DNA from: an uncultured Flavobacteriaceae bacterium
GTDB lineage: Bacteria > Bacteroidota > Bacteroidia > Flavobacteriales > Flavobacteriaceae
Direction: 5' to 3'
Assembly: GCA_947497145.1 (NCBI GenBank)
Contig: CANMFQ010000010.1
Location: 124,001-188,000, forward strand
DNA: 64,000 bases
Shown piece by piece: positions 1-64,000 of the stretch. The notes under the pieces are model-generated. The model did no database searches, was not told where the DNA came from, and saw only the letters and a program-made list of their open reading frames with translations. Numbering within the stretch: the stretch's first letter is position 1; each line of letters begins with the position of its first letter. The translations under genes and the position numbers were made by a program.

Positions 1-760
1 CGACCTTCAGGAAGCCCTGACCCTCGAGAAACTTGTCTCAAAATCGGGCCTCACATTTCAGGTAGGTCATATGAAGCGTTTTGATGCCGGAATCGTATCC
101 GCCAAGAACTTCATTGATAACGAGATGGGCGGAATGGTTGCTTTTAAAGCGTGGTACTGTGATTCAACGCACCGCTATGACCAGACAGATAGCACTCAAC
201 CGGTACCCGTTTTGGGAAAGAATACGACAAAGCCCACAAGAAATCCCAAGGAAAACCTTCGTCGCTACTTCATGATGGCACATGGTAGCCATTTGCTCGA
301 TACCGCAAGATTCCTAGCGGGGAGAATCAATAGTGTACAAGCGCATCTTGTCGAAAAGAACGGCATGTACAATTGGTTTGTCGATACAGGATTTGAGAAT
401 GGAGCCAATGGACATCTTGACCTCACCGTTGCGGTACGGATGGATTGGCACGAAGGCTTCCATATCTATGGAGAGCAGGGAAGCGTTCTCGCCAAGACCT
501 ATAACCCTTGGTATTTTAAGGTCAGCGAGGTTCAATGCTTCTCGGAAAAGGACGGTCAGTATCGACAAGTATTGGATAACAAAGCCCATTTTTTTGCCCT
601 GCAGTTAGAGTCATTTGCCGAGTGCATATTGAACGGGGCTCCGCAAAAGGGAACAAATATCAAAGAGGGGATTGAATCCATTAAAGGCATGTTGGCCATA
701 GACCGATCTGTAAAAACAGGAAAAAGAATATCGTTGGACGAAGTAACCGGTGCGCTATGA
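1..760 (+). CDS. Gfo/Idh/MocA family oxidoreductase, 5' truncated by window
   Basis: The frame is open from base 2 to the TGA at 758-760, so the N-terminal NAD(P)-binding half lies outside the window. What remains is the C-terminal alpha/beta domain of a sugar or inositol dehydrogenase type enzyme. A VGHMKRFD segment near the start resembles the family's dihydrodipicolinate-reductase-like motif, and a HGSHLLD stretch carries the His-x-x-x-Asp typical of the substrate-binding domain. The stop overlaps the next start (ATGA), so it is translationally coupled to the isomerase. The family oxidises or reduces cyclic polyols and sugars with NAD(P); the substrate cannot be told. Base composition is richer in G+C than most of the window. 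Confidence 0.85.
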   Translation, partial: DLQEALTLEKLVSKSGLTFQVGHMKRFDAGIVSAKNFIDNEMGGMVAFKAWYCDSTHRYDQTDSTQPVPVLGKNTTKPTRNPKENLRRYFMMAHGSHLLDTARFLAGRINSVQAHLVEKNGMYNWFVDTGFENGANGHLDLTVAVRMDWHEGFHIYGEQGSVLAKTYNPWYFKVSEVQCFSEKDGQYRQVLDNKAHFFALQLESFAECILNGAPQKGTNIKEGIESIKGMLAIDRSVKTGKRISLDEVTGAL

Positions 761-1599
761 TACCACTTGCCATTTTCGCCAAAACCTACGGAGTGGATGC
801 TCCAAAAGAACTGGCCGCTCAATTGGAAGAGGATAAAATTGCTGCCGTCCACTATAATATGACCTGTTCGGGGCTATCCAGCTTGCCGAAGGAAATTCCG
901 CAGGAAAAAATCCAAGAGATAAGGGAGCAAGTACTTTCAAGGAACATTGAAATCGTTGGTGTATCAGCGACCTTCAACATGGTACACCCCAATAGGGCAG
1001 AAATTGAAAAAGGCCTTGAATCCTTAAAAGCAATCGCGGAGGCTTCGCGACAGCTAAAAAGCAATGTTATCACCCTTTGCACGGGCTCAAAGAATGCCCA
1101 GGATAAATGGAAATGGCATCCGGAGAACAGCTCGGAAAAGACCTGGAGCCAATTTCTGGATACGTTGGAGAAGGCAATTGTAATTGCGGAGGAAAACGAT
1201 GTTATACTTGGGATAGAACCCGAAACCGCCAACGTGGTCAATAGCTCCGCCAAAGCGAAAATACTTCTTGCTGACCTACAGAGCGATAGGGTCAAAATCA
1301 TACTGGACCCTGCCAATCTTTTTGATTCGGCCAAGGACAAAAATTCCATTCGGGAAATTGTCTCCAAAAGTTTTGATTTACTGTATGAGGATATTGCCGT
1401 TGCCCACGCCAAAGACCGAAGTTTGGATGGAACGATTAGGGCCGCCGGTAAGGGCGACATAGATTTCGAACATTTTATTGGGCTTCTTCACCAATCAGGT
1501 TTTCAAGGTCCTTTGGTGATGCACGGTCTGAAAGCCGAAGAAATACCTTTTGCGACCCACTATCTAAATACCCAGCTCGATGCCATTTTACGTTCGTAA
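757..1599 (+). CDS. Sugar phosphate isomerase/epimerase family (TIM barrel)
   Basis: This 280-residue protein has the xylose-isomerase-like TIM-barrel pattern. GIEPE near residue 152 (E154), ILDPAN near 182 (D184) and VAHAKD near 215 (H217) sit where this family places its divalent-metal ligands. Such proteins interconvert keto and aldo sugars or epimerise cyclic polyols, and they often act beside Gfo/Idh/MocA dehydrogenases. The start overlaps the previous stop by four bases, and the end overlaps the next gene by 20 bases, so it sits inside a compact operon. Substrate unknown. Other members of this fold act as inosose dehydratases, which is an equally possible role. Confidence 0.8.
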   Translation: MIPLAIFAKTYGVDAPKELAAQLEEDKIAAVHYNMTCSGLSSLPKEIPQEKIQEIREQVLSRNIEIVGVSATFNMVHPNRAEIEKGLESLKAIAEASRQLKSNVITLCTGSKNAQDKWKWHPENSSEKTWSQFLDTLEKAIVIAEENDVILGIEPETANVVNSSAKAKILLADLQSDRVKIILDPANLFDSAKDKNSIREIVSKSFDLLYEDIAVAHAKDRSLDGTIRAAGKGDIDFEHFIGLLHQSGFQGPLVMHGLKAEEIPFATHYLNTQLDAILRS

Positions 1600-2380
1600 T
1601 AAAGACACTTTTTACTTTAACAAGAAAGGGAATGGGAAACCTTTGGTTTTTCTTCACGGTCTGGGCGGAAACCTGAACCAAGTCAACAATCTCTTTGAGG
1701 GCACAGAAAATATCGAATATATTTCGTTTGATTTTAGGGGTCATGGGCAAACCATGGGCCGTTTGGATGAAGAACATGTTTCTATGCTCTCGTTTGCTGA
1801 AGATGTCTTCCATTTAGCAGAACATTTATCTCTGGACGAAACAAATATTGGTGGGATTTCACTCGGTGCAGCTATCTCGATTCGATTCGCACTTGACCAT
1901 CCCGAAAAGGTTAAAAAACTCATTTTGGTCCGTCCTTCCTGGTTGGATAGCCCAAATCCGGTGCATCTAAATATTCTTAAAGAAATCGCCGCTTTGATAG
2001 CACTGGAAGGCGTGCGGCAAGGAAAAAGCACTTTCAAGGCTTCGGAGATTTATTTACGATACAAAGAGCGTTTGCCCAATTACGCCAATTCGCTCCTTGG
2101 CCAATTCGAAAGGGCTCAGGCCGATACGGCACACGGGGTCTTGAGCGCGATATGTGCCGATAGCCCTATAAGGACAATGGAGGAATTGGGGGATGTAAAG
2201 GTACCCGTTTTGGTCATCGCCAACGACAATGACCCACAGCATCCTTTGTCCTTGGCGCGCTCCATTGCCAGCGGACTTCCCAAAGCCGAATTCCACATTG
2301 TCACATCCAGGTATAGGTCTCCGCAAGACCATAACAAGGAAGTGCTTGAACTCATCCTGAATTTCTTAGATAGAGCTTGA
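1580..2380 (+). CDS. Alpha/beta hydrolase
   Basis: The 266-residue protein has the alpha/beta-hydrolase layout: an oxyanion-hole HGLGG at 26-30, a nucleophile elbow GISLG with S94, a candidate acid at D216 or D218 in ANDNDP, and a C-terminal His at H251 in QDHNKE. There is no signal peptide, so it should act in the cytoplasm. It lies between a sugar isomerase and a sodium symporter, so a lactonase or esterase acting on an oxidised sugar intermediate is plausible; this is inference from context only. The ATG lies inside the end of the upstream gene. Confidence 0.8.
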   Translation: MPFYVRNKDTFYFNKKGNGKPLVFLHGLGGNLNQVNNLFEGTENIEYISFDFRGHGQTMGRLDEEHVSMLSFAEDVFHLAEHLSLDETNIGGISLGAAISIRFALDHPEKVKKLILVRPSWLDSPNPVHLNILKEIAALIALEGVRQGKSTFKASEIYLRYKERLPNYANSLLGQFERAQADTAHGVLSAICADSPIRTMEELGDVKVPVLVIANDNDPQHPLSLARSIASGLPKAEFHIVTSRYRSPQDHNKEVLELILNFLDRA

Positions 2381-2384
2381 AATT

Positions 2385-3944
2385 GTGGAAAATGTGGACC
2401 TTTTTATCGTTTTCGGTTATTTGTTCTCAATGATCGTATTGGGCATCTACTTGTCCGCCAGATCATCCGGGAACAAGTCGAGCCAAGATTATTTTCTGGC
2501 GGGTAAATCCTTGCCGTGGTGGGCAGTCGGCGGGTCATTGATTGCTTCCAATATTTCCGCGGAACAGTTCATCGGAATGTCCGGTTCAGGATACGTGGTG
2601 GGTCTGGCCATAGCTTCCTATGAATTTATGGCTGCCGCGGCGTTGTTGGTAGTGGCCAAATTTTTCTTTCCTGTTTTTCTAAAACACAACATAACCACCA
2701 TGCCCCAATTCTTGGAAAAAAGGTTCGATAATAGGGTGAAGAGTATTCTGGCCATGTTCTGGGTGGCACTGTTTGTCTTTGTTAATGTTACCTCGGTACT
2801 CTATCTGGGTGCGCTGGCCATAAAGACCATGACGGGGTTGCCTTTGATATACGGCATTGTCGGCCTTGCCCTGTATGCCGCGACATTCTCAATATTCGGC
2901 GGACTTCGGTCCGTGGTACTGACAGACTTGATTCAGGTGATTGTTCTTTTTGTGGGTGGGGCCATAGTTACTTATTTCACTCTTGAGTACCTTGCCGGGG
3001 GCTTTTTCGAGGGGCTTTCGTTTCTCTACGAGGAAGCGCCCGAAAAATTTGACATGATCTTGAGCAAGGACAATCCCGAATATAAAAATTTGCCCGGTCT
3101 GGGGGTCCTCATTGGGGGAATGTGGATAGCCAATCTGTACTATTGGGGCAGCAACCAATATATAATACAGAGAGCTCTTGCGGCCAGAAACATCAAGGAA
3201 GCACAAAAAGGAATGGCGTTTGCGGCCTTTGTCAAACTATTTCTGCCTTTGTTAGTGGTCATCCCGGGTATTGCTGCCTTCGTCTCCGGAGCTTCTTTGG
3301 ACCGGCCCGATGAAGCCTACCCCTGGGCACTGAACACTTTTGTGGGAGTGGGTTTTAAAGGGGTGACCCTTGCTGCACTTATTGCGGCTATCGGGTCTTC
3401 GTTGAGTTCTATGGTCAACAGTACAGCGACAATACTCACCCTGGATATTGTAAAGCCATTGTTTTCAAAAAAGAGGAACATCCCCGATACAGGTCTGGTC
3501 AGAATAGGAAAAGTATCTTCTTTTGCCACCCTTGTAATCGGTGTGGCCCTGGCACCGCTGTTTGCCAATTTGGAACAGACTATCCAATTCATTCAAGAAT
3601 ATACAGGCTTTATCAGTCCGGGAGTGGTCGCGGTTTTTCTTTTTGGACTTTTCTGGAAAAGAGCCACAGCAAATGCTGCATTTATTGCGATTGTTGTTTC
3701 TATACCTTTATCGATAATTATAAAGGCCTGTTTTCCGATGTTCCCATTCTTGGACAGGATGGGTTTGGCCTTTCTAATTTTATCCGTATTCGTTGTAGTC
3801 TATTCTTCAATTGAAAATTATGACACGAATAAACTGTCTGAATTTAAGTTGGACAGATCAATTTTTCGCACATCAAAAATGTTCAACTTAATTGCAGTGG
3901 TCGTGGTGTTTTTGTTGATTGTCATCTACGGGTTTTTTGGCTAG
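2385..3944 (+). CDS. Sodium:solute symporter (SSS/SLC5 family)
   Basis: This is a 519-residue polytopic membrane protein, about the family's normal length with some 13 hydrophobic segments. The N-terminal stretch with SQDYFLAGKSLPWW and SNISAEQFIG, and the later GGLRSVVLTD segment, are classic SSS features. It should import a solute with Na+ across the inner membrane. The start is GTG, four bases after the hydrolase stop; no in-frame ATG fits better. As the last gene of the operon, it probably imports the compound that the oxidoreductase, isomerase and hydrolase process. Substrate not predictable. Confidence 0.85.
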   Translation: MENVDLFIVFGYLFSMIVLGIYLSARSSGNKSSQDYFLAGKSLPWWAVGGSLIASNISAEQFIGMSGSGYVVGLAIASYEFMAAAALLVVAKFFFPVFLKHNITTMPQFLEKRFDNRVKSILAMFWVALFVFVNVTSVLYLGALAIKTMTGLPLIYGIVGLALYAATFSIFGGLRSVVLTDLIQVIVLFVGGAIVTYFTLEYLAGGFFEGLSFLYEEAPEKFDMILSKDNPEYKNLPGLGVLIGGMWIANLYYWGSNQYIIQRALAARNIKEAQKGMAFAAFVKLFLPLLVVIPGIAAFVSGASLDRPDEAYPWALNTFVGVGFKGVTLAALIAAIGSSLSSMVNSTATILTLDIVKPLFSKKRNIPDTGLVRIGKVSSFATLVIGVALAPLFANLEQTIQFIQEYTGFISPGVVAVFLFGLFWKRATANAAFIAIVVSIPLSIIIKACFPMFPFLDRMGLAFLILSVFVVVYSSIENYDTNKLSEFKLDRSIFRTSKMFNLIAVVVVFLLIVIYGFFG

Positions 3945-4078
3945 TTTTTTGATTCGTGCCATTTCAAGGCCATAGGACAGGCTCCCATTGATTTTCCACT
4001 TAAGAGAAGTACGACCGTCAATTAACTCAAAGGAAAACCTATTTTTGCTTATTTATGTTCTAATGATTTCTAGTCTTC

Positions 4079-4094
4079 TAAAACGGCCGTTTTA
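4079..4094. promoter_or_regulatory. 16-bp perfect palindrome upstream of recombinase
   Basis: TAAAACGGCCGTTTTA is a perfect 16-bp palindrome in the non-coding gap before the serine recombinase. It has no loop, so it is a poor terminator and a better fit to a protein-binding or recombination half-site pair. Function is inferred from position only. Confidence 0.4.
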
Positions 4095-4131
4095 CGGGAC
4101 GGTCGGGGCCAAGCGGTTTTTCTTTTGCCAA

Positions 4132-4189
4132 AGTGTCCCATTCTTGGTCTTTTTTAGTAGTTTCGGTAATTAACGTTTTATGGGACACT
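4132..4189. repeat. 10-bp inverted repeat flanking the recombinase 5' region
   Basis: AGTGTCCCAT at 4132-4141 and its exact reverse complement ATGGGACACT at 4180-4189 face each other across 38 bp. The right arm ends at the base before the recombinase ATG. Serine resolvases commonly bind inverted pairs in a res site just upstream of their own gene and repress themselves there. This spacing fits a subsite or operator, but that role is inference. Confidence 0.5.
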
Positions 4190-4756
4190 ATGATCGTAGG
4201 TTATGCCAGAGTATCAACTAAAGACCAATCCTTGGATTCACAGAAAGGTCTTCTTGAAAAAGCGGGTTGTGAACACATTTATTCCGATGTTGCCAGCGGC
4301 ACCAGGGATGACAGAAAGGGGCTAAACGAAATGCTGAAATATCTCCGGAAAGGGGATACGGTAATCACTTATAAAAATGATAGGATGTTTAGGTCGCTGA
4401 AGAATATGATAGACCTGATAGATACCTTTAATGAAAGGGGAGTGAATTTCAAGAGCCTAAGCGAACCGGAGTTCGATACCACTTCCGCCAACGGGAAGTT
4501 CCTACTTCAGATATTCGCATCCGTGGCCGAATTCGAACGTAACCTAATTTCGGAACGAACAAAGATGGGTCTGGCCAATGCGCGGAAAAGAAAAAAACAT
4601 TTGGGTAGGCCAAAGGGCACCTCAAATATTACCAAAGAAAAATACCATTTTGCAAGACACCTTTATGACAACATGAACGTGCCTATCAGGGAAGCGTGCA
4701 CTAGAGCTGGCATAAGTAAAAGTTCATTTTACAGGGTCGAAAAAGAAATAGCCTAA
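4190..4756 (+). CDS. Serine recombinase (resolvase/invertase family)
   Basis: This protein of 188 residues starts MIVGYARVST, with catalytic S9 preceded by R7. Further family marks are the DVASGTRDDR segment, the NDRMFRS motif holding active-site arginines, the FASVAEFERNLI segment of the long helix, and a C-terminal helix-turn-helix. It is normal length for small serine recombinases that invert or resolve DNA. A GTG 57 bases upstream would add a non-conserved N-terminal tail, so the ATG at 4190 is chosen. It follows a GC-rich catabolic operon and precedes a gene desert, and it is the only intact mobility gene in the window. Confidence 0.9.
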   Translation: MIVGYARVSTKDQSLDSQKGLLEKAGCEHIYSDVASGTRDDRKGLNEMLKYLRKGDTVITYKNDRMFRSLKNMIDLIDTFNERGVNFKSLSEPEFDTTSANGKFLLQIFASVAEFERNLISERTKMGLANARKRKKHLGRPKGTSNITKEKYHFARHLYDNMNVPIREACTRAGISKSSFYRVEKEIA

Positions 4757-4761
4757 ACCTT

Positions 4762-4941
4762 ATGGATTATCGTATTGTTTATGAAAAAAGTAAAGATGGA
4801 TGGAGCGCATATATTCCCGACCTGCCTGGGTGTACATCTGCGGGAGCCGACAAAGAGGAAATCGAAAAGAATATTTTAGAGGCCATCAAACTTCATCTGG
4901 AAGTAATTGCTGATAGCCAAACGGGGTGTGGTCATCCGTAG
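4762..4941 (+). CDS. HicB-like protein, solitary and short
   Basis: This 59-residue frame starts five bases after the recombinase stop. It shows the HicB fold signature: a beta strand start DYRIVYEKSKDG, then WSAYIPDLPGC, then a helix with KNILEAIKLHLEVI. HicB proteins normally neutralise the HicA mRNA interferase and carry a C-terminal DNA-binding part. Both HicA and that part are absent here. It may be a stand-alone HicB-like protein or a remnant. Tight spacing suggests co-transcription with the recombinase. Confidence 0.65.
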   Translation: MDYRIVYEKSKDGWSAYIPDLPGCTSAGADKEEIEKNILEAIKLHLEVIADSQTGCGHP

Positions 4942-5894
<953 letters not shown>

Positions 5895-7343
5895 TTACTT
5901 TGTAAATGCACTACGCCCCATGGTAAACGTTTTTCCTTTTTTATCATAAAAGAAATAATGAACTTCCTCACCAACCGCTACGGCCGAAAAACGTTTGATC
6001 TTTTTATTAGTATGCATCCACTGTACTTTTTCATGTGCCTCGGTATTTTTGTATACCGTTTCTGTATTAGGTACGTTCAAAATACTCAGGTCTGATTCTA
6101 ATACAACATCAAAACCAATTAATTTTTCTTTCTTTATGCTCGGTGCTAACATCGCTGTGCTGTTCAACAATTGCATATCTATAGCTTCTACATTAGGGCC
6201 AAAACCTTTAAAGTTTCTTATGGATTCATTAATTTGCTGCTGGTGAAACTGATTTTGCCAAAAAATATTATCGAACCAAATATTATGATAGTAGTTAAAA
6301 TTTTTATCACCTTCATACTTGTAATCCTCCGCTTTTACATAACTAAAATGAATAACCAGTTGCCCGTTTATTCCTTCATTAATGGCAGCGGTTAAAAAAT
6401 TAGTAGGACTTTTTATTTTTTTAGTTAGAGCGGTAAGGAGGTTATGATTTAGTTGATAATTAAAATCTTCTGCCAATGAATACGTATGTAGCTTCTCCCC
6501 TTTTTCAACATCAAAAATCACTATTTTAATATCGGCTTTATCATGATAAAAGGCAAACAATTTATTCTTATAAAGATAAGTATACCGATCGGTTGGTTTT
6601 TTTAGTTTTGGCAATTCAAAAACCCTATAATCCTGCTCTAAAGGTGCTTCGGCATTCATAGTAATCATTTTTATAGTCGCTTCTTCACTCTTAATGAAAT
6701 ATATGTTTTTATCCTTTAGATATACATTTGCTGGGTAAATGGAGCCATGGTTCACGTACTCACTTTGGTTTATCCATTGTATCCCATTTTTAAAAATAGT
6801 GTGCCATTCATCTACATGCTTTAGGCGTATCTTAACAGAATCTATGTTTGCTGCATCAAATGAGTACAGTTGCATATTCAATTTATTACGTTTCAAAACG
6901 GTTATTTTATCTGCCTCATCGCGCATAACAATCACGTTGTCAGCCGTAGTGAACAGCGGCTTATCAAAAGTCTGTTTTCCTGTATTTAAATCGTAACCCA
7001 ACAGTTTAAAACTTCGTTTACCACGTTTCTCATCAGCCAATAATAGTAATACTTGTTTGGCATTTTCTTCAAGCTGACTCGAAAGCACCTGCGGAGTACC
7101 TTGGCATACAAAGGCATCAAATTCTGTAGTTTGCCCTTGGCTATCGGTTACAAAGGGAATAATACCGTAGTAAGAAGTGATTAAATCTCTGTAGTCAACC
7201 ACATGCAACGATTGTGCTTCATTTAGTCGAGTAGAATACACATTTTCAACTCTTTTCTTATGCTTCCATGGTAAAAGCTGCTCTTGCGCTAAAAGAAGAG
7301 TGCATTGTAATACGAGGAACATACTGATGCTAATTTTTTTCAT
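5895..7343 (-). CDS. Hypothetical exported protein
   Basis: This is a 482-residue protein with a clear Sec signal peptide (MKKISISMFLVLQCTLLLAQ), so it is exported. The body is rich in beta-type sequence with repeated spacing that could be a propeller-like fold, but I recognise no family. There is no lipobox Cys and no type IX C-terminal signal that I can see. It stands alone between the gene desert and the adhesin operon. About 135 bp upstream is a 12-bp palindrome shared with the promoter of the GntR-type regulator at 55.8 kb, which might make it part of that regulon. Confidence 0.7.
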   Translation of the reverse strand: MKKISISMFLVLQCTLLLAQEQLLPWKHKKRVENVYSTRLNEAQSLHVVDYRDLITSYYGIIPFVTDSQGQTTEFDAFVCQGTPQVLSSQLEENAKQVLLLLADEKRGKRSFKLLGYDLNTGKQTFDKPLFTTADNVIVMRDEADKITVLKRNKLNMQLYSFDAANIDSVKIRLKHVDEWHTIFKNGIQWINQSEYVNHGSIYPANVYLKDKNIYFIKSEEATIKMITMNAEAPLEQDYRVFELPKLKKPTDRYTYLYKNKLFAFYHDKADIKIVIFDVEKGEKLHTYSLAEDFNYQLNHNLLTALTKKIKSPTNFLTAAINEGINGQLVIHFSYVKAEDYKYEGDKNFNYYHNIWFDNIFWQNQFHQQQINESIRNFKGFGPNVEAIDMQLLNSTAMLAPSIKKEKLIGFDVVLESDLSILNVPNTETVYKNTEAHEKVQWMHTNKKIKRFSAVAVGEEVHYFFYDKKGKTFTMGRSAFTK

Positions 7344-7926
7344 GGGACAAAGGGGAATATATGAAACGGAAGGTTCTACTATTTTAGTACTAATTGGTTA
7401 TACATACCTATGTAGGTATAAAAATAGTTTTTTTTAAAACAAAACAACAGTTAAAGTAAATTTACTACCTAAATCGTATCGTATACGATTTAGATATCCT
7501 CCGCCAATAACGGTAAAACAGGGCGATATGGGCTAAAAGTATGGTAAAAAGCTTAGGGTTTTATTAAAGAAAAAGAAGCCAAGCTTCCACCCTATTTTAA
7601 CTTTATTTATGCGCTCAAGTGCCGCCTATTACAACAAAATTGGCAGTGTACTACGCTAATATAAACCCCTGTACTTTTTGAGAGGCCAACAAAAAAAAAG
7701 GACTTTAGTACATTAAGGCAGTAGTAGTTACCAAATGACCATTGTAGACTGGCCTCGTGAAGTTTTATAGACCTAATAAAATCGATGTGCGGCCTATTTA
7801 TTTGATAAAAACACTTCTAAACCATACTTTAATGCAATAGATAGCAGGAATCAGCGTTTTTTTAACAGTAAAAACCTACTTTGTGTACATATAATCTTAC
7901 AGTATGGTAGAAAATTCTTTCTTCTT
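7344..7926. other. Intergenic region with operator-like palindromes
   Basis: A 583-bp gap between divergent genes. It contains the inverted repeat ATACCT-N4-AGGTAT at 7404-7419 and the palindrome ATCGTATACGAT at 7478-7489 (listed separately). No TAnnTTTG element with good placement was found for either flanking gene, and no coding frame is convincing. Confidence 0.6.
7478..7489. promoter_or_regulatory. GntR-type operator candidate (ATCGTATACGAT)
   Basis: A 12-bp perfect palindrome preceded by a partial repeat AAATCGT. It matches the core of the 16-bp palindrome that overlaps the promoter of the GntR/FCD regulator at 55.8 kb. GntR-family operators commonly have a GT-N2-AC core, as here. Binding by that regulator is inferred, not shown. 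Confidence 0.45.
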
Positions 7927-10900
7927 ATGTTTAAATCGATTGTAAAGTTCGTTGTTTTTCTTATCATCGCCAACCTTACAACGTGGTATGGAGTAGCCCA
8001 AACTACTGTTGATTTGGAAAACACAACATTTTCCACCTGTGGTAATGCGCTGCCTACCGCTATTATCTCGTTGGGTACATTAACATTTTCAGAAACAACA
8101 GCGACCGATTTTTCAATTAACAACAATACTTTCTTTATTCAAGCGCCGTCTAATTTTGAGATTTCTACCACAACGGCAACAAGTATGGGTAGTGATATCA
8201 GTGCTATATCGGTTACTCAGGTAAGCGGTAATCCATCTCGTTTGCAGGTACAAATTAACGTAACCGCAACAGCGACCATCGATGTGTTTAGTATAGAAAA
8301 TGTACAAATTCAATTAATCTCAGGAGCAACAGCCACTGATGGGCAATTGGTGTATATAGAGGGAGCTGCCAATGCTTTAAATGGCTTAGCTAATAATGCG
8401 ATTTTAGAAACGATAACTTTTACCCCCAATTCTGGAGGAACAGGTGTTGATCAAAGCGTGTGCGCCATTGCTGATGTTCAGAATATAACAGTTATTGATG
8501 ATAACGTAACTCAAAGTAGAACGTATGCTTGGGACGTTTTAGATAATGGTGTTTGGACGGCTATTCCTAGTTCAAATACAGAGGCACTTACCGTTGATAC
8601 AGCCACTTTCCCTAATGGTATTAGTACCTACAGGCGGGCAACCTCCTTTTCGTTATATGGAGAAACGTGTACCTTATACAGCTCTTCTGCAGTAATTACG
8701 GTGAATGAAATTTATCCGGGTAGCATAACCGAGGGTACCAATCAAAACATATGTGCCAACGAAACACCCGAGGTATTAAATTCTACCAGCGATGTTGCTG
8801 TCACACCAAGTGGCGGTGTCGCCACATACCAATGGTATGAAAATAGTACAGGCACATGGACTGCAATTACGGGCGCAAACGATAGCTTTTATCAGCCAGG
8901 AGCGCTATCTGAAACGACTTCTTTTAGACGACGCATAACAAATAGCTATGGCAGTTTTAGCTGTTTTGAAGAAACAAATCCGGTAAGTATTATTGTTAAT
9001 GCCGTTGTTGCTGGTGGTACCACTACCGATCAAAATATCTGTGCATTAGCTGATATACAATTGTTAACCGTAAATAACGGTGAGAATACGGGTACATATC
9101 AATGGCAAAAAAATATATCGGGTACATGGGAAGATATCGCTGGGGCTACACAAGGCACCTACGATGCAAGCGGAAACCTCACGCCTGGTATTTCCATGTT
9201 TAGACGTATTACCCGCCTATCAGGGGTTAGTTGTGAAGGTATTAGCACAGTGAGCACAATTACCTATACTGATTTTACTGTAGGTAGTATTTCAGGCGCA
9301 CAAACCATCTGTTATAACGAAGTACCTACAAGTCTAACGTCAACTTCTGAAGCTTCAGGCTCAGGTACTATTAGCTATCAATGGGAAATATTTGATGGTA
9401 CTGATTGGAATGCAATTGCTGGTGCAACATTAGTGAGTTATCAACCTGCTGCACTTCAAGAATCTACTTCTTATAGAAGAAGAGACCGTATTGAATTAAA
9501 CGGCTTTAGCTGTACTGATGTTACTAACGAAATACGTATTGAGGTTTTAGATGATATTAATGGCGGGGTAGCCGTTGCTGATCAGACCTTGTGTGTGGGT
9601 GAAACTCCTACCGCAATTACCATAACTGGTGGTACTGCAGCAAATCAAAATATTTCGTATCAATGGCAGTCAAGAACTTCAGGAAGTTTTGCAAATATGG
9701 TAGGTGAAACAGACCCTAGCCTAACCATTCCCTCCTCCCCTGCTAATACCACCGAATATAGAAGACAGACTTTGGTTTCAAATAATGGCGAAGTATGTTT
9801 TGAAAACTCTACGGTAAGTACCATTTTTATAAATAAAATTACTCCAGGTGTTATTGGAAACGACCAAGATATTTGTCGGGGGGCGGTACCAAATACCCTA
9901 GTTTCTATTAGTAATACAATAGCCGAGGGTAGTGTTACGTATAATTGGGAATCTTCTAGCGATAACGGAACCACTTGGCAAGCGATCGGTGGCGCTACAG
10001 GTACAACCCATAACCCCGGTAGTTTTACAAATAATATGCAGTTCAGACGCTTAGATATAAGCACCTTAAACGGCAAGGTTTGTAGTGCGTATACCAATAC
10101 AATTCGTATCAACGTAGCTGGAGAAATTGAGGGAGGTACAGGTTCTTCTGAGCAAACTATTTGCGAGGATGCATTACCTACTACCCTAACTGTTACTGGT
10201 GCTACCCCAGCGGGTACAGGAGTAAATTTTCAATGGTACGCCTCACCAGACGCTGTTACCTATTCCATAATTACAGGAGAAACAGGTGAAGAATTGGATG
10301 TATCATCCCCTATTACCGAAACCACCTATTATCGCAGATCTGTAACAGTGACCTCCAATGGTAATACCTGTACCGCCTTTAGTACGCCTACTAAAGTGAC
10401 CCTATTAGCTTTAGATGCAGGTACAATATCACAAACACAAACAGTATGTGATACCGGAACGGTAAATACTATCACTAGTACAGAAGATGCCGTATCTAAC
10501 GGTACGATAACCTATACTTGGCAAGATTCTGATGACGGTAATACATGGGTTGATATAGCGAGTACAGATCAAGCAACCTATACCCCAGCATTGCCGACTG
10601 AAACAGAAAAATACTATCGAAGAAAAGCAACAGCTGTATTAAACGGGTTACAATGCGTGGTGTTTACAGATGGAGTGATTGTTTATGCAAATCGATTTGT
10701 AATGGGTAATACCCACAGAGTTACCTTTTCCGGTGGCGAAACGGGCAGCATTGACGTATGTACCAATAGTGTGTTGGGAGCATTAAGAGGTAATTTTATG
10801 TTGACAGCTACTGGAGATTTAACATACCAATGGCAGGTTTCAAATGATAACATTACGTTTAGTGATATTGGTGGTGCTACTTCACCAACATATAATCCTC

Positions 10901-13900
10901 CAATGATTACGGCAGATATCTTTTACAGAAGAATAACCACTTCAACACTAAATGGTATTAGTTGCGAACTCATCAGTAATGTTTTAGAAATACGAAACGG
11001 TGGATTGGCTACCCCTGGTGAAATTAATACGACCAACCCCAATGACACTCCTGGCTTGGGTGAAGAAGTGATATGTAGAGGAACGATACCTAGCCCTATT
11101 GTAGAAACTACCGCAGCTACGGGACCAAATTTAACTTACGAATGGTTTGCTAACGGACAACTTATTGCTGGCGAAACAGGTATTAATTATACCCCTACTA
11201 ATGCTATTACTGCTACAACTAATTATGTAAGAACAACCTATAGTACCCAACCAAATGGTGCTGTTTGTGAAGTAAGTACAGAAGAAGAAAGGGTTTTGGT
11301 GCCTCAGGCAGATAATATTGGTAGCGATCAAATTATTTGCACCAATAGCTTACCTGAAACCTTAGGCGATAGTAGCTTAGTAGAAGGGCTTCCGTATTTA
11401 AACTTTCAATGGTATCGTTCGACAGATGGAGTGACCTTCAATTCAATTTTAGGAGCAACAAGTGTTACGTATACACCCAATACCCCCTTTACTGCTGACG
11501 CCTATTTCTATAGAGCTTATACGGTAATTATTGCTGGTACATCTTGTGGACCAGAAATACAGAGTAACACAGTAAAAATAACGGTAAACAATGTAGACGG
11601 CGGAACTATTTCAGAAGATCAAAAAATTTGTTATGGTGAAGATCCTGCGGTAATAAACAGTACGGCAGCAGGTACAGCACGTGGAATTTTGAGCTACCAA
11701 TGGTACTCATCACTTGATAATAGCAATTGGGTAATAATCAATCAAGCAAACAATAGCACTTTTGACCCAGAACCTAAAACGGTTACAACCTATTACAGAA
11801 GAGCCACCGTTTCTTCTTCGTCTGTCATTGATCCCAGTATTCCTAATGTAGATTGTACTGCCTTTAGTAATACAATTGTTATTGAAGTAGCAGAAGAAAT
11901 AAGACCAGGCATACTTGAAGAAAATCAAACACTTTGTGTAGGCGATACACCAGCAACCTTGACCGTAACAAACGGGAGTACATATAGTGATCAAACCATT
12001 GCATGGTATAGCTCTTTAGATGGAATTATATTTACCGATATAGGTGTAAATACAGCCTCTTATACACCACCAATTTTATCACAAACAACACATTACAAAA
12101 GAAGAATTACCAGAACTTCATTAGGTACGCTTACTTGTTTTGAAGAAACCAATACCGTGACATTGATGGTAAATGATATAAACCCAGGTAGTATCGGTGA
12201 GAATCAAGAAGTGTGCGAGGGAGAACAGCCTGATGTTTTAACAGAAATAACAGGGGCTACTGCAACCGGAAGTATAAATTACCAATGGTTATCTTCTACA
12301 GATAATCAAACATATACGGAAGTATCAGGTGCAATTGGAGCTAATTTTTTACCGCCAACAACCTTGGCTACTTCTACCTATTTTAAAAGAAGAAGTATCG
12401 TAATACTTAATGGGCAATCGTGTTTTGCTGATACCGACCCAGTATTGGTGACTATTATCCCTACCCTATTCATTGACAATGATGCTATTATCGCAAATGA
12501 TATTACTGATGCAAGTTGTAATGGTAGTTCTGATGGTAGTATTAGCATTACGAACCTGAGAATTACAGGCGGTAACAGCGCACAGGCACAGGAAAATACC
12601 ATAACGTTATTTGGTTCTCCAGAAGTAGGCACTACTTATAGCATCATCATAAATTCAAAGGTTTATGAACATGAGGTACAACTAAATGGATCAAGCCAAA
12701 CACAAACCCATGAAGAAATTATTCAGGCCTTAGTACAAAATATTAACAATGCTACAGGTAGTAATCTTAGTGATGTTATTGCATCATTAGACAATGAAAG
12801 ATTGATCTTAACTGCTAAAGTTGCTGGCACTGGTTTTACGGCCTATGCTAGTACAGATAGCACTACAAATGCTGGAGCTTCAAGCGTTATTACCAAAGAA
12901 AATAAAGCGCCAAATAGCTATTTATGGACCAAAACTGACGATACTAGTTTTTCTGCTACTACCTTAAATATTTCAGGAGTTACTGCGGGAGTTTACTTTC
13001 TTACGATAACCAATGACATGTGTCAGGTAACCTCTGAACCTTTTGTGGTTTCAGAACCCGAAGAATTAACCTTGGCAATTGGAGATACCTGTAATGCTGC
13101 CTTAACAGCTGCTAGTATGGGAGGTGTACCGCCTTATACCTTTACAATTTCTAGACCCGATGGCACACAACAAACAAGTACATCAAGTAGTGCAAACATT
13201 ACCTATACAGGTTTAACTGGTGGTGCTACTTACACAATCACTGTTCAAGATGCTAGTTGCGCTATTCCAGTATCTGAGTCTGTAACTCTTCCTTTTGGTT
13301 TACAGTTTGATGCTGCTTCTGTTCTTGTAAACAATGTCAGTTGTTACGATCAAAATGATGGATCAATTAGCTTGAATAATGGTGCCACCACCATTACAGG
13401 TGGTTCTGCTCCTTATAATTTTAATTGGACAGGCCCCAATAACGCAAGTTATAACACAGATAATATCAGTAATTTATCTCCTGGAGTGTATGTACTTCAA
13501 GTAAGTGATCAATTGGGATGTACTGCTACCTATACCGCTAATGTGGCATCTAAAACAGCCTTACAAATCAATAATGTACAAGTAGTTAATCAGCGATTGC
13601 AATGTGCGGGAGACACCAATGCAGAAATTGGTGTTCAAATCAGTGCAGACCCCAGTAGTATGTTGCAAATTGAATGGTTGAAAAACGGCACTAATTTCAT
13701 AAATAATAACACCAATATTGGCAATTTGGGTGCTGGCACCTATGAAGTAATTGTAACCGATACCAATAGCAATCCAGATGCGCCTTGTCGGGTGAGCAGA
13801 TCGTTTGAAATTATAGAACCTGAGCCTTTTTTAGCAGTAAACATTTCGGGCTCTACTTCTAATTGTTATGATGAAGATGCTTCTCGTAGTTTTTCCTTTA

Positions 13901-15462
13901 GGGTATCAGGTGGTACACCTCCTTATAGTTATTCAGTAGATAATGCGACGCCCATACTTTTTACCGATACTCAAACAACAATTACAGGCCTATCAAATGA
14001 TAGTCATAGTATTGATGTGACCGATAGTAATGGTTGTGCTCTTCAACAATTTACAATGATACGATCAGAGCCAATTACATATACAGGCACACGCAGTTTT
14101 ACCATGGAGGCTTGCGAAGACACATATGCTTTTAGTTTAGATAGTAACCTCTTCACAGGGGCAACTCCTTTTGCTGGAGGTAATGACTACCTCTATGAAT
14201 GGCGCGGTCCAAATAATTTTGTCACTCAAGATATTACAAGTTTTGAAGCAGAAGTAGGCACCTATTTTCTTACCGTTATAGATGCCAATAACTGTGAATC
14301 AAGTGAAATTGAATTCTCCTTTTCGCCTGCCTATGCGCCTATTGCAGTTGAAAATATAATTCAACCCGTAAGTTGCGGATCAGATAATGATGGAAGCATT
14401 CAAATAAATATTAGCGGTGGCGTTCGCCCTTATACTATTTCTTGGGAAATAGAAACACCGGGCAATGAAGCGAATCCTAACCCAGTATTTACGCCTTTAC
14501 CATTAAATACAACACGATTAAATAATCTTGAAACTGGTAGAATAAGACTCACTGTTACTAGTGATATTGCAGGATGCACGCAAGAAAACGAGGCAAATTA
14601 TTACCAAGAAGTTTATACTATTCCAAAAGCGGAATCGCTCCGCCTAGTAGATGGTCCTTATTTAGATGAAAACTTATGTATTGGAAACCCTGGTAATATT
14701 ACTGTAACCATATTTAATGCACAACAAGGCGATCTTAGCTTTTATTATCAAAATAACTTGGTATCTGCTATTGAAACTGGTGAAGATACGTACAGGGTTC
14801 AAATTCCCGATCCGGTTGAGACAGCTATCTTGAACGTTGTTAATGATCAAGGTTGTGGGTTTACTATGCCTTTAGAAACTAGAGTAGCAACTCCTTCTTT
14901 TAGTTACACGTCAGAAGATCTTGAAGCCACGGGACTCTTGTTAATAAAAAAAGATATCCGCTTTACCAATACAACAGTAGATGCCCATAGCCAAGCAATA
15001 TGGGATTTTGGTGATGGCAGTGCTCCGTTAACAGTAAACCCAGAAGTAGACGGTACAGTAACCCAGCATGCATATAACTTCTCGGGCGAGTATGAAGTAA
15101 CGCTCAGTACTGTCAATGCGCAAGGTTGTTCAAAACAAATGGTACAAAACATACAAGTTGGCGATACATATAAAATAGTCTTCCCCGATGCATTCTCCCC
15201 TAATGCCGACGGCATAAATGATTATTTTCAAGGTAAATTTGCAGGCATTAGTAAGTTTGAATTTCAAATATATGATATGTGGGGCGCCCTAGTATATTCG
15301 ACAAAGCACGACCATGATTCAGCACCTACAAATTGGGGTTGGAACGGTACTTACTCAAACAGAAAACCTTACCAACAGTTCTCTTTTAGATACGTTTTTA
15401 AAGGGTATACAGGTGAAAATATAGAAATTATCAAAACAGGCGAAGCCACAATAATAAGATAA
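7927..15462 (+). CDS. Giant SprB-like surface adhesin with T9SS C-terminal signal
   Basis: The 2511-residue protein begins with a signal peptide (about residues 1-25). From about residue 170 to 1515 I count 14 imperfect repeats of about 95 residues. Each has an I/V-C-x-x-x-x-P opening, a central YQW-type tryptophan and a YRR motif before a closing Cys, which is an Ig-like beta-sandwich pattern. Residues about 1515-2290 hold SprB-type modules (SCYDQNDGSI, GVYVLQVSD). A PKD domain (WDFGDGS) sits near 2358. The last 95 residues (FPDAFSPNADGIND to the end) are the gliding-motility-associated C-terminal domain that directs type IX secretion. It should be displayed on the cell surface for adhesion or gliding. 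The following gene is its SprF-like partner. Confidence 0.9.
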   Translation: MFKSIVKFVVFLIIANLTTWYGVAQTTVDLENTTFSTCGNALPTAIISLGTLTFSETTATDFSINNNTFFIQAPSNFEISTTTATSMGSDISAISVTQVSGNPSRLQVQINVTATATIDVFSIENVQIQLISGATATDGQLVYIEGAANALNGLANNAILETITFTPNSGGTGVDQSVCAIADVQNITVIDDNVTQSRTYAWDVLDNGVWTAIPSSNTEALTVDTATFPNGISTYRRATSFSLYGETCTLYSSSAVITVNEIYPGSITEGTNQNICANETPEVLNSTSDVAVTPSGGVATYQWYENSTGTWTAITGANDSFYQPGALSETTSFRRRITNSYGSFSCFEETNPVSIIVNAVVAGGTTTDQNICALADIQLLTVNNGENTGTYQWQKNISGTWEDIAGATQGTYDASGNLTPGISMFRRITRLSGVSCEGISTVSTITYTDFTVGSISGAQTICYNEVPTSLTSTSEASGSGTISYQWEIFDGTDWNAIAGATLVSYQPAALQESTSYRRRDRIELNGFSCTDVTNEIRIEVLDDINGGVAVADQTLCVGETPTAITITGGTAANQNISYQWQSRTSGSFANMVGETDPSLTIPSSPANTTEYRRQTLVSNNGEVCFENSTVSTIFINKITPGVIGNDQDICRGAVPNTLVSISNTIAEGSVTYNWESSSDNGTTWQAIGGATGTTHNPGSFTNNMQFRRLDISTLNGKVCSAYTNTIRINVAGEIEGGTGSSEQTICEDALPTTLTVTGATPAGTGVNFQWYASPDAVTYSIITGETGEELDVSSPITETTYYRRSVTVTSNGNTCTAFSTPTKVTLLALDAGTISQTQTVCDTGTVNTITSTEDAVSNGTITYTWQDSDDGNTWVDIASTDQATYTPALPTETEKYYRRKATAVLNGLQCVVFTDGVIVYANRFVMGNTHRVTFSGGETGSIDVCTNSVLGALRGNFMLTATGDLTYQWQVSNDNITFSDIGGATSPTYNPPMITADIFYRRITTSTLNGISCELISNVLEIRNGGLATPGEINTTNPNDTPGLGEEVICRGTIPSPIVETTAATGPNLTYEWFANGQLIAGETGINYTPTNAITATTNYVRTTYSTQPNGAVCEVSTEEERVLVPQADNIGSDQIICTNSLPETLGDSSLVEGLPYLNFQWYRSTDGVTFNSILGATSVTYTPNTPFTADAYFYRAYTVIIAGTSCGPEIQSNTVKITVNNVDGGTISEDQKICYGEDPAVINSTAAGTARGILSYQWYSSLDNSNWVIINQANNSTFDPEPKTVTTYYRRATVSSSSVIDPSIPNVDCTAFSNTIVIEVAEEIRPGILEENQTLCVGDTPATLTVTNGSTYSDQTIAWYSSLDGIIFTDIGVNTASYTPPILSQTTHYKRRITRTSLGTLTCFEETNTVTLMVNDINPGSIGENQEVCEGEQPDVLTEITGATATGSINYQWLSSTDNQTYTEVSGAIGANFLPPTTLATSTYFKRRSIVILNGQSCFADTDPVLVTIIPTLFIDNDAIIANDITDASCNGSSDGSISITNLRITGGNSAQAQENTITLFGSPEVGTTYSIIINSKVYEHEVQLNGSSQTQTHEEIIQALVQNINNATGSNLSDVIASLDNERLILTAKVAGTGFTAYASTDSTTNAGASSVITKENKAPNSYLWTKTDDTSFSATTLNISGVTAGVYFLTITNDMCQVTSEPFVVSEPEELTLAIGDTCNAALTAASMGGVPPYTFTISRPDGTQQTSTSSSANITYTGLTGGATYTITVQDASCAIPVSESVTLPFGLQFDAASVLVNNVSCYDQNDGSISLNNGATTITGGSAPYNFNWTGPNNASYNTDNISNLSPGVYVLQVSDQLGCTATYTANVASKTALQINNVQVVNQRLQCAGDTNAEIGVQISADPSSMLQIEWLKNGTNFINNNTNIGNLGAGTYEVIVTDTNSNPDAPCRVSRSFEIIEPEPFLAVNISGSTSNCYDEDASRSFSFRVSGGTPPYSYSVDNATPILFTDTQTTITGLSNDSHSIDVTDSNGCALQQFTMIRSEPITYTGTRSFTMEACEDTYAFSLDSNLFTGATPFAGGNDYLYEWRGPNNFVTQDITSFEAEVGTYFLTVIDANNCESSEIEFSFSPAYAPIAVENIIQPVSCGSDNDGSIQINISGGVRPYTISWEIETPGNEANPNPVFTPLPLNTTRLNNLETGRIRLTVTSDIAGCTQENEANYYQEVYTIPKAESLRLVDGPYLDENLCIGNPGNITVTIFNAQQGDLSFYYQNNLVSAIETGEDTYRVQIPDPVETAILNVVNDQGCGFTMPLETRVATPSFSYTSEDLEATGLLLIKKDIRFTNTTVDAHSQAIWDFGDGSAPLTVNPEVDGTVTQHAYNFSGEYEVTLSTVNAQGCSKQMVQNIQVGDTYKIVFPDAFSPNADGINDYFQGKFAGISKFEFQIYDMWGALVYSTKHDHDSAPTNWGWNGTYSNRKPYQQFSFRYVFKGYTGENIEIIKTGEATIIR

Positions 15463-16472
15463 TGAAGGTACCTATTAAATGGTTTACAGTTTTATTACTT
15501 TTGCTAGTTACTCAAAACTATGCACAGGATAAGTTTATTCAAAACCTTAGCAAAGTACCTGCATTTTTGAATCCTAGTTTTTATGCTTTTAAAGATAGAA
15601 CACAAATTGGTGTTTTAGGAGAAATAACGAGTCAAAGTATCGGTACACAATCAGAGCATAAATACGCCTTTGGTTCCACTCAGTTTGAGGAATATAATTT
15701 TCAACTGGCTTTTGACTTTTTTAGCAATTCACTTAAAAACGGTGGGTATAATTATTCAACCGCTGCTTCTACTTTTGTTTACAAATTAAAACTGCCCAAC
15801 GAATGGCTACTCTATCCTGGTATTACAGGAGCCTATAGTCGATATAAGTTTGATTTTAGTAACCTCACATTTCAAGATCAGATTAATATTTTTTCAGGGG
15901 AAATTAGCTCAAATACAATTGATCCTGTTGCAGCATACAATAGCGTTGGATATATGGATTTAGGGGCTTCAGTTATGATGCATAATGATGAGAATATGAT
16001 CATTGGCCTATCATTTAAACACATCAATAAACCTCGCTTGTCTTCAGAATTATCTGAATCAGGAGGAAACAGGGTATACCTAAAAATGCTAGTCTCAGGT
16101 CAATTTGGGTATGAGCTCGATATTAATAAATATGGTTTAGCTAAAATTCCGAAACATTCGTATTTGTATTTTTATAATAGCGTATCACTGCAAGGGAGTA
16201 CCACAAGGTTTGATTTTTACCAAGATGCCACTCTAGGGAATTTCAGTTTCGGTATAAACCAGCATTTCAATTTTATGGAGGCTTTTTCATTTTCTGAAAT
16301 TGGCGTATCCTCTAGTATAACTTTTGAAACTTTTGAACTGGGTGTTAATTACCGAATACCCTTTGGAAATCAAGCAAAAGTATATATCCCCAATGCTTTA
16401 GAGCTATTTTTAACCTTCAATATTTCAAGATTCAAAGAACGTAGAAGATCAAATTATAGCAGGTTTTACTAA
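15462..16472 (+). CDS. PorP/SprF family type IX secretion membrane protein
   Basis: This 336-residue outer-membrane protein has a signal peptide (to about residue 21) and beta-barrel-type alternation. The segment KVPAFLNPSFYAFKDRTQIG after the signal, with an Asn-Pro near the mature N-terminus, is typical of PorP/SprF proteins. These are needed to export or anchor specific large cargo with a gliding-type C-terminal domain. The ATG overlaps the adhesin stop by one base (TAATG), so the two are one transcription and translation unit, as with SprB and SprF. The stop also overlaps the convergent DUF1080 gene's stop. Confidence 0.85.
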   Translation: MKVPIKWFTVLLLLLVTQNYAQDKFIQNLSKVPAFLNPSFYAFKDRTQIGVLGEITSQSIGTQSEHKYAFGSTQFEEYNFQLAFDFFSNSLKNGGYNYSTAASTFVYKLKLPNEWLLYPGITGAYSRYKFDFSNLTFQDQINIFSGEISSNTIDPVAAYNSVGYMDLGASVMMHNDENMIIGLSFKHINKPRLSSELSESGGNRVYLKMLVSGQFGYELDINKYGLAKIPKHSYLYFYNSVSLQGSTTRFDFYQDATLGNFSFGINQHFNFMEAFSFSEIGVSSSITFETFELGVNYRIPFGNQAKVYIPNALELFLTFNISRFKERRRSNYSRFY

Positions 16473-17365
16473 TAAACACAAGCTGCCTGATCATTTTTCA
16501 CATAATAATCTTTGTAGTTTTTGGCTTTTTTATCCATGCAACCACATAGATTGAGCAATTCGATTGATTTAAAATCTATTGGATGCGACTCTGCCTGAAT
16601 AGAAATATACCCCTCTTTTAAAGGTTTTCCTTCTTCATAGGCACTTTCAATATAGCCGCTCACATTGCCGCCACCAATGGTAGGCTTTTTAAATGCTAAA
16701 ACCACCTCCCCTTCCATAATATGTTGCACAAGGGAGTCACCTAGCACTAGGGCTTCAACCGTTACCCATTGATCGCCATGATAGGTTTTTGAGGTACTAT
16801 TCACACAATGTGTAGTAAATAATGAATCTCCAAGAATAACATTGGTGCCTGGGGTACATAAATTTGCTGTTGTACGTTCATGAGTACCATCACCCCCCAA
16901 GAGTTGTAATTCTAATGAAATAGGAAAATCTTGATCAAGCCCTATTGTTGCTGGTTCTTGACAGTGTAACATTAATCCGTTATTACGAACTGCCCAACCA
17001 GGTCCATTAACCATTTGATTGCCAACAAAACGATAGGTTGCTTTTAACCTGTAATGCGAAAACTTTTCTTTGTAATACAGATGCCCAAAATTACCTTTGA
17101 AAGTGTCTTGTGGTGTATACCGTACACTTAACAGACGATCTTTATACACAAATCGGTTTTTATAATTCACCCCCAATTCTGATCCTGCAAATTTTGGTGT
17201 CCAATCGTCATAATTTGAACCATCAAATAATGAAACCCACGTTTCTTCATTATTGTGTTGCACTGGTTTTTCTTTACAAGCGCCCAAAAACAATAGCATT
17301 AGTACCAGAAAACATGCGATATAATTAAATAGATTGGTAAAGAAACTCTTGATTGCTGTCTTCAT
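16469..17365 (-). CDS. DUF1080 (3-keto-disaccharide hydrolase fold) lipoprotein
   Basis: The 298-residue protein has a signal peptide ending in a lipobox (LFLGAC), so it should be lipid-anchored. WVSLFDGSNYDDW is the usual opening of the DUF1080 / PF06439 jelly-roll domain, which fills most of the protein and ends near FKSIELLNL. Members bind or cleave sugars such as 3-keto-glycosides. The last 25 residues form an extra Cys-containing tail (CGCMDKKAKNY ... ACVY) like the short Cys-loop repeats of other Bacteroidetes exported proteins. It lies 158 bp downstream of the sialidase-like gene on the same strand and may or may not share its transcript. Confidence 0.8.
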   Translation of the reverse strand: MKTAIKSFFTNLFNYIACFLVLMLLFLGACKEKPVQHNNEETWVSLFDGSNYDDWTPKFAGSELGVNYKNRFVYKDRLLSVRYTPQDTFKGNFGHLYYKEKFSHYRLKATYRFVGNQMVNGPGWAVRNNGLMLHCQEPATIGLDQDFPISLELQLLGGDGTHERTTANLCTPGTNVILGDSLFTTHCVNSTSKTYHGDQWVTVEALVLGDSLVQHIMEGEVVLAFKKPTIGGGNVSGYIESAYEEGKPLKEGYISIQAESHPIDFKSIELLNLCGCMDKKAKNYKDYYVKNDQAACVY

Positions 17366-17523
17366 TTAAAGTGGTTTTTAGTAAAACTATTATTTTTCTA
17401 TTGTTATTTATAGTGCTAATTCAATTTTAAATCAACAGCCATTCCTGTTCTATACTCCCTGTACATCAAAAAGGCTTACGAACTAGCTGTTTATGGCTTG
17501 CGTTTTACCATTAAAAGATCCTT

Positions 17524-18756
17524 TTAAAAGCTAATAAAGGGCACATAAGCCGTTTTAATGGTTGTAGCAGTTGGCGTGACCGCAGTCCATGCGAAATGTA
17601 CATTATCTCCTATGCGTTCCATCTGCGGAAAACCTGTTTTGCGAGAAGCATCAATAGTTGCAATTACCAATGGAGGTGCTTTTTCACCTGATAACGATAC
17701 TTTCATAGCCTTTAGTTGGGTCTTATTTTCTGATGACCCCATCCAACTAACAAGGGCATTTTTTTCATCTATTAGGGCTACATCAACTCGTCCGAGTACC
17801 TTTCCCTCTTCAATTACAATAGGTACCTTAAAATTAGCGCCTCCGTCTTGTGAAAATGCTAATTGCACTCTTGGTTTCTGTTGTGCTTCGGTGAACCAGG
17901 CTACGACCAAGGTATTTTTAATGGCAGCTGCTTTAGGTCCGTTTACCGGACAGCCCTTAATTTTCCATCCATCATTATGTAGCGCTTTAGGAGTTGTCCA
18001 TTCGCCAGCCACATTACGTACAATATAAATATCACGCACTTCTTCGGTTGATCGATCACGGTATAAAACAACAGGGCCATTAGCCGTTATAGCCGCTGTG
18101 GTTTGACAACAATCACAAGTACGAGCATCTAATTCTTTTTCTACAGTTACGCCGCCATTTACATCAATTTCAGCAGCCCGTACCGTCATCGCACCACGTT
18201 CTCCTGCTTCGTTTTCTTCGGTATTTCTACCATCTAACCAACAGCTAAAAAAACCATCTTTATAAGGCAAAATACTAACAAAACCGTGCTCTGTAGGGGT
18301 ACCATCTGTATGTAAAGGTAGATCTGTTTGCCATTCTTGTGCTTCTTTTGGCTTCACATTCATCTTTACATCATAAGAATAGGTGTCTTTGGTTGATTTT
18401 TTTAGCACATGTGACCATAAATTTCCATTGTTTTCGGCAATCATAGGAAAATCTGCCCAATTTACAAACCAATCATCTCCCTGTAGTATCGTTTGCGAAT
18501 TTTGCCATGTATTATTCACTAATTCCGCATAATGCAATGCTGTTGCTGTGTCTCCTTTTTTTGTCACCCATGACAAGAAGGTTTTTTGTTCGTTAGAAAA
18601 CAAATAGGGTAATGAACTATTTTCAGCTGTAGGAGCTGTCAAATATACCAAAGGATGTTTTGTTGTGTTATTTTCTGCTGGTGTGTTTACATGCTCTTTG
18701 CAGTTAAAAAACAAAGAAATTAAAACGCTTACTACTAATAACTTATGTAAATTCAC
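17524..18756 (-). CDS. Sialidase-like (BNR-type propeller) lipoprotein with CxCC motif
   Basis: The protein has 410 residues and begins with a lipoprotein signal (lipid-bearing Cys about residue 19). The body has repeated propeller-like strands with SxDGG-type elements (FSQDGGANF), the pattern of exo-sialidase-like six-bladed folds. I see no clear set of sialidase catalytic residues. A Cys cluster (DARTCDCCQTT, C214/C216/C217) plus a GCPVNGP segment is unusual for a sialidase and could bind metal or form disulfides. The GTG start follows directly on the TAG stop of the TlpA-like gene, so the two are tightly coupled. The function name rests on fold only. Confidence 0.6.
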   Translation of the reverse strand: MNLHKLLVVSVLISLFFNCKEHVNTPAENNTTKHPLVYLTAPTAENSSLPYLFSNEQKTFLSWVTKKGDTATALHYAELVNNTWQNSQTILQGDDWFVNWADFPMIAENNGNLWSHVLKKSTKDTYSYDVKMNVKPKEAQEWQTDLPLHTDGTPTEHGFVSILPYKDGFFSCWLDGRNTEENEAGERGAMTVRAAEIDVNGGVTVEKELDARTCDCCQTTAAITANGPVVLYRDRSTEEVRDIYIVRNVAGEWTTPKALHNDGWKIKGCPVNGPKAAAIKNTLVVAWFTEAQQKPRVQLAFSQDGGANFKVPIVIEEGKVLGRVDVALIDEKNALVSWMGSSENKTQLKAMKVSLSGEKAPPLVIATIDASRKTGFPQMERIGDNVHFAWTAVTPTATTIKTAYVPFISF

Positions 18757-19269
18757 CTAATGTATTTGTTTTAATTTTTGAATTGTCTCAGAAGCATCCC
18801 AATCTATACCTCCATCTACACGTTCTACCTGCTCCCCTGCTTCATTGTATAGAAACGTAACAGGAAGCGCGGTGATCTGTAAATCACCATAAGCACCATT
18901 AAATTTGATAAATTCAAAATCGAAGTTCTTAGCCTTCTTAAAGGCGTTTATTTTGTCTGTAGATTGGTCAGAGGCAAGCAGAAAAACAAAATTCTCTTTC
19001 TCCAAAACCTTTTTAAGCGTTAAAATGGAAGGCATTTCTTCGATACAGGGGCCACACCATGTTGCCCAGTAGTTCAAAAAGATCCGTTTCCCCTTGTAAT
19101 CTTCTAATTCAATGGGATTTCCGTCTAAATCTTCATACGTACTTTTAACTGCCTGTTTTTCAAGTTTTACTGGCGCTTTGGTGTTGGGTGATGCCTTTTG
19201 CTCTTGAACTTCCTTACAATTACAACACATTGTTATTAAAATAACAAACGGTATATATTTTTTGCACAT
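18757..19269 (-). CDS. TlpA-like thioredoxin-family lipoprotein
   Basis: A 170-residue protein whose start is chosen at the ATG at 19267-19269, because it gives a compact lipoprotein signal (MCKKYIPFVILITMCC). A longer frame would begin at 19338 but adds a non-signal tail. WATWCGPC gives the redox pair C72/C75, and a cis-proline loop (ALPVTFLY) follows. It should be a periplasm-facing thiol-disulfide oxidoreductase of the TlpA/ResA group. It sits between TerC and the Cys-rich sialidase-like lipoprotein, which may be its substrate; that is inference from adjacency. Confidence 0.8.
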   Translation of the reverse strand: MCKKYIPFVILITMCCNCKEVQEQKASPNTKAPVKLEKQAVKSTYEDLDGNPIELEDYKGKRIFLNYWATWCGPCIEEMPSILTLKKVLEKENFVFLLASDQSTDKINAFKKAKNFDFEFIKFNGAYGDLQITALPVTFLYNEAGEQVERVDGGIDWDASETIQKLKQIH

Positions 19270-19341
19270 GTGTAAATGAACAAAATACGTACCGTATTTC
19301 CTAAGAAAAGAAAACAGTAATAAGACACCTTGAGTCATGGC

Positions 19342-20109
19342 TTACTTATTTTTAGAAAGTTTCTTTTGATACTTTGACTGCACCACATCAATAACCACTA
19401 AAACCACAATAACAAAATAAAAGGTAGTTTTACTCATTGGGGTAACTGCATTGCCAAAAAGCTTTAAATGTGCCAAATGGCCACCTTCAGACAATAGCAT
19501 GATACCTACAATAAACAGAATAAACAGACCGAGAACCTCATACATGCGGTTCTTTTTTAAGAATTCAGAAACTTTTCCTGAGAGCCAAATCATTAGTACT
19601 CCACCAATAATTATAGCTGTAGCCATTACCCAAAATACATTGGTAAGCGCCATAGCACTCAAAATGGAATCAAAAGAAAATACCAAATTCATAATCACAA
19701 TAGAAAAAATAATCAGATTTACGCTTTTGGGTTTTTTATCCTCATCATGTCCTTCGTCATCCATGCTTAACATATGCCAAATCTCTTTTACCGCAGTATA
19801 CATAATGAAAACGCCTCCTCCTAAAACAATAATACTGTGCAAATTAAAATGCCCTTCAATAGCAGCATTATCAAAGCCAAAAAAAGGATCTTGAAAATAA
19901 GCAATCACACGAATTAAGACAAACAGCAAAATAATACGCAATACGATCGCTAAACCAATACCCAAGGTACGTACCCGTTTTTGATCTGCTTCTGGTGCTC
20001 GTTTAGACTCTAAAGAGATATATAAAAGATTATCAAGCCCCAATACCGCTTGCAAAAGTGTAAGCATAGCTAGGGTTATAAAATTATCAATGGTAAAGAG
20101 ACCTTCCAT
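19342..20109 (-). CDS. TerC family integral membrane protein
   Basis: This 255-residue protein has about seven hydrophobic segments. VLGLDNLLYI near the N-terminus and VFSFDSILSA in the middle carry the two conserved acidic motifs of the TerC/Alx/YkoY family. Members of the family export manganese or act in metal and envelope stress. It is the first gene of an apparent three-gene operon with the TlpA-like and sialidase-like lipoproteins. A TATATTTG promoter element lies about 33 bases upstream of the ATG. A second, diverged TerC-family gene lies at 28.3 kb. Confidence 0.85.
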   Translation of the reverse strand: MEGLFTIDNFITLAMLTLLQAVLGLDNLLYISLESKRAPEADQKRVRTLGIGLAIVLRIILLFVLIRVIAYFQDPFFGFDNAAIEGHFNLHSIIVLGGGVFIMYTAVKEIWHMLSMDDEGHDEDKKPKSVNLIIFSIVIMNLVFSFDSILSAMALTNVFWVMATAIIIGGVLMIWLSGKVSEFLKKNRMYEVLGLFILFIVGIMLLSEGGHLAHLKLFGNAVTPMSKTTFYFVIVVLVVIDVVQSKYQKKLSKNK

Positions 20110-20141
20110 AAAAGTATATTTGATTTATATAAATAGGATAA

Positions 20142-20149
20142 CAAATATA
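20142..20149 (-). promoter_or_regulatory. Promoter -7 element (TATATTTG) for the TerC operon
   Basis: On the minus strand the bases read TATATTTG, a perfect match to the Bacteroidetes TAnnTTTG consensus, about 33 bases before the TerC start. Not tested for a -33 partner beyond visual inspection. Confidence 0.55.
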
Positions 20150-20329
20150 AAAGAAATTATGATGGGTACTAAGATCAAGATTTAGTCACATAATTATGCT
20201 GCACTAATTCTCCTATTTTCAGTTCGCTATAAAGCTGTTTTAATGCTATTTACATATAAAAACCTGCAATATACGCTCTTTAAAAATTCAACAATAATAT
20301 GCTAGCTTGTTTAATTTTACCTAGTGCAA

Positions 20330-21133
20330 TCAAAAAGAAAAACCGATCCCTTTTTTTACAACTTCGTCATATTTCTCTGTATTAAAACTATATAAGTAAG
20401 GGGCTTTATTAGAAGCTCCTGTCATTAATTTCTCTTGCCGATCTAAGATTCCTAACTTTAATATTTTTCGTTGAAAATTACTACGTACTAATGGCTGATC
20501 GATAATAACCTCATATAATTTTTGAAGATCTTGCATGGTAAATTTTTCTGGCAACAGTGATTTTCCTATCGGAAGGTAATTCAATTGCTTTTTCAAATAT
20601 TCCAATGCTGTTTTTAGAATCACGTTGTGATCCATGAGCAACTGAGGCACAGCATTGATAGATACCCATTCACATCGTTCACTTAAAAATCCAGGAGTAG
20701 GATTGGCAGCTTCAAGATTTACCAAGGCAAAATAGCCTGTAGTAAGAAAGCGTTTGGTAATCCATTTTAAATTACACTCTTTATTTTTGAGCGGAATTTT
20801 ATCTAAAATTCGCGATATTTTCGCATAGTCTACTGGGTATTTTTTTGTTTGTCGTAAAGCAGCCCCAAAAGTTTTAAATTGCTCTAAAAAAATGGATGTT
20901 AAGCCAGTACGCTCTTGAAGCACACGATAGGCAGCAGCGTCTAAATCTTCAGTGATTTTTATATATCCGCCAGGTAATGACCAAATATCTTCGTATTTCC
21001 ACTTTAATAAAAGTACTTTTAATTCGCCCTCATCGTAACCCAGTATCACACAGTCTACAGCATTCTCTTGCAGTGATTTAGGAATTCGATCTGCAAAAAC
21101 AGCTGCATTATAACCCTCTTGTTTTTCCATCAT
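20330..21133 (-). CDS. NrtR-type Nudix-domain transcriptional regulator
   Basis: The 267-residue protein has an N-terminal Nudix-like domain and a C-terminal winged-helix part (about 175-250, with KFTMQDLQKLYEVI and FQRKILKLGIL), the layout of NrtR/AraR-type regulators. The Nudix box is degenerate: RVLQERTGL replaces REL-x-EE-x-GL, so two of its acidic residues are gone and hydrolysis is unlikely. Family members sense NAD-pathway or sugar metabolites. It is divergent from the GH3-like gene, which may be its target. A TAAATTTG element lies directly before the start codon. Confidence 0.8.
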   Translation of the reverse strand: MMEKQEGYNAAVFADRIPKSLQENAVDCVILGYDEGELKVLLLKWKYEDIWSLPGGYIKITEDLDAAAYRVLQERTGLTSIFLEQFKTFGAALRQTKKYPVDYAKISRILDKIPLKNKECNLKWITKRFLTTGYFALVNLEAANPTPGFLSERCEWVSINAVPQLLMDHNVILKTALEYLKKQLNYLPIGKSLLPEKFTMQDLQKLYEVIIDQPLVRSNFQRKILKLGILDRQEKLMTGASNKAPYLYSFNTEKYDEVVKKGIGFSF

Positions 21134-21442
21134 GCAAATTTAAAATATATTTTTTCATTTTGTGTAGTTTAAATTAATCATTAATATTGTATCAATATAA
21201 TATAATACTAGCATGGTAAAGTTGGTATTGTAGCATTATAAGTTCTATTACATTTTAAAATCACATCAAAATTAAATTCAGTGCAGTGTATTTTTTGTAT
21301 TTAGCCGTAGAGCGGCCATATATAACACAAAGAAGCATTGGTTTTATGGTGATTTTACGCCGGATCGTGAATTTTAACAAAAAATCAAGTTTAAAAATTA
21401 GAAAGCATGCAGGAGTTGTATTTAATTTGAAATAACCAATCC
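21134..21442. other. Divergent promoter region between regulator and GH3-like gene
   Basis: 309 AT-rich bases with no convincing coding frame. The regulator's TAAATTTG element is at 21135-21142. On the plus strand only weak promoter-like sequence was seen before the GH3-like gene. Confidence 0.5.
21135..21142 (-). promoter_or_regulatory. Promoter -7 element (TAAATTTG) for the Nudix regulator
   Basis: A perfect TAnnTTTG match on the minus strand ending two bases before the ATG. If used, the transcript would start at or inside the start codon, implying a leaderless mRNA. Confidence 0.45.
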
Positions 21443-23371
21443 ATGAAAAAATCCCTCCAAATTTCAGGTATCACCATTTTGATACTTTTTATACTTCTCC
21501 TGCTTCTTTATTTTGGCTACCTTATCAAATGGCATTGGCTATCAACAAAAAACTTGACATTGTTACATAAAGAAGCCCCTGCCCTAGTTGACCGCGGCTA
21601 CACCTATAGAGATCTTAACAAAAATTGTCAATTAGATATTTACGAAGATAGTAGAGTTTCCGTAGAAGATCGGATAGAGGATTTAGTATCTCAAATGCAA
21701 CTTGAAGAAAAAGCTGGGTTGATGTTTGCCAATTTTTTAGCAATGGAAAAAGATGGTGATCTCCTCGAAATACCAAGTCTTTTAAATTATTTTTCGATGA
21801 TTACAGAAAGTACATCGACAACAATTCTTCAAAAAAAAATAAATCATGTTCAAAATTTAGAAGAAACTTCTGCCTTAACATTTGCTATTTGGCATAATAA
21901 ACTACAAAAATTAGCTGAACGCACAAGGCTTGGTATTCCTGTTACCGTAATTTCTAATCCGAAAAATAAAAATAAAGCAACCCCTATAACCCATACAAAA
22001 CAAGAATGGGCTTCCACTTGGCCTTCTCCATTGGGTTTTGCAGCTACTCGTGACACTAATTTAGTACGAGCGTATGGCGATATTATACGGCAAGAATATT
22101 TAGCAAAAGGCATTCGCATAGCGCAACATCCAATAGCTAATAGTGCGCTTGATGTGCCAGAACAAAGTATTGGCAGCACTTTTGGCGAAGATACCACATG
22201 GGCAACCTTACTTACCAAAGCATATATCTCAGGATTACAGGGAGATGTCATTTCAGCTCATAGCATTGCTAGCCAAGTGAAATATTACCCAAAAGCTAAA
22301 CATCAACATGATGAATTAGATGCTCAATCAATTTATAGTGCAGGTCAACTAAATCGATTAAATAGCTTTACCAATCAGTTAGCTCCTTTTAAAGAAGGCG
22401 CTCTCAAGGCAAATGCAACCCAAGTAATGGCCTATAATTCTGGTAAACAAGAAATTAATGAAGGTCGAGGACAGCATTTTGATATAGCAACCGTTAAAGA
22501 AATATTTCGCGATTCACTAAATTTTGGTGGCGTTGTGGCTACACATTGGGGAGCATTGTCAGCTACAGAAGGAGGTGGCAGTGACCAAGCATCAAAAAAG
22601 GAACAAATAAAAAAGGCGCTAGCTGCTGGCTACGATTTGTTTTGTGGAGAATATTGTACCAATCATGTTGTTGAACTCGTAGAAGAAGGCGTAATAACAG
22701 AAAATCGTATTGACGCTTCTGTTCGAAGAATTTTAAGGGATAAATTTAGATTAGGACTTTTTGACAACCCTTATGTGGATATAAAAAAGATATATATATC
22801 ACCAGCTTTTGTTGCAAAAGGTAGAGAGGCACAACGAAAATCATTGGTACTATTAAAAAATGAGCATAATATTTTACCACTTTCTGCCGATAAAAAAATA
22901 TGGATTAAAGGCATAGAAAAAGAGGCGCTATTAAAAAAGCACCCTAATGTAGTCGCTAACAAAGAAGATGCCGACGTCATAATTCAAAAATTGCAAACAA
23001 CAACCCCTTCACCATTAGCTCATAGCGTATTAGAAAAAATTATAAACTACGGAAAGCAATGTTTTGAAGAACATGAGTATGAAGAAATTATTAAGCATAC
23101 ACATGAAAAACCTACAATTACAATTTTCAATGTACAAAATCACCCTGTGCAAGCTAAAATAAATGAAGCGAGTAAGGCAGTAATAGCCGATTTTGAATGT
23201 GAAGATGATATTATTTTAGAATTGATTTTCGGTACATTCAATCCCTCAGGAAAACTTCCCCTTACTATTTCGGCTTCAATAAATAAAGACGAAGAAAATA
23301 ACATACAAGATTCACCGTATAACGAAGTGACACCCACACTATATCCTTATGGGCACGGACTTACTTTTTAA
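21443..23371 (+). CDS. Membrane-anchored GH3-family homologue lacking the catalytic nucleophile
   Basis: The 642-residue protein has an N-terminal membrane anchor (about residues 7-28) and then the two-domain GH3 layout: an N-terminal barrel and a C-terminal sandwich ending in LYPYGHGLTF. In active GH3 enzymes the nucleophile Asp lies in a SDWGA-type motif; here it reads ATHWGAL with H368 in its place. The usual Lys-His segment KHFPGHG is also replaced by VKYYPKAKHQ. It is therefore probably not a standard beta-glucosidase or N-acetylglucosaminidase. It may bind glycans or use another mechanism. It is divergent from a Nudix-type regulator. Confidence 0.8.
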   Translation: MKKSLQISGITILILFILLLLLYFGYLIKWHWLSTKNLTLLHKEAPALVDRGYTYRDLNKNCQLDIYEDSRVSVEDRIEDLVSQMQLEEKAGLMFANFLAMEKDGDLLEIPSLLNYFSMITESTSTTILQKKINHVQNLEETSALTFAIWHNKLQKLAERTRLGIPVTVISNPKNKNKATPITHTKQEWASTWPSPLGFAATRDTNLVRAYGDIIRQEYLAKGIRIAQHPIANSALDVPEQSIGSTFGEDTTWATLLTKAYISGLQGDVISAHSIASQVKYYPKAKHQHDELDAQSIYSAGQLNRLNSFTNQLAPFKEGALKANATQVMAYNSGKQEINEGRGQHFDIATVKEIFRDSLNFGGVVATHWGALSATEGGGSDQASKKEQIKKALAAGYDLFCGEYCTNHVVELVEEGVITENRIDASVRRILRDKFRLGLFDNPYVDIKKIYISPAFVAKGREAQRKSLVLLKNEHNILPLSADKKIWIKGIEKEALLKKHPNVVANKEDADVIIQKLQTTTPSPLAHSVLEKIINYGKQCFEEHEYEEIIKHTHEKPTITIFNVQNHPVQAKINEASKAVIADFECEDDIILELIFGTFNPSGKLPLTISASINKDEENNIQDSPYNEVTPTLYPYGHGLTF

Positions 23372-23551
23372 CAAATTATGCGTGTAATTAAAAACTAGTT
23401 TTATAGGTTTTGTTTGCTATTACCGTGTCTTCAAGAGTATTTCCTAACCAGGCTATTCGCTATTTTTCACCTTCGGAAATACAAAATCAACACACTGAAA
23501 TATTGGTATTAAAACTAGTGCAGAGTATGGTAAGTTATGCAATAAATTAGG

Positions 23552-23559
23552 TATTTTTG
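23552..23559 (+). promoter_or_regulatory. Promoter -7 element (TATTTTTG) for the MFS gene
   Basis: A perfect TAnnTTTG match ending four bases before the ATG of the MFS gene, so the mRNA may be leaderless. Confidence 0.5.
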
Positions 23560-23563
23560 CGGG

Positions 23564-24775
23564 ATGTTTAAAAAGAGCATCCCTCAAATTGAATTTGTTG
23601 CCTTAATGGCTTCTTTGATGGCAATTGTAGCCTTGGCTATTGACGCCCTTCTCCCCGCTTTAGACATTATTGGACATTCAGTCGGTATACAGGTAGAAGC
23701 AGACAATCAGTTGCTTATTACTATGATTTTTTTAGGCTTAGGCTTTGGGCCACTGCTATTTGGCCCTATCTCTGATAGTTTAGGACGAAAGCCAGTAGTT
23801 TATATGGGCTTACTTTGTTTTATTGGAGCTAGTTTTCTTTGTGTATTTTCAAAGTCGCTAGAAGTTATGATTATTGGTCGCATTTTGCAAGGCGTTGCGC
23901 TTTCAGCACCAAGAACAATTAGCATAGCAATGATAAGAGATACCCATAGTGGCGATTATATGGCTCGTATTATGTCTTTTGTAACAGTTGTTTTTATGAT
24001 TGTACCAATTATCGCTCCTGCCATGGGTAAATTGATTTTAGACACCTATAATTGGGAAGCCATTTTTTACGTGCAAATAGGCTTTGCTTTGCTCATAGCC
24101 CTATGGTTTTGGCGAAGGCAACCTGAAACTTTAAAAAGTGAAAATCGTATTCCAATGACCTTAAACCTATTCTCTGACGGTATTAGAGAGCTTGTAAAGC
24201 ACAAAACAACCATTGGATACACGCTGATATCAGGTTTTATTGTTGGCTCGTTCTTGGTGTACCTCAGTACCGCCCAACAAATTTTTCAATACCAATACGA
24301 TTTAAAGGATGAGTTTCCGTATATTTTTGCTGGAATCGCTATTTCAATTAGTATTGCCACTTTTTTAAATGGTAGTTTGGTAGTTAAATATGGTATGGAT
24401 AAACTGATTACCATTTCACTGATCTCTTATTTTGCAATTTCTTTGACCTATGTCGTTTTATTCTATGGAAAAGCAAACCCGAGTATTGAAATTTTACTGC
24501 TTTTCTTTGGAAGTCAATTTTTTGCAATTAGTTTTTTATTTGGAAATCTGCGATCAGCGGCTATGCAGCCTATAGGTCATATTGCTGGCATTGGTTCGGC
24601 CATTACGGGTTGTATTTCTACTGTAATGTCCGTACCTATTGGTACGTACATTGGCAAATTTGTAGACACAACTACCTTACCCCTTTTTATAGGTTTTTCA
24701 GTTTGTTCCGCTTTGGCTATTTTAGTCTTGGGGTATCTAAAATTAAGCAACAAAAAAATTAAAGTATCAGTTTAA
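23564..24775 (+). CDS. MFS transporter, Bcr/CflA drug-resistance subfamily
   Basis: A 403-residue, 12-segment inner-membrane protein of normal family length. FGPISDSLGRKPV between the second and third helices is the MFS signature loop. The opening IEFVALMASLMAIVALAIDA with LLPAL matches Bcr/CflA proteins, proton-driven exporters of drugs or small metabolites. The start is fixed by homology to that opening, with a promoter element only four bases before the ATG. It appears monocistronic. Confidence 0.85.
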   Translation: MFKKSIPQIEFVALMASLMAIVALAIDALLPALDIIGHSVGIQVEADNQLLITMIFLGLGFGPLLFGPISDSLGRKPVVYMGLLCFIGASFLCVFSKSLEVMIIGRILQGVALSAPRTISIAMIRDTHSGDYMARIMSFVTVVFMIVPIIAPAMGKLILDTYNWEAIFYVQIGFALLIALWFWRRQPETLKSENRIPMTLNLFSDGIRELVKHKTTIGYTLISGFIVGSFLVYLSTAQQIFQYQYDLKDEFPYIFAGIAISISIATFLNGSLVVKYGMDKLITISLISYFAISLTYVVLFYGKANPSIEILLLFFGSQFFAISFLFGNLRSAAMQPIGHIAGIGSAITGCISTVMSVPIGTYIGKFVDTTTLPLFIGFSVCSALAILVLGYLKLSNKKIKVSV

Positions 24776-24788
24776 TAAAATGCCTTAA

Positions 24789-25643
24789 TTAGTTAACATA
24801 CTTATTTTTATACCAAATATTTAAGAGAAGACCACTAATAATCATAAGCATTCCAATAACGCTCCATAAGGAATAGGTTTCACCTAAAAAACCCACACCC
24901 ACAACGATAGCAAAAACAACCTCTATATATTTAATAGGTGCAATAACATTGGTTTCGCCCAACTGAAAAGCTTTAGTCATAAATAACTGCCCAAAATATC
25001 CAAAAACACCAAGACTTAATAGCAGGAACAAATCAATACCGATTGGTGTTTTCCAATGAAAAATAGAAAGCACCCCACCCACAACCGTGGCTACACACAT
25101 AAAGTAATTTACAATAACCACAGGGTGCTCTGCATTGCCAATTTTTCGAATTACAATATACACCAACCCACTAAAAACGGATGCTAAGAGCACAAGCAAC
25201 AACCCAATTAAAGGAATAGAAGTATCAAAACCCTTCAATACGATTACCCCTATAAATGAAAGTAGAAAAAATAACCACTGTGGAGGCTTAACAACTTCCT
25301 TTAAAATAAGGATAGCGAATACTGCGGCAAAAATGGGTGCAATATAACGTAAGGCAACAGCCGAACCAATGGGCATATAATGTACAGCCATGAAAAACAA
25401 CAGCATTGAAGTGGTCCCAAAAATAGCTCTAGTAAGTAGTAATTTTCGCTGAACGCCAAGAATAGCAATACGCTGACTCAATAAAAAAGAAAAGGTAAAA
25501 ACAAGCGAACCAATAGACCTAAAAAATACTAATTGATATGCACTGTAGTCGGTTAAAAACTTAATAAGTCCGTTCATACCCGTAAAAGCAAGGGTACTCA
25601 AGACCATAAAATAGATAGCTTTTTTTAACTGCAATACACTCAA
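24789..25643 (-). CDS. DMT-superfamily EamA-type transporter
   Basis: A 284-residue membrane protein with about ten hydrophobic helices arranged as two EamA halves (about 7-135 and 150-280). It is of typical length for drug/metabolite transporters that export amino acids or other metabolites. A conserved PIGSAVALRYIAPIF segment and GETNVIAPIKYIEVVFA in the second half are characteristic. It is convergent with the MFS gene, 13 bases apart. No substrate can be assigned. Confidence 0.85.
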   Translation of the reverse strand: MSVLQLKKAIYFMVLSTLAFTGMNGLIKFLTDYSAYQLVFFRSIGSLVFTFSFLLSQRIAILGVQRKLLLTRAIFGTTSMLLFFMAVHYMPIGSAVALRYIAPIFAAVFAILILKEVVKPPQWLFFLLSFIGVIVLKGFDTSIPLIGLLLVLLASVFSGLVYIVIRKIGNAEHPVVIVNYFMCVATVVGGVLSIFHWKTPIGIDLFLLLSLGVFGYFGQLFMTKAFQLGETNVIAPIKYIEVVFAIVVGVGFLGETYSLWSVIGMLMIISGLLLNIWYKNKYVN

Positions 25644-25782
25644 TTATTAATGCACTGCAAATATAAATCAATCTTGAAGAGAAGGCATCTAAAAAACACA
25701 GAGAGATTAGTGATGTAAAATCACAACCCTCCACAGGTATTAAAATAATAGCAACAGCTAACATTAAAAAGTGAAACGCAAA

Positions 25783-26103
25783 TCAGCTATTACGAACTCC
25801 CGTTAAATAATCTTCAATATCACGTTGAAGCCTGTTGCATTCTAAAAAATGCTGGGTGATACTTTCAGTATTGAATTTCGACATTTGTTCATCGCTATTC
25901 AACATAATAACAATCTCAACATTACTAGAACTTAACTTTTTAAGTCCATCACGCAGTGCTTCCTTACGTTCAAATAAACTTTGTGTTTGTGGTTCGCACG
26001 TGTAGGCATTGAGCTTTACCTCAAGTTGTTGCAGGTCAATTTGATTACGCTCTAACCGCATAATCAATGCGTTTTTTGTATTATTTTTTAAACTCGATTT
26101 CAT
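25783..26103 (-). CDS. Hypothetical small cytoplasmic protein
   Basis: This 106-residue protein has no signal peptide, is charged, and is rich in Glu, Lys, Leu and Asn, with heptad-like spacing that suggests coiled coils. I do not recognise a family. It stands alone, with clear non-coding sequence on both sides. Confidence 0.55.
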   Translation of the reverse strand: MKSSLKNNTKNALIMRLERNQIDLQQLEVKLNAYTCEPQTQSLFERKEALRDGLKKLSSSNVEIVIMLNSDEQMSKFNTESITQHFLECNRLQRDIEDYLTGVRNS

Positions 26104-26571
26104 AACGGTACCCTTTTAAGATTAATATAACAGCTATCAAATACTAACTTAAGTTACAAAAAAATATTTAGGAATTTACCTACAATAGTAAATAAAGTGT
26201 AAAAATTTAACATTTTACCCTATAATTTGTTTAAAAAATAGCTTTTTGATGCACATATTACTAGAAGCTTCTTTATTATCATTAGCAACAGAATGCGTTG
26301 AATAAAGTCGGTATTCTAAACGTTCAAATTACATGGCACGAATAACCTTCGGTTAAGACAAGAATAAACCTATTTAATGCTAAAATAAAGAACAGTATAA
26401 TACTATGAGAAAATTACACGTTAACAAGGGACAAAAAATTGCCTCAAAGGTGATTCGTAACAAGGCTAGCCTTTCCTTTAATGCCAACAAAAAAACGTAA
26501 TCGTTTAATAGATAGCGTACAACAATATACATACACTATTACAAGGGATAGAAAAAAGACGTTAAAACAAT
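26104..26571. other. Intergenic region
   Basis: 468 AT-rich bases. The only candidate gene is the 31-codon basic frame at 26405-26500. No terminator, palindrome or RNA gene was recognised. Confidence 0.5.
26405..26500 (+). CDS. Possible small basic peptide (31 aa)
   Basis: An ATG-to-TAA frame of 31 codons, strongly basic (MRKLHVNKGQ ... NANKKT). It has no recognised family, no RBS and no promoter of note. It could be a chance frame in AT-rich sequence. Confidence 0.2.
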   Translation: MRKLHVNKGQKIASKVIRNKASLSFNANKKT

Positions 26572-26937
26572 CTATTTTTGATCAGGATCAGCATCCTCTT
26601 CTTCAAATTTAGAATTCACTATAACAGCCTTGTTTAAACGCTCAGAAAAGGGAGCGTATTTTAAATCACGAAGTAGTTTTCGTTTTTTTCTTTCAGACAT
26701 TTCTAGGGTGTCTAAAATACTAAGCTTTCGCTCAACATCTTCAACTCTTTCTATTTTCTTTTCCAAGCGTTCTTCGGAGGTTGCTACCATTTCAGGCTCA
26801 AATTGCTCCATTAGGGTATGTTTTTTAACCTTAATGTTGCTTTTGTTAACTTTAACCGTTGTTTTTTGAGCGAGAAGTTGCATTGAACTGAATACAAAAG
26901 AACACACCATCAAAGAAAGAAAAAGGGATTTTTTCAT
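26572..26937 (-). CDS. Small exported protein, paralogue of its neighbour
   Basis: The protein is about 121 residues long when started at the second Met (MKKSLFLSLMVCSF), which gives a clean signal peptide ending near LLAQ. The mature part is highly charged. It ends in a block with FEPEMVA, then DTLEMSERKKRKLLRDL and LNKAVIVNSKFEEE. The same block recurs in the protein encoded at 27119-27481, so the two are tandem paralogues. Function unknown; the charged helical character suggests a periplasmic or surface-associated role. Confidence 0.65.
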   Translation of the reverse strand: MKKSLFLSLMVCSFVFSSMQLLAQKTTVKVNKSNIKVKKHTLMEQFEPEMVATSEERLEKKIERVEDVERKLSILDTLEMSERKKRKLLRDLKYAPFSERLNKAVIVNSKFEEEDADPDQK

Positions 26938-27118
26938 GAGGAAATACATATAGTTTCTTCCATAAATTTACTAAAAAATGTTCAATACACCATATTTTAC
27001 TGTTGATTACATCGGCTGTCGATTTATTTCAACTATTAATCGATGATTTACAATAAAAAAAATCAGAAATATAGGCTAAGCACTTAACTATTAGCTAGTA
27101 AAAACCTCAATTTTCAGT

Positions 27119-27481
27119 TTAGTTATTTTCAAATTTAACATCAACCAATAGGGCTTTTTTTAAGTTTTTAGAAGACGCCCCATTCTTGTACAAGTCCTTT
27201 AATAATTTGAAACGTTTACGATCAGAAATATCAAGAGAATCAATTTTTGCTCGCATTTTGGCAATTGCTTCTTTGCGTTCTTTATTCTCTGCAATTAGAT
27301 TAGGCTCAAATTTAAACACCAAAGGATTTTCTTCTTCTTCAGAAGTGCTATTTTCACCCGAAACCATTTCATTATTTTCTTTATTATCTGCGGAAGTCTC
27401 TGTTGGCTCTTGAGCAGCAACACTAAACATACTAAGTCCCAAAATAATGGTGCAAAAAAATACCAAACAGTGCTTTTTCAT
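27119..27481 (-). CDS. Small exported protein, paralogue of its neighbour
   Basis: About 120 residues from the ATG at 27479-27481 (MKKHCLVFFCTIILG), which gives a typical signal peptide cut near VAAQ. A longer frame from 27562 adds a non-signal N-terminus. An acidic Ser/Glu-rich linker follows, then the conserved block FEPNLIAENKERK, SLDISDRKRFKLLKDL and LKKALLVDVKFENN. The block matches the neighbouring gene's C-terminus closely in spacing and residues. Function unknown. Confidence 0.65.
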   Translation of the reverse strand: MKKHCLVFFCTIILGLSMFSVAAQEPTETSADNKENNEMVSGENSTSEEEENPLVFKFEPNLIAENKERKEAIAKMRAKIDSLDISDRKRFKLLKDLYKNGASSKNLKKALLVDVKFENN

Positions 27482-27598
27482 CGTAAATTCATCTAAGTTC
27501 TGCGCACAATGTAGAAAATATTTTCTTGTAAACATGAAAAATAAAATATTGAATGTGGTCATCGTTTAATAATGACCATTTACCGAATAAAAATATAG

Positions 27599-27606
27599 TA
27601 ACTTTG
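27599..27606 (+). promoter_or_regulatory. Promoter -7 element (TAACTTTG) for yceI-like gene
   Basis: Perfect TAnnTTTG match 25 bases before the ATG of the YceI-family gene. Confidence 0.55.
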
Positions 27607-27631
27607 TTACGAAGCTTAAATTCAACACGGT

Positions 27632-28141
27632 ATGCGGTATTTTATGTACTTGTTTTTTATCATTTGCCTTGCCACCAGCAGCAATGCGCAAAGGGCCGCT
27701 ACAATAGCTTCTGCCGAAGTCTCTTTTTTATTTGTGAATAATGATGTTTCAGGAACGCTTTCAGGCTTTACTTCTACTTCAGTAATTGACACAGTAAATA
27801 TTGAACAATCACTATTTGCAGGAAGTGTTGATGTAGCGACTATTGATACAAATAATTCAATACGTAATTGGTCTTTAAAACGCAGCAAGTATTTTGATGC
27901 GAATACCTATCCTACAATTAGTTTTAAAAGCACGGATATATCCGTAAAAGAAGCTCATATTCAGGTTCAAGGGGTATTAACCATCAAGGATATTACCAAG
28001 GAGGTTACGTTTAACTTTGTTAAAAACAAAAACCAACTTGTAGGCAAAGCTACCATCTACAGTGCTGATTTTGGAATAGCTGTTAAAAGTGATCGCTTAA
28101 AAAATAAGGTGGACATTAAAGTTGTGTTATCACTAAACTAG
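27632..28141 (+). CDS. YceI family protein
   Basis: The 169-residue protein has a signal peptide (to about residue 19, ending NAQ) and a single lipocalin-like YceI domain. The family pattern is visible in SFLFVNNDVSGTLSGF, then YPTISFKSTDI and VQGVLTIKDITKEVTF. YceI proteins are exported and bind polyisoprenoids or similar amphiphiles. Length is normal for the family. It is transcribed divergently from the small paralogue pair and has its own promoter element 25 bases upstream. Confidence 0.85.
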   Translation: MRYFMYLFFIICLATSSNAQRAATIASAEVSFLFVNNDVSGTLSGFTSTSVIDTVNIEQSLFAGSVDVATIDTNNSIRNWSLKRSKYFDANTYPTISFKSTDISVKEAHIQVQGVLTIKDITKEVTFNFVKNKNQLVGKATIYSADFGIAVKSDRLKNKVDIKVVLSLN

Positions 28142-28247
28142 CAACTTTGTTTAGGTTTACTGTGTTAATCATATCATAGATCATAGCATAACATTAAAGA
28201 ATGTCGATCAATTCAAATTTAACTACACTAAAGCACAAAATGATTAT

Positions 28248-28255
28248 TACATTTG
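28248..28255 (+). promoter_or_regulatory. Promoter -7 element (TACATTTG) for second TerC gene
   Basis: Perfect TAnnTTTG match ten bases before the ATG at 28266. Confidence 0.5.
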
Positions 28256-28265
28256 CGTTTTTAAA

Positions 28266-29231
28266 ATGACCTTTATGTGGATTTGGATTGTATTTATCGC
28301 ATTTATCTTGTTTTTTTTAGCGCTAGATCTCGGTGTTTTTAACAAAGAAAATCATGTTATTAAAACCAAAGAAGCCAGTATATGGACAGCTATTTGGGTA
28401 ACGGTAGCCCTGAGTTTTAGCGGTGTTATTTATTGGCTTTTTGCTAATGGATTAATTGAAAATCCGACAAACCTAACAGCTAATAATGCTGTTTTAAAAT
28501 ATTTAACTGGTTATTTAATTGAATTATCATTAAGCATTGACAATGTGTTTGTTATCGCGGTAATTTTTTCGTCATTTAAAATACCTGCACACTATCAGCA
28601 TCGGGTTTTATTTTGGGGTATTTTAGGTGCTATTGTATTTCGAGCGATCATGATTTTCTTCGGTGTAGCTTTAATTACGCGATTTGAATGGATCATTTAT
28701 ATATTTGGTGTTTTCTTACTTTACACAGCCTTCAAAATGCTCAAAGAGGAAGAAGAAGAATTTAACCCTAAAAAATCGTTTGTTTTTAGGCAACTAAAAA
28801 AGATATATCCGATCACCGCATCCATTCAAGGTGATCAATTTTTTGTTAAGCGAATGGGTATTAAAGCCGCTACCCCACTTTTTGTAGCCTTAATTGTTAT
28901 TGAACTTACCGATATTCTCTTTGCTTTAGATAGTATTCCTGCCATTTTAGCTATTACCGCTGATCCGTTTATTGTTTTCAGCTCCAATATATTAGCTATA
29001 ATGGGATTGCGATCGATGTATTTTTTAATCTCAAGAATGTTGGCAAAGTTTCGCTTCATCAACTATAGTCTGGTTGTTATTTTAGCCTTTGTAGGCTTAA
29101 AAATGCTATTCTCGCATTACCTGCACCTACCCGAATGGGTTTCTTTAGCAGTGATATCATCAGCCTTACTTGGGGGTGTTGTAGCCTCTTTGGCTATTCC
29201 TGAACAGGAGGAAGAAAATATAGAGGGTTAG
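28266..29231 (+). CDS. TerC family protein (Alx-like)
   Basis: This 321-residue protein has about nine hydrophobic helices. SIDNVFVI near residue 92 and LFALDSIPA near 220 are the paired acidic motifs of TerC/Alx proteins. It is longer than the TerC at 19.3 kb and belongs to the Alx-like branch, which carries an N-terminal extension. Likely role: metal (Mn) export or pH/metal stress tolerance at the inner membrane. ATG at 28266 is used; 28275 is an alternative. Confidence 0.85.
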   Translation: MTFMWIWIVFIAFILFFLALDLGVFNKENHVIKTKEASIWTAIWVTVALSFSGVIYWLFANGLIENPTNLTANNAVLKYLTGYLIELSLSIDNVFVIAVIFSSFKIPAHYQHRVLFWGILGAIVFRAIMIFFGVALITRFEWIIYIFGVFLLYTAFKMLKEEEEEFNPKKSFVFRQLKKIYPITASIQGDQFFVKRMGIKAATPLFVALIVIELTDILFALDSIPAILAITADPFIVFSSNILAIMGLRSMYFLISRMLAKFRFINYSLVVILAFVGLKMLFSHYLHLPEWVSLAVISSALLGGVVASLAIPEQEEENIEG

Positions 29232-29270
29232 CAGCCGTTTACTGACAGGCATACAGCGTATCCTGTGTCT

Positions 29271-29696
29271 TTACTTTACAAATAACGCATCATATATCTT
29301 TTGCACCGCCCAATTACCCAAGGGAAAATATACGGCAAAAAATAAAGCCATGCCTAAAGAGAAGTTACGCACATTAAACCACTGATCTAGCAAATTATTG
29401 GGATACGCGTAGGAAGTCTCCAAGGCATATCCTAAAAACTCTAATACACACATGGCTATTAAGCCATAAGCATATTGCATATGAAAAGGTAGTTTGCGAA
29501 GCAACAAAGAAATAGGCACCATATACAGGATATAACAGGTAATTATTTGCCACCAATAAGTGAATTTGGCAATCTCCATCTGTGCACCAAACCAGTTCAT
29601 CCCTAGGCCCCATAAAAAATAAACGACACAATAAATACCGATTAGTCTTTTATCAACGCTTAATTTAGCCTTCGCCCATATAATAAATGTTGTCAT
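29271..29696 (-). CDS. Hypothetical membrane protein at the end of the type III PKS operon
   Basis: A 141-residue protein with about four hydrophobic helices (near 18-38, 47-65, 75-92 and 112-132). No family recognised. It lies 62 bases downstream of the acyl carrier protein on the same strand and is the last gene of the biosynthetic run, so it may help localise or move a lipid product. That is inference from position. Confidence 0.6.
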   Translation of the reverse strand: MTTFIIWAKAKLSVDKRLIGIYCVVYFLWGLGMNWFGAQMEIAKFTYWWQIITCYILYMVPISLLLRKLPFHMQYAYGLIAMCVLEFLGYALETSYAYPNNLLDQWFNVRNFSLGMALFFAVYFPLGNWAVQKIYDALFVK

Positions 29697-29758
29697 TATA
29701 GCTATTAAATAATAAATTCAAATAAATAGTGTAAATTACTTAAAATCAATTATATAAT

Positions 29759-30013
29759 TTATTTATTCTTGATTTTAGCATCAATTATCTGTAAAGCATC
29801 TTTGACTGTTAAGAGCTTATCCATATCTTCATTTTCAAGAATGATATCAAAAGCATCCTCCACATCTAAAACAATATCTACCAAATTGGCTGAATTAATA
29901 TTGAGCTCATCAATAAAGTGGCTATCTTGAGTTACCTGATCAATGCTAACATCTTCTGGCAGGTATATTTTTATGATTTCGCGTAATTTTTGATACCGTA
30001 CTTCTTTATCCAT
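29759..30013 (-). CDS. Acyl carrier protein
   Basis: An 84-residue acidic helical protein of normal ACP length. The phosphopantetheine Ser is expected in ELNINSANLVD, where the usual DSL reads NSA. A helix LDVEDAFDI follows, like the acidic helix II that docks partner enzymes. It sits 82 bases downstream of a ketosynthase gene inside the type III PKS operon, so it is probably a dedicated carrier rather than the housekeeping AcpP. The Asp-to-Asn change before the Ser may limit which transferase loads it. Confidence 0.8.
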   Translation of the reverse strand: MDKEVRYQKLREIIKIYLPEDVSIDQVTQDSHFIDELNINSANLVDIVLDVEDAFDIILENEDMDKLLTVKDALQIIDAKIKNK

Positions 30014-30095
30014 ATCGTGAATTATCCTTTTAAAAACTCTTTAATTAAAACTTCAATAATAATCATATAGTTATTTTCAAATTAAATTTAACAAA

Positions 30096-31370
30096 CTAAT
30101 CGTTACAATCTTTAAAAATAACACAGGCATTTACATCACCAAAACCAAAACTAGCTTTGGCTATTATTTTAGGTGCATGTGGTATGGTTTGCTGGGGTAT
30201 TTTACTAGCAGCAACATAGTTTAAAATTTGTGGGTGGATATCCTCACAATTTACATTTCCAAACACCTGTCCTTTCTTCAGCTGTAGTACAGTGCCAACA
30301 CACTCAATACTCCCTGAAGCAGCCAAACAATGCCCCACAAGCCCCTTAAAAGAGTTTACATACGGGAAATCTTCTCCTTGCAATTCGAGGGCTTTGCTCC
30401 AGTTTTCAATCTCAAGAGGGTCTTTTGCAGTTGCAGTAAGGTGTCCGTTAATACTATCAATAGCTATGTTTTTAATTCCTGCATTTGCTACAGCCTGCCG
30501 AATACAGCGTTGAACAGCTTCGCTATTGGGTGCTGTCATGCTCCCTTCTCCACGTTGTCCTCCACTATTTACTGCGCCTCCTAATACTTCAGCATAGACA
30601 GGAGCATTGCGAGCTTTTGCACTTTCTAAAGATTCTAAAACCAATGCTCCTGCTCCACTACCGGGTACAAATCCCGCAGCTGTAGCACTCATGGGTCGAC
30701 TTGCTTTGGTAGGGTCTTGGTTATAATTACGCGGCAAAATACGCATGGCATCAAAACCACCCCAAACATAGGGGCCGCTATCACTGCAGCTACCCGTCAA
30801 AATACGCTCCGCCTTACCCGAAGCAATACGCTCATACGCCATTAAAACCCCTTCTGTACCGGTAGTGCAAGCTGATGAATTGGTAGTCACCTGATTGCCA
30901 CAACCTAAAATGCCTCCTAAATAAGCACTGATACCACTTGCCATGGTTTGCAAAACAGTAGTACTACCTAGGCGCCGTACCTGTTTATCATCAACCAAAT
31001 GAATAGATTCTCTTAATTTATCAATTCCTAAAATGCCTGTACCAAAAAGAATACCACTATCCCAATCTGGAGTTTCTTTTGAGGCAAATTCCAAACCGGC
31101 ATCTTGCCAAGCATCAACACCAGCAATCACCCCATAAACAATGCCGCTAGCATTTAAGCCTCGTAACTGCAAGGGAGTAAAATAATGACTTCTTAAATTG
31201 TCTTTCACTAAAGGCTCAGCAGCTATTTGGCATCCAAATTTAAGGGTTTCTAATTGTGGTTGAAAACGCACGCCACTCACCCCCGTTTGTAATGCCTTTG
31301 TAAAATTATGCAAACCTACCCCGTTAGGAGCGCAAACACCCAGACCAGTAATAACGACGCGTCTACCCAT
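30096..31370 (-). CDS. Beta-ketoacyl-ACP synthase (KAS II-like)
   Basis: The 424-residue protein has the thiolase-fold condensing-enzyme triad: C168 in SSACTTG, H310 in INGHLTAT and H347 in FKGLVGHCLAASG. The C-H-H set and length match FabF-type enzymes that elongate acyl-ACP with malonyl-ACP. It overlaps the dehydratase gene by eight bases, so the two are translationally coupled. Context suggests it builds the acyl chain that the type III PKS uses. It may have a chain-length preference different from the primary FabF. Confidence 0.85.
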   Translation of the reverse strand: MGRRVVITGLGVCAPNGVGLHNFTKALQTGVSGVRFQPQLETLKFGCQIAAEPLVKDNLRSHYFTPLQLRGLNASGIVYGVIAGVDAWQDAGLEFASKETPDWDSGILFGTGILGIDKLRESIHLVDDKQVRRLGSTTVLQTMASGISAYLGGILGCGNQVTTNSSACTTGTEGVLMAYERIASGKAERILTGSCSDSGPYVWGGFDAMRILPRNYNQDPTKASRPMSATAAGFVPGSGAGALVLESLESAKARNAPVYAEVLGGAVNSGGQRGEGSMTAPNSEAVQRCIRQAVANAGIKNIAIDSINGHLTATAKDPLEIENWSKALELQGEDFPYVNSFKGLVGHCLAASGSIECVGTVLQLKKGQVFGNVNCEDIHPQILNYVAASKIPQQTIPHAPKIIAKASFGFGDVNACVIFKDCND

Positions 31371-31812
31371 TTTTGTGCGATTTTATCATGCCAGCGATTA
31401 CACCTGTACAAACTACTTCATTAGAGGCATTATACATTTTTACCCTACATTTTAACTTATGAAACCGAAAATACAGCTTCTCAGAAACAACCCGTACTTT
31501 TTCATCAGGAAATACAGGTTTATAAAACTGCATTTCAGTGCTACTGAGTCCAATTTGTAGGTCTTTTACATCTGTTTGCTCCTGCATCATTAGAAATACA
31601 CCCAAACTAACCACGCCTATTTGAGCACAACATTCCGTTAAAATTACGCCAGGCGTTACTGTAAAATCTTTAAAATGCCCTGCGTAAAAACTCGCCTCTT
31701 TGCAAAAAGTATACACTCCTTCTGCTCCATTTGCATCCATATGTGTGAGTGCGTCTACAAACAGAAACGGCTTCTTATAAGGAAGTTGCGATATAATTTC
31801 GTTGTAATTCAT
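31363..31812 (-). CDS. FabZ-like 3-hydroxyacyl-ACP dehydratase
   Basis: The 149-residue hot-dog-fold protein has the FabZ pattern: YAGHFKDFTVTPGVILTE, with the catalytic His in GHF and the Glu in ILTE, and an LPYKKPFLFVD opening. It should dehydrate 3-hydroxyacyl-ACP. It lies six bases after the enoyl-reductase-like gene and overlaps the ketosynthase. Together with those genes and the ACP it forms most of a fatty-acid elongation cycle. Confidence 0.85.
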   Translation of the reverse strand: MNYNEIISQLPYKKPFLFVDALTHMDANGAEGVYTFCKEASFYAGHFKDFTVTPGVILTECCAQIGVVSLGVFLMMQEQTDVKDLQIGLSSTEMQFYKPVFPDEKVRVVSEKLYFRFHKLKCRVKMYNASNEVVCTGVIAGMIKSHKNG

Positions 31813-31818
31813 TTATTC

Positions 31819-32610
31819 TTATTGTAGGCTTTCGCCGCCATCTACTTTGATAACCGTACCCGTAATCCATTTTGCCTCATCTGTACTCAATAAATACACC
31901 ACATTAGCCACATCTTCAGGTGTTGTAAGTCTTTTATTAGGATTTCGAATAAGTGCATTTTTTTTCAACGATTTATTACCAGGAATCATCAAAAACGATT
32001 TTGTTTCAGTAATACCCGCTTGAATACAATTAGCCTTAATACCTATATGAGCAAATTCAAGAGCAATATTACGAATGAGCGCCTCTAATGCCACTTTAGC
32101 AACCGACACAGCACCATAATTCATCCATGCCTTTCTATTTCCTTCGCTTGTAAAGGCAACAATACGCGCATCAGAAGCAAATAATTTAGCTGTAACCAAA
32201 TCTTTAGTCCAATCATAAAGGCTCAACGCCATAGCTTCTAGGGTGATTTGAAAATCTTGTTGATTCAATGTTGGCTGGTTTTTTGATTGCATCGGTTTTA
32301 AACTACCTTTAGCAATACTATGCACAACGAGTTTAATTTTAATAGTATCACCCATGAATGACTGCATCTCTTGAATTATCAGCTTTCTTTTTTCCTTGTT
32401 TGTGGCATCAATATTAAATGTTTTTACACACACACCAAGCGTGCTTATTTCTTGAAAATCAGCCCTTATTTTGGGCAAATCAGCTCTTCTATCTCGGTGA
32501 ATAATAATTAAATTATAGTTATGCTTAGCCATTTTTACCGCAGTAGCCAAGCCTAGTCCGCTGCTTCCGCCCAATATTAGCACACAATCATTTTTACCCA
32601 CATCATTCAT
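31819..32610 (-). CDS. SDR oxidoreductase, FabI-like enoyl-ACP reductase
   Basis: The 263-residue Rossmann protein has an N-terminal GGSSGLG nucleotide motif, a VVHSIAKG segment like the LVHSIA of FabI, and Y165 followed by K172 (Y-x6-K) in NYGAVSVAKVALEA. The Y-x6-K spacing is that of FabI enoyl reductases, while classical ketoreductases have Y-x3-K. I therefore read it as an enoyl-ACP reductase completing the elongation cycle. A dedicated ketoreductase is not present in the operon and would have to come from primary metabolism. Annotating it simply as an SDR would also be fair. Confidence 0.7.
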   Translation of the reverse strand: MNDVGKNDCVLILGGSSGLGLATAVKMAKHNYNLIIIHRDRRADLPKIRADFQEISTLGVCVKTFNIDATNKEKRKLIIQEMQSFMGDTIKIKLVVHSIAKGSLKPMQSKNQPTLNQQDFQITLEAMALSLYDWTKDLVTAKLFASDARIVAFTSEGNRKAWMNYGAVSVAKVALEALIRNIALEFAHIGIKANCIQAGITETKSFLMIPGNKSLKKNALIRNPNKRLTTPEDVANVVYLLSTDEAKWITGTVIKVDGGESLQ

Positions 32611-32716
32611 AAAACCCTCTTTTTAACCCGTTTTAAGCTTCAATTCAAAATTCAAATACATCATTTGGGCATAAACTGTTTTAATTTTAGCTGCATTAAA
32701 ACTCGGAGGGACAAAA

Positions 32717-33772
32717 TCACCATTCTAACAAAACACGTTGTGCAGAAAAACCAGGACCAAAACTTAGCACCAAGCCCTGTTCACCTTCTTTTATGTCTTT
32801 CTCTAAAAAACGCTCTAACACATATAACACCGTTGCACTACTCATATTTCCGTAGGCGCGCAAAACCTCTCGGGTATCATCAATATTTTTTCCTAAGGTA
32901 CCAAATAAAGCTTCAACTGTTTGTACAATTTTACGACCTCCAGGATGAAAAATCAAATGGTCTACCTTTTCTATGGTGCTTCCATAGCGCTCTAAAAACG
33001 GATGTACAATCTGTGGAAAATGAGCAGCAATGGTTTCTGGCACACTAGGATCAAGAATCATCTTTAAACCCGTATTGGTAACACCAAACCCCATTAAGTG
33101 GGTAGCATCAGTAAAATGATACATCTCCTCTCCTATTATTTTAGGGCCAGTAGCCGCTGCTTCAGAAGACAGTAGCACACAGGCAGCACCATCACCAAAA
33201 ATGGCTGCACTTACCATATTAGCCATTGAATAATCATTTAACTGAAAGGTTGCTGTTGGGCTCTCTACAGCAACTACTGCGACACGCTTTTCAGGATTAG
33301 AGCGTAAAAAGTTTTTGGCATATATTAAGCCCGAAACTCCAGCCGCACAACCCATTTCTGTTACTGGTAAACGCACCACATCTTGTTTTAAGCCCAAATC
33401 ATTTATAAGATAGGCATCCAAAGAAGGTATCATAATGCCAGTGCAACTAACCGTTATGATATAATCTAAAGAATCTGCTTGCCATCCGCTCTGGTCTAGG
33501 GCTTTTTTCAAGACTTCTTTACCTAGTTTTTTAACCTCACGCACATAAATAGCATTTTTCTCTTCAAAAGAAGTTGCTGTAAATACCTCTTCAATATTCA
33601 TAATGCCGTAGCGCTTGTCTACCGCAGCTCCTTCAAATATTTTGATGACCTTTCTGCGAAAGCGGTCATCTTCATTGGCCAGCCATTGGTCTAAAAAAGG
33701 TATTATTTCCTGCGTAGTACGGCAATACGGCGGCAGTACTTTAGTGGCGGCAACTATTCGTGTTTCATTCAT
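32717..33772 (-). CDS. Type III polyketide synthase (chalcone/stilbene synthase family)
   Basis: A 351-residue protein of standard type III PKS length with the Cys-His-Asn triad: C142 in TEMGCAAGVSG, H276 in LIFHPGGR and N309 in RAYGNMSSAT. The LSFGPGFSAQ near the C-terminus is also diagnostic. These enzymes condense an acyl starter with malonyl-CoA and cyclise it to resorcinols, resorcylic acids or pyrones. It is followed by a FAS-II-like module and preceded, 10 bases upstream, by a methyltransferase. A long-chain acyl starter and a phenolic-lipid or pyrone product are inferred. Confidence 0.92.
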   Translation of the reverse strand: MNETRIVAATKVLPPYCRTTQEIIPFLDQWLANEDDRFRRKVIKIFEGAAVDKRYGIMNIEEVFTATSFEEKNAIYVREVKKLGKEVLKKALDQSGWQADSLDYIITVSCTGIMIPSLDAYLINDLGLKQDVVRLPVTEMGCAAGVSGLIYAKNFLRSNPEKRVAVVAVESPTATFQLNDYSMANMVSAAIFGDGAACVLLSSEAAATGPKIIGEEMYHFTDATHLMGFGVTNTGLKMILDPSVPETIAAHFPQIVHPFLERYGSTIEKVDHLIFHPGGRKIVQTVEALFGTLGKNIDDTREVLRAYGNMSSATVLYVLERFLEKDIKEGEQGLVLSFGPGFSAQRVLLEW

Positions 33773-33782
33773 ATTGTTTACT

Positions 33783-34496
33783 TCATCTATTTGACTTTAC
33801 TACCCACAGGTAGCGAAAAGCCCATTTCCATTGAATAGTATGACTGGCCTGAGGCAGCCATTTTGAATACTGAACTAAATCTGATTTAATAAAACTACGT
33901 TTAATTGAAATTAATCCATCTATTTTTGCAGTTTTAGTTTTAATAAAAAACAGACTAAAGAGCATATAAAGATAATAAGCCCATACACTTCGATGCAAAT
34001 CGTTAATTATAAACCCAATACTTGCCAATTGGTTAAATTTTTTGAGAAATACACCTAATTCTGCATCTTTAAAATGATGCATAGTAAGCGTACTTACCAC
34101 TATATCTGCATTAAAATCAGCTGCTTTAAGATCTAAAATATCCGCTTGTACATACTCAATCTCATCATATTCGCTAGACGCTTCTTGCGCTAATTGCAAA
34201 ATATCTTTGCTTAAATCAATACCAATACAACGTAGGTTAATGGTTTGATTTCGAAAGTAATTAGCAATGGCGCGCAACATGGCTCCATCTCCGCACCCCA
34301 TATCAATGATCGTATATTGTTCTTGAGGGTATTCGCGCATTAATTTTGTTATAGCCTTTATGGTTATGTTGCTACCCCCTAAAATGGCATTTACATTATT
34401 AATATCGTTAAAAAGCAAACGCAAATCATTTAAATCTCCTTTAAAATCATCCATTAGCTCAGCTTCTTCGCTTCTTTTCGACACATCTACTAACAT
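33783..34496 (-). CDS. SAM-dependent methyltransferase
   Basis: The 237-residue protein has a class I methyltransferase fold. Motif I is IDMGCGDGAMLRA and the acidic loop is IGIDLSKDIL. It overlaps the FAD oxidoreductase stop by seven bases and ends 10 bases before the PKS, so it is probably a tailoring enzyme that methylates the polyketide product on oxygen or carbon. Methyltransferases beside type III PKS genes are known in other bacteria (for example the srs and bps loci); the reaction here is inferred. Confidence 0.8.
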   Translation of the reverse strand: MLVDVSKRSEEAELMDDFKGDLNDLRLLFNDINNVNAILGGSNITIKAITKLMREYPQEQYTIIDMGCGDGAMLRAIANYFRNQTINLRCIGIDLSKDILQLAQEASSEYDEIEYVQADILDLKAADFNADIVVSTLTMHHFKDAELGVFLKKFNQLASIGFIINDLHRSVWAYYLYMLFSLFFIKTKTAKIDGLISIKRSFIKSDLVQYSKWLPQASHTIQWKWAFRYLWVVKSNR

Positions 34497-35617
34497 GCTA
34501 TGGGTTTTCCGTGAGTAGTTTTTATCAATGTACCTAATAAAAAGGGCGAAATTGTAGCCGTTTTAATAGCAAGTTCGGATAATTTCTCATTTAAAAGCAG
34601 CGACTGTAGTTGCCTTCCCATCCATAAACGCCGCCCAAATGTTTGCCGCCATTGCAATGCATACGCTGTTTCTAATTTGGTACGACTGTAATCCTTATCG
34701 TTCAAATACTTGTGAATACCTGCTGCTGCTATTTTAGCCGAATGTATTGCCATAGCCATACCATTACCGCAAAGCGGATGAATTAAACCCGCAGTATCAC
34801 CACACATAATCATATGGTTTTCTACCGCTTTTTTAGGCGCAAAAGAAATTTGAGCAATGGTCAAAGGAGTATCAAAAACTGGGCTAGCCTTTTCAAGAAA
34901 ACGATGTAGAAATGGATTTTTAGCCACAATATTCGCATTGAAATCTTCAATGCTTTTTTCTTTTTGAAAACTGCTATATGCTGTTAGGTAGCAAAAATTT
35001 ACAGTTCCTTTTTCTGTTTTTGATAAACCGCCATACCCACCTTTAAAGTTATGAAGGGCTACTTTGTTTTCTGGAAATGATTCGTATTCATAATGTGATT
35101 TTACCGCCAGCCAGGCTGATTTTTCGTTAATAAAATTGCGGTTTAGCTTCTTATCTAAACTACTACGCTTACCATAAGCACCAATTACAACCCTTGAAGT
35201 ATAACTTAAATTAGATTCAGTAACTACTTTAAAATCATCGTTTATAAAAGAAACGGATGCGACTGCTTCAAACTCAAAATTAACACCATTCTCCATTGCT
35301 TTTTGGTACAGCAAATTATCAAAAGCGTAGCGACTAATACCTATACCGCCTAATGCTAGTTTAGTGCTTGTAGATTGCCCAGAAGCCGTGCTTAATTGAA
35401 AGGTATTAATTTGCACCGCACCCATAGTGTTTAACTCAACACCAAGTGATTTTAAATACGGAAGAATTTCATTAGAAACATATTCTCCACACACCTTATG
35501 ATGAGGATAGGCCTTTTTCTCAAGAACCAAAACCTTGTGTTTTTCTTGAGATAAATGAATGGCAACCGTTAAACCCGCCAAACCACCACCAACAATAATG
35601 ACATCATAATGTTTCAC
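34490..35617 (-). CDS. FAD-dependent oxidoreductase, geranylgeranyl-reductase/monooxygenase type
   Basis: From a GTG at 35615-35617 the product is about 375 residues and begins VKHYDVIIVGGGLAG, the dinucleotide-binding motif at the usual place. A longer frame from a TTG at 35668 adds 17 unlikely residues. The HHKVCGEYVS segment and CGDTAGLIHPLCGNGMA near 300 are FAD-contact features of the geranylgeranyl-reductase/halogenase/hydroxylase group. It is the first gene of the biosynthetic operon. Hydroxylation or oxidation of the polyketide ring to a quinone is plausible; reduction of double bonds is the alternative. Confidence 0.8.
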   Translation of the reverse strand: MKHYDVIIVGGGLAGLTVAIHLSQEKHKVLVLEKKAYPHHKVCGEYVSNEILPYLKSLGVELNTMGAVQINTFQLSTASGQSTSTKLALGGIGISRYAFDNLLYQKAMENGVNFEFEAVASVSFINDDFKVVTESNLSYTSRVVIGAYGKRSSLDKKLNRNFINEKSAWLAVKSHYEYESFPENKVALHNFKGGYGGLSKTEKGTVNFCYLTAYSSFQKEKSIEDFNANIVAKNPFLHRFLEKASPVFDTPLTIAQISFAPKKAVENHMIMCGDTAGLIHPLCGNGMAMAIHSAKIAAAGIHKYLNDKDYSRTKLETAYALQWRQTFGRRLWMGRQLQSLLLNEKLSELAIKTATISPFLLGTLIKTTHGKPIAC

Positions 35618-35808
35618 GGGTGAAAGATAGGAATTAAACCTAAACCATATGATAAAACCTACTATCAATTAATATTAATCCTACAGTGGAATTATGGCTG
35701 GTTTATGTAGAGGATTAAAGGTAAACAGATAAAAAGTCTTTTTTAGGAATTACATACAACTTATAATAAGAATATGATTTTCATCTAAGACAAGTTGGGA
35801 AGGTTATT

Positions 35809-36198
35809 CTAAAACTCAAAACCTTTAATAGGGGAAGAAACATCAACTAAAGCCCCATTAGGGTCTTTCAACAATAACCGCCTTTGCCCGTAAAACGTGT
35901 CTTTAGGTTCACTTATGATTTCAAATTTCTCCAATGTCGCAATTTTAAATACTTCGTCTGCATCATCTACTACAAACGTAACATAAAACCCTTGTGGGTT
36001 GTTTTGAAAATCACTCGGTACTATTTCACTTGTTCTGCTAATTATTCCTAATTCCAGCTTTTTGTCTTTAGCGATTAGGTGAACAAACCAATCAGTATCA
36101 AACTCGACCTTAAAATCGAACAGTTTGGTGTAAAAATCTCGACTTTCTGCTAAATTATCCGAACAAATATTGGTCATTAACCGATTGATTGTACTCAT
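35809..36198 (-). CDS. VOC family protein (glyoxalase-like fold)
   Basis: The 129-residue single-domain protein starts INRLMTNICSDNLAESRDFY and ends near LLLKDPNGALVDVSSP, with the two beta-alpha-beta-beta-beta modules of the vicinal oxygen chelate fold. Members include glyoxalases, dioxygenases and antibiotic-binding proteins. It is upstream of the PKS operon on the same strand but separated by about 190 bases, so linkage is uncertain. Substrate unknown. Confidence 0.75.
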   Translation of the reverse strand: MSTINRLMTNICSDNLAESRDFYTKLFDFKVEFDTDWFVHLIAKDKKLELGIISRTSEIVPSDFQNNPQGFYVTFVVDDADEVFKIATLEKFEIISEPKDTFYGQRRLLLKDPNGALVDVSSPIKGFEF

Positions 36199-36354
36199 TA
36201 TTTTCTTTTAGTTAGGCTGACTGTTGTTTTATAAAAATACAACAAAAACACCTTTTAAACGGAACATAGTGGCTATAAAAATTTCAATTACCTACAAACA
36301 CTAGCTGTTGTTGTTTTGTCGCTCCTATCTAAAGCTAAATTCTTGAATGGTTAC

Positions 36355-36382
36355 CAGTAAAAAACCACCGTTAAAAACGGTG
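36355..36382 (-). terminator. Rho-independent terminator at the end of the IS remnant
   Basis: An 8-bp perfect stem CCACCGTT/AACGGTGG with a 3-base loop. On the minus strand it is followed by a T run. It lies downstream of the transposase fragment, as terminator-like hairpins do in IS200-type elements. Confidence 0.6.
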
Positions 36383-36399
36383 GCTTTGGTTTTCAGATT

Positions 36400-36412
36400 A
36401 GACCCAAAGGGT
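36400..36412. repeat. Short hairpin near the IS remnant's end
   Basis: GACCC-AAA-GGGTC, a 5-bp stem with a 3-base loop. Subterminal hairpins of this kind are what IS200/IS605 transposases recognise; here it lies about 30 bases from the fragment's stop codon. Confidence 0.4.
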
Positions 36413-36444
36413 CATAACACTCATTTCAAATCATGATGCTCCTG

Positions 36445-36657
36445 TTATTTTACATATCGTCTTATCATAACTTCATCTAAGCCTACTGTGCTTACAAAAT
36501 AACCTCTTGACCAAAACTGATTGCCCCAGTAAGGTTTCTGCTTTAAATTCGGATATGTCTTGAAAAGTTTGATCGCCATGTTTCCTTTCAAAATACCCAT
36601 GTACTCTAAAATAGAAACTCCTTTGATTCTTTTACTAAATTTTTCAGTACTAAATTG
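36445..36657 (-). pseudogene. IS200/IS605-family transposase (TnpA) C-terminal fragment
   Basis: On the minus strand about 70 codons read as the C-terminal half of TnpA: ILEYMGILKGNMAIKLFKTY, then YWGNQFWSRGYFVSTVGLD, then the end RRYVK. GYFVSTVG carries the Tyr helix region of this single-strand transposase family. An in-frame stop precedes it, and the N-terminal half with the HUH motif is missing, so it is dead. Intact relatives are about 140-150 residues. Confidence 0.8.
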
Positions 36658-36707
36658 TCATATTTAAAAGACTTTGGTAACTAAAATAGTAGAGACACCT
36701 CTTAACC

Positions 36708-37214
36708 ATGAAAAAAGAACAGGAAACTATATTTCTACGTGCACTAGAAAACCATCGGGAAAAACTATTTAGAATTTGTTCTATCTATGCTAAAGATGAT
36801 CAAGACGCTAGAGACCTTTTTCAAGAAGTTTTGGTTCATATTTGGAGTTCTATGAACTCATTTAAAGCGAAGTCGTCTATTGGAACTTGGATGTTTAGAA
36901 TTACTTTAAATGTTTGTCTTCGTTTTAAATCCAAGGATACTAAGAACCAAAATAGGTTCATAAGATTAGATAGTATCACCATTGCCAATTTTGAATATGA
37001 AGAAAATAGAGAAGGTGAAAATGAAAAACTTAATGGTTTGAGAAAGTGTGTTAAAGAATTAAATGAAGCGGATAAGGCTATTGTCGCACTTTACTTAGAA
37101 GGGTTAGCTTACAAAGAAATTTCAAGTGTTCTAGGATTATCTGAAAACCACATAGCAGTAAAAATCAAGCGAATCAAAACAAAATTGTTGAATTGTATAA
37201 ATAAAACCTTATGA
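36708..37214 (+). CDS. RNA polymerase sigma factor, ECF type
   Basis: A 168-residue protein of ECF length. Region 2 shows DDQDARDLFQEVLVHIW and a core-binding WMFRITLNVCLR stretch. Region 4 near the C-terminus (ALYLEGLAYKEISSVLGLSE) is the helix-turn-helix that reads the -35 element. The stop overlaps the next start (ATGA), so the following membrane protein is probably its partner or regulator. It follows the dead IS element but looks intact. Confidence 0.85.
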   Translation: MKKEQETIFLRALENHREKLFRICSIYAKDDQDARDLFQEVLVHIWSSMNSFKAKSSIGTWMFRITLNVCLRFKSKDTKNQNRFIRLDSITIANFEYEENREGENEKLNGLRKCVKELNEADKAIVALYLEGLAYKEISSVLGLSENHIAVKIKRIKTKLLNCINKTL

Positions 37215-37798
37215 TAGAAGATGAATTAATTAAAATTTGGCAATCATCTAGCAATCAAGAACGTGTAAAGTTTGAGAAATCTAAATTGATGATTGAATTA
37301 CAATCAAGTTTGGGTCGTTTACATCGTTGGTGGAAATATATAGCACTTTTTGAGATGGCATTGGCAATATTTGGGATTTTAGTAGGTGTTTTTGTTATAT
37401 TCAAAATTCCTTTTGTAATAGTAAAAACAGGGATAGTACTGATAATAGTTTTAGCTATTTATTTGATAATCCAATACAACGGTGTTAACAGCTATAAGCC
37501 AAGCGACTTAGAGGACAGTTATCTTAATTATCTAAAAAAGAACAGGCAATATCTTAAAGCACAAAAGAAGTTCCTTAAAACTTATGTGTATTGGGGAATT
37601 TTACCAGTTTATCCTATAATGCTATTGTTTAACATTGGTCTTTGGGAGAAGGTTCCAGTACATTTTATACTTACAATCAATTTAGCTACAATTGCAATAG
37701 GGATTTATGGATATTTTTTAAATAATAAAAGAGTAAAAAATGAAATTAACCCCCGAATTAAGAGGATTGATAAAGCGATAGAAAGTTTGAGGGAATAG
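37211..37798 (+). CDS. Membrane protein coupled to the ECF sigma factor
   Basis: The 195-residue protein has a cytoplasmic N-terminal helix (about 1-40), two hydrophobic segments near 44-90 and two more near 125-165. It overlaps the sigma gene by four bases. Anti-sigma factors are commonly encoded in this position, but I see no zinc-binding anti-sigma motif, so the regulatory role is inferred from coupling alone. Confidence 0.65.
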   Translation: MIEDELIKIWQSSSNQERVKFEKSKLMIELQSSLGRLHRWWKYIALFEMALAIFGILVGVFVIFKIPFVIVKTGIVLIIVLAIYLIIQYNGVNSYKPSDLEDSYLNYLKKNRQYLKAQKKFLKTYVYWGILPVYPIMLLFNIGLWEKVPVHFILTINLATIAIGIYGYFLNNKRVKNEINPRIKRIDKAIESLRE

Positions 37799-37933
37799 CT
37801 TAAAACAGTGCCTTCATATCTCCTCATAGCATACGGCAATACTAAAAAATACCCATATGGGATATGTAGACTGAGAAAAAGATAGCGCTACCATTCGTCC
37901 ATATTAAGATAAAACCACCTATACCAAAACCAA

Positions 37934-39349
37934 TTATTCCTGATTAGGCTGTGTAAGTTGATATTTTTCATCATACAAACTAAGCTGTCTTTGTTTCCAA
38001 ATGGCTCCTTCTAAAAATACGGGGTGAGGTAGACCAACATCCCAATTCCCTAATTTCTGTAATAATTCTTTTGTTTTATCAATATGCTTTAAAGAAACAT
38101 TGTGTTGTTCAGAAATATCCGTTGGTAAATGATACAACAATGGCAAACGATCTGGAAGCCTTACTAATTTCCAATCACCATCTCTAATTGCCGCGCTAAT
38201 CGTAAAGCGCCATTTTAGCTCTTGATGTGGTAACCTTGTATCTTTATTTAAGAGATATGGCACTAAGTTTACACCGTCAAAATTATCTTCTTCCGTGATT
38301 TTATTTCCCGCCAACTCCAAAAAAGTAGGTGCTATATCTAAGGAAGAAACAGGCTTCGTATATATTGTTCCTGCTTTAAATCTATTTGGCCAATTCATAA
38401 TAAATGGCACATGAATTCCTCCTTCTAACAATACTCCCTTTTGTCCGTTGTAAGGCGCATTTATAGAAGCATTACTATTAGTTGGACCTCCATTATCACT
38501 TATAAAAACGATTAACGTATTTTCTTTTATCCCATAGTTAGCAACCGCTGCCATTATCTTACCCACATTAACATCTAATCGATGTATCATTGCCGCATAA
38601 GTACGTCTTTTGCTATCCTTTATGTGACTATATAACGCTAAATCTTCTTTGGTTGCTTGCATAGGGGCATGTGGTGCATTAAATGAGGCAAACAAAAAGA
38701 AGGGATCATCTTGGTGTCTTTTTATGAACGCAACACATTCATCTCCCTTGTCATCTGTAATATATGTAATAGGCTTAGGCGTTTTATAATTGCATTCAAT
38801 TGGCGATTGATACCCTTTTCCGTCAATAGCAGATGTAAAATAATCATGTCCGCCACCTGTATATCCCCAAAATTCATCAAATCCCCTATTTAAGGGATGA
38901 AATTGAGATTCTTCGCCTAAATGCCACTTTCCAATAAGACCGCTAGTATAACCTAAAGGTTTTAATTTTTTCGCTATTGTTTTTTGAGCTACTGGTAATC
39001 CAAGATATTGTGGGTCAAAACCTGGTTGATTACCTCCAATATTATTATCATACCCATAAGTTACCTGATTAATACCCGTCAATAAGCCAGCACGAGAAGG
39101 ACTGCAAACGGGAGCCGAAACATAACCTTCAGTACATATGACTCCTGTATGCGCAAGTACATCAATATTTGGTGTTTTTATTTGGGTACTCCCATTAAAA
39201 CCAAGATCAGCAAACCCCAGGTCATCGGCTACAATTAAAATAAAATTAGGCTTAGTAGTTGTTGGCGAAATTGTTTCATTTTCAGGTGTTTGCGCCACAA
39301 GTGTTATTGAAAAGAAAAGAATGATTTGAAGTAGCAGGTGGTTTTGCAT
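37934..39349 (-). CDS. Sulfatase (formylglycine-dependent, S1-type)
   Basis: The 471-residue protein has a signal peptide (cut near VAQ, residue 20) and the sulfatase alpha/beta fold. The maturation motif CSPSRAG holds C82, the Cys oxidised to formylglycine. Metal ligands are visible in VADDLG (D42/D43) and VFISDNGG. It should hydrolyse sulfate esters on exported polysaccharides or glycosides in the periplasm or at the surface. It is alone here, not in a polysaccharide-utilisation cluster. An anaerobic-type or FGE maturase is not in the window. Confidence 0.88.
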   Translation of the reverse strand: MQNHLLLQIILFFSITLVAQTPENETISPTTTKPNFILIVADDLGFADLGFNGSTQIKTPNIDVLAHTGVICTEGYVSAPVCSPSRAGLLTGINQVTYGYDNNIGGNQPGFDPQYLGLPVAQKTIAKKLKPLGYTSGLIGKWHLGEESQFHPLNRGFDEFWGYTGGGHDYFTSAIDGKGYQSPIECNYKTPKPITYITDDKGDECVAFIKRHQDDPFFLFASFNAPHAPMQATKEDLALYSHIKDSKRRTYAAMIHRLDVNVGKIMAAVANYGIKENTLIVFISDNGGPTNSNASINAPYNGQKGVLLEGGIHVPFIMNWPNRFKAGTIYTKPVSSLDIAPTFLELAGNKITEEDNFDGVNLVPYLLNKDTRLPHQELKWRFTISAAIRDGDWKLVRLPDRLPLLYHLPTDISEQHNVSLKHIDKTKELLQKLGNWDVGLPHPVFLEGAIWKQRQLSLYDEKYQLTQPNQE

Positions 39350-39704
39350 ATTGTGACTGTATAATTTAACCTTAGGGTTTATGTATTTTTAGTGAAGCCT
39401 ACAAAATGGGTAATATCGATTTCATACACACACTAGTAAGCGTTATTTTTAAAGTACTAATCTAAGGGATTTCTACTGCTTTTAAAAGCAAACCTTAAGA
39501 ACACCCCAGAAACAACAAAAAAACACCTTCAACTTCCTGCTATGTATACAAAATGGGATACAAAAAATAGCAATGGATGCTCCACTCCTATTTTTGCTAT
39601 ACCTAAAACGAAAAGCCACAAACACTACGTCAGTTTATTGATCACAAAAAAAAATCCCAACCATTGCTGGTCAGGATTCTATGTACTACAATTGCAATAA
39701 AAGA
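39350..39704. other. Intergenic region with terminator
   Basis: 355 bases without a gene. Contents: a 14-bp palindrome TGCTTTTAAAAGCA at 39478-39491 and the terminator at 39645-39678. Confidence 0.6.
39645..39678 (-). terminator. Rho-independent terminator after the OmpA-family gene
   Basis: Minus-strand hairpin with a 10-bp stem (AATCCTGACC / GGTTGGGATT, with G-T pairs) and a 6-base loop, followed by eight or more T. It lies about 30 bases past the OmpA-family stop. Confidence 0.75.
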
Positions 39705-40400
39705 CTATTGCTTCGCTTTCTGCATTGCTTCTTTTTTCAACTCATCACTTGCTACAATGGCTAGTTCAACACGTCTGTTCATCGCCTTGCCTTCTTTAGT
39801 ACTATTATCACCTTTAGGTTGTGTTTCACCATACCATTTGGTATTAAAACGACTAGCATCTAAACCTTGTGCTATCAGGTAGTTGGTTACCGATTTTGCG
39901 CGTTGTTCAGACAATTTCATGTTGTAATCATCAGCACCAGCACTATCTGTATGTCCTTCAACCAAAATATACGAATCAGGATATTCTTTAAAAATCCCAG
40001 CTAATTTATTCAACGTTTCAGCTGATGTTCCTTTTACATTAGACTTAGAAGTATCAAAATATACACCTGCTTCTTCATTAAATGTCACATTGATTCCTTC
40101 GCCAACACGGGTTACTTCAGCCCCTGGAATCTCTTCTTCAATGCGTTCTGCTTGCCTATCCATGCGGTTACCTATATAACCACCTGCAACACCACCAATG
40201 GCAGCACCTAAAATTGCACCTAAAGCAGTATTGTTTTTATCACCTACATTGTTACCAATGATACCCCCAATAATAGCACCACCTGCAGCACCAATAGTAG
40301 CTCCTTTTTGTGTTTTATTTGCATTTTTTACAGCATTACAACTCAATAATAGCGTAAACGCCATAACTAATGCAGCACTTCTAGTATTCAATATTCTCAT
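39705..40400 (-). CDS. OmpA family lipoprotein with glycine-zipper segment
   Basis: The 231-residue protein has a lipoprotein signal (LLLSCNA), then a Gly-rich zipper (about residues 34-75, GAAGGAIIGGIIG repeats), then an OmpA C-terminal domain from about 110 (LVEGHTDSAG, NRRVELAI). The OmpA domain binds peptidoglycan, and the zipper may insert into or span a membrane. It lies five bases downstream of the lipocalin-like gene, so the two form an operon ending in a clear terminator. Confidence 0.88.
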   Translation of the reverse strand: MRILNTRSAALVMAFTLLLSCNAVKNANKTQKGATIGAAGGAIIGGIIGNNVGDKNNTALGAILGAAIGGVAGGYIGNRMDRQAERIEEEIPGAEVTRVGEGINVTFNEEAGVYFDTSKSNVKGTSAETLNKLAGIFKEYPDSYILVEGHTDSAGADDYNMKLSEQRAKSVTNYLIAQGLDASRFNTKWYGETQPKGDNSTKEGKAMNRRVELAIVASDELKKEAMQKAKQ

Positions 40401-40405
40401 TATTC

Positions 40406-40882
40406 TTATTTTTTAGTGAATTTATAAACAACTGTAACCCTTTCTCCATCAACTACAACGTTAGATTTCAATATCATTTCTTGGGCGGTTAACGTGGCAA
40501 TATTCAATCGATACCCTGTTTGCTTTACCAAATCTTTATACTTTTCATCAGTAAACTTAAATTGCAATTGATTCGGATTGCCATCAACAACTGACCATCT
40601 AATATAGCGATCACCAGCCGAACACAGGCTCGATGGCGCTATGGTGTATTGCCCTGTACTGTTGTTGTTTCTAAAAAACCAACTACTACCTTCAAAGCAG
40701 ATATCTTTGGCATCATTAAAAATGGTAGATTGAAAATTTCCGGTATTGTTTTCATAGGAAATAGCTGTGAGGGTCCAAGATCCATTCAATAAACTTCGCT
40801 GAGTTCGGGCCCCTTTAGACACCGAACAGGAAACCGCAATCACAGTAAATGCAAGTAGCATTAATAGGGGATTTTTACGCAT
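40406..40882 (-). CDS. Lipocalin-like lipoprotein
   Basis: The 158-residue protein has a lipoprotein signal (VIAVSCSVS). The mature part starts LLNGSWTLTAI and has the strand pattern of the lipocalin-like family: GSSWFFRNNN, then YTI and a terminal RVTVVYKFTKK strand. It is probably a small-ligand-binding or envelope-maintenance protein at the cell envelope. It is the first gene of the operon with the OmpA-family gene. Confidence 0.78.
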   Translation of the reverse strand: MRKNPLLMLLAFTVIAVSCSVSKGARTQRSLLNGSWTLTAISYENNTGNFQSTIFNDAKDICFEGSSWFFRNNNSTGQYTIAPSSLCSAGDRYIRWSVVDGNPNQLQFKFTDEKYKDLVKQTGYRLNIATLTAQEMILKSNVVVDGERVTVVYKFTKK

Positions 40883-41086
40883 AATTGTACTTTTAATTTT
40901 TGTTATTTACGTAACGATTAATAAAATAGACTATCATGATTTGATAAACTATTGTTAATAACAACTACGCATGCTTTTTCGTATAATTTAGTTGTGAAAA
41001 TTTTACTAATAAACTCGTCTTATTTGTTTTTAGTTTAGAACCCAAAATCAGGCATTTTACTGTTAAAAGAAAAAGTCTAAATGCGT

Positions 41087-43063
41087 TCAATAATTGATCA
41101 GGTCTATCAATGCTTTTGGAAAACGCTTTTTAGGGAGATAATCATCTTCTAATGTTTTAGCAAAAGGCACAGGTGTTTCTATGCTGGCCACCCTTTTCAC
41201 AGGAGCATCGAGATATTCAAAACAATTCTCCATCACCATAGCAGCTATGTCACTTGCAACACTTCCAAATAGGCTATCTTCTTGCAGTATTATAAGTTTT
41301 CCTGTCTTTTTTACCGAGGTATATACTGTTTCAACATCCAAGGGTACTAGGGTACGCAAATCAATAACATCAGCAGCAATTTCTGGATGTTCTTCCAAGG
41401 TCTCTAAAACCCAATGCACTGCCGCACCATAGGAAACTATGGTAATATCATTTCCTGTTTTCAACATACCCGCCTTGCCAAAAGGAAGGGTATAATAATC
41501 TACAGGAACCTCTTGATATACGCTTCTATACAGGGCCTTATGTTCAAAAAACAAAACAGGATTTGGATCGTTTATAGCAGTAGCCAATAACCCTTTTGCA
41601 TCATACGGAAATGCCGGATACGCCACTTTAAGCCCTGGTGTTTTGGTAAACCATGCTTCATTAGTTTGTGAATGAAATGGCCCTGCTCCTACGTCACCAC
41701 CACAAGGCATTCTAATAACTACCGCAGCTTTTTCATTCCATCGGTAATGCGATTTTGCCAAATAATTGACAATTGGATTAAAACCTGTACTCGCAAAATC
41801 AGCAAATTGCATTTCCATAACTGCCTTCATACCATTTATTGAAAGCCCCATAGCTGCCGCTACAATCGCTGATTCGCAAATGGGGGTGTTACGCACTCTT
41901 ACTTTACCAAAAGCAGCTACAAAGCCATCGGTAATTTTAAAAACACCGCCATAATCTGCTACATCTTGCCCCATGATTACAAGTTGATCATCACGTTCCA
42001 TGGCTTGCCGTAAGCCTTCAGAAATAGCATCTACCAAACGTATTTTTTTCACAACTTTTCCATGATTAATAGCCTTGTATTCAAATAAATGAAATACATC
42101 TTTTAACTCTTTACTCGAATTAGAAATAATCGCTTCTTCATCAAAAGCTAGCTGTAGGTTTTCATTGATTTCTTGAGTTATTTCGTTTTTTATAGTCTCA
42201 ATTTGAGCAGTGTCAAGAATACCTTCTTCCACCAAAAAAGTTTCATAATTACGAATAGGGTCTTTTTGCGCCCATGTCTTCATTAAAGCTTCTGGCACAT
42301 ATTTGGTACCACTTGCTTCTTCGTGCCCACGCATTCTAAAAGTCTTAAATTCTAATAGTACGGGAGCAGGCTTTTCGCGCATCTTTTTAGCCAATTCAAG
42401 CACTTTTGCATAAACTTCAAGAATATTGTTTCCATCAATAATATGAGCATCTATACCATATCCTTTACCTCTATCGGCCAAATGTTCGCATCGGTACTGC
42501 TCATTGGTTGGTGTAGATAGGCCATACCCATTATTTTCAATACAAAAGAGCACTGGCAAATCCCAAACTGCTGCCACATTGAGTGCTTCATGAAAATCAC
42601 CTTCACTAGTACCTCCTTCACCTGTAAAAACCGCGGTAACATGTTTATTATTTTGTAATACATCAGCCAAGGCAATACCATCGGCAACTCCCAATTGAGG
42701 GCCTAAGTGAGAAATCATACCCACTATATTGTATTCCTGCGTCCCAAAATGAAAACTACGATCACGCCCTTGGGTAAAACCACTCTTTTTACCTTGCCAT
42801 TGTGCAAAAAGTCGGTAAAGGGGAATGCCTCTAGAAGTAAAAACACCCAAATTCCTATGCATTGGCAAAATATACTCTTCAGGAAGCAAGGCACTGGTAA
42901 CCCCTACAGCAATAGCTTCCTGTCCAATACCGCTAAACCATTTTGAAATTTTCCCTTGTCGCAATAAAATAAGCATCTTCTCCTCTATCATACGAGGTTT
43001 TAGCATTCTTTTATATAGCATCAGCTTGGTAGGGCTGTCAATTCCTTCACTTTGATATTGCAT
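41087..43063 (-). CDS. Fused E1 alpha/beta subunits of a 2-oxoacid dehydrogenase
   Basis: The 658-residue protein joins an E1 alpha domain (about 1-330) and an E1 beta domain (about 340-658). The alpha half has the thiamine-diphosphate motif (FTGEGGTSEGDFHEAL ... ENNGYG). The beta half has MGQDVADYGG and EMQFADF. Fused E1 of this type is common in Bacteroidetes and decarboxylates pyruvate or branched-chain 2-oxoacids for an E2/E3 complex. LpdA (E3) is encoded at 56.6 kb; E2 is not in the window. The exact 2-oxoacid is not resolved. Confidence 0.88.
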   Translation of the reverse strand: MQYQSEGIDSPTKLMLYKRMLKPRMIEEKMLILLRQGKISKWFSGIGQEAIAVGVTSALLPEEYILPMHRNLGVFTSRGIPLYRLFAQWQGKKSGFTQGRDRSFHFGTQEYNIVGMISHLGPQLGVADGIALADVLQNNKHVTAVFTGEGGTSEGDFHEALNVAAVWDLPVLFCIENNGYGLSTPTNEQYRCEHLADRGKGYGIDAHIIDGNNILEVYAKVLELAKKMREKPAPVLLEFKTFRMRGHEEASGTKYVPEALMKTWAQKDPIRNYETFLVEEGILDTAQIETIKNEITQEINENLQLAFDEEAIISNSSKELKDVFHLFEYKAINHGKVVKKIRLVDAISEGLRQAMERDDQLVIMGQDVADYGGVFKITDGFVAAFGKVRVRNTPICESAIVAAAMGLSINGMKAVMEMQFADFASTGFNPIVNYLAKSHYRWNEKAAVVIRMPCGGDVGAGPFHSQTNEAWFTKTPGLKVAYPAFPYDAKGLLATAINDPNPVLFFEHKALYRSVYQEVPVDYYTLPFGKAGMLKTGNDITIVSYGAAVHWVLETLEEHPEIAADVIDLRTLVPLDVETVYTSVKKTGKLIILQEDSLFGSVASDIAAMVMENCFEYLDAPVKRVASIETPVPFAKTLEDDYLPKKRFPKALIDLINY

Positions 43064-43161
43064 GTTATATTTTATAGGTTTCTACTAACAAAAGAATGTA
43101 AATTTAACAAAAAACAATACAAAACTTGGTATAAGATTTTCACCAGCGCATCATTATTTCT

Positions 43162-43169
43162 TAACTTTG
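43162..43169 (+). promoter_or_regulatory. Promoter -7 element (TAACTTTG) for the 2OG oxygenase gene
   Basis: Perfect TAnnTTTG match 25 bases before the ATG at 43194. Confidence 0.55.
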
Positions 43170-43193
43170 GGTTTAATTTTTTAATATACAACT

Positions 43194-44144
43194 ATGAGTT
43201 TAGTGCCGAACGTTGATTTAAAGGATTTTATCTCAGGCGATTTAAATAGAAAAGAAAAATTCATTACAGAAATAGGAAAAGCATTTGAAGATATTGGATT
43301 TGTTGCCCTTAGCGGACATTTTTTATCTGAAAGCTTAATTGAAGACCTGTACACCGAAATAAAAAAATTCTTCAATCTGCCTCAAGAAGTAAAGGATACC
43401 TATGAAATTGAAGGTATTGGAGGACAACGCGGTTATACTTCGTTTGGAAAAGAACATGCCAAAGGTAGAAAAGAAGGCGATTTAAAAGAGTTTTGGCATT
43501 TTGGTCAATATGTTGAAGATAATGCCAAGCTTGCTGAAGCCTATCCGAAGAATGTAATTGTTGAAGAGTTACCAAATTTCAATATCATAGGAAAGGAAAC
43601 TTTTAAGATGCTCGAAAAAACCGCTCAGTATGTACTTCGTGCTTTGGCGTTACACCTAGGTTTAGAAGAAACGTATTTTGATGCGTACATAAAAAATGGT
43701 AATTCTATTCTCAGACCCATTCACTACCCTCCTATCACCACCGAGCCTAAAAATGCCGTTCGCGCAGCAGCTCATGGTGACATCAACCTTATTACATTAT
43801 TAATGGGAGCACAAGGACGTGGTTTACAGGTTATGAATCACAACGGAGAATGGGTTGACGCCATTGCGCGCCCTGATCAATTAATGATTAATGTAGGAGA
43901 CATGCTCTCTCGCCTCACCAACAACAAACTAAAATCTACCATACACCAGGTTATAAACCCTCCTAAGGAACTTTGGGGCACTTCAAGATACTCTATTCCG
44001 TTTTTTATGCATCCTATTAGTGAGATGCCCTTAAATTGTTTAGAAAATTGTATTGATGAAGCGCATCCGAAGCAATTTGAAGACATCACCGCTGGGGAGT
44101 TTTTACATGAGCGACTAATTGAACTTGGATTGATAAAAGAATAA
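43194..44144 (+). CDS. 2-oxoglutarate/Fe(II)-dependent oxygenase (isopenicillin N synthase-like)
   Basis: The 316-residue protein has the iron triad H194, D196 (AAHGDINLI) and H251 (TIHQVIN), and the 2-oxoglutarate-binding RxS motif R265/S267 (SRYSIPF). An N-terminal domain of the DIOX_N type precedes it. Members hydroxylate or desaturate small molecules. It opens a forward run with SUI1 six bases later. Substrate unknown. Confidence 0.85.
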   Translation: MSLVPNVDLKDFISGDLNRKEKFITEIGKAFEDIGFVALSGHFLSESLIEDLYTEIKKFFNLPQEVKDTYEIEGIGGQRGYTSFGKEHAKGRKEGDLKEFWHFGQYVEDNAKLAEAYPKNVIVEELPNFNIIGKETFKMLEKTAQYVLRALALHLGLEETYFDAYIKNGNSILRPIHYPPITTEPKNAVRAAAHGDINLITLLMGAQGRGLQVMNHNGEWVDAIARPDQLMINVGDMLSRLTNNKLKSTIHQVINPPKELWGTSRYSIPFFMHPISEMPLNCLENCIDEAHPKQFEDITAGEFLHERLIELGLIKE

Positions 44145-44149
44145 CCCTT

Positions 44150-44476
44150 ATGGACTTACAAGATCAATTAAAAAACCTTTTCCCCGAACACACTCCTGAA
44201 AAAGAAGTGGAATCTGTTAAGAAAAAAGAAATTTGGCTGCAAGAAGCACCAATTATCTGTAAATATGAGAAAAGAAAAGGTAAACCCATCACTATTTTAG
44301 AAGGTTATGAAGGTGCAGATGAGGATTTTAAGGAATTAGCAAAAGAAATTAAAACAAAATTAAGTGTAGGAGGAAGCTTCAAAAATGGTACTATAATCAT
44401 ACAGGGAAATTACAGAGATAAGATAATGGAGATGCTGAAAAACAAGGGGTTTAGCGTGAAACGTGTCGGCGGATAA
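44150..44476 (+). CDS. SUI1/eIF1-like translation initiation factor
   Basis: The 108-residue protein carries the SUI1 domain in its second half, with KYEKRKGKPITILEGYEG and KTKLSVGGSFKNGTIIIQG. Bacterial YciH-like members are thought to monitor start-site selection on the small ribosomal subunit. Normal length. It is six bases after the oxygenase gene, so they may share a transcript. Confidence 0.85.
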   Translation: MDLQDQLKNLFPEHTPEKEVESVKKKEIWLQEAPIICKYEKRKGKPITILEGYEGADEDFKELAKEIKTKLSVGGSFKNGTIIIQGNYRDKIMEMLKNKGFSVKRVGG

Positions 44477-44601
44477 GACTCTTGTTTTTATACCGTTAAA
44501 ACCTGCAAAAGACTGTTTTTTATTAATGGTAACTACTTTTTTTTTGTTAATTTTATTTTGTTTAAGTCTATTAAATGCTATTTTTAATCCCTCCAACCTA
44601 A

Positions 44602-45546
44602 ATGAAATATAATATGAGCTCCCTTCTACATATTACGAATGGTGACTGTCTAACCAAAAAATTAGACGCACTCAAACTTAAAGGAGATGTTATCACATGG
44701 CGTGAAATGCTGTGTGAAGGTAAAACACTCACCAATGTGGGAAGTGAATCTTTTTGGAAAACACGTTTTGAGTTTTTAAACAAAAATTACAAGATTACAA
44801 AGTCCCGCTTCATTGAAAAAACACTAAAAGAATATCGATCATTGTGCAATCACAAGCAACAAGATCAAATTGTGCTTTGGTTTGATTATGATTTATTTTG
44901 CCAAGTAAATATGCTCGCCGTGCTTAGTTGGCTAAAAGCACACCGCAAATATGCCGAAATATCGTTGGTATGCAGTGGCAAAGAAGGCAATACGGGGCAA
45001 TTTTATAGTTTGAGTAATTTAAACGATGAGAAACTGCTTCAACTGTATGATCAACGCAAAGTACTTAATCAAGATGATATTGAGTATGCAGATTATGTAT
45101 GGCAATTGTATTGTAGCGACAATCCAATTCGCCTAGAAAACCTTTCTGACTTTAAAAATTATCAGTTTGACCATTTAGGGGATGCTGTTCAAACACATTT
45201 ACACCGATTTCCATCAATAAAAAATGGTCTTAATGCTATGGAGAACGCAATTCTTCAATTAAGCCTCGATCAAAAACCAACTTCAAAAAAAGAACTTTTA
45301 AATACCATATTGACAAATCAAAACTTATTAGGCTTTGGAGATACCCAATACGAAAGGGCTATTTCTCGTTTAAAACCATTGTTTTCTACATTTAATCCGG
45401 TACGACTTACTAAAAAAGGAAAAGAAATATTGAATGCAAAAACCAGTTATTATTCGTGTATTCAAGACAATGATGTGTATCTCGGCGGTGCATTAAAATA
45501 CAATTTCTTATTCAATACAGATACAAATAGAATACTAAAACTCTAG
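44602..45546 (+). CDS. DUF1835 domain-containing protein
   Basis: The 314-residue protein starts with HITNGDCLTKKLDAL, the family's opening, and continues with IVLWFDYDLFCQVNM and the later SLVCSG strand. Function is not established; the domain is found across Bacteroidetes and Firmicutes. The first ATG is used; a Met four codons on (MSSLLHITNGD) is a fair alternative. It ends one base before the phosphorylase gene. Confidence 0.75.
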   Translation: MKYNMSSLLHITNGDCLTKKLDALKLKGDVITWREMLCEGKTLTNVGSESFWKTRFEFLNKNYKITKSRFIEKTLKEYRSLCNHKQQDQIVLWFDYDLFCQVNMLAVLSWLKAHRKYAEISLVCSGKEGNTGQFYSLSNLNDEKLLQLYDQRKVLNQDDIEYADYVWQLYCSDNPIRLENLSDFKNYQFDHLGDAVQTHLHRFPSIKNGLNAMENAILQLSLDQKPTSKKELLNTILTNQNLLGFGDTQYERAISRLKPLFSTFNPVRLTKKGKEILNAKTSYYSCIQDNDVYLGGALKYNFLFNTDTNRILKL

Positions 45547-45547
45547 T

Positions 45548-46420
45548 ATGCATTTAGCCCAATCGGAGCTTATTTTAAATACTGACAACAGTATTTATCA
45601 TCTTAATTTATTACCTGAAGATATTGCAAGCACCATTGTTACGGTTGGTGACCCTGACCGTGTTGCTGATGTTTCAAAATATTTTGATCACATTGAGTTA
45701 AAAAAAGGTAAACGTGAGTTTATTACCCATACTGGTGTTTTAAACGGCAAACGCCTTAGTGTTATTTCAACAGGCATAGGTACAGACAATATTGATATTG
45801 TGCTTAACGAATTAGATGCTCTTGTCAATATCGACTTCGATAATAGAAGTATAAAACCAAACAAAACACAGCTTGATATTGTTCGCATTGGCACCTCAGG
45901 TGCCATTCAAAAAGATATTGAGGTAGATTCCTTTTTATTGAGTGCTTATGCCATGGGTTTTGATGGCTTATTGCATTTTTATGATAGTAATGCTGTGCAA
46001 TTGAAAGATATCAGCAATGCCTTTACTTTACAAACGGCTTGGGATAAAGAAAAATCAACACCTTATGTGGTTCAATGCGATAATGCCCTTGCTGATTTAC
46101 TAACATCAAATCGTATACGATTTGGACTAACAGCAACAAATATAGGGTTTTATGGTCCACAAGGAAGAAGATTAAGGCTAGCTATTCCTGATGCTAATTT
46201 AAACACCAAATTAAGTGCGTTTAAATACAAAGACATACAAATTACTAATTTAGAAATGGAAACATCAGGTATATATGGCTTGAGTAAACTACTGGGGCAC
46301 CGAGCGGTTTCAATGAACTGCATCTTAGCGAATAGAGTTACGGGCTCATTTTCTAAAAATCCTCAAAAAGCAACAAATGAGCTTATTGAATATACCTTAG
46401 AGCGCATAACTTCGTTTTAG
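45548..46420 (+). CDS. Nucleoside phosphorylase (uridine-phosphorylase-like)
   Basis: The 290-residue protein has the PNP/UDP fold: VTVGDPDRVADVSKYF near the N-terminus, IGTDNIDIVLNEL, RIGTSGAIQ and a C-terminal NLEMETSGIYGLSKL segment with the ribose-binding Glu and Met. It should cleave a nucleoside with phosphate in purine or pyrimidine salvage. A perfect 18-bp palindrome with the GntR-type core lies inside the reading frame at 46107-46124. It follows the DUF1835 gene by one base. Confidence 0.82.
   Translation: MHLAQSELILNTDNSIYHLNLLPEDIASTIVTVGDPDRVADVSKYFDHIELKKGKREFITHTGVLNGKRLSVISTGIGTDNIDIVLNELDALVNIDFDNRSIKPNKTQLDIVRIGTSGAIQKDIEVDSFLLSAYAMGFDGLLHFYDSNAVQLKDISNAFTLQTAWDKEKSTPYVVQCDNALADLLTSNRIRFGLTATNIGFYGPQGRRLRLAIPDANLNTKLSAFKYKDIQITNLEMETSGIYGLSKLLGHRAVSMNCILANRVTGSFSKNPQKATNELIEYTLERITSF
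46108..46123. promoter_or_regulatory. AAATCGTATACGATTT palindrome inside the phosphorylase gene
   Basis: The same 16-bp palindrome that overlaps the GntR/FCD regulator's promoter at 55785, here extended to 18 bp. It lies within a coding sequence and about 370 bp upstream of the next promoter, so a regulatory role is less certain than at 55.8 kb. Confidence 0.4.
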
Positions 46421-46476
46421 CTTTAAACAACTATAAGACGTATTTTATAATCCAGAGCACAGTCTGACCACATTTG

Positions 46477-46484
46477 TAATTTTG
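46477..46484 (+). promoter_or_regulatory. Promoter -7 element (TAATTTTG) for the substrate-binding gene
   Basis: Perfect TAnnTTTG match 28 bases before the ATG at 46513. Confidence 0.5.
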
Positions 46485-46512
46485 AATAAACAAACTAATA
46501 CGATTACACCTT

Positions 46513-47355
46513 ATGAAAGTTAATATTATTGGCGTACCTGAACATTTTAACCTCCCTTGGCAAATGGCTATTGAAGAAGGTGCTTTTCTTGATCGCGGTA
46601 TTGACCTAACCTGGACCGATATTCCTGAAGGTACAGGTAAAATGTGCCAAATGCTTGAAAATAATGAAACCGATCTGGCTATCGTCTTAACAGAAGGAGT
46701 TGTAAAAAGTATAACCGAAGGTAATGCAGCTAAAATTGTTCAAGAATTTATTGCCACCCCATTGCAATGGGGCATACATGTGGGAGCGAAAAGCAACTAT
46801 CAAAATATCGAAGATATAAAAGAAAAAAAAGCTGCTATTAGTCGTTTTGGTAGTGGCAGCCACCTAATGGCCTATGTAAATGCACAAAATGAAGGTTGGA
46901 ATATTGATGAACTAAAGTTTGAAGTAGTGCATACCCTTGATGGTGCAGTTACTGCCCTAACTAACGGCAATGCTGATTATTTTATGTGGGAACATTTTAC
47001 CACCAAGCCTTTGGTTGATGATGGTACGTTTAGAAGAATAGCGGACTGCCCTACCCCATGGCCATGTTTTGTCATTGCGGCAACCGAAAGTTTTATTGCT
47101 AAAAATAGTGCCGTTCTTCAACATATTTTAGCTGTAATCAATTTGTATACAGTAGAATTTAAAAATATTCCTAGTATTGATAAAACCTTAGCCAATCAAT
47201 ACAATCAGAAATTAGAAGACATACAAGAATGGTTAGCAATGACACGTTGGAGTCAACAACAAATTGACAGTAAAACCATAACTACTGTTAATGACACCTT
47301 AACCGAATTAGGCCGTATTAATACATCTTTACCTTACAAAGAAATAGTAATGTAA
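46513..47355 (+). CDS. Periplasmic-binding-protein fold, solitary and apparently cytoplasmic
   Basis: The 280-residue protein has the type II substrate-binding fold (NMT1/SsuA-like): an opening strand and helix to LDRGIDLTWTDIPEGTGKM, a hinge with ISRFGSGSHLMAY and a C-terminal lobe with NGNADYFMWE. It has no signal peptide and no ABC transporter genes beside it. It may act as a cytoplasmic ligand-binding protein. The ligand is unknown; taurine, nitrate or thiamine-precursor relatives are the nearest families. Confidence 0.72.
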   Translation: MKVNIIGVPEHFNLPWQMAIEEGAFLDRGIDLTWTDIPEGTGKMCQMLENNETDLAIVLTEGVVKSITEGNAAKIVQEFIATPLQWGIHVGAKSNYQNIEDIKEKKAAISRFGSGSHLMAYVNAQNEGWNIDELKFEVVHTLDGAVTALTNGNADYFMWEHFTTKPLVDDGTFRRIADCPTPWPCFVIAATESFIAKNSAVLQHILAVINLYTVEFKNIPSIDKTLANQYNQKLEDIQEWLAMTRWSQQQIDSKTITTVNDTLTELGRINTSLPYKEIVM

Positions 47356-47455
47356 TTATCAAGGTACGTGACGTGGCAAGCTATTCAATAGCTGATCAGA
47401 AATACCTAAAATGTAAATTTACTTCTTATTGTGACTTTATTCAGAAGAAAAACTA

Positions 47456-47902
47456 TTACATGAGCGAGTAGTTACCTTTAACAAAATAGGTATTCACCAA
47501 TTTCATAAATATATCTTCAGACATTGGCTTTTTAATAAACTCTAAGATGTTAGGGTTTTTCATGGCTCTAATCTTGTCGCACTCAAATTCGCTTGTTGTA
47601 AGTACAACAATAGAGATTTTACTTCGCAACTCCTCATCAAAATTTTGTTCATAAACCTTTAAAAATTCCCAGCCATCCATTTCTGGCATTTTTAAATCGA
47701 GTAAAATCAGGCAGGGTAAAAGAACTGAAGAAAGTAGTTTATTTAATGACAATTGATGTAAAAAGTTTATCGCTTCCTTTCCATTTAGCGCCACTTCAAC
47801 ATCTACATCAAGGTCTAACTTTCTTATAAAGTGCTTGTTGACGATATTACTTATTTTATCATCGTCAACGAGTAGAATAAAATTCAAATCAGGTGATTCC
47901 AT
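47456..47902 (-). CDS. Single-domain response regulator
   Basis: The 148-residue CheY-like protein has acidic D13/D14, the phospho-acceptor D69 in LLDLKMPEMDGW, a switch Thr in VLTTS and a Lys in FIKKP. No output domain follows, so it should act by protein contact. No histidine kinase is in the window. It is alone between the binding-fold gene and ung. Confidence 0.85.
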   Translation of the reverse strand: MESPDLNFILLVDDDKISNIVNKHFIRKLDLDVDVEVALNGKEAINFLHQLSLNKLLSSVLLPCLILLDLKMPEMDGWEFLKVYEQNFDEELRSKISIVVLTTSEFECDKIRAMKNPNILEFIKKPMSEDIFMKLVNTYFVKGNYSLM

Positions 47903-48028
47903 ATAATAACAAATGTGTTGAAATACAAAAATAACAATTTCCGTCTTTTTAACGAAGAAAATTACTACATTTATTATAGATTTATAACATTCAATGCGCT
48001 TTTAACCTACTTTTTAACCAAGTATATA

Positions 48029-48691
48029 CTACCAAATAAGAGTTTTATTTTGTCTTAAAAGGATATCATTTACTTTGCTAAAATGCTGATTACCAAACCA
48101 ATACCCTCTATTAGCGCTTAAGGGTGATGGATGTCCTGAACAAAGAATATGATGTTTACTTTCATCAATAAGTTTTATTTTTTTTTTCGCAAAACCACCC
48201 CAAAGTAGAAAGATTAATCCTTCTTTTTCTTCTGATAATAGGCTAATCACTCGATTTGTGAATTTTTCCCATCCTTTTTTTTGATGACTTCCAGCCTGAT
48301 GCATACGTACCGTTAATGTGGCATTTAATAACAATACACCTTGACTAGCCCAGCTGCTTAAATCACCACTTACAGGATAAGGCTTGCCTATATCCGTTTG
48401 TAATTCTTTAAAAATATTAACCAATGAAGGCGGGTGTGGTACCCCTTCACGTACCGAAAAACTAAGGCCATTTGCTTGGCCAGGGCCATGATAAGGATCT
48501 TGACCAATAATCACAACCTTAGTATTCTCGAAATGGCAATGGTCAAAAGCCGCAAATATTTCATCTTTTTGCGGACAGCAATGATGCAACGCATATTCCG
48601 ATTCTAAAAATACCATTAGGTCTAAAAAATAGGGTTGTTGCATTTCTTTCTCTAAAAGATCTTTCCAACTTTCATGTATTTTGAGGTTCAT
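48029..48691 (-). CDS. ung: Uracil-DNA glycosylase
   Basis: The 220-residue protein has the family-1 motifs: GQDPYHGPGQANGLSFSV with catalytic D65, and CSGHPSPLSANRGY with the leucine-loop HPSPLS. It removes uracil from DNA at the start of base-excision repair. Length is normal. It is monocistronic, in the gap before mutS2. Confidence 0.92.
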   Translation of the reverse strand: MNLKIHESWKDLLEKEMQQPYFLDLMVFLESEYALHHCCPQKDEIFAAFDHCHFENTKVVIIGQDPYHGPGQANGLSFSVREGVPHPPSLVNIFKELQTDIGKPYPVSGDLSSWASQGVLLLNATLTVRMHQAGSHQKKGWEKFTNRVISLLSEEKEGLIFLLWGGFAKKKIKLIDESKHHILCSGHPSPLSANRGYWFGNQHFSKVNDILLRQNKTLIW

Positions 48692-48864
48692 AGGCAGGTG
48701 CTTGTATCAAATAAATTAAACTTCAAATTTGCTATTACCGTATTTTTTATTGCAGTAAGTGAAATCCTTTGCTGCAATCATTACCAACTACAACAATACT
48801 ACAGCATCCAAATTTACCATGAAATGAAGAAATAATAACAGTTTTTCTTCTCACCGCTAATCCA

Positions 48865-48872
48865 TACCTTTG
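48865..48872 (+). promoter_or_regulatory. Promoter -7 element (TACCTTTG) for mutS2
   Basis: Perfect TAnnTTTG match about 20 bases before the ATG at 48892. Confidence 0.5.
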
Positions 48873-48891
48873 GCGTTGGCAAAAAATAACC

Positions 48892-51063
48892 ATGAGTTTT
48901 ATTCAAACAAAAACACTTCAAGACCTTGAATTTCCAACAGTTTTGCGACATGTTGCGGCACGCTGTCATACAGAACTAGGTAAAGAACTAGCTTTGACTA
49001 TTACCCCTTTGCTAGACGAAACCGCTATTACTATTGCCCTTGGGCAAACCTCAGAGTATTTATCTTCTTTGGTTAGCGAAAATCGTATTCCCAACCACGG
49101 TTTTGATCGCATTGATGCCGAGCTACAATTATTGGGTATTGAAAACACAACCCTTGAAATAGGAAGCTTTAAAAAAATTGCCCTTATTTGTACCACGGTA
49201 GCTGCGCATAAAAAATTCTTTAAAAAGTTTACCGAATACTACCCCTTGTTGTTTGCTTCTTCTGAAGAAATACCCATAAATAAAGAAATACCACAACAAA
49301 TAGACCATGTTATTGATCGTTTTGGAGAGGTAAAAGATAAAGCTTCAGAAGGCCTGTTTAGTATTCGCCGTCAAATGAATCAGGTGAAAGGTAAAATTAG
49401 TCAGAGTTTTTCATCGGCTATAAATACCTATCACGGCTCTGATTATTTAGATGATATACGGGAATCTGTTTATGAAAACAGGCGTGTTTTGGCAGTAAAA
49501 GCCATGTACCGACGTAAGGTGAAAGGTGCCGTTATGGGGACGTCAAAAACAGGAAGTATCGTTTATATTGAACCTGAAGCCACCCTGAAATATAGCCGTG
49601 AACTGAATAATTTAGAATTTGATGAAAAGGAAGAAATTCAACGTATTCTCAACGAACTCACCAATCAAATTCGCCCTTATGTCTCTGTTTTAAAGAAATA
49701 TCAGCAGTTTTTAGCCCAAATGGACATTACTGCCGCCAAAGCAAAGTACGCTTCAGAAACCCAAAGTTTATTACCCAATATAAATTCAGATAAGCGACTT
49801 TTTCTGAGAGATGCCTATCACCCTCTGCTGTTCTTAAATAATACGCTAAAAGGAGAAAAAACCTACCCGCAAACCATAGAGCTACAGCAAGAAAATCGAA
49901 TAATTGTTATTTCAGGACCCAATGCAGGAGGCAAAAGCATCACCCTAAAAACTATTGGTTTGTTACAGGTGATGTTACAAAGCGGTTTGTTAATTCCTGT
50001 TCATGAGCGTAGTTCGGTTTGTTTATTTGATAAGATACTTACTGATATTGGCGACAACCAGTCTATAGAAAATCATTTAAGCACCTATAGCTACCGGCTT
50101 AAGAACATGAATTCTTTTCTAAAGAAGTGCAACGCTAACACCTTGTTTTTAATTGATGAATTTGGCACAGGTAGTGATCCGGAGTTAGGCGGTGCATTGG
50201 CTGAAACTTTTTTAGAAGTATTTTATGAACGCGGTGCATACGGTGTAATTACTACGCATTATGCCAATTTAAAGCTACTTGCTAATGAATTACCGTGCGT
50301 ATCAAATGCAAATATGCTTTTTGATAGCAAAACCCTTGAACCCACCTTTCAATTAGTTTTGGGTCAGGCTGGTAGCTCTTTTACTTTTGAAGTAGCTCAA
50401 AAAAACGGCATTCCCTATTCACTGATTAACAAGGCAAAAAAGAAGATAGAGCGCGGCAAAGTTCGTTTTGATGCCACGATAGCTAAAATGCAAAAAGAAC
50501 GTAGCAGAATGGCTCAAACAGGCTCTAGATTGCAAGAAAAAGAGTTAAAGGCACGGGACGAAGCAGCCAAACTAGAAAAATTGAATGCAAAAATTAAGTC
50601 GAAACTCGAAAATTACCAAGAATTATACGATCATGACCAACGTATGATTCAGTTGGGGAATCGCGTAAATAAAGTAGCGGACAAGTACTTTCAAGATAAG
50701 AAAAAACGTATTTTGGTGTCTGAACTGCTACGTATTGTAGAGACCGAAAACAGTAAGCGAAAAAAGAAAACCGCGCACCAAGCAAAAGAAGAGCGGATAA
50801 AAAAAGCACAAATCGCACAAGAAGTTCAAAAAGAAGTTCAGGTTATTCGCAAGCAGAAAGTTGTAGAAAAGAAAAAAAAGGTCGAAAAAGCAACAAACAA
50901 ACCAAGACCTGTTTTTAAAATTGGCGACCATGTTCGTATGACCGACGGAAAGGCTGTGGGTACCATTGATAAGCTTGAAAAAGATAAAGCTGTTGTAAAT
51001 TACGGTATGTTCACCACCAATGTAAGTGTCAGTGAATTGGAGCTCGTGAAGCGTAAAAAATAG
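48892..51063 (+). CDS. MutS2-like ATPase without a visible Smr domain
   Basis: The 723-residue protein has a MutS2 core: a long helical clamp, Walker A GPNAGGKS and Walker B LFLIDEFGTGSDP with the following TTHYANLK. After about residue 530 comes a highly charged coiled-coil region, then a short KOW-like end (FKIGDHVRMTDGKAVG). The Smr endonuclease domain that ends many MutS2 proteins is not seen. Likely roles are suppression of homologous recombination or ribosome rescue. The symbol mutS2 would fit, but the missing domain makes it safer to name the family. Confidence 0.85.
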   Translation: MSFIQTKTLQDLEFPTVLRHVAARCHTELGKELALTITPLLDETAITIALGQTSEYLSSLVSENRIPNHGFDRIDAELQLLGIENTTLEIGSFKKIALICTTVAAHKKFFKKFTEYYPLLFASSEEIPINKEIPQQIDHVIDRFGEVKDKASEGLFSIRRQMNQVKGKISQSFSSAINTYHGSDYLDDIRESVYENRRVLAVKAMYRRKVKGAVMGTSKTGSIVYIEPEATLKYSRELNNLEFDEKEEIQRILNELTNQIRPYVSVLKKYQQFLAQMDITAAKAKYASETQSLLPNINSDKRLFLRDAYHPLLFLNNTLKGEKTYPQTIELQQENRIIVISGPNAGGKSITLKTIGLLQVMLQSGLLIPVHERSSVCLFDKILTDIGDNQSIENHLSTYSYRLKNMNSFLKKCNANTLFLIDEFGTGSDPELGGALAETFLEVFYERGAYGVITTHYANLKLLANELPCVSNANMLFDSKTLEPTFQLVLGQAGSSFTFEVAQKNGIPYSLINKAKKKIERGKVRFDATIAKMQKERSRMAQTGSRLQEKELKARDEAAKLEKLNAKIKSKLENYQELYDHDQRMIQLGNRVNKVADKYFQDKKKRILVSELLRIVETENSKRKKKTAHQAKEERIKKAQIAQEVQKEVQVIRKQKVVEKKKKVEKATNKPRPVFKIGDHVRMTDGKAVGTIDKLEKDKAVVNYGMFTTNVSVSELELVKRKK

Positions 51064-51307
51064 TGTTTTGAACGCTTTTATTAAAAAATGATCCTTGTAT
51101 CACTAGTTAAAGCAATCATATATAACTTATTTTATATGAACAACTTAACATAATTTTATAGTGCAAAATAATTAGTGAATAACAAAATTCACCAGCCTTA
51201 TACAATCATCGTAAAAGTGACCAAGACATAGCTAAGTAGCTGATTCAATTAACTACGACTTTAATTAGGTAGTACCAATCACAAGCGTAGTAATTATCGT
51301 CGTTTTA

Positions 51308-51778
51308 TTATTTGAAACTTATTTGTTTTTTAAAAGGGTCGATCCTGATTTTATATTTTGTCATAAAATCTCCTCCAATAATTCCAATAGCATTAAGTTG
51401 TTTTAATATTTCAAGATTTTGAATCTGCGGTTTGATAGTTTGAGATTGATCGCCTATTTTAAAATTAAAGTCGTTTAATTTATTCTTATAATAATAACTG
51501 GAGTCTATGACTGTTAAAGGTGATCCTGTATCTAAAATCAAATTTTCTGCTGTATCATTAATGGTGATTGGAATACTTAGGTAACTTGAATTTTTATTAT
51601 AAGCTGTAGTAAATTGGATTTTATCATCAATTTCATTTATTTTAGATAGCTCAAATCCCCGCTCTGCGAAGTTTGCAACTTCGCAGCCATCCTCCTTAAC
51701 TAAAATACGAAAACAACACCAAACATTGCTATAGCTTAGGTTATCCTCGTGTATATCTTTCTTATTGTGTGTAGTATT
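51308..51778 (-). pseudogene. Retropepsin-like aspartyl protease fragment
   Basis: An open frame of about 156 codons on the minus strand with no ATG; an in-frame stop bounds it upstream. It contains the aspartyl protease active-site strand LILDTGSPLTVID and the C-terminal GIIGGDFMTKYKIRIDPFKK typical of retropepsin-like proteases in Bacteroidetes. The N-terminal signal and first part are missing. Those family proteins are normally about twice as long, so this is most likely a 5'-truncated remnant. Confidence 0.65.
51664..51686. repeat. Strong hairpin, REP-like
   Basis: CTGCGAAGTT and AACTTCGCAG form a perfect 10-bp stem around a 3-base loop. It lies within the degenerate retropepsin frame. 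GC-rich palindromes of this kind are often dispersed repeats, but no second copy was found in the window. Confidence 0.5.
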
Positions 51779-51875
51779 TTATTCTTCAAGTTCACTTATT
51801 TCTTCATAGCCTTTAAACTCTCTCAATTCGTGGTAGCCTATTCTCCTTTCAATAATTTATCGTAATCTGTTTTTT

Positions 51876-52043
51876 TCATCCCTTTATAAAAAACCTCCCC
51901 TTATCATAAACTTTATAATCCCCTGTTTTTTTAACAAAATTTCCTAAATCAAGATTATCAACCAATTTACTCTCTGCGTTAGCCAATTTCCAGCGAACTC
52001 TCTTAAAGAATTCATCCCTTTGAGTTTTTGTAAAGTCAACCAT
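51876..52043 (-). CDS. Possible small protein (55 aa)
   Basis: A 55-codon frame from an ATG, overlapping other weak frames. The composition (MVDFTKTQRDEFFKRVRWKL ... DKGRFFIKG) looks protein-like but matches no family I know. It may be a remnant of a larger gene. Confidence 0.3.
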   Translation of the reverse strand: MVDFTKTQRDEFFKRVRWKLANAESKLVDNLDLGNFVKKTGDYKVYDKGRFFIKG

Positions 52044-52128
52044 TTTTTGGAGTGTTTTTTACCACTATGTTCATCTGTAGTTAAAAAAGTAAAAAAAATA
52101 GCGGAATGTTTCATAAGTGCAAATGGGA

Positions 52129-54624
52129 TTAGTTGCAATAATTAAACTTTAACTTTTGGTCTAAAAGCAAATAATTGTTCTCTTCCCAAAAAGTTAAGTC
52201 TTCTGAAATTTTCTTTGGACGAGTAACCTTGTGCAGTGGCTTCTTTATTAGGGTGATATTTTTCTTTTCAAAAGTTGTACTGATAAGATCTCTGGTAGAC
52301 ACATAAGTTGATAAGAGTGAATCTTTCTCGCCTTTAAAATAAATTTTTGTTTCATCAGTAACCTGGGCATGGTCTACAAAGTAATGGTTTTCGTCATTTT
52401 TATAAGTAACAAAAATTTTGTGGGCTAGATTAATTTGATTGTCTGGATTTTTTTTTGAAAAATAGGGTTCTCTTGAAACACAATGTTCATACTGCAAAAC
52501 GGCATAAGTATCGACATCTATATAAAGATAACCTGAAGAATATTCGGGAGCTGGATATCCATAACCCGTAGAATGACTTCCTGGGGAAGTATTTTCAAAA
52601 TGGATTTTGTAAGCTTTTTGTTTGTTAAAACCAACAATAGCTTCTTTCTTTAAGGAGTAAGACGATGTTCTGTACAAAACATTAGCTTTACTTAATATCA
52701 AATCGCGGTTAAACATTAAACTAACATTTCCAAACCTATCCCAAACATTATTTTCTAGTTCTTCCTCTCCGATATTTCTGATATTGATTATTTTACCAAA
52801 AATCTTTTGGTCTGGATAATTACTCGCCTTCATTCCTCTCGGATTATATATTTGTAGTACTGCTTCTTCTCCAGAGACATTTTCATTATCCTTACTTTTT
52901 AAATAACGATAATAGAATTTTTGACTATAGTGTTTTGAGTAATAATTATTTTCTAAATTTTCCTTAACTCTATTTAGAATCTCTTTCGCTGAAAGTTTTT
53001 TAGCTTCCGTGACTATTTCTACTTCATTAAGAGTTATGCCTTCAAAGTACTTTGGAAACATTTTAATCTCCAAATTTTCTTGAGAATTTGCCAATTTGAT
53101 AGTGTCATTCTTGTATCCCATAGCTGAAAACACAATTGTTTTATTTAAAGAATTTTGAGGTATTTCGAATACAAATTGACCATTTCGGTTTGTTTTTGTC
53201 CATTTTTGACCTTCCAGAATCGATATGTCAGCATTTATTAATGGTTCTCCTGATCCAATATCGGAAACCTTACCTTTTATAATAAGGGGTGAATCTTCTT
53301 TATTTTCATATGACTCGTCGGCTCCGTAGGATTTATGTTCAGGAGGGTATGATTTTTTAATAAAAAAAAGTCCATCAAATACGGTGTTCCATTGAGCACG
53401 AAAGGGGACATACCCAAAAGCGGAACAGTAGAAATTTTTGGAAGGAAAAGATTTATCTAAATCTATAAATGCTTTTTCTATTTTATTCTTAGCTAATAAA
53501 TTTTCAATACTATTTTCAGGCGGCGTTTGAATTGGAATAGAAGTTTCTCCAACAATTCCCCAACTACCTTCTGAAGAGGTAAAGGCAATACTATATAATT
53601 GTTCTTTAAATTTAGGACTTAGTAAATGGCCCATTGGTATTCCACCTATTAACGGATTTTCCCCATTATATTGATCACCTGAATAATATATGCTGGTTTT
53701 TGCGGCATTTTTATTCAATGAATCTTGTTCGAACATGTATTTTTTTGTTTTATCGGAAAAATCAATCTTATCAATATTTCTAGCGAAATGATAGGAGGCA
53801 CCCCAACATATAATTTTTTTTTGGGGATACAATTTGGAAATAAAACTAAGATTGTCTGCCATTTGTATATCTCTAGGGTTTTGTACCGATATATTTTCTT
53901 TTTGTATCTGGTCTAATACAAATTTTGAGTCTGAAATCTGACTGATAAAAACCTGAAGGATGAGTTTTTCCTCGATATCAAAATCCTCTATCGCTTTCAA
54001 GGCATTTGCTATTGACTGAAATTCGTCAAAAATTAAATGGGTACTTTTCTCCGTTGTTAATTCTGGATTAAAGTCTTTAGAAATAAGAATTCGTTCTAAT
54101 GTTTTTAATATTTCATCAGCTACTAGAACATTATATTTCGCAATTAACTTTTTGAAGTCATCAAAGAAAAATTCATTAAATAAAAAACCTTCTTGACTAT
54201 CAAATCCAAGAATTTTTATTGGGCGACCAATAGCGTTACTATTATCTACATAGTCTAACAAATTTTGAAATGCCTTGGTATCTGACCATATTTCTCCAAC
54301 CGCCTCATTATAGATTGAAATGTCTTTTTGTTTTTCAGAGTAAAGTTTAGCTGCTTTATACAAGTCGTATAGGCCACTTTCCATAACAATCAAATCAAAA
54401 TTTAAGTTTTCATGTAAGTGTTTGATTATTTTTACTTTTTCATCGAATACCGCACCGTCACCATGAGTCTGTTCACCTAAAAGCACTATCCGCTTATCTT
54501 TTAGAGTTGCTTGAAGTTCCTCATAAGGATCGGATTTAAAGTCTTTCATTGAAATTTGTGAATGCAATAGGGTAGTAAAAAAAGTTAAAACTAAAATCAG
54601 GATTTTCTTTAGGTAGTCCAACAT
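52129..54624 (-). CDS. Exported erythromycin-esterase-like protein fused to a CarboxypepD_reg-like domain
   Basis: The 831-residue protein has a signal peptide (about residues 1-22). Residues about 35-400 match the erythromycin esterase superfamily, with the RIVLLGEQTHGDG motif and a CWGASYHFARN segment. From about 430 follows a carboxypeptidase-regulatory-like beta domain (IKGKVSDIGSGEPLINADIS), then a long C-terminal part of unknown type that ends the protein. EreA-type enzymes hydrolyse macrolide lactones, but many relatives have other or unknown substrates. Joined to an exported beta-domain module, this one is more likely an envelope enzyme than a resistance factor. Confidence 0.75.
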   Translation of the reverse strand: MLDYLKKILILVLTFFTTLLHSQISMKDFKSDPYEELQATLKDKRIVLLGEQTHGDGAVFDEKVKIIKHLHENLNFDLIVMESGLYDLYKAAKLYSEKQKDISIYNEAVGEIWSDTKAFQNLLDYVDNSNAIGRPIKILGFDSQEGFLFNEFFFDDFKKLIAKYNVLVADEILKTLERILISKDFNPELTTEKSTHLIFDEFQSIANALKAIEDFDIEEKLILQVFISQISDSKFVLDQIQKENISVQNPRDIQMADNLSFISKLYPQKKIICWGASYHFARNIDKIDFSDKTKKYMFEQDSLNKNAAKTSIYYSGDQYNGENPLIGGIPMGHLLSPKFKEQLYSIAFTSSEGSWGIVGETSIPIQTPPENSIENLLAKNKIEKAFIDLDKSFPSKNFYCSAFGYVPFRAQWNTVFDGLFFIKKSYPPEHKSYGADESYENKEDSPLIIKGKVSDIGSGEPLINADISILEGQKWTKTNRNGQFVFEIPQNSLNKTIVFSAMGYKNDTIKLANSQENLEIKMFPKYFEGITLNEVEIVTEAKKLSAKEILNRVKENLENNYYSKHYSQKFYYRYLKSKDNENVSGEEAVLQIYNPRGMKASNYPDQKIFGKIINIRNIGEEELENNVWDRFGNVSLMFNRDLILSKANVLYRTSSYSLKKEAIVGFNKQKAYKIHFENTSPGSHSTGYGYPAPEYSSGYLYIDVDTYAVLQYEHCVSREPYFSKKNPDNQINLAHKIFVTYKNDENHYFVDHAQVTDETKIYFKGEKDSLLSTYVSTRDLISTTFEKKNITLIKKPLHKVTRPKKISEDLTFWEENNYLLLDQKLKFNYCN

Positions 54625-54729
54625 GTAAGATTTTATAACAGGTTTAGAATTTTAGCCTATGATTTAAAAAAAATAAAGCGGATTAACGCTTCATATTCAA
54701 AATTCACTTTTATATTTTAGGGTTTTAGA

Positions 54730-54858
54730 TTAAGCATAAGGCACTTGATAACCAATCCTTTTGCCAGTATTTTTAAGACTACAACGGAAACCTATAGAAA
54801 GAATACCTCCATTAACCTTGGCTTGCTCATCTTTCGTTAAAAATTTTACTTTCAACAT
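54730..54858 (-). CDS. Double-glycine-leader peptide (42 aa), possible RiPP or bacteriocin-like precursor
   Basis: A minus-strand frame of 42 codons from an ATG, with a GGAG-containing stretch just upstream. It begins MLKVKFLTKDEQAKVNGG: a short leader with LTKDEQ and a terminal Gly-Gly, which is the double-glycine export leader used by C39-peptidase ABC exporters and common in Bacteroidetes small peptides. The remaining 24 residues (ILSIGFRCSLKN ... PYA) would be the released peptide, basic with one Cys. No C39 exporter or modifying enzyme is next to it, so any transporter would act in trans. Too short for routine gene calling. Confidence 0.55.
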   Translation of the reverse strand: MLKVKFLTKDEQAKVNGGILSIGFRCSLKNTGKRIGYQVPYA

Positions 54859-55071
54859 TTTTAACTCCAGTTTCACCCTTATATTTGCGTAGGACATTTA
54901 CTATAAATATAGTAAAATATTTACAAATCATCAAATTGGCTACTTGTTTTCAAGAAAATTAGTCAGAAACTATTAACCATAACTACTGCTTTTAAAAGTT
55001 GTTGTTGCTACATAGGTGTAAATTTCCGTTCATACAGTTTCCCTATGGTCTAAACTGTTGGCATACGGCAC

Positions 55072-55102
55072 AAAAAAAAGCCCAACGTTTAGTTTGAGCT
55101 TT
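55072..55102 (-). terminator. Rho-independent terminator after the cold-shock gene
   Basis: Minus-strand hairpin with a 9-bp stem (AAAGCTCAA / TTGGGCTTT, one G-T pair) and an 8-base loop, followed by an eight-base T run. It lies about 25 bases past the cold-shock gene's stop. Confidence 0.75.
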
Positions 55103-55125
55103 TTATGTTTATTATGAAAACGGTG

Positions 55126-55578
55126 TTAAATCTTCTTCACACGAACAGCATTCATTCCTTTCATGCCTCTTTCTAATTCAAAAGAAACCTTGTCATTTTC
55201 GGCAATTTCATCTATTAAACCACTGACATGAACAAAGTATTTCTCATTATTTTCGCTGTCGATAATGAATCCAAAGCCCTTAGAAGTGTCAAAAAAGGAA
55301 ACCTTTCCTTTTCTTACTGGATCTTCTTCTTCTTGATCTTCCTTTTTTGGAACACCTAAAACAATACTCTCGGCATCAACCTTAACCTTTTTTGTAGGGT
55401 CTGGTGGTGTATCGGTGAAATGACCATTCTCATCAACATATACAAGCATGTCTTCTAATGAACCTCCACTAGTAGAATTTGCCTGACGTTCTGCTTTCTT
55501 TTTAGCCTTTTCTTCACGTTTTTTCAAACGTTTTTTTTCCCGTTCTTTTTTACCATAGGTTTCTTGCGCTCTAGCCAT
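55126..55578 (-). CDS. Cold-shock-domain protein with basic N-terminal extension
   Basis: From the ATG at 55576-55578 (MARAQETYGKKEREKKRLKK) the product is 150 residues. The first third is a very basic Lys/Arg/Glu-rich helix. An acidic middle follows, then a C-terminal cold-shock domain: KGKVSFFDTSKGFGFI with the RNP1-like KGFGFI, and KYFVHVSGL with the RNP2-like FVHV. It should bind single-stranded RNA or DNA. The longer frame from 55728 adds about 50 residues with no conserved character. Cold-shock proteins with this extension are common in Bacteroidetes. Confidence 0.85.
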   Translation of the reverse strand: MARAQETYGKKEREKKRLKKREEKAKKKAERQANSTSGGSLEDMLVYVDENGHFTDTPPDPTKKVKVDAESIVLGVPKKEDQEEEDPVRKGKVSFFDTSKGFGFIIDSENNEKYFVHVSGLIDEIAENDKVSFELERGMKGMNAVRVKKI

Positions 55579-55784
55579 AGTTTTTTGTTCTGTTTGTTTT
55601 TTTTTGGTTTTCGGATAATCAAAAGTAATTACCGAATGTAGTGAAAAGTTCACCTGTAATCTTTCAAAGATAGCTTTGAACTTACAGCTTCGCAAATTCT
55701 TAGCTGTATTTTTATGCTTAGCTAGCAAATTTTACGATGTTTAGCCAATAAAACAGGTTATAGTGCGTTATTTTTTCACACGCC

Positions 55785-55800
55785 AAATCGTATACGATTT
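55785..55800. promoter_or_regulatory. Operator candidate AAATCGTATACGATTT at the GntR promoter
   Basis: A 16-bp perfect palindrome with the GT-N2-AC core common to GntR-family operators. Its last base is the first base of the TATATTTG promoter element and it ends 13 bases before the regulator's ATG, so a bound repressor would block the promoter. Autoregulation is inferred. Confidence 0.65.
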
Positions 55801-55807
55801 ATATTTG
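55800..55807 (+). promoter_or_regulatory. Promoter -7 element (TATATTTG) for the GntR-type regulator
   Basis: Perfect TAnnTTTG match ending six bases before the ATG at 55814. The transcript would have a very short or no leader. It abuts the palindromic operator candidate. Confidence 0.6.
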
Positions 55808-55813
55808 CGGAAA

Positions 55814-56449
55814 ATGATACCAAAAACCATATCCAGAGACCAAGTACGCGAATTCCTTTTAAAGGAAATGAAATTAGGCCATCTTCAAGAAGGGCAAACC
55901 ATTAATTTAGCAGCTTTAGCACGAAAATTAAAGGTTAGCGTCACCCCTATTCGAGAAGCTTTGACCCAATTGCAACAATCACGCATTATAACTGCCATAC
56001 CAAACCGCGGTTTCATTATTTCGGAGTTGAGCCTTAAGGAAGCTAAAGACTTATATGAATTGGTTGCCGATTTGGAGGTTTTAGCGATTGAAAATTCAGT
56101 ATTTAGCCCAATGGATATTCAACAGCTTAAAGAACAGCAGTTGGTATTTAAGCATGCAGCAGATACGGTTTCGCGAATTAATGCCAAACTAGAGTTTCAC
56201 CGACTACTTACTAAAAATTACGGGAATAGTTTGGCGCAGCAAATTCTCAAAGACTTAAAGATTCGTATTTTTTTCTACGAGCGAGAATTTATGTCTGATG
56301 ATTTACTGTATTCAAAATCAGATAATCAACATGATGGCATTATTTCTGCTATCGAAGATGATAACGTGCCTACCGCCTCGCTAGTTTTAAAAATGAACTG
56401 GATGTTAATCTTAGATTACATTAAAAAACAACTTCTCGGCGTTCTGTAG
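55814..56449 (+). CDS. GntR/FadR-type (FCD) transcriptional regulator
   Basis: The protein is about 211 residues from the ATG at 55814; a GTG 51 bases upstream would read through the palindrome and promoter and is rejected. The N-terminal winged helix (LKVSVTPIREALTQLQQSRI) is the GntR recognition helix. The rest is an all-helical FCD ligand domain with conserved acidic and His positions (LEFHRLL, NQHDGI). These repressors respond to carboxylic acids or sugar acids. The palindrome at its promoter and at two other sites gives a candidate regulon. Confidence 0.85.
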   Translation: MIPKTISRDQVREFLLKEMKLGHLQEGQTINLAALARKLKVSVTPIREALTQLQQSRIITAIPNRGFIISELSLKEAKDLYELVADLEVLAIENSVFSPMDIQQLKEQQLVFKHAADTVSRINAKLEFHRLLTKNYGNSLAQQILKDLKIRIFFYEREFMSDDLLYSKSDNQHDGIISAIEDDNVPTASLVLKMNWMLILDYIKKQLLGVL

Positions 56450-56482
56450 TGCCATTTAGCGGCCAAAAAATCAACTTATGGC

Positions 56483-56525
56483 AAAAAAAATAGCCTAAAG
56501 CAACTAAGCACGTTACTTTAGGCTA
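56483..56525 (-). terminator. Terminator between the GntR regulator and lpdA
   Basis: Hairpin TAGCCTAAAG ... CTTTAGGCTA, 14-bp stem with one mismatch and a 7-base loop. On the minus strand it is followed by an eight-T run after lpdA. A few A/T bases on the other side may let it serve both convergent genes. Confidence 0.75.
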
Positions 56526-56567
56526 AAATTCAATCAATATCAAAAACCGATATCATTGATTTCAATT

Positions 56568-57974
56568 TTATATATGCAAAGCTCTGTCTTCAGTTGCAGC
56601 CAGTGCAGCTTCTTTTACCGCCTCAGCATAAGTTGGATGTGCATGACTCATGCGTGCTATATCTTCAGCAGAAGCTCTAAACTCCATTGCTGTTACCGCT
56701 TCGGTAATTAAATCAGCACAACGGGCGCCTATCATATGAACTCCCAAAACTTCGTCTGTTTTTGCATCGGCAAGAATTTTAACAAAACCATCAACATCCA
56801 TACTAGCACGTGCACGTCCTAAAGCACGCATTGGAAATTGACCTACCTTGTACGCTATACCTGCTTCTTTTAATTCTTCTTCAGTCTTACCCACTGCGGC
56901 AACCTCTGGCCAAGTGTATACTACGCCTGGTATTAAATTATAATTTATATGTGGTTTTTGACCTGCCAAAACCTCGGCAACCAAGGTACCTTCTTCCTCT
57001 GCTTTGTGTGCTAACATTGCACCTTTAATAACATCACCGATAGCATATATGTTTGGCACATTGGTCTGTAAATGTCCATTTACCGCAATCTTACCACGCT
57101 CTTCTGTTTTAACACCAGCAGCATCAAGATTCAACCCTTCGGTATACGCATTTCTCCCCACAGCAACCAAACAATAATCACCTGTAAATGTTACTTCTTC
57201 GCCTTTTTTATTATCAGCTTTAACAATTACTTCATCACCATTTCTTTCAACAGATTTCACCTTGTGTGAAAGTGCAAATTTAACCTTTTGCTTTTTCAAG
57301 GTCTTCATCAATTCTTTAGATAGCCCTGCATCCATGGTAGGGATTATTCTATCTAAATACTCTACTACCGTAACTTCTGCACCTAATCGTTTGTATACCT
57401 GTCCTAATTCTAAACCAATAACTCCCCCGCCAATAATGATCATGTGCTTAGGAATTTCTTTTAGCGATAACGCTTCCGTTGAAGTAATTACGCGCTCTTT
57501 ATCTAATGTTATAAAAGGTAATGTTGATGGTTTAGAACCTGTAGCTATAATAATATTTTTGGCTTCAATGGTGGCTGTTGTTCCGTCATTTTTGGCAATA
57601 TTGATGTGCGTAGCATCTTTAAAACTGCCCAGCCCCTCAAAAACCTCAATTTTATTTTTATCCATCAAAAACTGAATTCCCTTTGTAGTCATATCAACTA
57701 CATCTTGCTTTCTGGAAATCATTTTTTCTAAATTCACCTTTATTGGCCCATCTATTTCAATACCATGTGTCTCAAAATGCTTAAAAGCATCCTCATAGTG
57801 GTGTGAAGAATCTAGCAATGCCTTTGAAGGAATACAGCCCACATTAAGGCAAGTACCCCCCAAGGTGCTATATTTTTCAATAATTGCAGTTTTCATTCCT
57901 AATTGTGCGCAACGAATTGCTGCTACATATCCTCCAGGACCAGAGCCAATAACGGCCACATCATATGAACTCAT
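56568..57974 (-). CDS. lpdA: Dihydrolipoyl dehydrogenase (E3)
   Basis: The 468-residue flavoprotein starts YDVAVIGSGPGGYVAAI (FAD motif). It has redox cysteines C42 and C47 in GGTCLNVGCIPSK, an NAD motif IIGGGVIGLELG and the C-terminal catalytic His-Glu pair in HAHPTYAEAV. It reoxidises lipoyl groups of 2-oxoacid dehydrogenase complexes and the glycine cleavage system, and would pair with the fused E1 encoded at 41.1 kb. A TAATTTTG element lies 26 bases upstream and a terminator follows. Confidence 0.95.
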   Translation of the reverse strand: MSSYDVAVIGSGPGGYVAAIRCAQLGMKTAIIEKYSTLGGTCLNVGCIPSKALLDSSHHYEDAFKHFETHGIEIDGPIKVNLEKMISRKQDVVDMTTKGIQFLMDKNKIEVFEGLGSFKDATHINIAKNDGTTATIEAKNIIIATGSKPSTLPFITLDKERVITSTEALSLKEIPKHMIIIGGGVIGLELGQVYKRLGAEVTVVEYLDRIIPTMDAGLSKELMKTLKKQKVKFALSHKVKSVERNGDEVIVKADNKKGEEVTFTGDYCLVAVGRNAYTEGLNLDAAGVKTEERGKIAVNGHLQTNVPNIYAIGDVIKGAMLAHKAEEEGTLVAEVLAGQKPHINYNLIPGVVYTWPEVAAVGKTEEELKEAGIAYKVGQFPMRALGRARASMDVDGFVKILADAKTDEVLGVHMIGARCADLITEAVTAMEFRASAEDIARMSHAHPTYAEAVKEAALAATEDRALHI

Positions 57975-57999
57975 AAATTTATTTGATTTTTGTGCATTG

Positions 58000-58007
58000 C
58001 AAAATTA
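58000..58007 (-). promoter_or_regulatory. Promoter -7 element (TAATTTTG) for lpdA
   Basis: Perfect TAnnTTTG on the minus strand about 26 bases before the lpdA ATG. Confidence 0.55.
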
Positions 58008-58023
58008 GCACTATTTTTTGATT

Positions 58024-58482
58024 TTAGATGTGGATTGCTGTAGTATGCTTCACCTCATTGATAACAAATGAACTTTGCGTACTACCAATATTACTAATAG
58101 CCGTAAGTTTGGTGACCATAAAATCACGATAAGCTTGCATATTTTCTACATGAATTTTAACAATATAATCGTAATCACCGCTGATGTGATAACACTCTAC
58201 TACTTCGGCAAGTTTTAACACCTCACGTTCAAACTTCAACACATAGTCTTTAATATGTTGAATTAGTTTTATGTGACAAAGTACTGTAAACGACTTCTCA
58301 ATCTTCGCCTTATCAATTAAAGCAACATATTTTGTAATTATATCGTTTTTCTCTAATCGCTTGATACGCTCGTAGACCGCCGTGGTAGAAAGATTTAATT
58401 CTTGCGCATAGGCTGCTGTAGTTCTTTTGCAATCTTGCTGTAAAAGCGCCAAAAGGCGTACATCTGTTTCGTCAAGTTTCAT
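58024..58482 (-). CDS. Lrp/AsnC family transcriptional regulator
   Basis: The 152-residue protein begins LDETDVRLLALLQQDCKRTT, followed by the helix-turn-helix LNLSTTAVYERIKRLEKNDII, the Lrp DNA-binding domain. The C-terminal half (CYHISGDYDYIVKI) is the RAM ligand domain. It is divergent from the methionine gamma-lyase-like gene, a common arrangement in which the regulator controls the enzyme in response to an amino acid. The common intergenic region is 157 bp. Confidence 0.9.
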   Translation of the reverse strand: MKLDETDVRLLALLQQDCKRTTAAYAQELNLSTTAVYERIKRLEKNDIITKYVALIDKAKIEKSFTVLCHIKLIQHIKDYVLKFEREVLKLAEVVECYHISGDYDYIVKIHVENMQAYRDFMVTKLTAISNIGSTQSSFVINEVKHTTAIHI

Positions 58483-58639
58483 TATGTCAATTTTTCGGTA
58501 TAGGTTAATGAAATAAGCATTATTTAGATTTTAATTCTAATTAAAAGACTAAAAAACGAATTTCAATCTAAATATATAACTTTTGATTGATAAATTAACT
58601 AAACGAAGTTACTTTTAGTATTTTAAAACAACAGAAACA

Positions 58640-59860
58640 ATGAAGCATTCATCAGCAAACGATTTACAAGACTTACAATATTTTGGCGAATACGGGGGTG
58701 TTAACCCTTCTATTTCAGATTCATCAACCTATACTTTTCTGTCAGCCAAAACCATGTTCGACACCTTTGAAGGAAATACCGAGGGTTGTTATTTATACAC
58801 CCGTCACTCCTCCCCTTCTAACCTTTATCTTGGCGAAGCTATGGCTGCCTTAGAAGGTACCGAAAGTGCTAATGTATACGCCAGTGGTATGGGTGCCATA
58901 ACAGCGGTTATCATGCAACTTTGCAACGCTGGAGATCATATTGTAAGTAGTAGAACCATCTACGGAGGGTCGTATGCTTTTTTAAAGAATTTTCTCAAAA
59001 AATTCAATATCCCTGTTGGCTTTGTTGATATCACTGATATCAATGCCGTTGAGGCAACTATTACATCAAAAACAAAAATGATTTACTGTGAGTCGGTAAG
59101 TAATCCGTTACTTGAGGTTGCCGATATTGAAGCCCTAAGCGCATTGGCAAAAAAATATAACATTCCCCTTGTTGTTGACAATACCTTTGCGCCACTTTCT
59201 ATAAAACCAGCAGCCTTAGGTGCAACCATAGTGATTCATAGCCTTACCAAATTCATTAATGGTACTAGTGATTGTGTTGCCGGTGCGGTTTGTGGCACCA
59301 AAGACTTTTGTTTAAGTCTAAAAGATGTCAATGACGGCGCTGGTATGCTCTTAGGAAGTACCTTAGACAGTATGAGAGCCGCTTCTATTTTAAAAAATAT
59401 GCGCACCCTGCATCTACGTATTCAAAAACATAGTGCAAATGCCTTGTTTTTAGCTCAAAAATTTGAAGCTGATGGTTTTCAGGTAGGCTATCCGGGTTTA
59501 ACTTCGCACAAAGGGAATGCTATTATGAAACGACAAATCAATGCTGCCTATGGCTATGGTGGTTTAATGACGATGGATGTAGGAAGCCTCGATCGGGCAA
59601 ATGCCTTTATGGAATTGATGCAAACCGAAAAACTGGGTTACCTTGCCGTGAGTCTTGGTTTTTATAAAACCCTGTTTAGTGCGCCAGGCACATCTACTTC
59701 TTCGGAAATTTCTGTGGAAGAACAAATGGAAATGGGACTCTCAAACGGACTTATCAGATTCTCTATAGGTCTTGATAGTGATATTGAGAGAACATATACA
59801 ATGATGCGTAGCTGTATGGAACGTTTGGGCATTGAGGGTAAAAAACAGGTTTTGGTGTAA
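58640..59860 (+). CDS. Cys/Met metabolism PLP enzyme, methionine gamma-lyase-like
   Basis: The 406-residue fold-type I PLP enzyme has Y108 (TIYGG), D180 (VVDNTFA) and the PLP-binding K204 in HSLTKFINGTSD. It matches the cystathionine gamma-synthase / methionine gamma-lyase family. The Lrp regulator beside it favours a catabolic amino-acid lyase. Distinguishing gamma-lyase from synthase would need active-site comparison. It ends 73 bases before nhaC-like. Confidence 0.85.
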   Translation: MKHSSANDLQDLQYFGEYGGVNPSISDSSTYTFLSAKTMFDTFEGNTEGCYLYTRHSSPSNLYLGEAMAALEGTESANVYASGMGAITAVIMQLCNAGDHIVSSRTIYGGSYAFLKNFLKKFNIPVGFVDITDINAVEATITSKTKMIYCESVSNPLLEVADIEALSALAKKYNIPLVVDNTFAPLSIKPAALGATIVIHSLTKFINGTSDCVAGAVCGTKDFCLSLKDVNDGAGMLLGSTLDSMRAASILKNMRTLHLRIQKHSANALFLAQKFEADGFQVGYPGLTSHKGNAIMKRQINAAYGYGGLMTMDVGSLDRANAFMELMQTEKLGYLAVSLGFYKTLFSAPGTSTSSEISVEEQMEMGLSNGLIRFSIGLDSDIERTYTMMRSCMERLGIEGKKQVLV

Positions 59861-59933
59861 GCAAAAATAAATACGGTTTGCACAGCCCTTAACAAAATCG
59901 TAATATTACGCAATAACAAACCGATTAAAATAA

Positions 59934-61421
59934 ATGGACACCAAAAAGCCCCATAAGCACCGTCAAAACGAAAATATCATTGAAAATAGAGAATTAAGTA
60001 TAGTAGAGGCCCTACTACCTGTGTTAATTCTTGTTGGCATGTTGGCCTATAATGTTTTTGTTTTTGGAGACGATGCGCTTAGTGGCTCCAATCAATTCAT
60101 ACTCCTTTTAGGGGGTGCTGCCGCTGCTATTGTTGGCTTTTTAAACAAAGTTTCTTACAAGCAAATGATGGCTGAAGTAGCCGAAAATATAAAATCAACG
60201 ACGGGGGCGTTGTTAATTTTGTTGATGGTTGGTGCACTCTCGGGTACATGGATGGTCAGCGGCGTTATTCCTACCATGATTTACTACGGTCTTCAAATAT
60301 TGAATCCAACTATATTCTTGGCGGCCTGTGTTATCATTTGTGCCATTATTTCAATTGCAACAGGTAGTTCTTGGACAACTTCTGCTACCGTAGGTATCGC
60401 CCTTATTGGTATTGGTGAGGCCTTAGGAGTTTCTTTGGGGATGACTGCGGGTGCTGTGCTATCAGGTGCTTATTTTGGTGATAAACTATCGCCATTGAGT
60501 GATACCACAAACCTTGCCCCAGCAATGGCTGGTGGTGAACTTTTTGACCATATTAAATACATGACCATTACTACGATACCTACCATAGTAGTCACCCTTG
60601 TGGTTTTTATAATTCTTGGTTTTACCATAAATACAAACGGAACAGCAGATACCGCTTCCATTTTAGCGTCTATAGAAAATAGCTTTACTATTTCTGGATG
60701 GTTATTTTTGGTACCCTTGGTTGTTATTTTTTTAATTGTGAAAAAGGCGCCTCCTTTGTTGGCACTACTTATAGGAACACTTTTAGGCGGTGTTTTTGCC
60801 GTCATTTTTCAACCCGGAGTGGTTGCTACGATTGGCGGAGCAGAAACACTAAATTTTGAATCGGGTTATAAAGGCATACTAAACGCAATTACTATTAAAA
60901 CCTCTATAGCTTCTGACAATCCTGCGCTTAGTGATTTGTTTACCGCAAAGGGGATGCAAGGTATGTTGGGTACGATATGGCTTATTGTTTGTGCTATGGT
61001 TTTTGGCGGCATTATGGATGGTATTGGCGCTTTGTCAAGAATTACAAAATCTTTATTGGGTATGGCTCAAACAACGTTTGGTCTTTTTGCAAGTACTGTG
61101 GGCAGTTGTTTGGCGCTAAATGTTACAGCATCTGACCAATACCTTGCTATTGTAGTGCCTGGTAAAATGTTTGCGAAAGCCTATAACGATCGTGGTTTAG
61201 CTCCCGAAAACCTCAGTAGAACTCTGGAAGATTCTGGTACCGTAACCTCTGTACTTATCCCGTGGAATACCTGTGGTGCTTATCATAGTGGCGTACTGGG
61301 CGTAAGTGTTTTTGATTATATGTTTTTTGCTATTTTTAACTGGCTGAGCCCCATTATGACCCTTATTTTTGCTGGACTTAGCATCAAAATAAAACAATTA
61401 GTAGTTTCAGAGGGTGAGTAA
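59934..61421 (+). CDS. NhaC-type Na+/H+ antiporter
   Basis: The 495-residue membrane protein has about 12 helices and the NhaC signature region GSSWTTSATVGIALIGIG and LSGAYFGDKLSPLSDTTNL. It should exchange Na+ (or another substrate) for H+ at the inner membrane. Some NhaC proteins instead exchange organic acids or amino-acid derivatives. It follows the PLP lyase on the same strand, so a functional link such as moving its product is possible but unproven. Confidence 0.88.
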   Translation: MDTKKPHKHRQNENIIENRELSIVEALLPVLILVGMLAYNVFVFGDDALSGSNQFILLLGGAAAAIVGFLNKVSYKQMMAEVAENIKSTTGALLILLMVGALSGTWMVSGVIPTMIYYGLQILNPTIFLAACVIICAIISIATGSSWTTSATVGIALIGIGEALGVSLGMTAGAVLSGAYFGDKLSPLSDTTNLAPAMAGGELFDHIKYMTITTIPTIVVTLVVFIILGFTINTNGTADTASILASIENSFTISGWLFLVPLVVIFLIVKKAPPLLALLIGTLLGGVFAVIFQPGVVATIGGAETLNFESGYKGILNAITIKTSIASDNPALSDLFTAKGMQGMLGTIWLIVCAMVFGGIMDGIGALSRITKSLLGMAQTTFGLFASTVGSCLALNVTASDQYLAIVVPGKMFAKAYNDRGLAPENLSRTLEDSGTVTSVLIPWNTCGAYHSGVLGVSVFDYMFFAIFNWLSPIMTLIFAGLSIKIKQLVVSEGE

Positions 61422-61650
61422 CGGAAGTTGGAAAACAACGTGTTAAGCGGTGAATATTGAGATTTGAAAAATTGTTGGTTCTTCTTATTTCTTAGTTCTT
61501 ACAAACAATCGTGAATGGTCTTAGCTTAAAACATCCCACTCTTTTGTCAAGTCGCTCCTAAAATTAAGAAAACAGTGTGTTTTATGGTCCTTTTAATCCT
61601 CTTCACAAAGTTTTAATCTCTAAAGCGGGTTTAAAAAACAATTTTGTCCC

Positions 61651-61658
61651 TATTTTTG
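61651..61658 (+). promoter_or_regulatory. Promoter -7 element (TATTTTTG) for smpB
   Basis: Perfect TAnnTTTG match ending four bases before the smpB ATG, suggesting a leaderless message. Confidence 0.5.
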
Positions 61659-61662
61659 TGTC

Positions 61663-62127
61663 ATGTTTCAGAAAAAAATAAACATAAAAAACAAGAGAGC
61701 TCGCTTTGAATATGAAATACTAGACAAGTATACGGCTGGTATGGTTTTGGGTGGTACTGAGATAAAATCCATTCGAGAAAGTAAAGCTTCTATTTCTGAA
61801 AGTTTTTGCGAGTTCAATGAGCGCGGAGAGCTTTTTATCATCAATATGCAAATTGATGAATATTCGCATGGGTCTCATTACAACCACAAACCAAAAGCAG
61901 CTCGTAAGTTGCTCTTAAATAAACAAGAACTGCGAAAACTTCAAAAGTCTGTCACTGCATCAGGACTTACCATAGTTCCCTTAAATTTATTTTTAACTGA
62001 CCGCGGATTGGCAAAAATAAACATTGCTCTTGCCAAGGGTAAAAAGTTATATGACAAGCGAGAAACGATGAAAGACCGTGACAACAAGCGAAATTTAGAC
62101 CGAATTAAAAAAGGGTTTAATAATTAA
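61663..62127 (+). CDS. smpB: SsrA-binding protein SmpB
   Basis: The 154-residue protein has the SmpB core: KNKRARFEYEILDKYTAGMV, then LGGTEIKSIRESKASISESF, and a Lys/Arg-rich C-terminal tail (KKLYDKRETMKDRDNKRNLD). It binds tmRNA and brings it to stalled ribosomes. Normal length. The tmRNA gene itself is not in the window. Its stop lies 26 bases from the convergent ion-channel gene. Confidence 0.95.
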   Translation: MFQKKINIKNKRARFEYEILDKYTAGMVLGGTEIKSIRESKASISESFCEFNERGELFIINMQIDEYSHGSHYNHKPKAARKLLLNKQELRKLQKSVTASGLTIVPLNLFLTDRGLAKINIALAKGKKLYDKRETMKDRDNKRNLDRIKKGFNN

Positions 62128-62153
62128 TTATTAGTCATGAATACTTAAAAAAG

Positions 62154-62894
62154 CTACAATTTTTCTTTCTTCTTTAAGTTTTCTAACTCTTCTTCCTCAA
62201 GTTTTCTTGCTTTAGCTAGTGCTGTTGCTACAAGCCCAGCAGGTACTGTTACCAAACCAACACCTATCATCAGCACAAAAAAGGTGAAAATTTTTCCACC
62301 AACGGTAATCGGAAAAACATCGCCATATCCTACAGTTGTTAAGGTTACAATTGCCCACCATAGACTATGAAATATAGAACTGAATAATTCAGGTTGTGAT
62401 TCATTTTCAAAAAAATAGATACCAGAGGCAGAAAGAAAAACTAAAATAGCGGTTACCATAAAAAATAAGACAATCTCTTCTTTTACAATACCTGCGGCAA
62501 CATTAAATCTATTTAGCGCTCTGTTGTAACGAATAAGTTTCAACGCCCTAAAAATTCGGAATATCCTAAAAGCTCTTAGCCCTTTGAGGTCGATGGTTGC
62601 ATTTAAATAAAAAGGAAGAATAGCCAATAAGTCTACAATGCCATAAAAACTGCATATATATTTCAATGGTTTTTCAGCAACTGCTACTCTTAACAGGTAT
62701 TCGATAGAAAACACAACAACGCAAAACACTTCAATATAAAACAATAATTCTTGTGTTTGCGCACTATTATTGGGTAAAGTTTCAATAGAAAAAGATATCA
62801 ACGACATCAAAATAAGACCTTGAATAACGTAATCAAATACCCTTCCGGCCTTCGTGGTATTATCGTTTATTATTAATCTAATTTTATTTTTCAT
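62154..62894 (-). CDS. Voltage-gated-type potassium channel protein
   Basis: The 246-residue protein has six transmembrane segments. An S4-like run of Arg every third residue is visible in LRAFRIFRIFRALKLIRYNR, and the pore holds the K+ filter TTVGYGDVFP. A short charged coiled-coil C-terminus follows. It is a Kch/KvAP-type ion transporter. Predicted to sit in the inner membrane; gating not determined. Confidence 0.9.
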   Translation of the reverse strand: MKNKIRLIINDNTTKAGRVFDYVIQGLILMSLISFSIETLPNNSAQTQELLFYIEVFCVVVFSIEYLLRVAVAEKPLKYICSFYGIVDLLAILPFYLNATIDLKGLRAFRIFRIFRALKLIRYNRALNRFNVAAGIVKEEIVLFFMVTAILVFLSASGIYFFENESQPELFSSIFHSLWWAIVTLTTVGYGDVFPITVGGKIFTFFVLMIGVGLVTVPAGLVATALAKARKLEEEELENLKKKEKL

Positions 62895-63002
62895 AGCACA
62901 TTAAAAAAGGATTAAAAGTGAACTAACTAAACCTAAATTCTTTCAAAATAGCTACAACGATATTTTCTACCTTCACATCAGCAGTAAACACCTTGTCATT
63001 TT

Positions 63003-63644
63003 TTAATTTTTGTTCTCTAAAAGTGGTACAAAACGAAAAGAACCATATTCTTTCTTTTCAAATTCCTTTAATGATTTACGAACAAAAAGCGTCATAATTT
63101 GCTCATTTACACCCACAGGTATTACCAATCGCCCTCCTACTTTCAATTGTGATAATAGTGCTTTTGGCACCTCTGGCGCTCCTGCGGTTACAATAATACC
63201 ATCAAAAGGAGCCTCTTGTGGCAGCCCTTTGTACCCGTCTCCAAAAATCACCTTTTTGGGTCTGTAACCCATTTTTTTAAAGAAAATATTGGTCTTTTTA
63301 AACAATTCAAGTTGGCGTTCAATACTATATACCGAAGCTCTTAATGTCAATAAAACAGCAGTTTGATAACCACTACCGGTACCGATCTCTAAAATTTTAT
63401 GCCCTGGTTTTACTTCCAAAAGCTCCGTTTGAAAGGCTACAGTGTATGGCTGCGAAATGGTTTGCTCTGCTCCAATAGGAAACGCCTTGTCTTGGTAGGC
63501 ATGACCTTCAAAACTACTATCAATAAACAAATGTCGGGGAATGACACGAATAGCATCTAAAACTTTCTTGTTGGTAATGCCCTTTTTTTGCAATACTGCT
63601 GCCAATTTATTACGTAGTCCGTGGTGTTTTAAAGTATCGTTCAA
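63003..63644 (-). CDS. pcm: Protein-L-isoaspartate O-methyltransferase
   Basis: The 213-residue protein has the SAM motif LEIGTGSGYQTAVL and the PCMT segment FDGIIVTAGAPEVPK. The TISQPYTVAF near residue 59 is the conserved PCMT substrate region. It starts repair of isoaspartyl damage in ageing proteins. Normal length. Confidence 0.93.
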   Translation of the reverse strand: MNDTLKHHGLRNKLAAVLQKKGITNKKVLDAIRVIPRHLFIDSSFEGHAYQDKAFPIGAEQTISQPYTVAFQTELLEVKPGHKILEIGTGSGYQTAVLLTLRASVYSIERQLELFKKTNIFFKKMGYRPKKVIFGDGYKGLPQEAPFDGIIVTAGAPEVPKALLSQLKVGGRLVIPVGVNEQIMTLFVRKSLKEFEKKEYGSFRFVPLLENKN

Positions 63645-63811
63645 TGTGTTGATTTTGGAGACACGAAGTTAGAACCTTCAACATCAAATTACAAAAAAAA
63701 TTAGTCCACAGTTTTAAAAAAAAATCAATGCTAAAACTGCGCAATGCAAAGTATGGATAATAAAATCATAAACTTTTAAAAAACTAAACTGATAAACTTC
63801 TAAAGTATGTT

Positions 63812-63819
63812 TATTTTTG
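63812..63819 (+). promoter_or_regulatory. Promoter -7 element (TATTTTTG) for the last oxidoreductase gene
   Basis: Perfect TAnnTTTG match 13 bases before the ATG at 63833. Confidence 0.5.
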
Positions 63820-63832
63820 AAAAAAACGATAT

Positions 63833-64000
63833 ATGCTTAAAGTTGGAGTTTTAGGAGCGGGACATTTAGGAAAAATACATCTTCGCTTACTTAATGAATC
63901 TGAAAAATATGAATTGGTTGGTTTTTATGACCCTGATGCTATCAATGCTAAAAAAGTAGCTGCGGAATTTGGATATACTTATTTTGAAAATATAAATACC
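63833..64000 (+). CDS. Gfo/Idh/MocA family oxidoreductase, 3' truncated by window
   Basis: Fifty-six codons from an ATG to the window's end. LKVGVLGAGHLGKIHLRLL is the NAD(P)-binding Rossmann motif of the Gfo/Idh/MocA family, followed by VGFYDPDAINAKKVA, where the second-strand acid sets cofactor preference. The catalytic part lies beyond the window. It has its own promoter element. It is AT-rich like its neighbours, unlike the family member at the window's start, so the two are separate acquisitions. Confidence 0.8.
   Translation, partial: MLKVGVLGAGHLGKIHLRLLNESEKYELVGFYDPDAINAKKVAAEFGYTYFENINT

Follow-up and report, generated by a model that had tools for sequence, protein, structure and literature searches.

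A conserved Flavobacteriaceae operon combining a type III polyketide synthase with dedicated FAS-II-like enzymes

The 64,000-nucleotide stretch of DNA from an uncultured Flavobacteriaceae bacterium analysed here (the window) contains eight intact minus-strand genes at positions 29271-35617, which encode, in order, an FAD-dependent oxidoreductase, a methyltransferase (MT), a type III polyketide synthase (PKS), an enoyl-ACP reductase (ER), a dehydratase (DH), a β-ketoacyl-ACP synthase (KAS), an acyl carrier protein (ACP) and a small membrane protein. We regard it as probable that these genes specify a single pathway, in which an acyl chain built on the dedicated ACP is handed to the type III PKS and gives rise to a methylated and oxidised phenolic lipid or quinone. 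The gene set and order are those proposed in an earlier, sequence-only reading: all eight frames are intact at their coordinates, and Pfam and NCBIfam searches agree with the assignments, with refinements for the ER and the ACP.

The first gene (34490-35617) encodes a member of the group A flavin monooxygenase/geranylgeranyl-reductase superfamily, as indicated by TIGR02032 (124.5 bits, below the cut-off of 158.8) and by an AlphaFold model (pLDDT 88.2) whose closest solved folds are flavin halogenases and aromatic hydroxylases. Flavin-dependent halogenases carry a WxWxIP motif; despite halogenases being the nearest solved folds, this motif is found in none of the 94 orthologues, and we therefore reject a halogenase function. 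The most likely start is the GTG at 35617, the earliest ATG, GTG or TTG of the frame being a TTG at 35668. This gene overlaps by 7 bases that of the class I SAM methyltransferase (33783-34496; Pfam and NCBIfam, with PRK06202 at 127 bits, below the cut-off of 243), which is followed after 10 bases by the PKS gene (32717-33772). The Pfam domains Chal_sti_synt_N and Chal_sti_synt_C (91.2 and 73.2 bits) place the latter in the type III PKS family, and the previously proposed catalytic triad, Cys142-His276-Asn309, is correct and invariant in all 94 orthologues.

The fatty-acid module begins 106 bases further on with the ER gene (31819-32610). Its product had been read as FabI-like and is here read as probably closer to FabL (enoyl-ACP reductase III): the FabL model heads the 200 matching families, but its 138.3 bits fall short of the cut-off of 328, and a Tyr165-x6-Lys172 pair is present in 78 of the 78 orthologues aligned. 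FabL enzymes have Tyr-x6-Lys without the FabI-type tyrosine ahead of it. After 6 bases comes the gene for a FabZ-like 3-hydroxyacyl-ACP dehydratase (31363-31812; Pfam and NCBIfam, with His46 and Glu60), which overlaps by 8 bases that of a FabF-like KAS (30096-31370; Pfam and NCBIfam) with Cys168, His310, Lys342, His347 and a GFGDVN loop; Cys168-His310-His347, again as first proposed, is invariant in 92/92 orthologues. The ACP gene (29759-30013) lies 82 bases beyond, and carries its phosphopantetheine site, Ser41, in an N-S-A/S motif; the PP-binding match is weak (20.4 bits, just below the Pfam cut-off of 20.8) and the serine is invariant. All catalytic residues checked are invariant among the orthologues examined, the alignments covering 74 of 94 sequences for the MT and 78 of 79 for the ER after exclusion of those with less than 38% identity or short matches. 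The fatty-acid synthase (FAS) part consists only of single-domain KAS, DH, ER and ACP genes, as opposed to a multidomain type I FAS, and no ketoreductase gene lies inside the operon. Elsewhere the genome encodes one other KAS (E<=0.001), which is FabF-like and 33% identical, and a full-length FabG scoring 326.7 bits, above its cut-off. The Bacteroidota promoter pattern TTG-N17-23-TANNTTTG does not occur upstream of the FAD oxidoreductase gene, and is uninformative here because the window contains 8 instances, compared with an average of 10.2 over 50 single-base shuffles. A sigma-70 scan was likewise at shuffle level (25 sites against 22.6), and neither it nor the terminator-like sites (9, compared with 5.2 on average) were used.

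Among 396 sampled genomes of the family, 141 carry an orthologue of the PKS and 139 an orthologue of the KAS; all 139 also have the PKS, and the KAS never occurs without it. In the two remaining genomes the KAS is either cut by a contig end (G304) or not seen, with the DH at the contig end (G150). Given this near-perfect co-occurrence, for which the Fisher test counts genomes as independent, the condition named earlier as refuting the reading, relatives with a PKS but no FAS genes, does not apply within the orthologue group. Across 94 orthologous loci, the FAD oxidoreductase, MT and PKS genes are always present and adjoining, the KAS and ACP genes are present in 92 each, the DH gene in 91 (locus L115, for instance, lacks it) and the ER gene in 79. 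The complete order FAD-MT-PKS-ER-DH-KAS-ACP is seen in 76 loci and the same order minus the ER in 15, and neighbouring gene frames lie no more than 300 bases apart in 532 of 542 cases; this gene order is far beyond chance. The 80 family loci were hand-picked, mostly one per genus, from the 140 PKS genomes besides the window's own, and L013, on a 3 kb contig, was excluded from the 94-locus count; the named loci L180-L259, the best 80 of 558, are all close relatives that overlap the family genomes and are not independent of them. The possibility that the FAS genes are placed elsewhere was also examined: at least three genomes (G202, G340 and G156) have a DH-KAS-ACP block separate from the PKS and G287, with the block on other contigs, is likely to be a fourth. 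Since the separate block is retained in these genomes, the linkage between PKS and FAS genes is functional as well as positional. Together with the conserved order, the co-occurrence upholds the proposal that the FAS-II-like enzymes and the PKS form one functional unit. The PKS is missing from 255 of the 396 genomes, and the operon is therefore dispensable.

The ER is the variable element of the module. It is absent from 15 of the 94 loci, and none of the 15 corresponding genomes, one of them only 84% complete, has an ER homologue (P0005, E<=1e-20), which leads us to reject its relocation. The 8 loci seen in Arenibacter lack the ER. A fully reducing cycle is hence not required, and the saturation of the tail may vary. 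The description of the module as a FAS-II cycle lacking only a ketoreductase accordingly stands as to the missing ketoreductase but not as to a fixed cycle.

In the pathway that we propose, the operon's own ACP would carry an acyl chain that is assembled or lengthened by the KAS and DH, with the ER where present, and with FabG borrowed from the housekeeping pool for the ketoreductase step. The PKS would then take the ACP-borne chain as its starter, most simply directly from the ACP, extend it with malonyl-CoA and cyclise it to an alkylresorcinol or alkylpyrone. Subsequently, the MT and the flavin oxidoreductase may methylate and hydroxylate or oxidise the ring; the resulting methoxylated phenolic lipid or quinone would probably reside in the membrane.

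One close parallel is the ars operon of Azotobacter vinelandii, in which ArsA and ArsD are type I FASs and ArsB and ArsC type III PKSs, the latter thus having a private fatty-acid synthase as here. The ACP domain of ArsA supplies ArsB and ArsC with fatty acyl chains, and a residue at Trp281/Gly284 sets resorcinol versus pyrone cyclisation (PMC6274091). In contrast to ars, the present operon lacks a ketoreductase, encodes separate FAS-II-like proteins together with a free-standing ACP, and has the MT and FAD oxidoreductase genes at its head. Hierridin operons of cyanobacteria encode a methyltransferase (hidA), an oxidoreductase (hidB) and a PKS (hidC), with a C14 acyl-ACP starter proposed for HidC (PMC8086630), while planctomycete PKSs from MT-oxidoreductase-PKS operons yield alkylresorcinols in Corynebacterium (PMC10896814). 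The same three functions are adjacent in our operon, a likeness at the level of function; unlike it, these operons are described, in the available sections of both reports, without an ACP, KAS, DH or ER. Further oxidation of a PKS product also has precedents in Streptomyces griseus srs and Myxococcus ftp, where an alkylresorcinol is converted to an alkylquinone, private FAS genes not being mentioned in the corresponding sections (PMC10896814). Likewise, germicidin synthase (Gcs) and SCO7671 of Streptomyces coelicolor provide a precedent for acyl-ACP use by type III PKSs, there with no mention of a dedicated ACP operon in the section available (PMC6274091). On the best reading of these comparisons, the operon would combine a hierridin-like tailoring trio with a counterpart of Azotobacter ars made up of discrete proteins. 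A bolder version, which we put forward only tentatively, is that it represents the first discrete-protein system of the Azotobacter type, with a private ACP-based FAS-II line feeding a PKS directly, conserved in some two fifths of a large marine family, for the most part at a single chromosomal site, and making a membrane quinone or phenolic lipid whose tail is switched between saturated and polyunsaturated, lineage by lineage, by the presence or absence of the ER.

Flexirubin/aryl polyene and dialkylresorcinol clusters of Bacteroidota also possess a dedicated KAS, dehydratase and ACP, and in aryl polyene/flexirubin clusters an aromatic-acid activating ligase and a ketoreductase stand beside the KAS; none of these clusters is known to contain a type III PKS. 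By analogy with aryl polyenes, where KAS, DH and ACP are so used, the ring might be formed first, the PKS supplying a small aromatic or pyrone acid to the ACP for extension by the KAS and DH, with or without the ER. The top NCBIfam match of the PKS is indeed DpgA (173.8 bits), a polyene would fit the 15 loci that lack the ER, and a related Aequorivita cluster, 69% identical to a PKS of Zobellia galactanivorans, was labelled 'T3pks-arylpolyene' by antiSMASH (PMC6139392). However, the DpgA score is far below the cut-off of 425 bits, and the closest solved chain in the PDB belongs to Pks11, an alpha-pyrone synthase (180.4 bits), which is at most a hint on starter length. Both matches are distant and conflict on product type, a point that also counts against the pathway proposed above. 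Moreover, the ER is present in 79 of the 94 loci, and no acyl-ACP ligase or CoA:ACP transferase is found among the seven family-matched operon proteins, which also include no CLF, AMP-ligase, aromatic lyase or ketoreductase, the conserved neighbours having been judged by eye. We consider this order of events rather improbable.

Slightly less probable still is that a housekeeping acyl-CoA or acyl-ACP feeds the PKS, with the KAS, DH and ACP modifying the chain in another step or making a second acyl group for the PKS product. This would agree with the planctomycete operons, described without private FAS genes in the sections available (PMC10896814), and with locus L177 of this phylum, which has PKS-MT-FAD without FAS genes. 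The phylum sample yielded 90 more distant type III PKS matches at 38% identity or less; at the 26 of these loci examined, some on short stretches, there is no DH, KAS or ACP, and two (L175 and L179) have, 6-8 kb away, an SDR that weakly matches the ER profile. As far as seen, the arrangement is thus confined to one orthologue group, within which the near-perfect co-occurrence of PKS and KAS argues against a housekeeping starter, as does the lack of an acyltransferase among the family-matched proteins. Finally, that the PKS trio lies by chance beside unrelated fatty-acid genes, as the larger gaps before the ER and ACP genes might suggest, is rejected as extremely unlikely in view of the recurrent gene order, the KAS never occurring alone, the blocks retained where the operon is split and the joint absence of the genes at one empty site.

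Preferring the single pathway in which the ACP-borne chain primes the PKS, we note that most type III PKSs rely on the general pool for their starters, and that many members of one family appear here to hold a dedicated carrier and elongation enzymes for such a PKS, which would offer a clean system for studying acyl-ACP to type III PKS transfer. A type III PKS of Zobellia galactanivorans has reportedly been the subject of an earlier study. Type III PKS clusters make up 9% of antiSMASH clusters in Flavobacteriaceae (PMC7440613), and those of this operon are very likely among the ones already counted, the available sections of the surveys being silent on gene order, co-occurrence, mechanism and product (PMC7440613, PMC6139392). 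We found no publication with this architecture or product among the papers listed in a search of open-licence literature, a scope that makes the negative weak evidence. The operon points to a widespread lipid class of marine Flavobacteriaceae for which we found no description, with predictions that can be tested on a lipid extract: a PKS-dependent lipid, and a difference in its tail between strains with and without the ER.

The surroundings of the operon are also conserved. In 62 of the 94 loci it is flanked by an OmpA-family gene of the same strand, a TerC gene lies nearby on the opposite strand in 46, and in one operon-free genus-mate the two are adjacent, forming an empty site; given these recurring neighbours and the empty site, we do not favour a mobile cluster. 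The small membrane protein (29271-29696), 62 bases beyond the ACP gene in the window, is encoded downstream of the ACP gene in 43 of the 94 loci; Pfam searches gave no convincing family (best single-member E 0.0026, families differing between members) and a fold search no match at E<=0.001. In 23 of the 94 loci the ACP is followed by a phosphopantetheinyl transferase, the family of which was checked on one further copy.

The operon occupies 29271-35617 on the minus strand and consists of eight intact reading frames, encoding a flavin oxidoreductase (FAD protein), a methyltransferase (MT), a type III polyketide synthase (PKS), an enoyl reductase (ER), a dehydratase (DH), a ketosynthase (KAS), an acyl carrier protein (ACP) and a small membrane protein, with adjoining genes overlapping by 7-8 bases or separated by gaps of 6-106 bases. 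Pfam and NCBIfam agree with the sequence-only reading in recognizing the PKS, the KAS, a FabZ-like DH, a class I MT and a FAD protein; the SDR-type reductase, which that reading had called FabI-like, is closer to FabL, its best NCBIfam match (138.3 bits, below the cut-off of 328). The ACP matches its family weakly (20.4 bits against a cut-off of 20.8). The FAD protein is a member of the geranylgeranyl-reductase/monooxygenase superfamily (124.5 bits, cut-off 158.8), and the closest folds to its AlphaFold model (pLDDT 88.2) are flavin halogenases and aromatic hydroxylases; the flavin halogenase motif WxWxIP occurs in none of its 94 orthologues. The closest solved relative of the PKS is the alpha-pyrone synthase Pks11.

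We compared 94 orthologous loci: the window, 80 from the Flavobacteriaceae, 3 from outside the family and 10 from the window's genus. The FAD protein, MT and PKS are present in all 94, the KAS and ACP in 92 each, the DH in 91 and the ER in 79. The membrane protein is found in 43 of the loci, and 23 have a phosphopantetheinyl transferase, the family of which was confirmed on one further copy, in locus L271 (Pfam ACPS, 48.1 bits). The complete seven-gene order is seen in 76 loci and the same order without the ER in 15, and only 10 of 542 gaps between adjoining frames exceed 300 bases. Among the best 80 of 558 loci from close relatives, which overlap the genomes above, the set is complete in 63, the ER is absent from 11 (8 in Arenibacter) and short contigs truncate the remaining 6. 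The predicted active sites are invariant: C142, H276 and N309 of the PKS in 94/94 orthologues and C168, H310 and H347 of the KAS in 92/92, both triads as originally read, together with KAS K342 (92/92), DH H46 and E60 (91/91), ER Y165 and K172 (78/78) and ACP S41 (92/92), where the roles of the DH and ER residues and of the KAS lysine are assumed from family knowledge. All 92 KAS orthologues carry the loop GFGDVN, and the other, FabF-like KAS of the window's own genome has GFGGHN. In one locus (L138, genome G217) the KAS is matched by two separate frames, and the match obtained genome-wide begins at residue 52, perhaps reflecting a frameshift or a broken gene. A second, weakly PKS-like protein, 19-22% identical, lies ~6.7-7.9 kb upstream of the PKS in L121, L122, L125, L126, L128, L130 and L134.

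The PKS was detected in 141 of 396 family genomes (E<=1e-60; lowest identity 60%), or in 136 of 329 if only genomes >=90% complete and <=5% contaminated are counted; its absence from 255 of the 396 shows that the operon is dispensable. In the genus of the window's own 5.1 Mb genome (G000, genus code g1), 12 of 14 genomes have it at 79% identity or more. The KAS was found in 139 of the 396 (E<=1e-80), all PKS-positive, an association with a Fisher p of ~8e-107 when genomes are taken as independent, with kinship uncorrected. Relatives retaining the PKS without the fatty-acid genes, which the sequence-only reading held would speak against a dedicated module, did not emerge in the orthologue group, the two remaining PKS genomes having the operon at contig ends (G304, a KAS fragment cut by the end; G150, the DH at the end). 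Both searches match 91 of 237 genera, and in the genera mixed for the PKS among the matches listed (g1, g18, g21, g31, g33, g131, g154) the KAS tracks it every time. L115 is missing the DH. In a few genomes the fatty-acid genes are sited elsewhere: at the PKS site, L116 and L135 keep no more than FAD-MT-PKS-ER, a DH-KAS-ACP block lies elsewhere in their genomes (G202, G340) and in G156, and in G287 DH-KAS-ACP-transferase is on a different contig than the PKS. Even when separated, the two halves are thus retained within one genome.

Across 395 Bacteroidota genomes, PKS matches fall into two sets with a sharp gap between, 33 of at least 67% identity and 90 of at most 38%; three of the former are from outside the family (G483, G535, G642). 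Of the 90 distant loci 26 were examined, some on short stretches; none of the 26 has a DH, KAS or ACP, and two have a weak SDR match 6-8 kb from the PKS. One of the distant loci (L177, genome G468) has an MT (129 bits) and a FAD protein (35 bits) behind the PKS and no fatty-acid genes; the PKS-MT-FAD trio thus exists without the fatty-acid part.

As first noted, the operon has no ketoreductase; a full-length FabG (326.7 bits) is encoded at another site in the genome, where a search at E<=0.001 gave a single further KAS, 33% identical. On the simplest reading, the private KAS, DH and ER, with the housekeeping FabG, would act on the private ACP, from which the PKS would take the chain. Precedents are ArsB and ArsC, which take chains from the ACP domain of ArsA, and Gcs and SCO7671, which take acyl-ACP (PMC6274091). 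Another is given by planctomycete operons for an MT, an oxidoreductase and a PKS, which yield alkylresorcinols in Corynebacterium and in which the role of the FAD protein is described as unresolved (PMC10896814). The proposed mechanism is likely; the ring type, chain, oxidation and role of the product we infer. Type III PKS clusters are described as common in Flavobacteriaceae, at 9% of clusters (PMC7440613), and the PKS of an Aequorivita "T3pks-arylpolyene" cluster shares 69% identity with the one from Zobellia galactanivorans (PMC6139392); PMC12843772 and PMC7477175 simply list T3PKS. Our search of open-licence papers found none on this architecture, co-occurrence or product. Type III PKSs with lipid starters and tailoring enzymes are already known; the apparently new element is the dedicated FAS-II-like line beside one, complete with a private ACP. 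The operon is real and strongly conserved; its enzymes are ordinary, and their combination is unusual and seems not to have been described.

Within the stretches examined, and with Pfam assignments made on the window's copies, 62 of the 94 loci have an OmpA-family gene upstream, and 46 have a TerC gene downstream on the opposite strand. G270 has the operon between these two genes; in its genus-mate G045 they adjoin, ~60 bases apart, with no operon. This is one clear empty site, at which the operon was lost or gained as a whole. Among 12 operon-less genomes queried, only G045 has this arrangement, the other 11 having the flanking gene(s) missing or apart. That the operon is widely retained, often at a constant position, would favor a physiological lipid over an occasional antibiotic. 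ER presence changes at least 11 times, as a rough number, on a FastTree of PKS plus KAS (92 rows, 15 without ER), and a genome-wide search at E<=1e-20 found no ER homologue in any of the 15 ER-minus genomes, one of which is 84% complete. Relative to the PKS, the OmpA gene has a median position of -2.8 kb in those 62 loci and lies at -6.8 kb in the window, so ~4 kb seems inserted here. Between the operon and this neighbor (35809-39349) are a glyoxalase (Pfam) and, both assigned by eye, a sulfatase and an ECF-type sigma factor accompanied by a partner. Further away, a 2511-aa repeat-rich frame directly followed by a 336-aa frame (7927-16472) may encode a gliding-motility/adhesin protein and a partner similar to PorP/SprF, and the frame at 4133-4756 resembles, by eye, a serine recombinase/resolvase.
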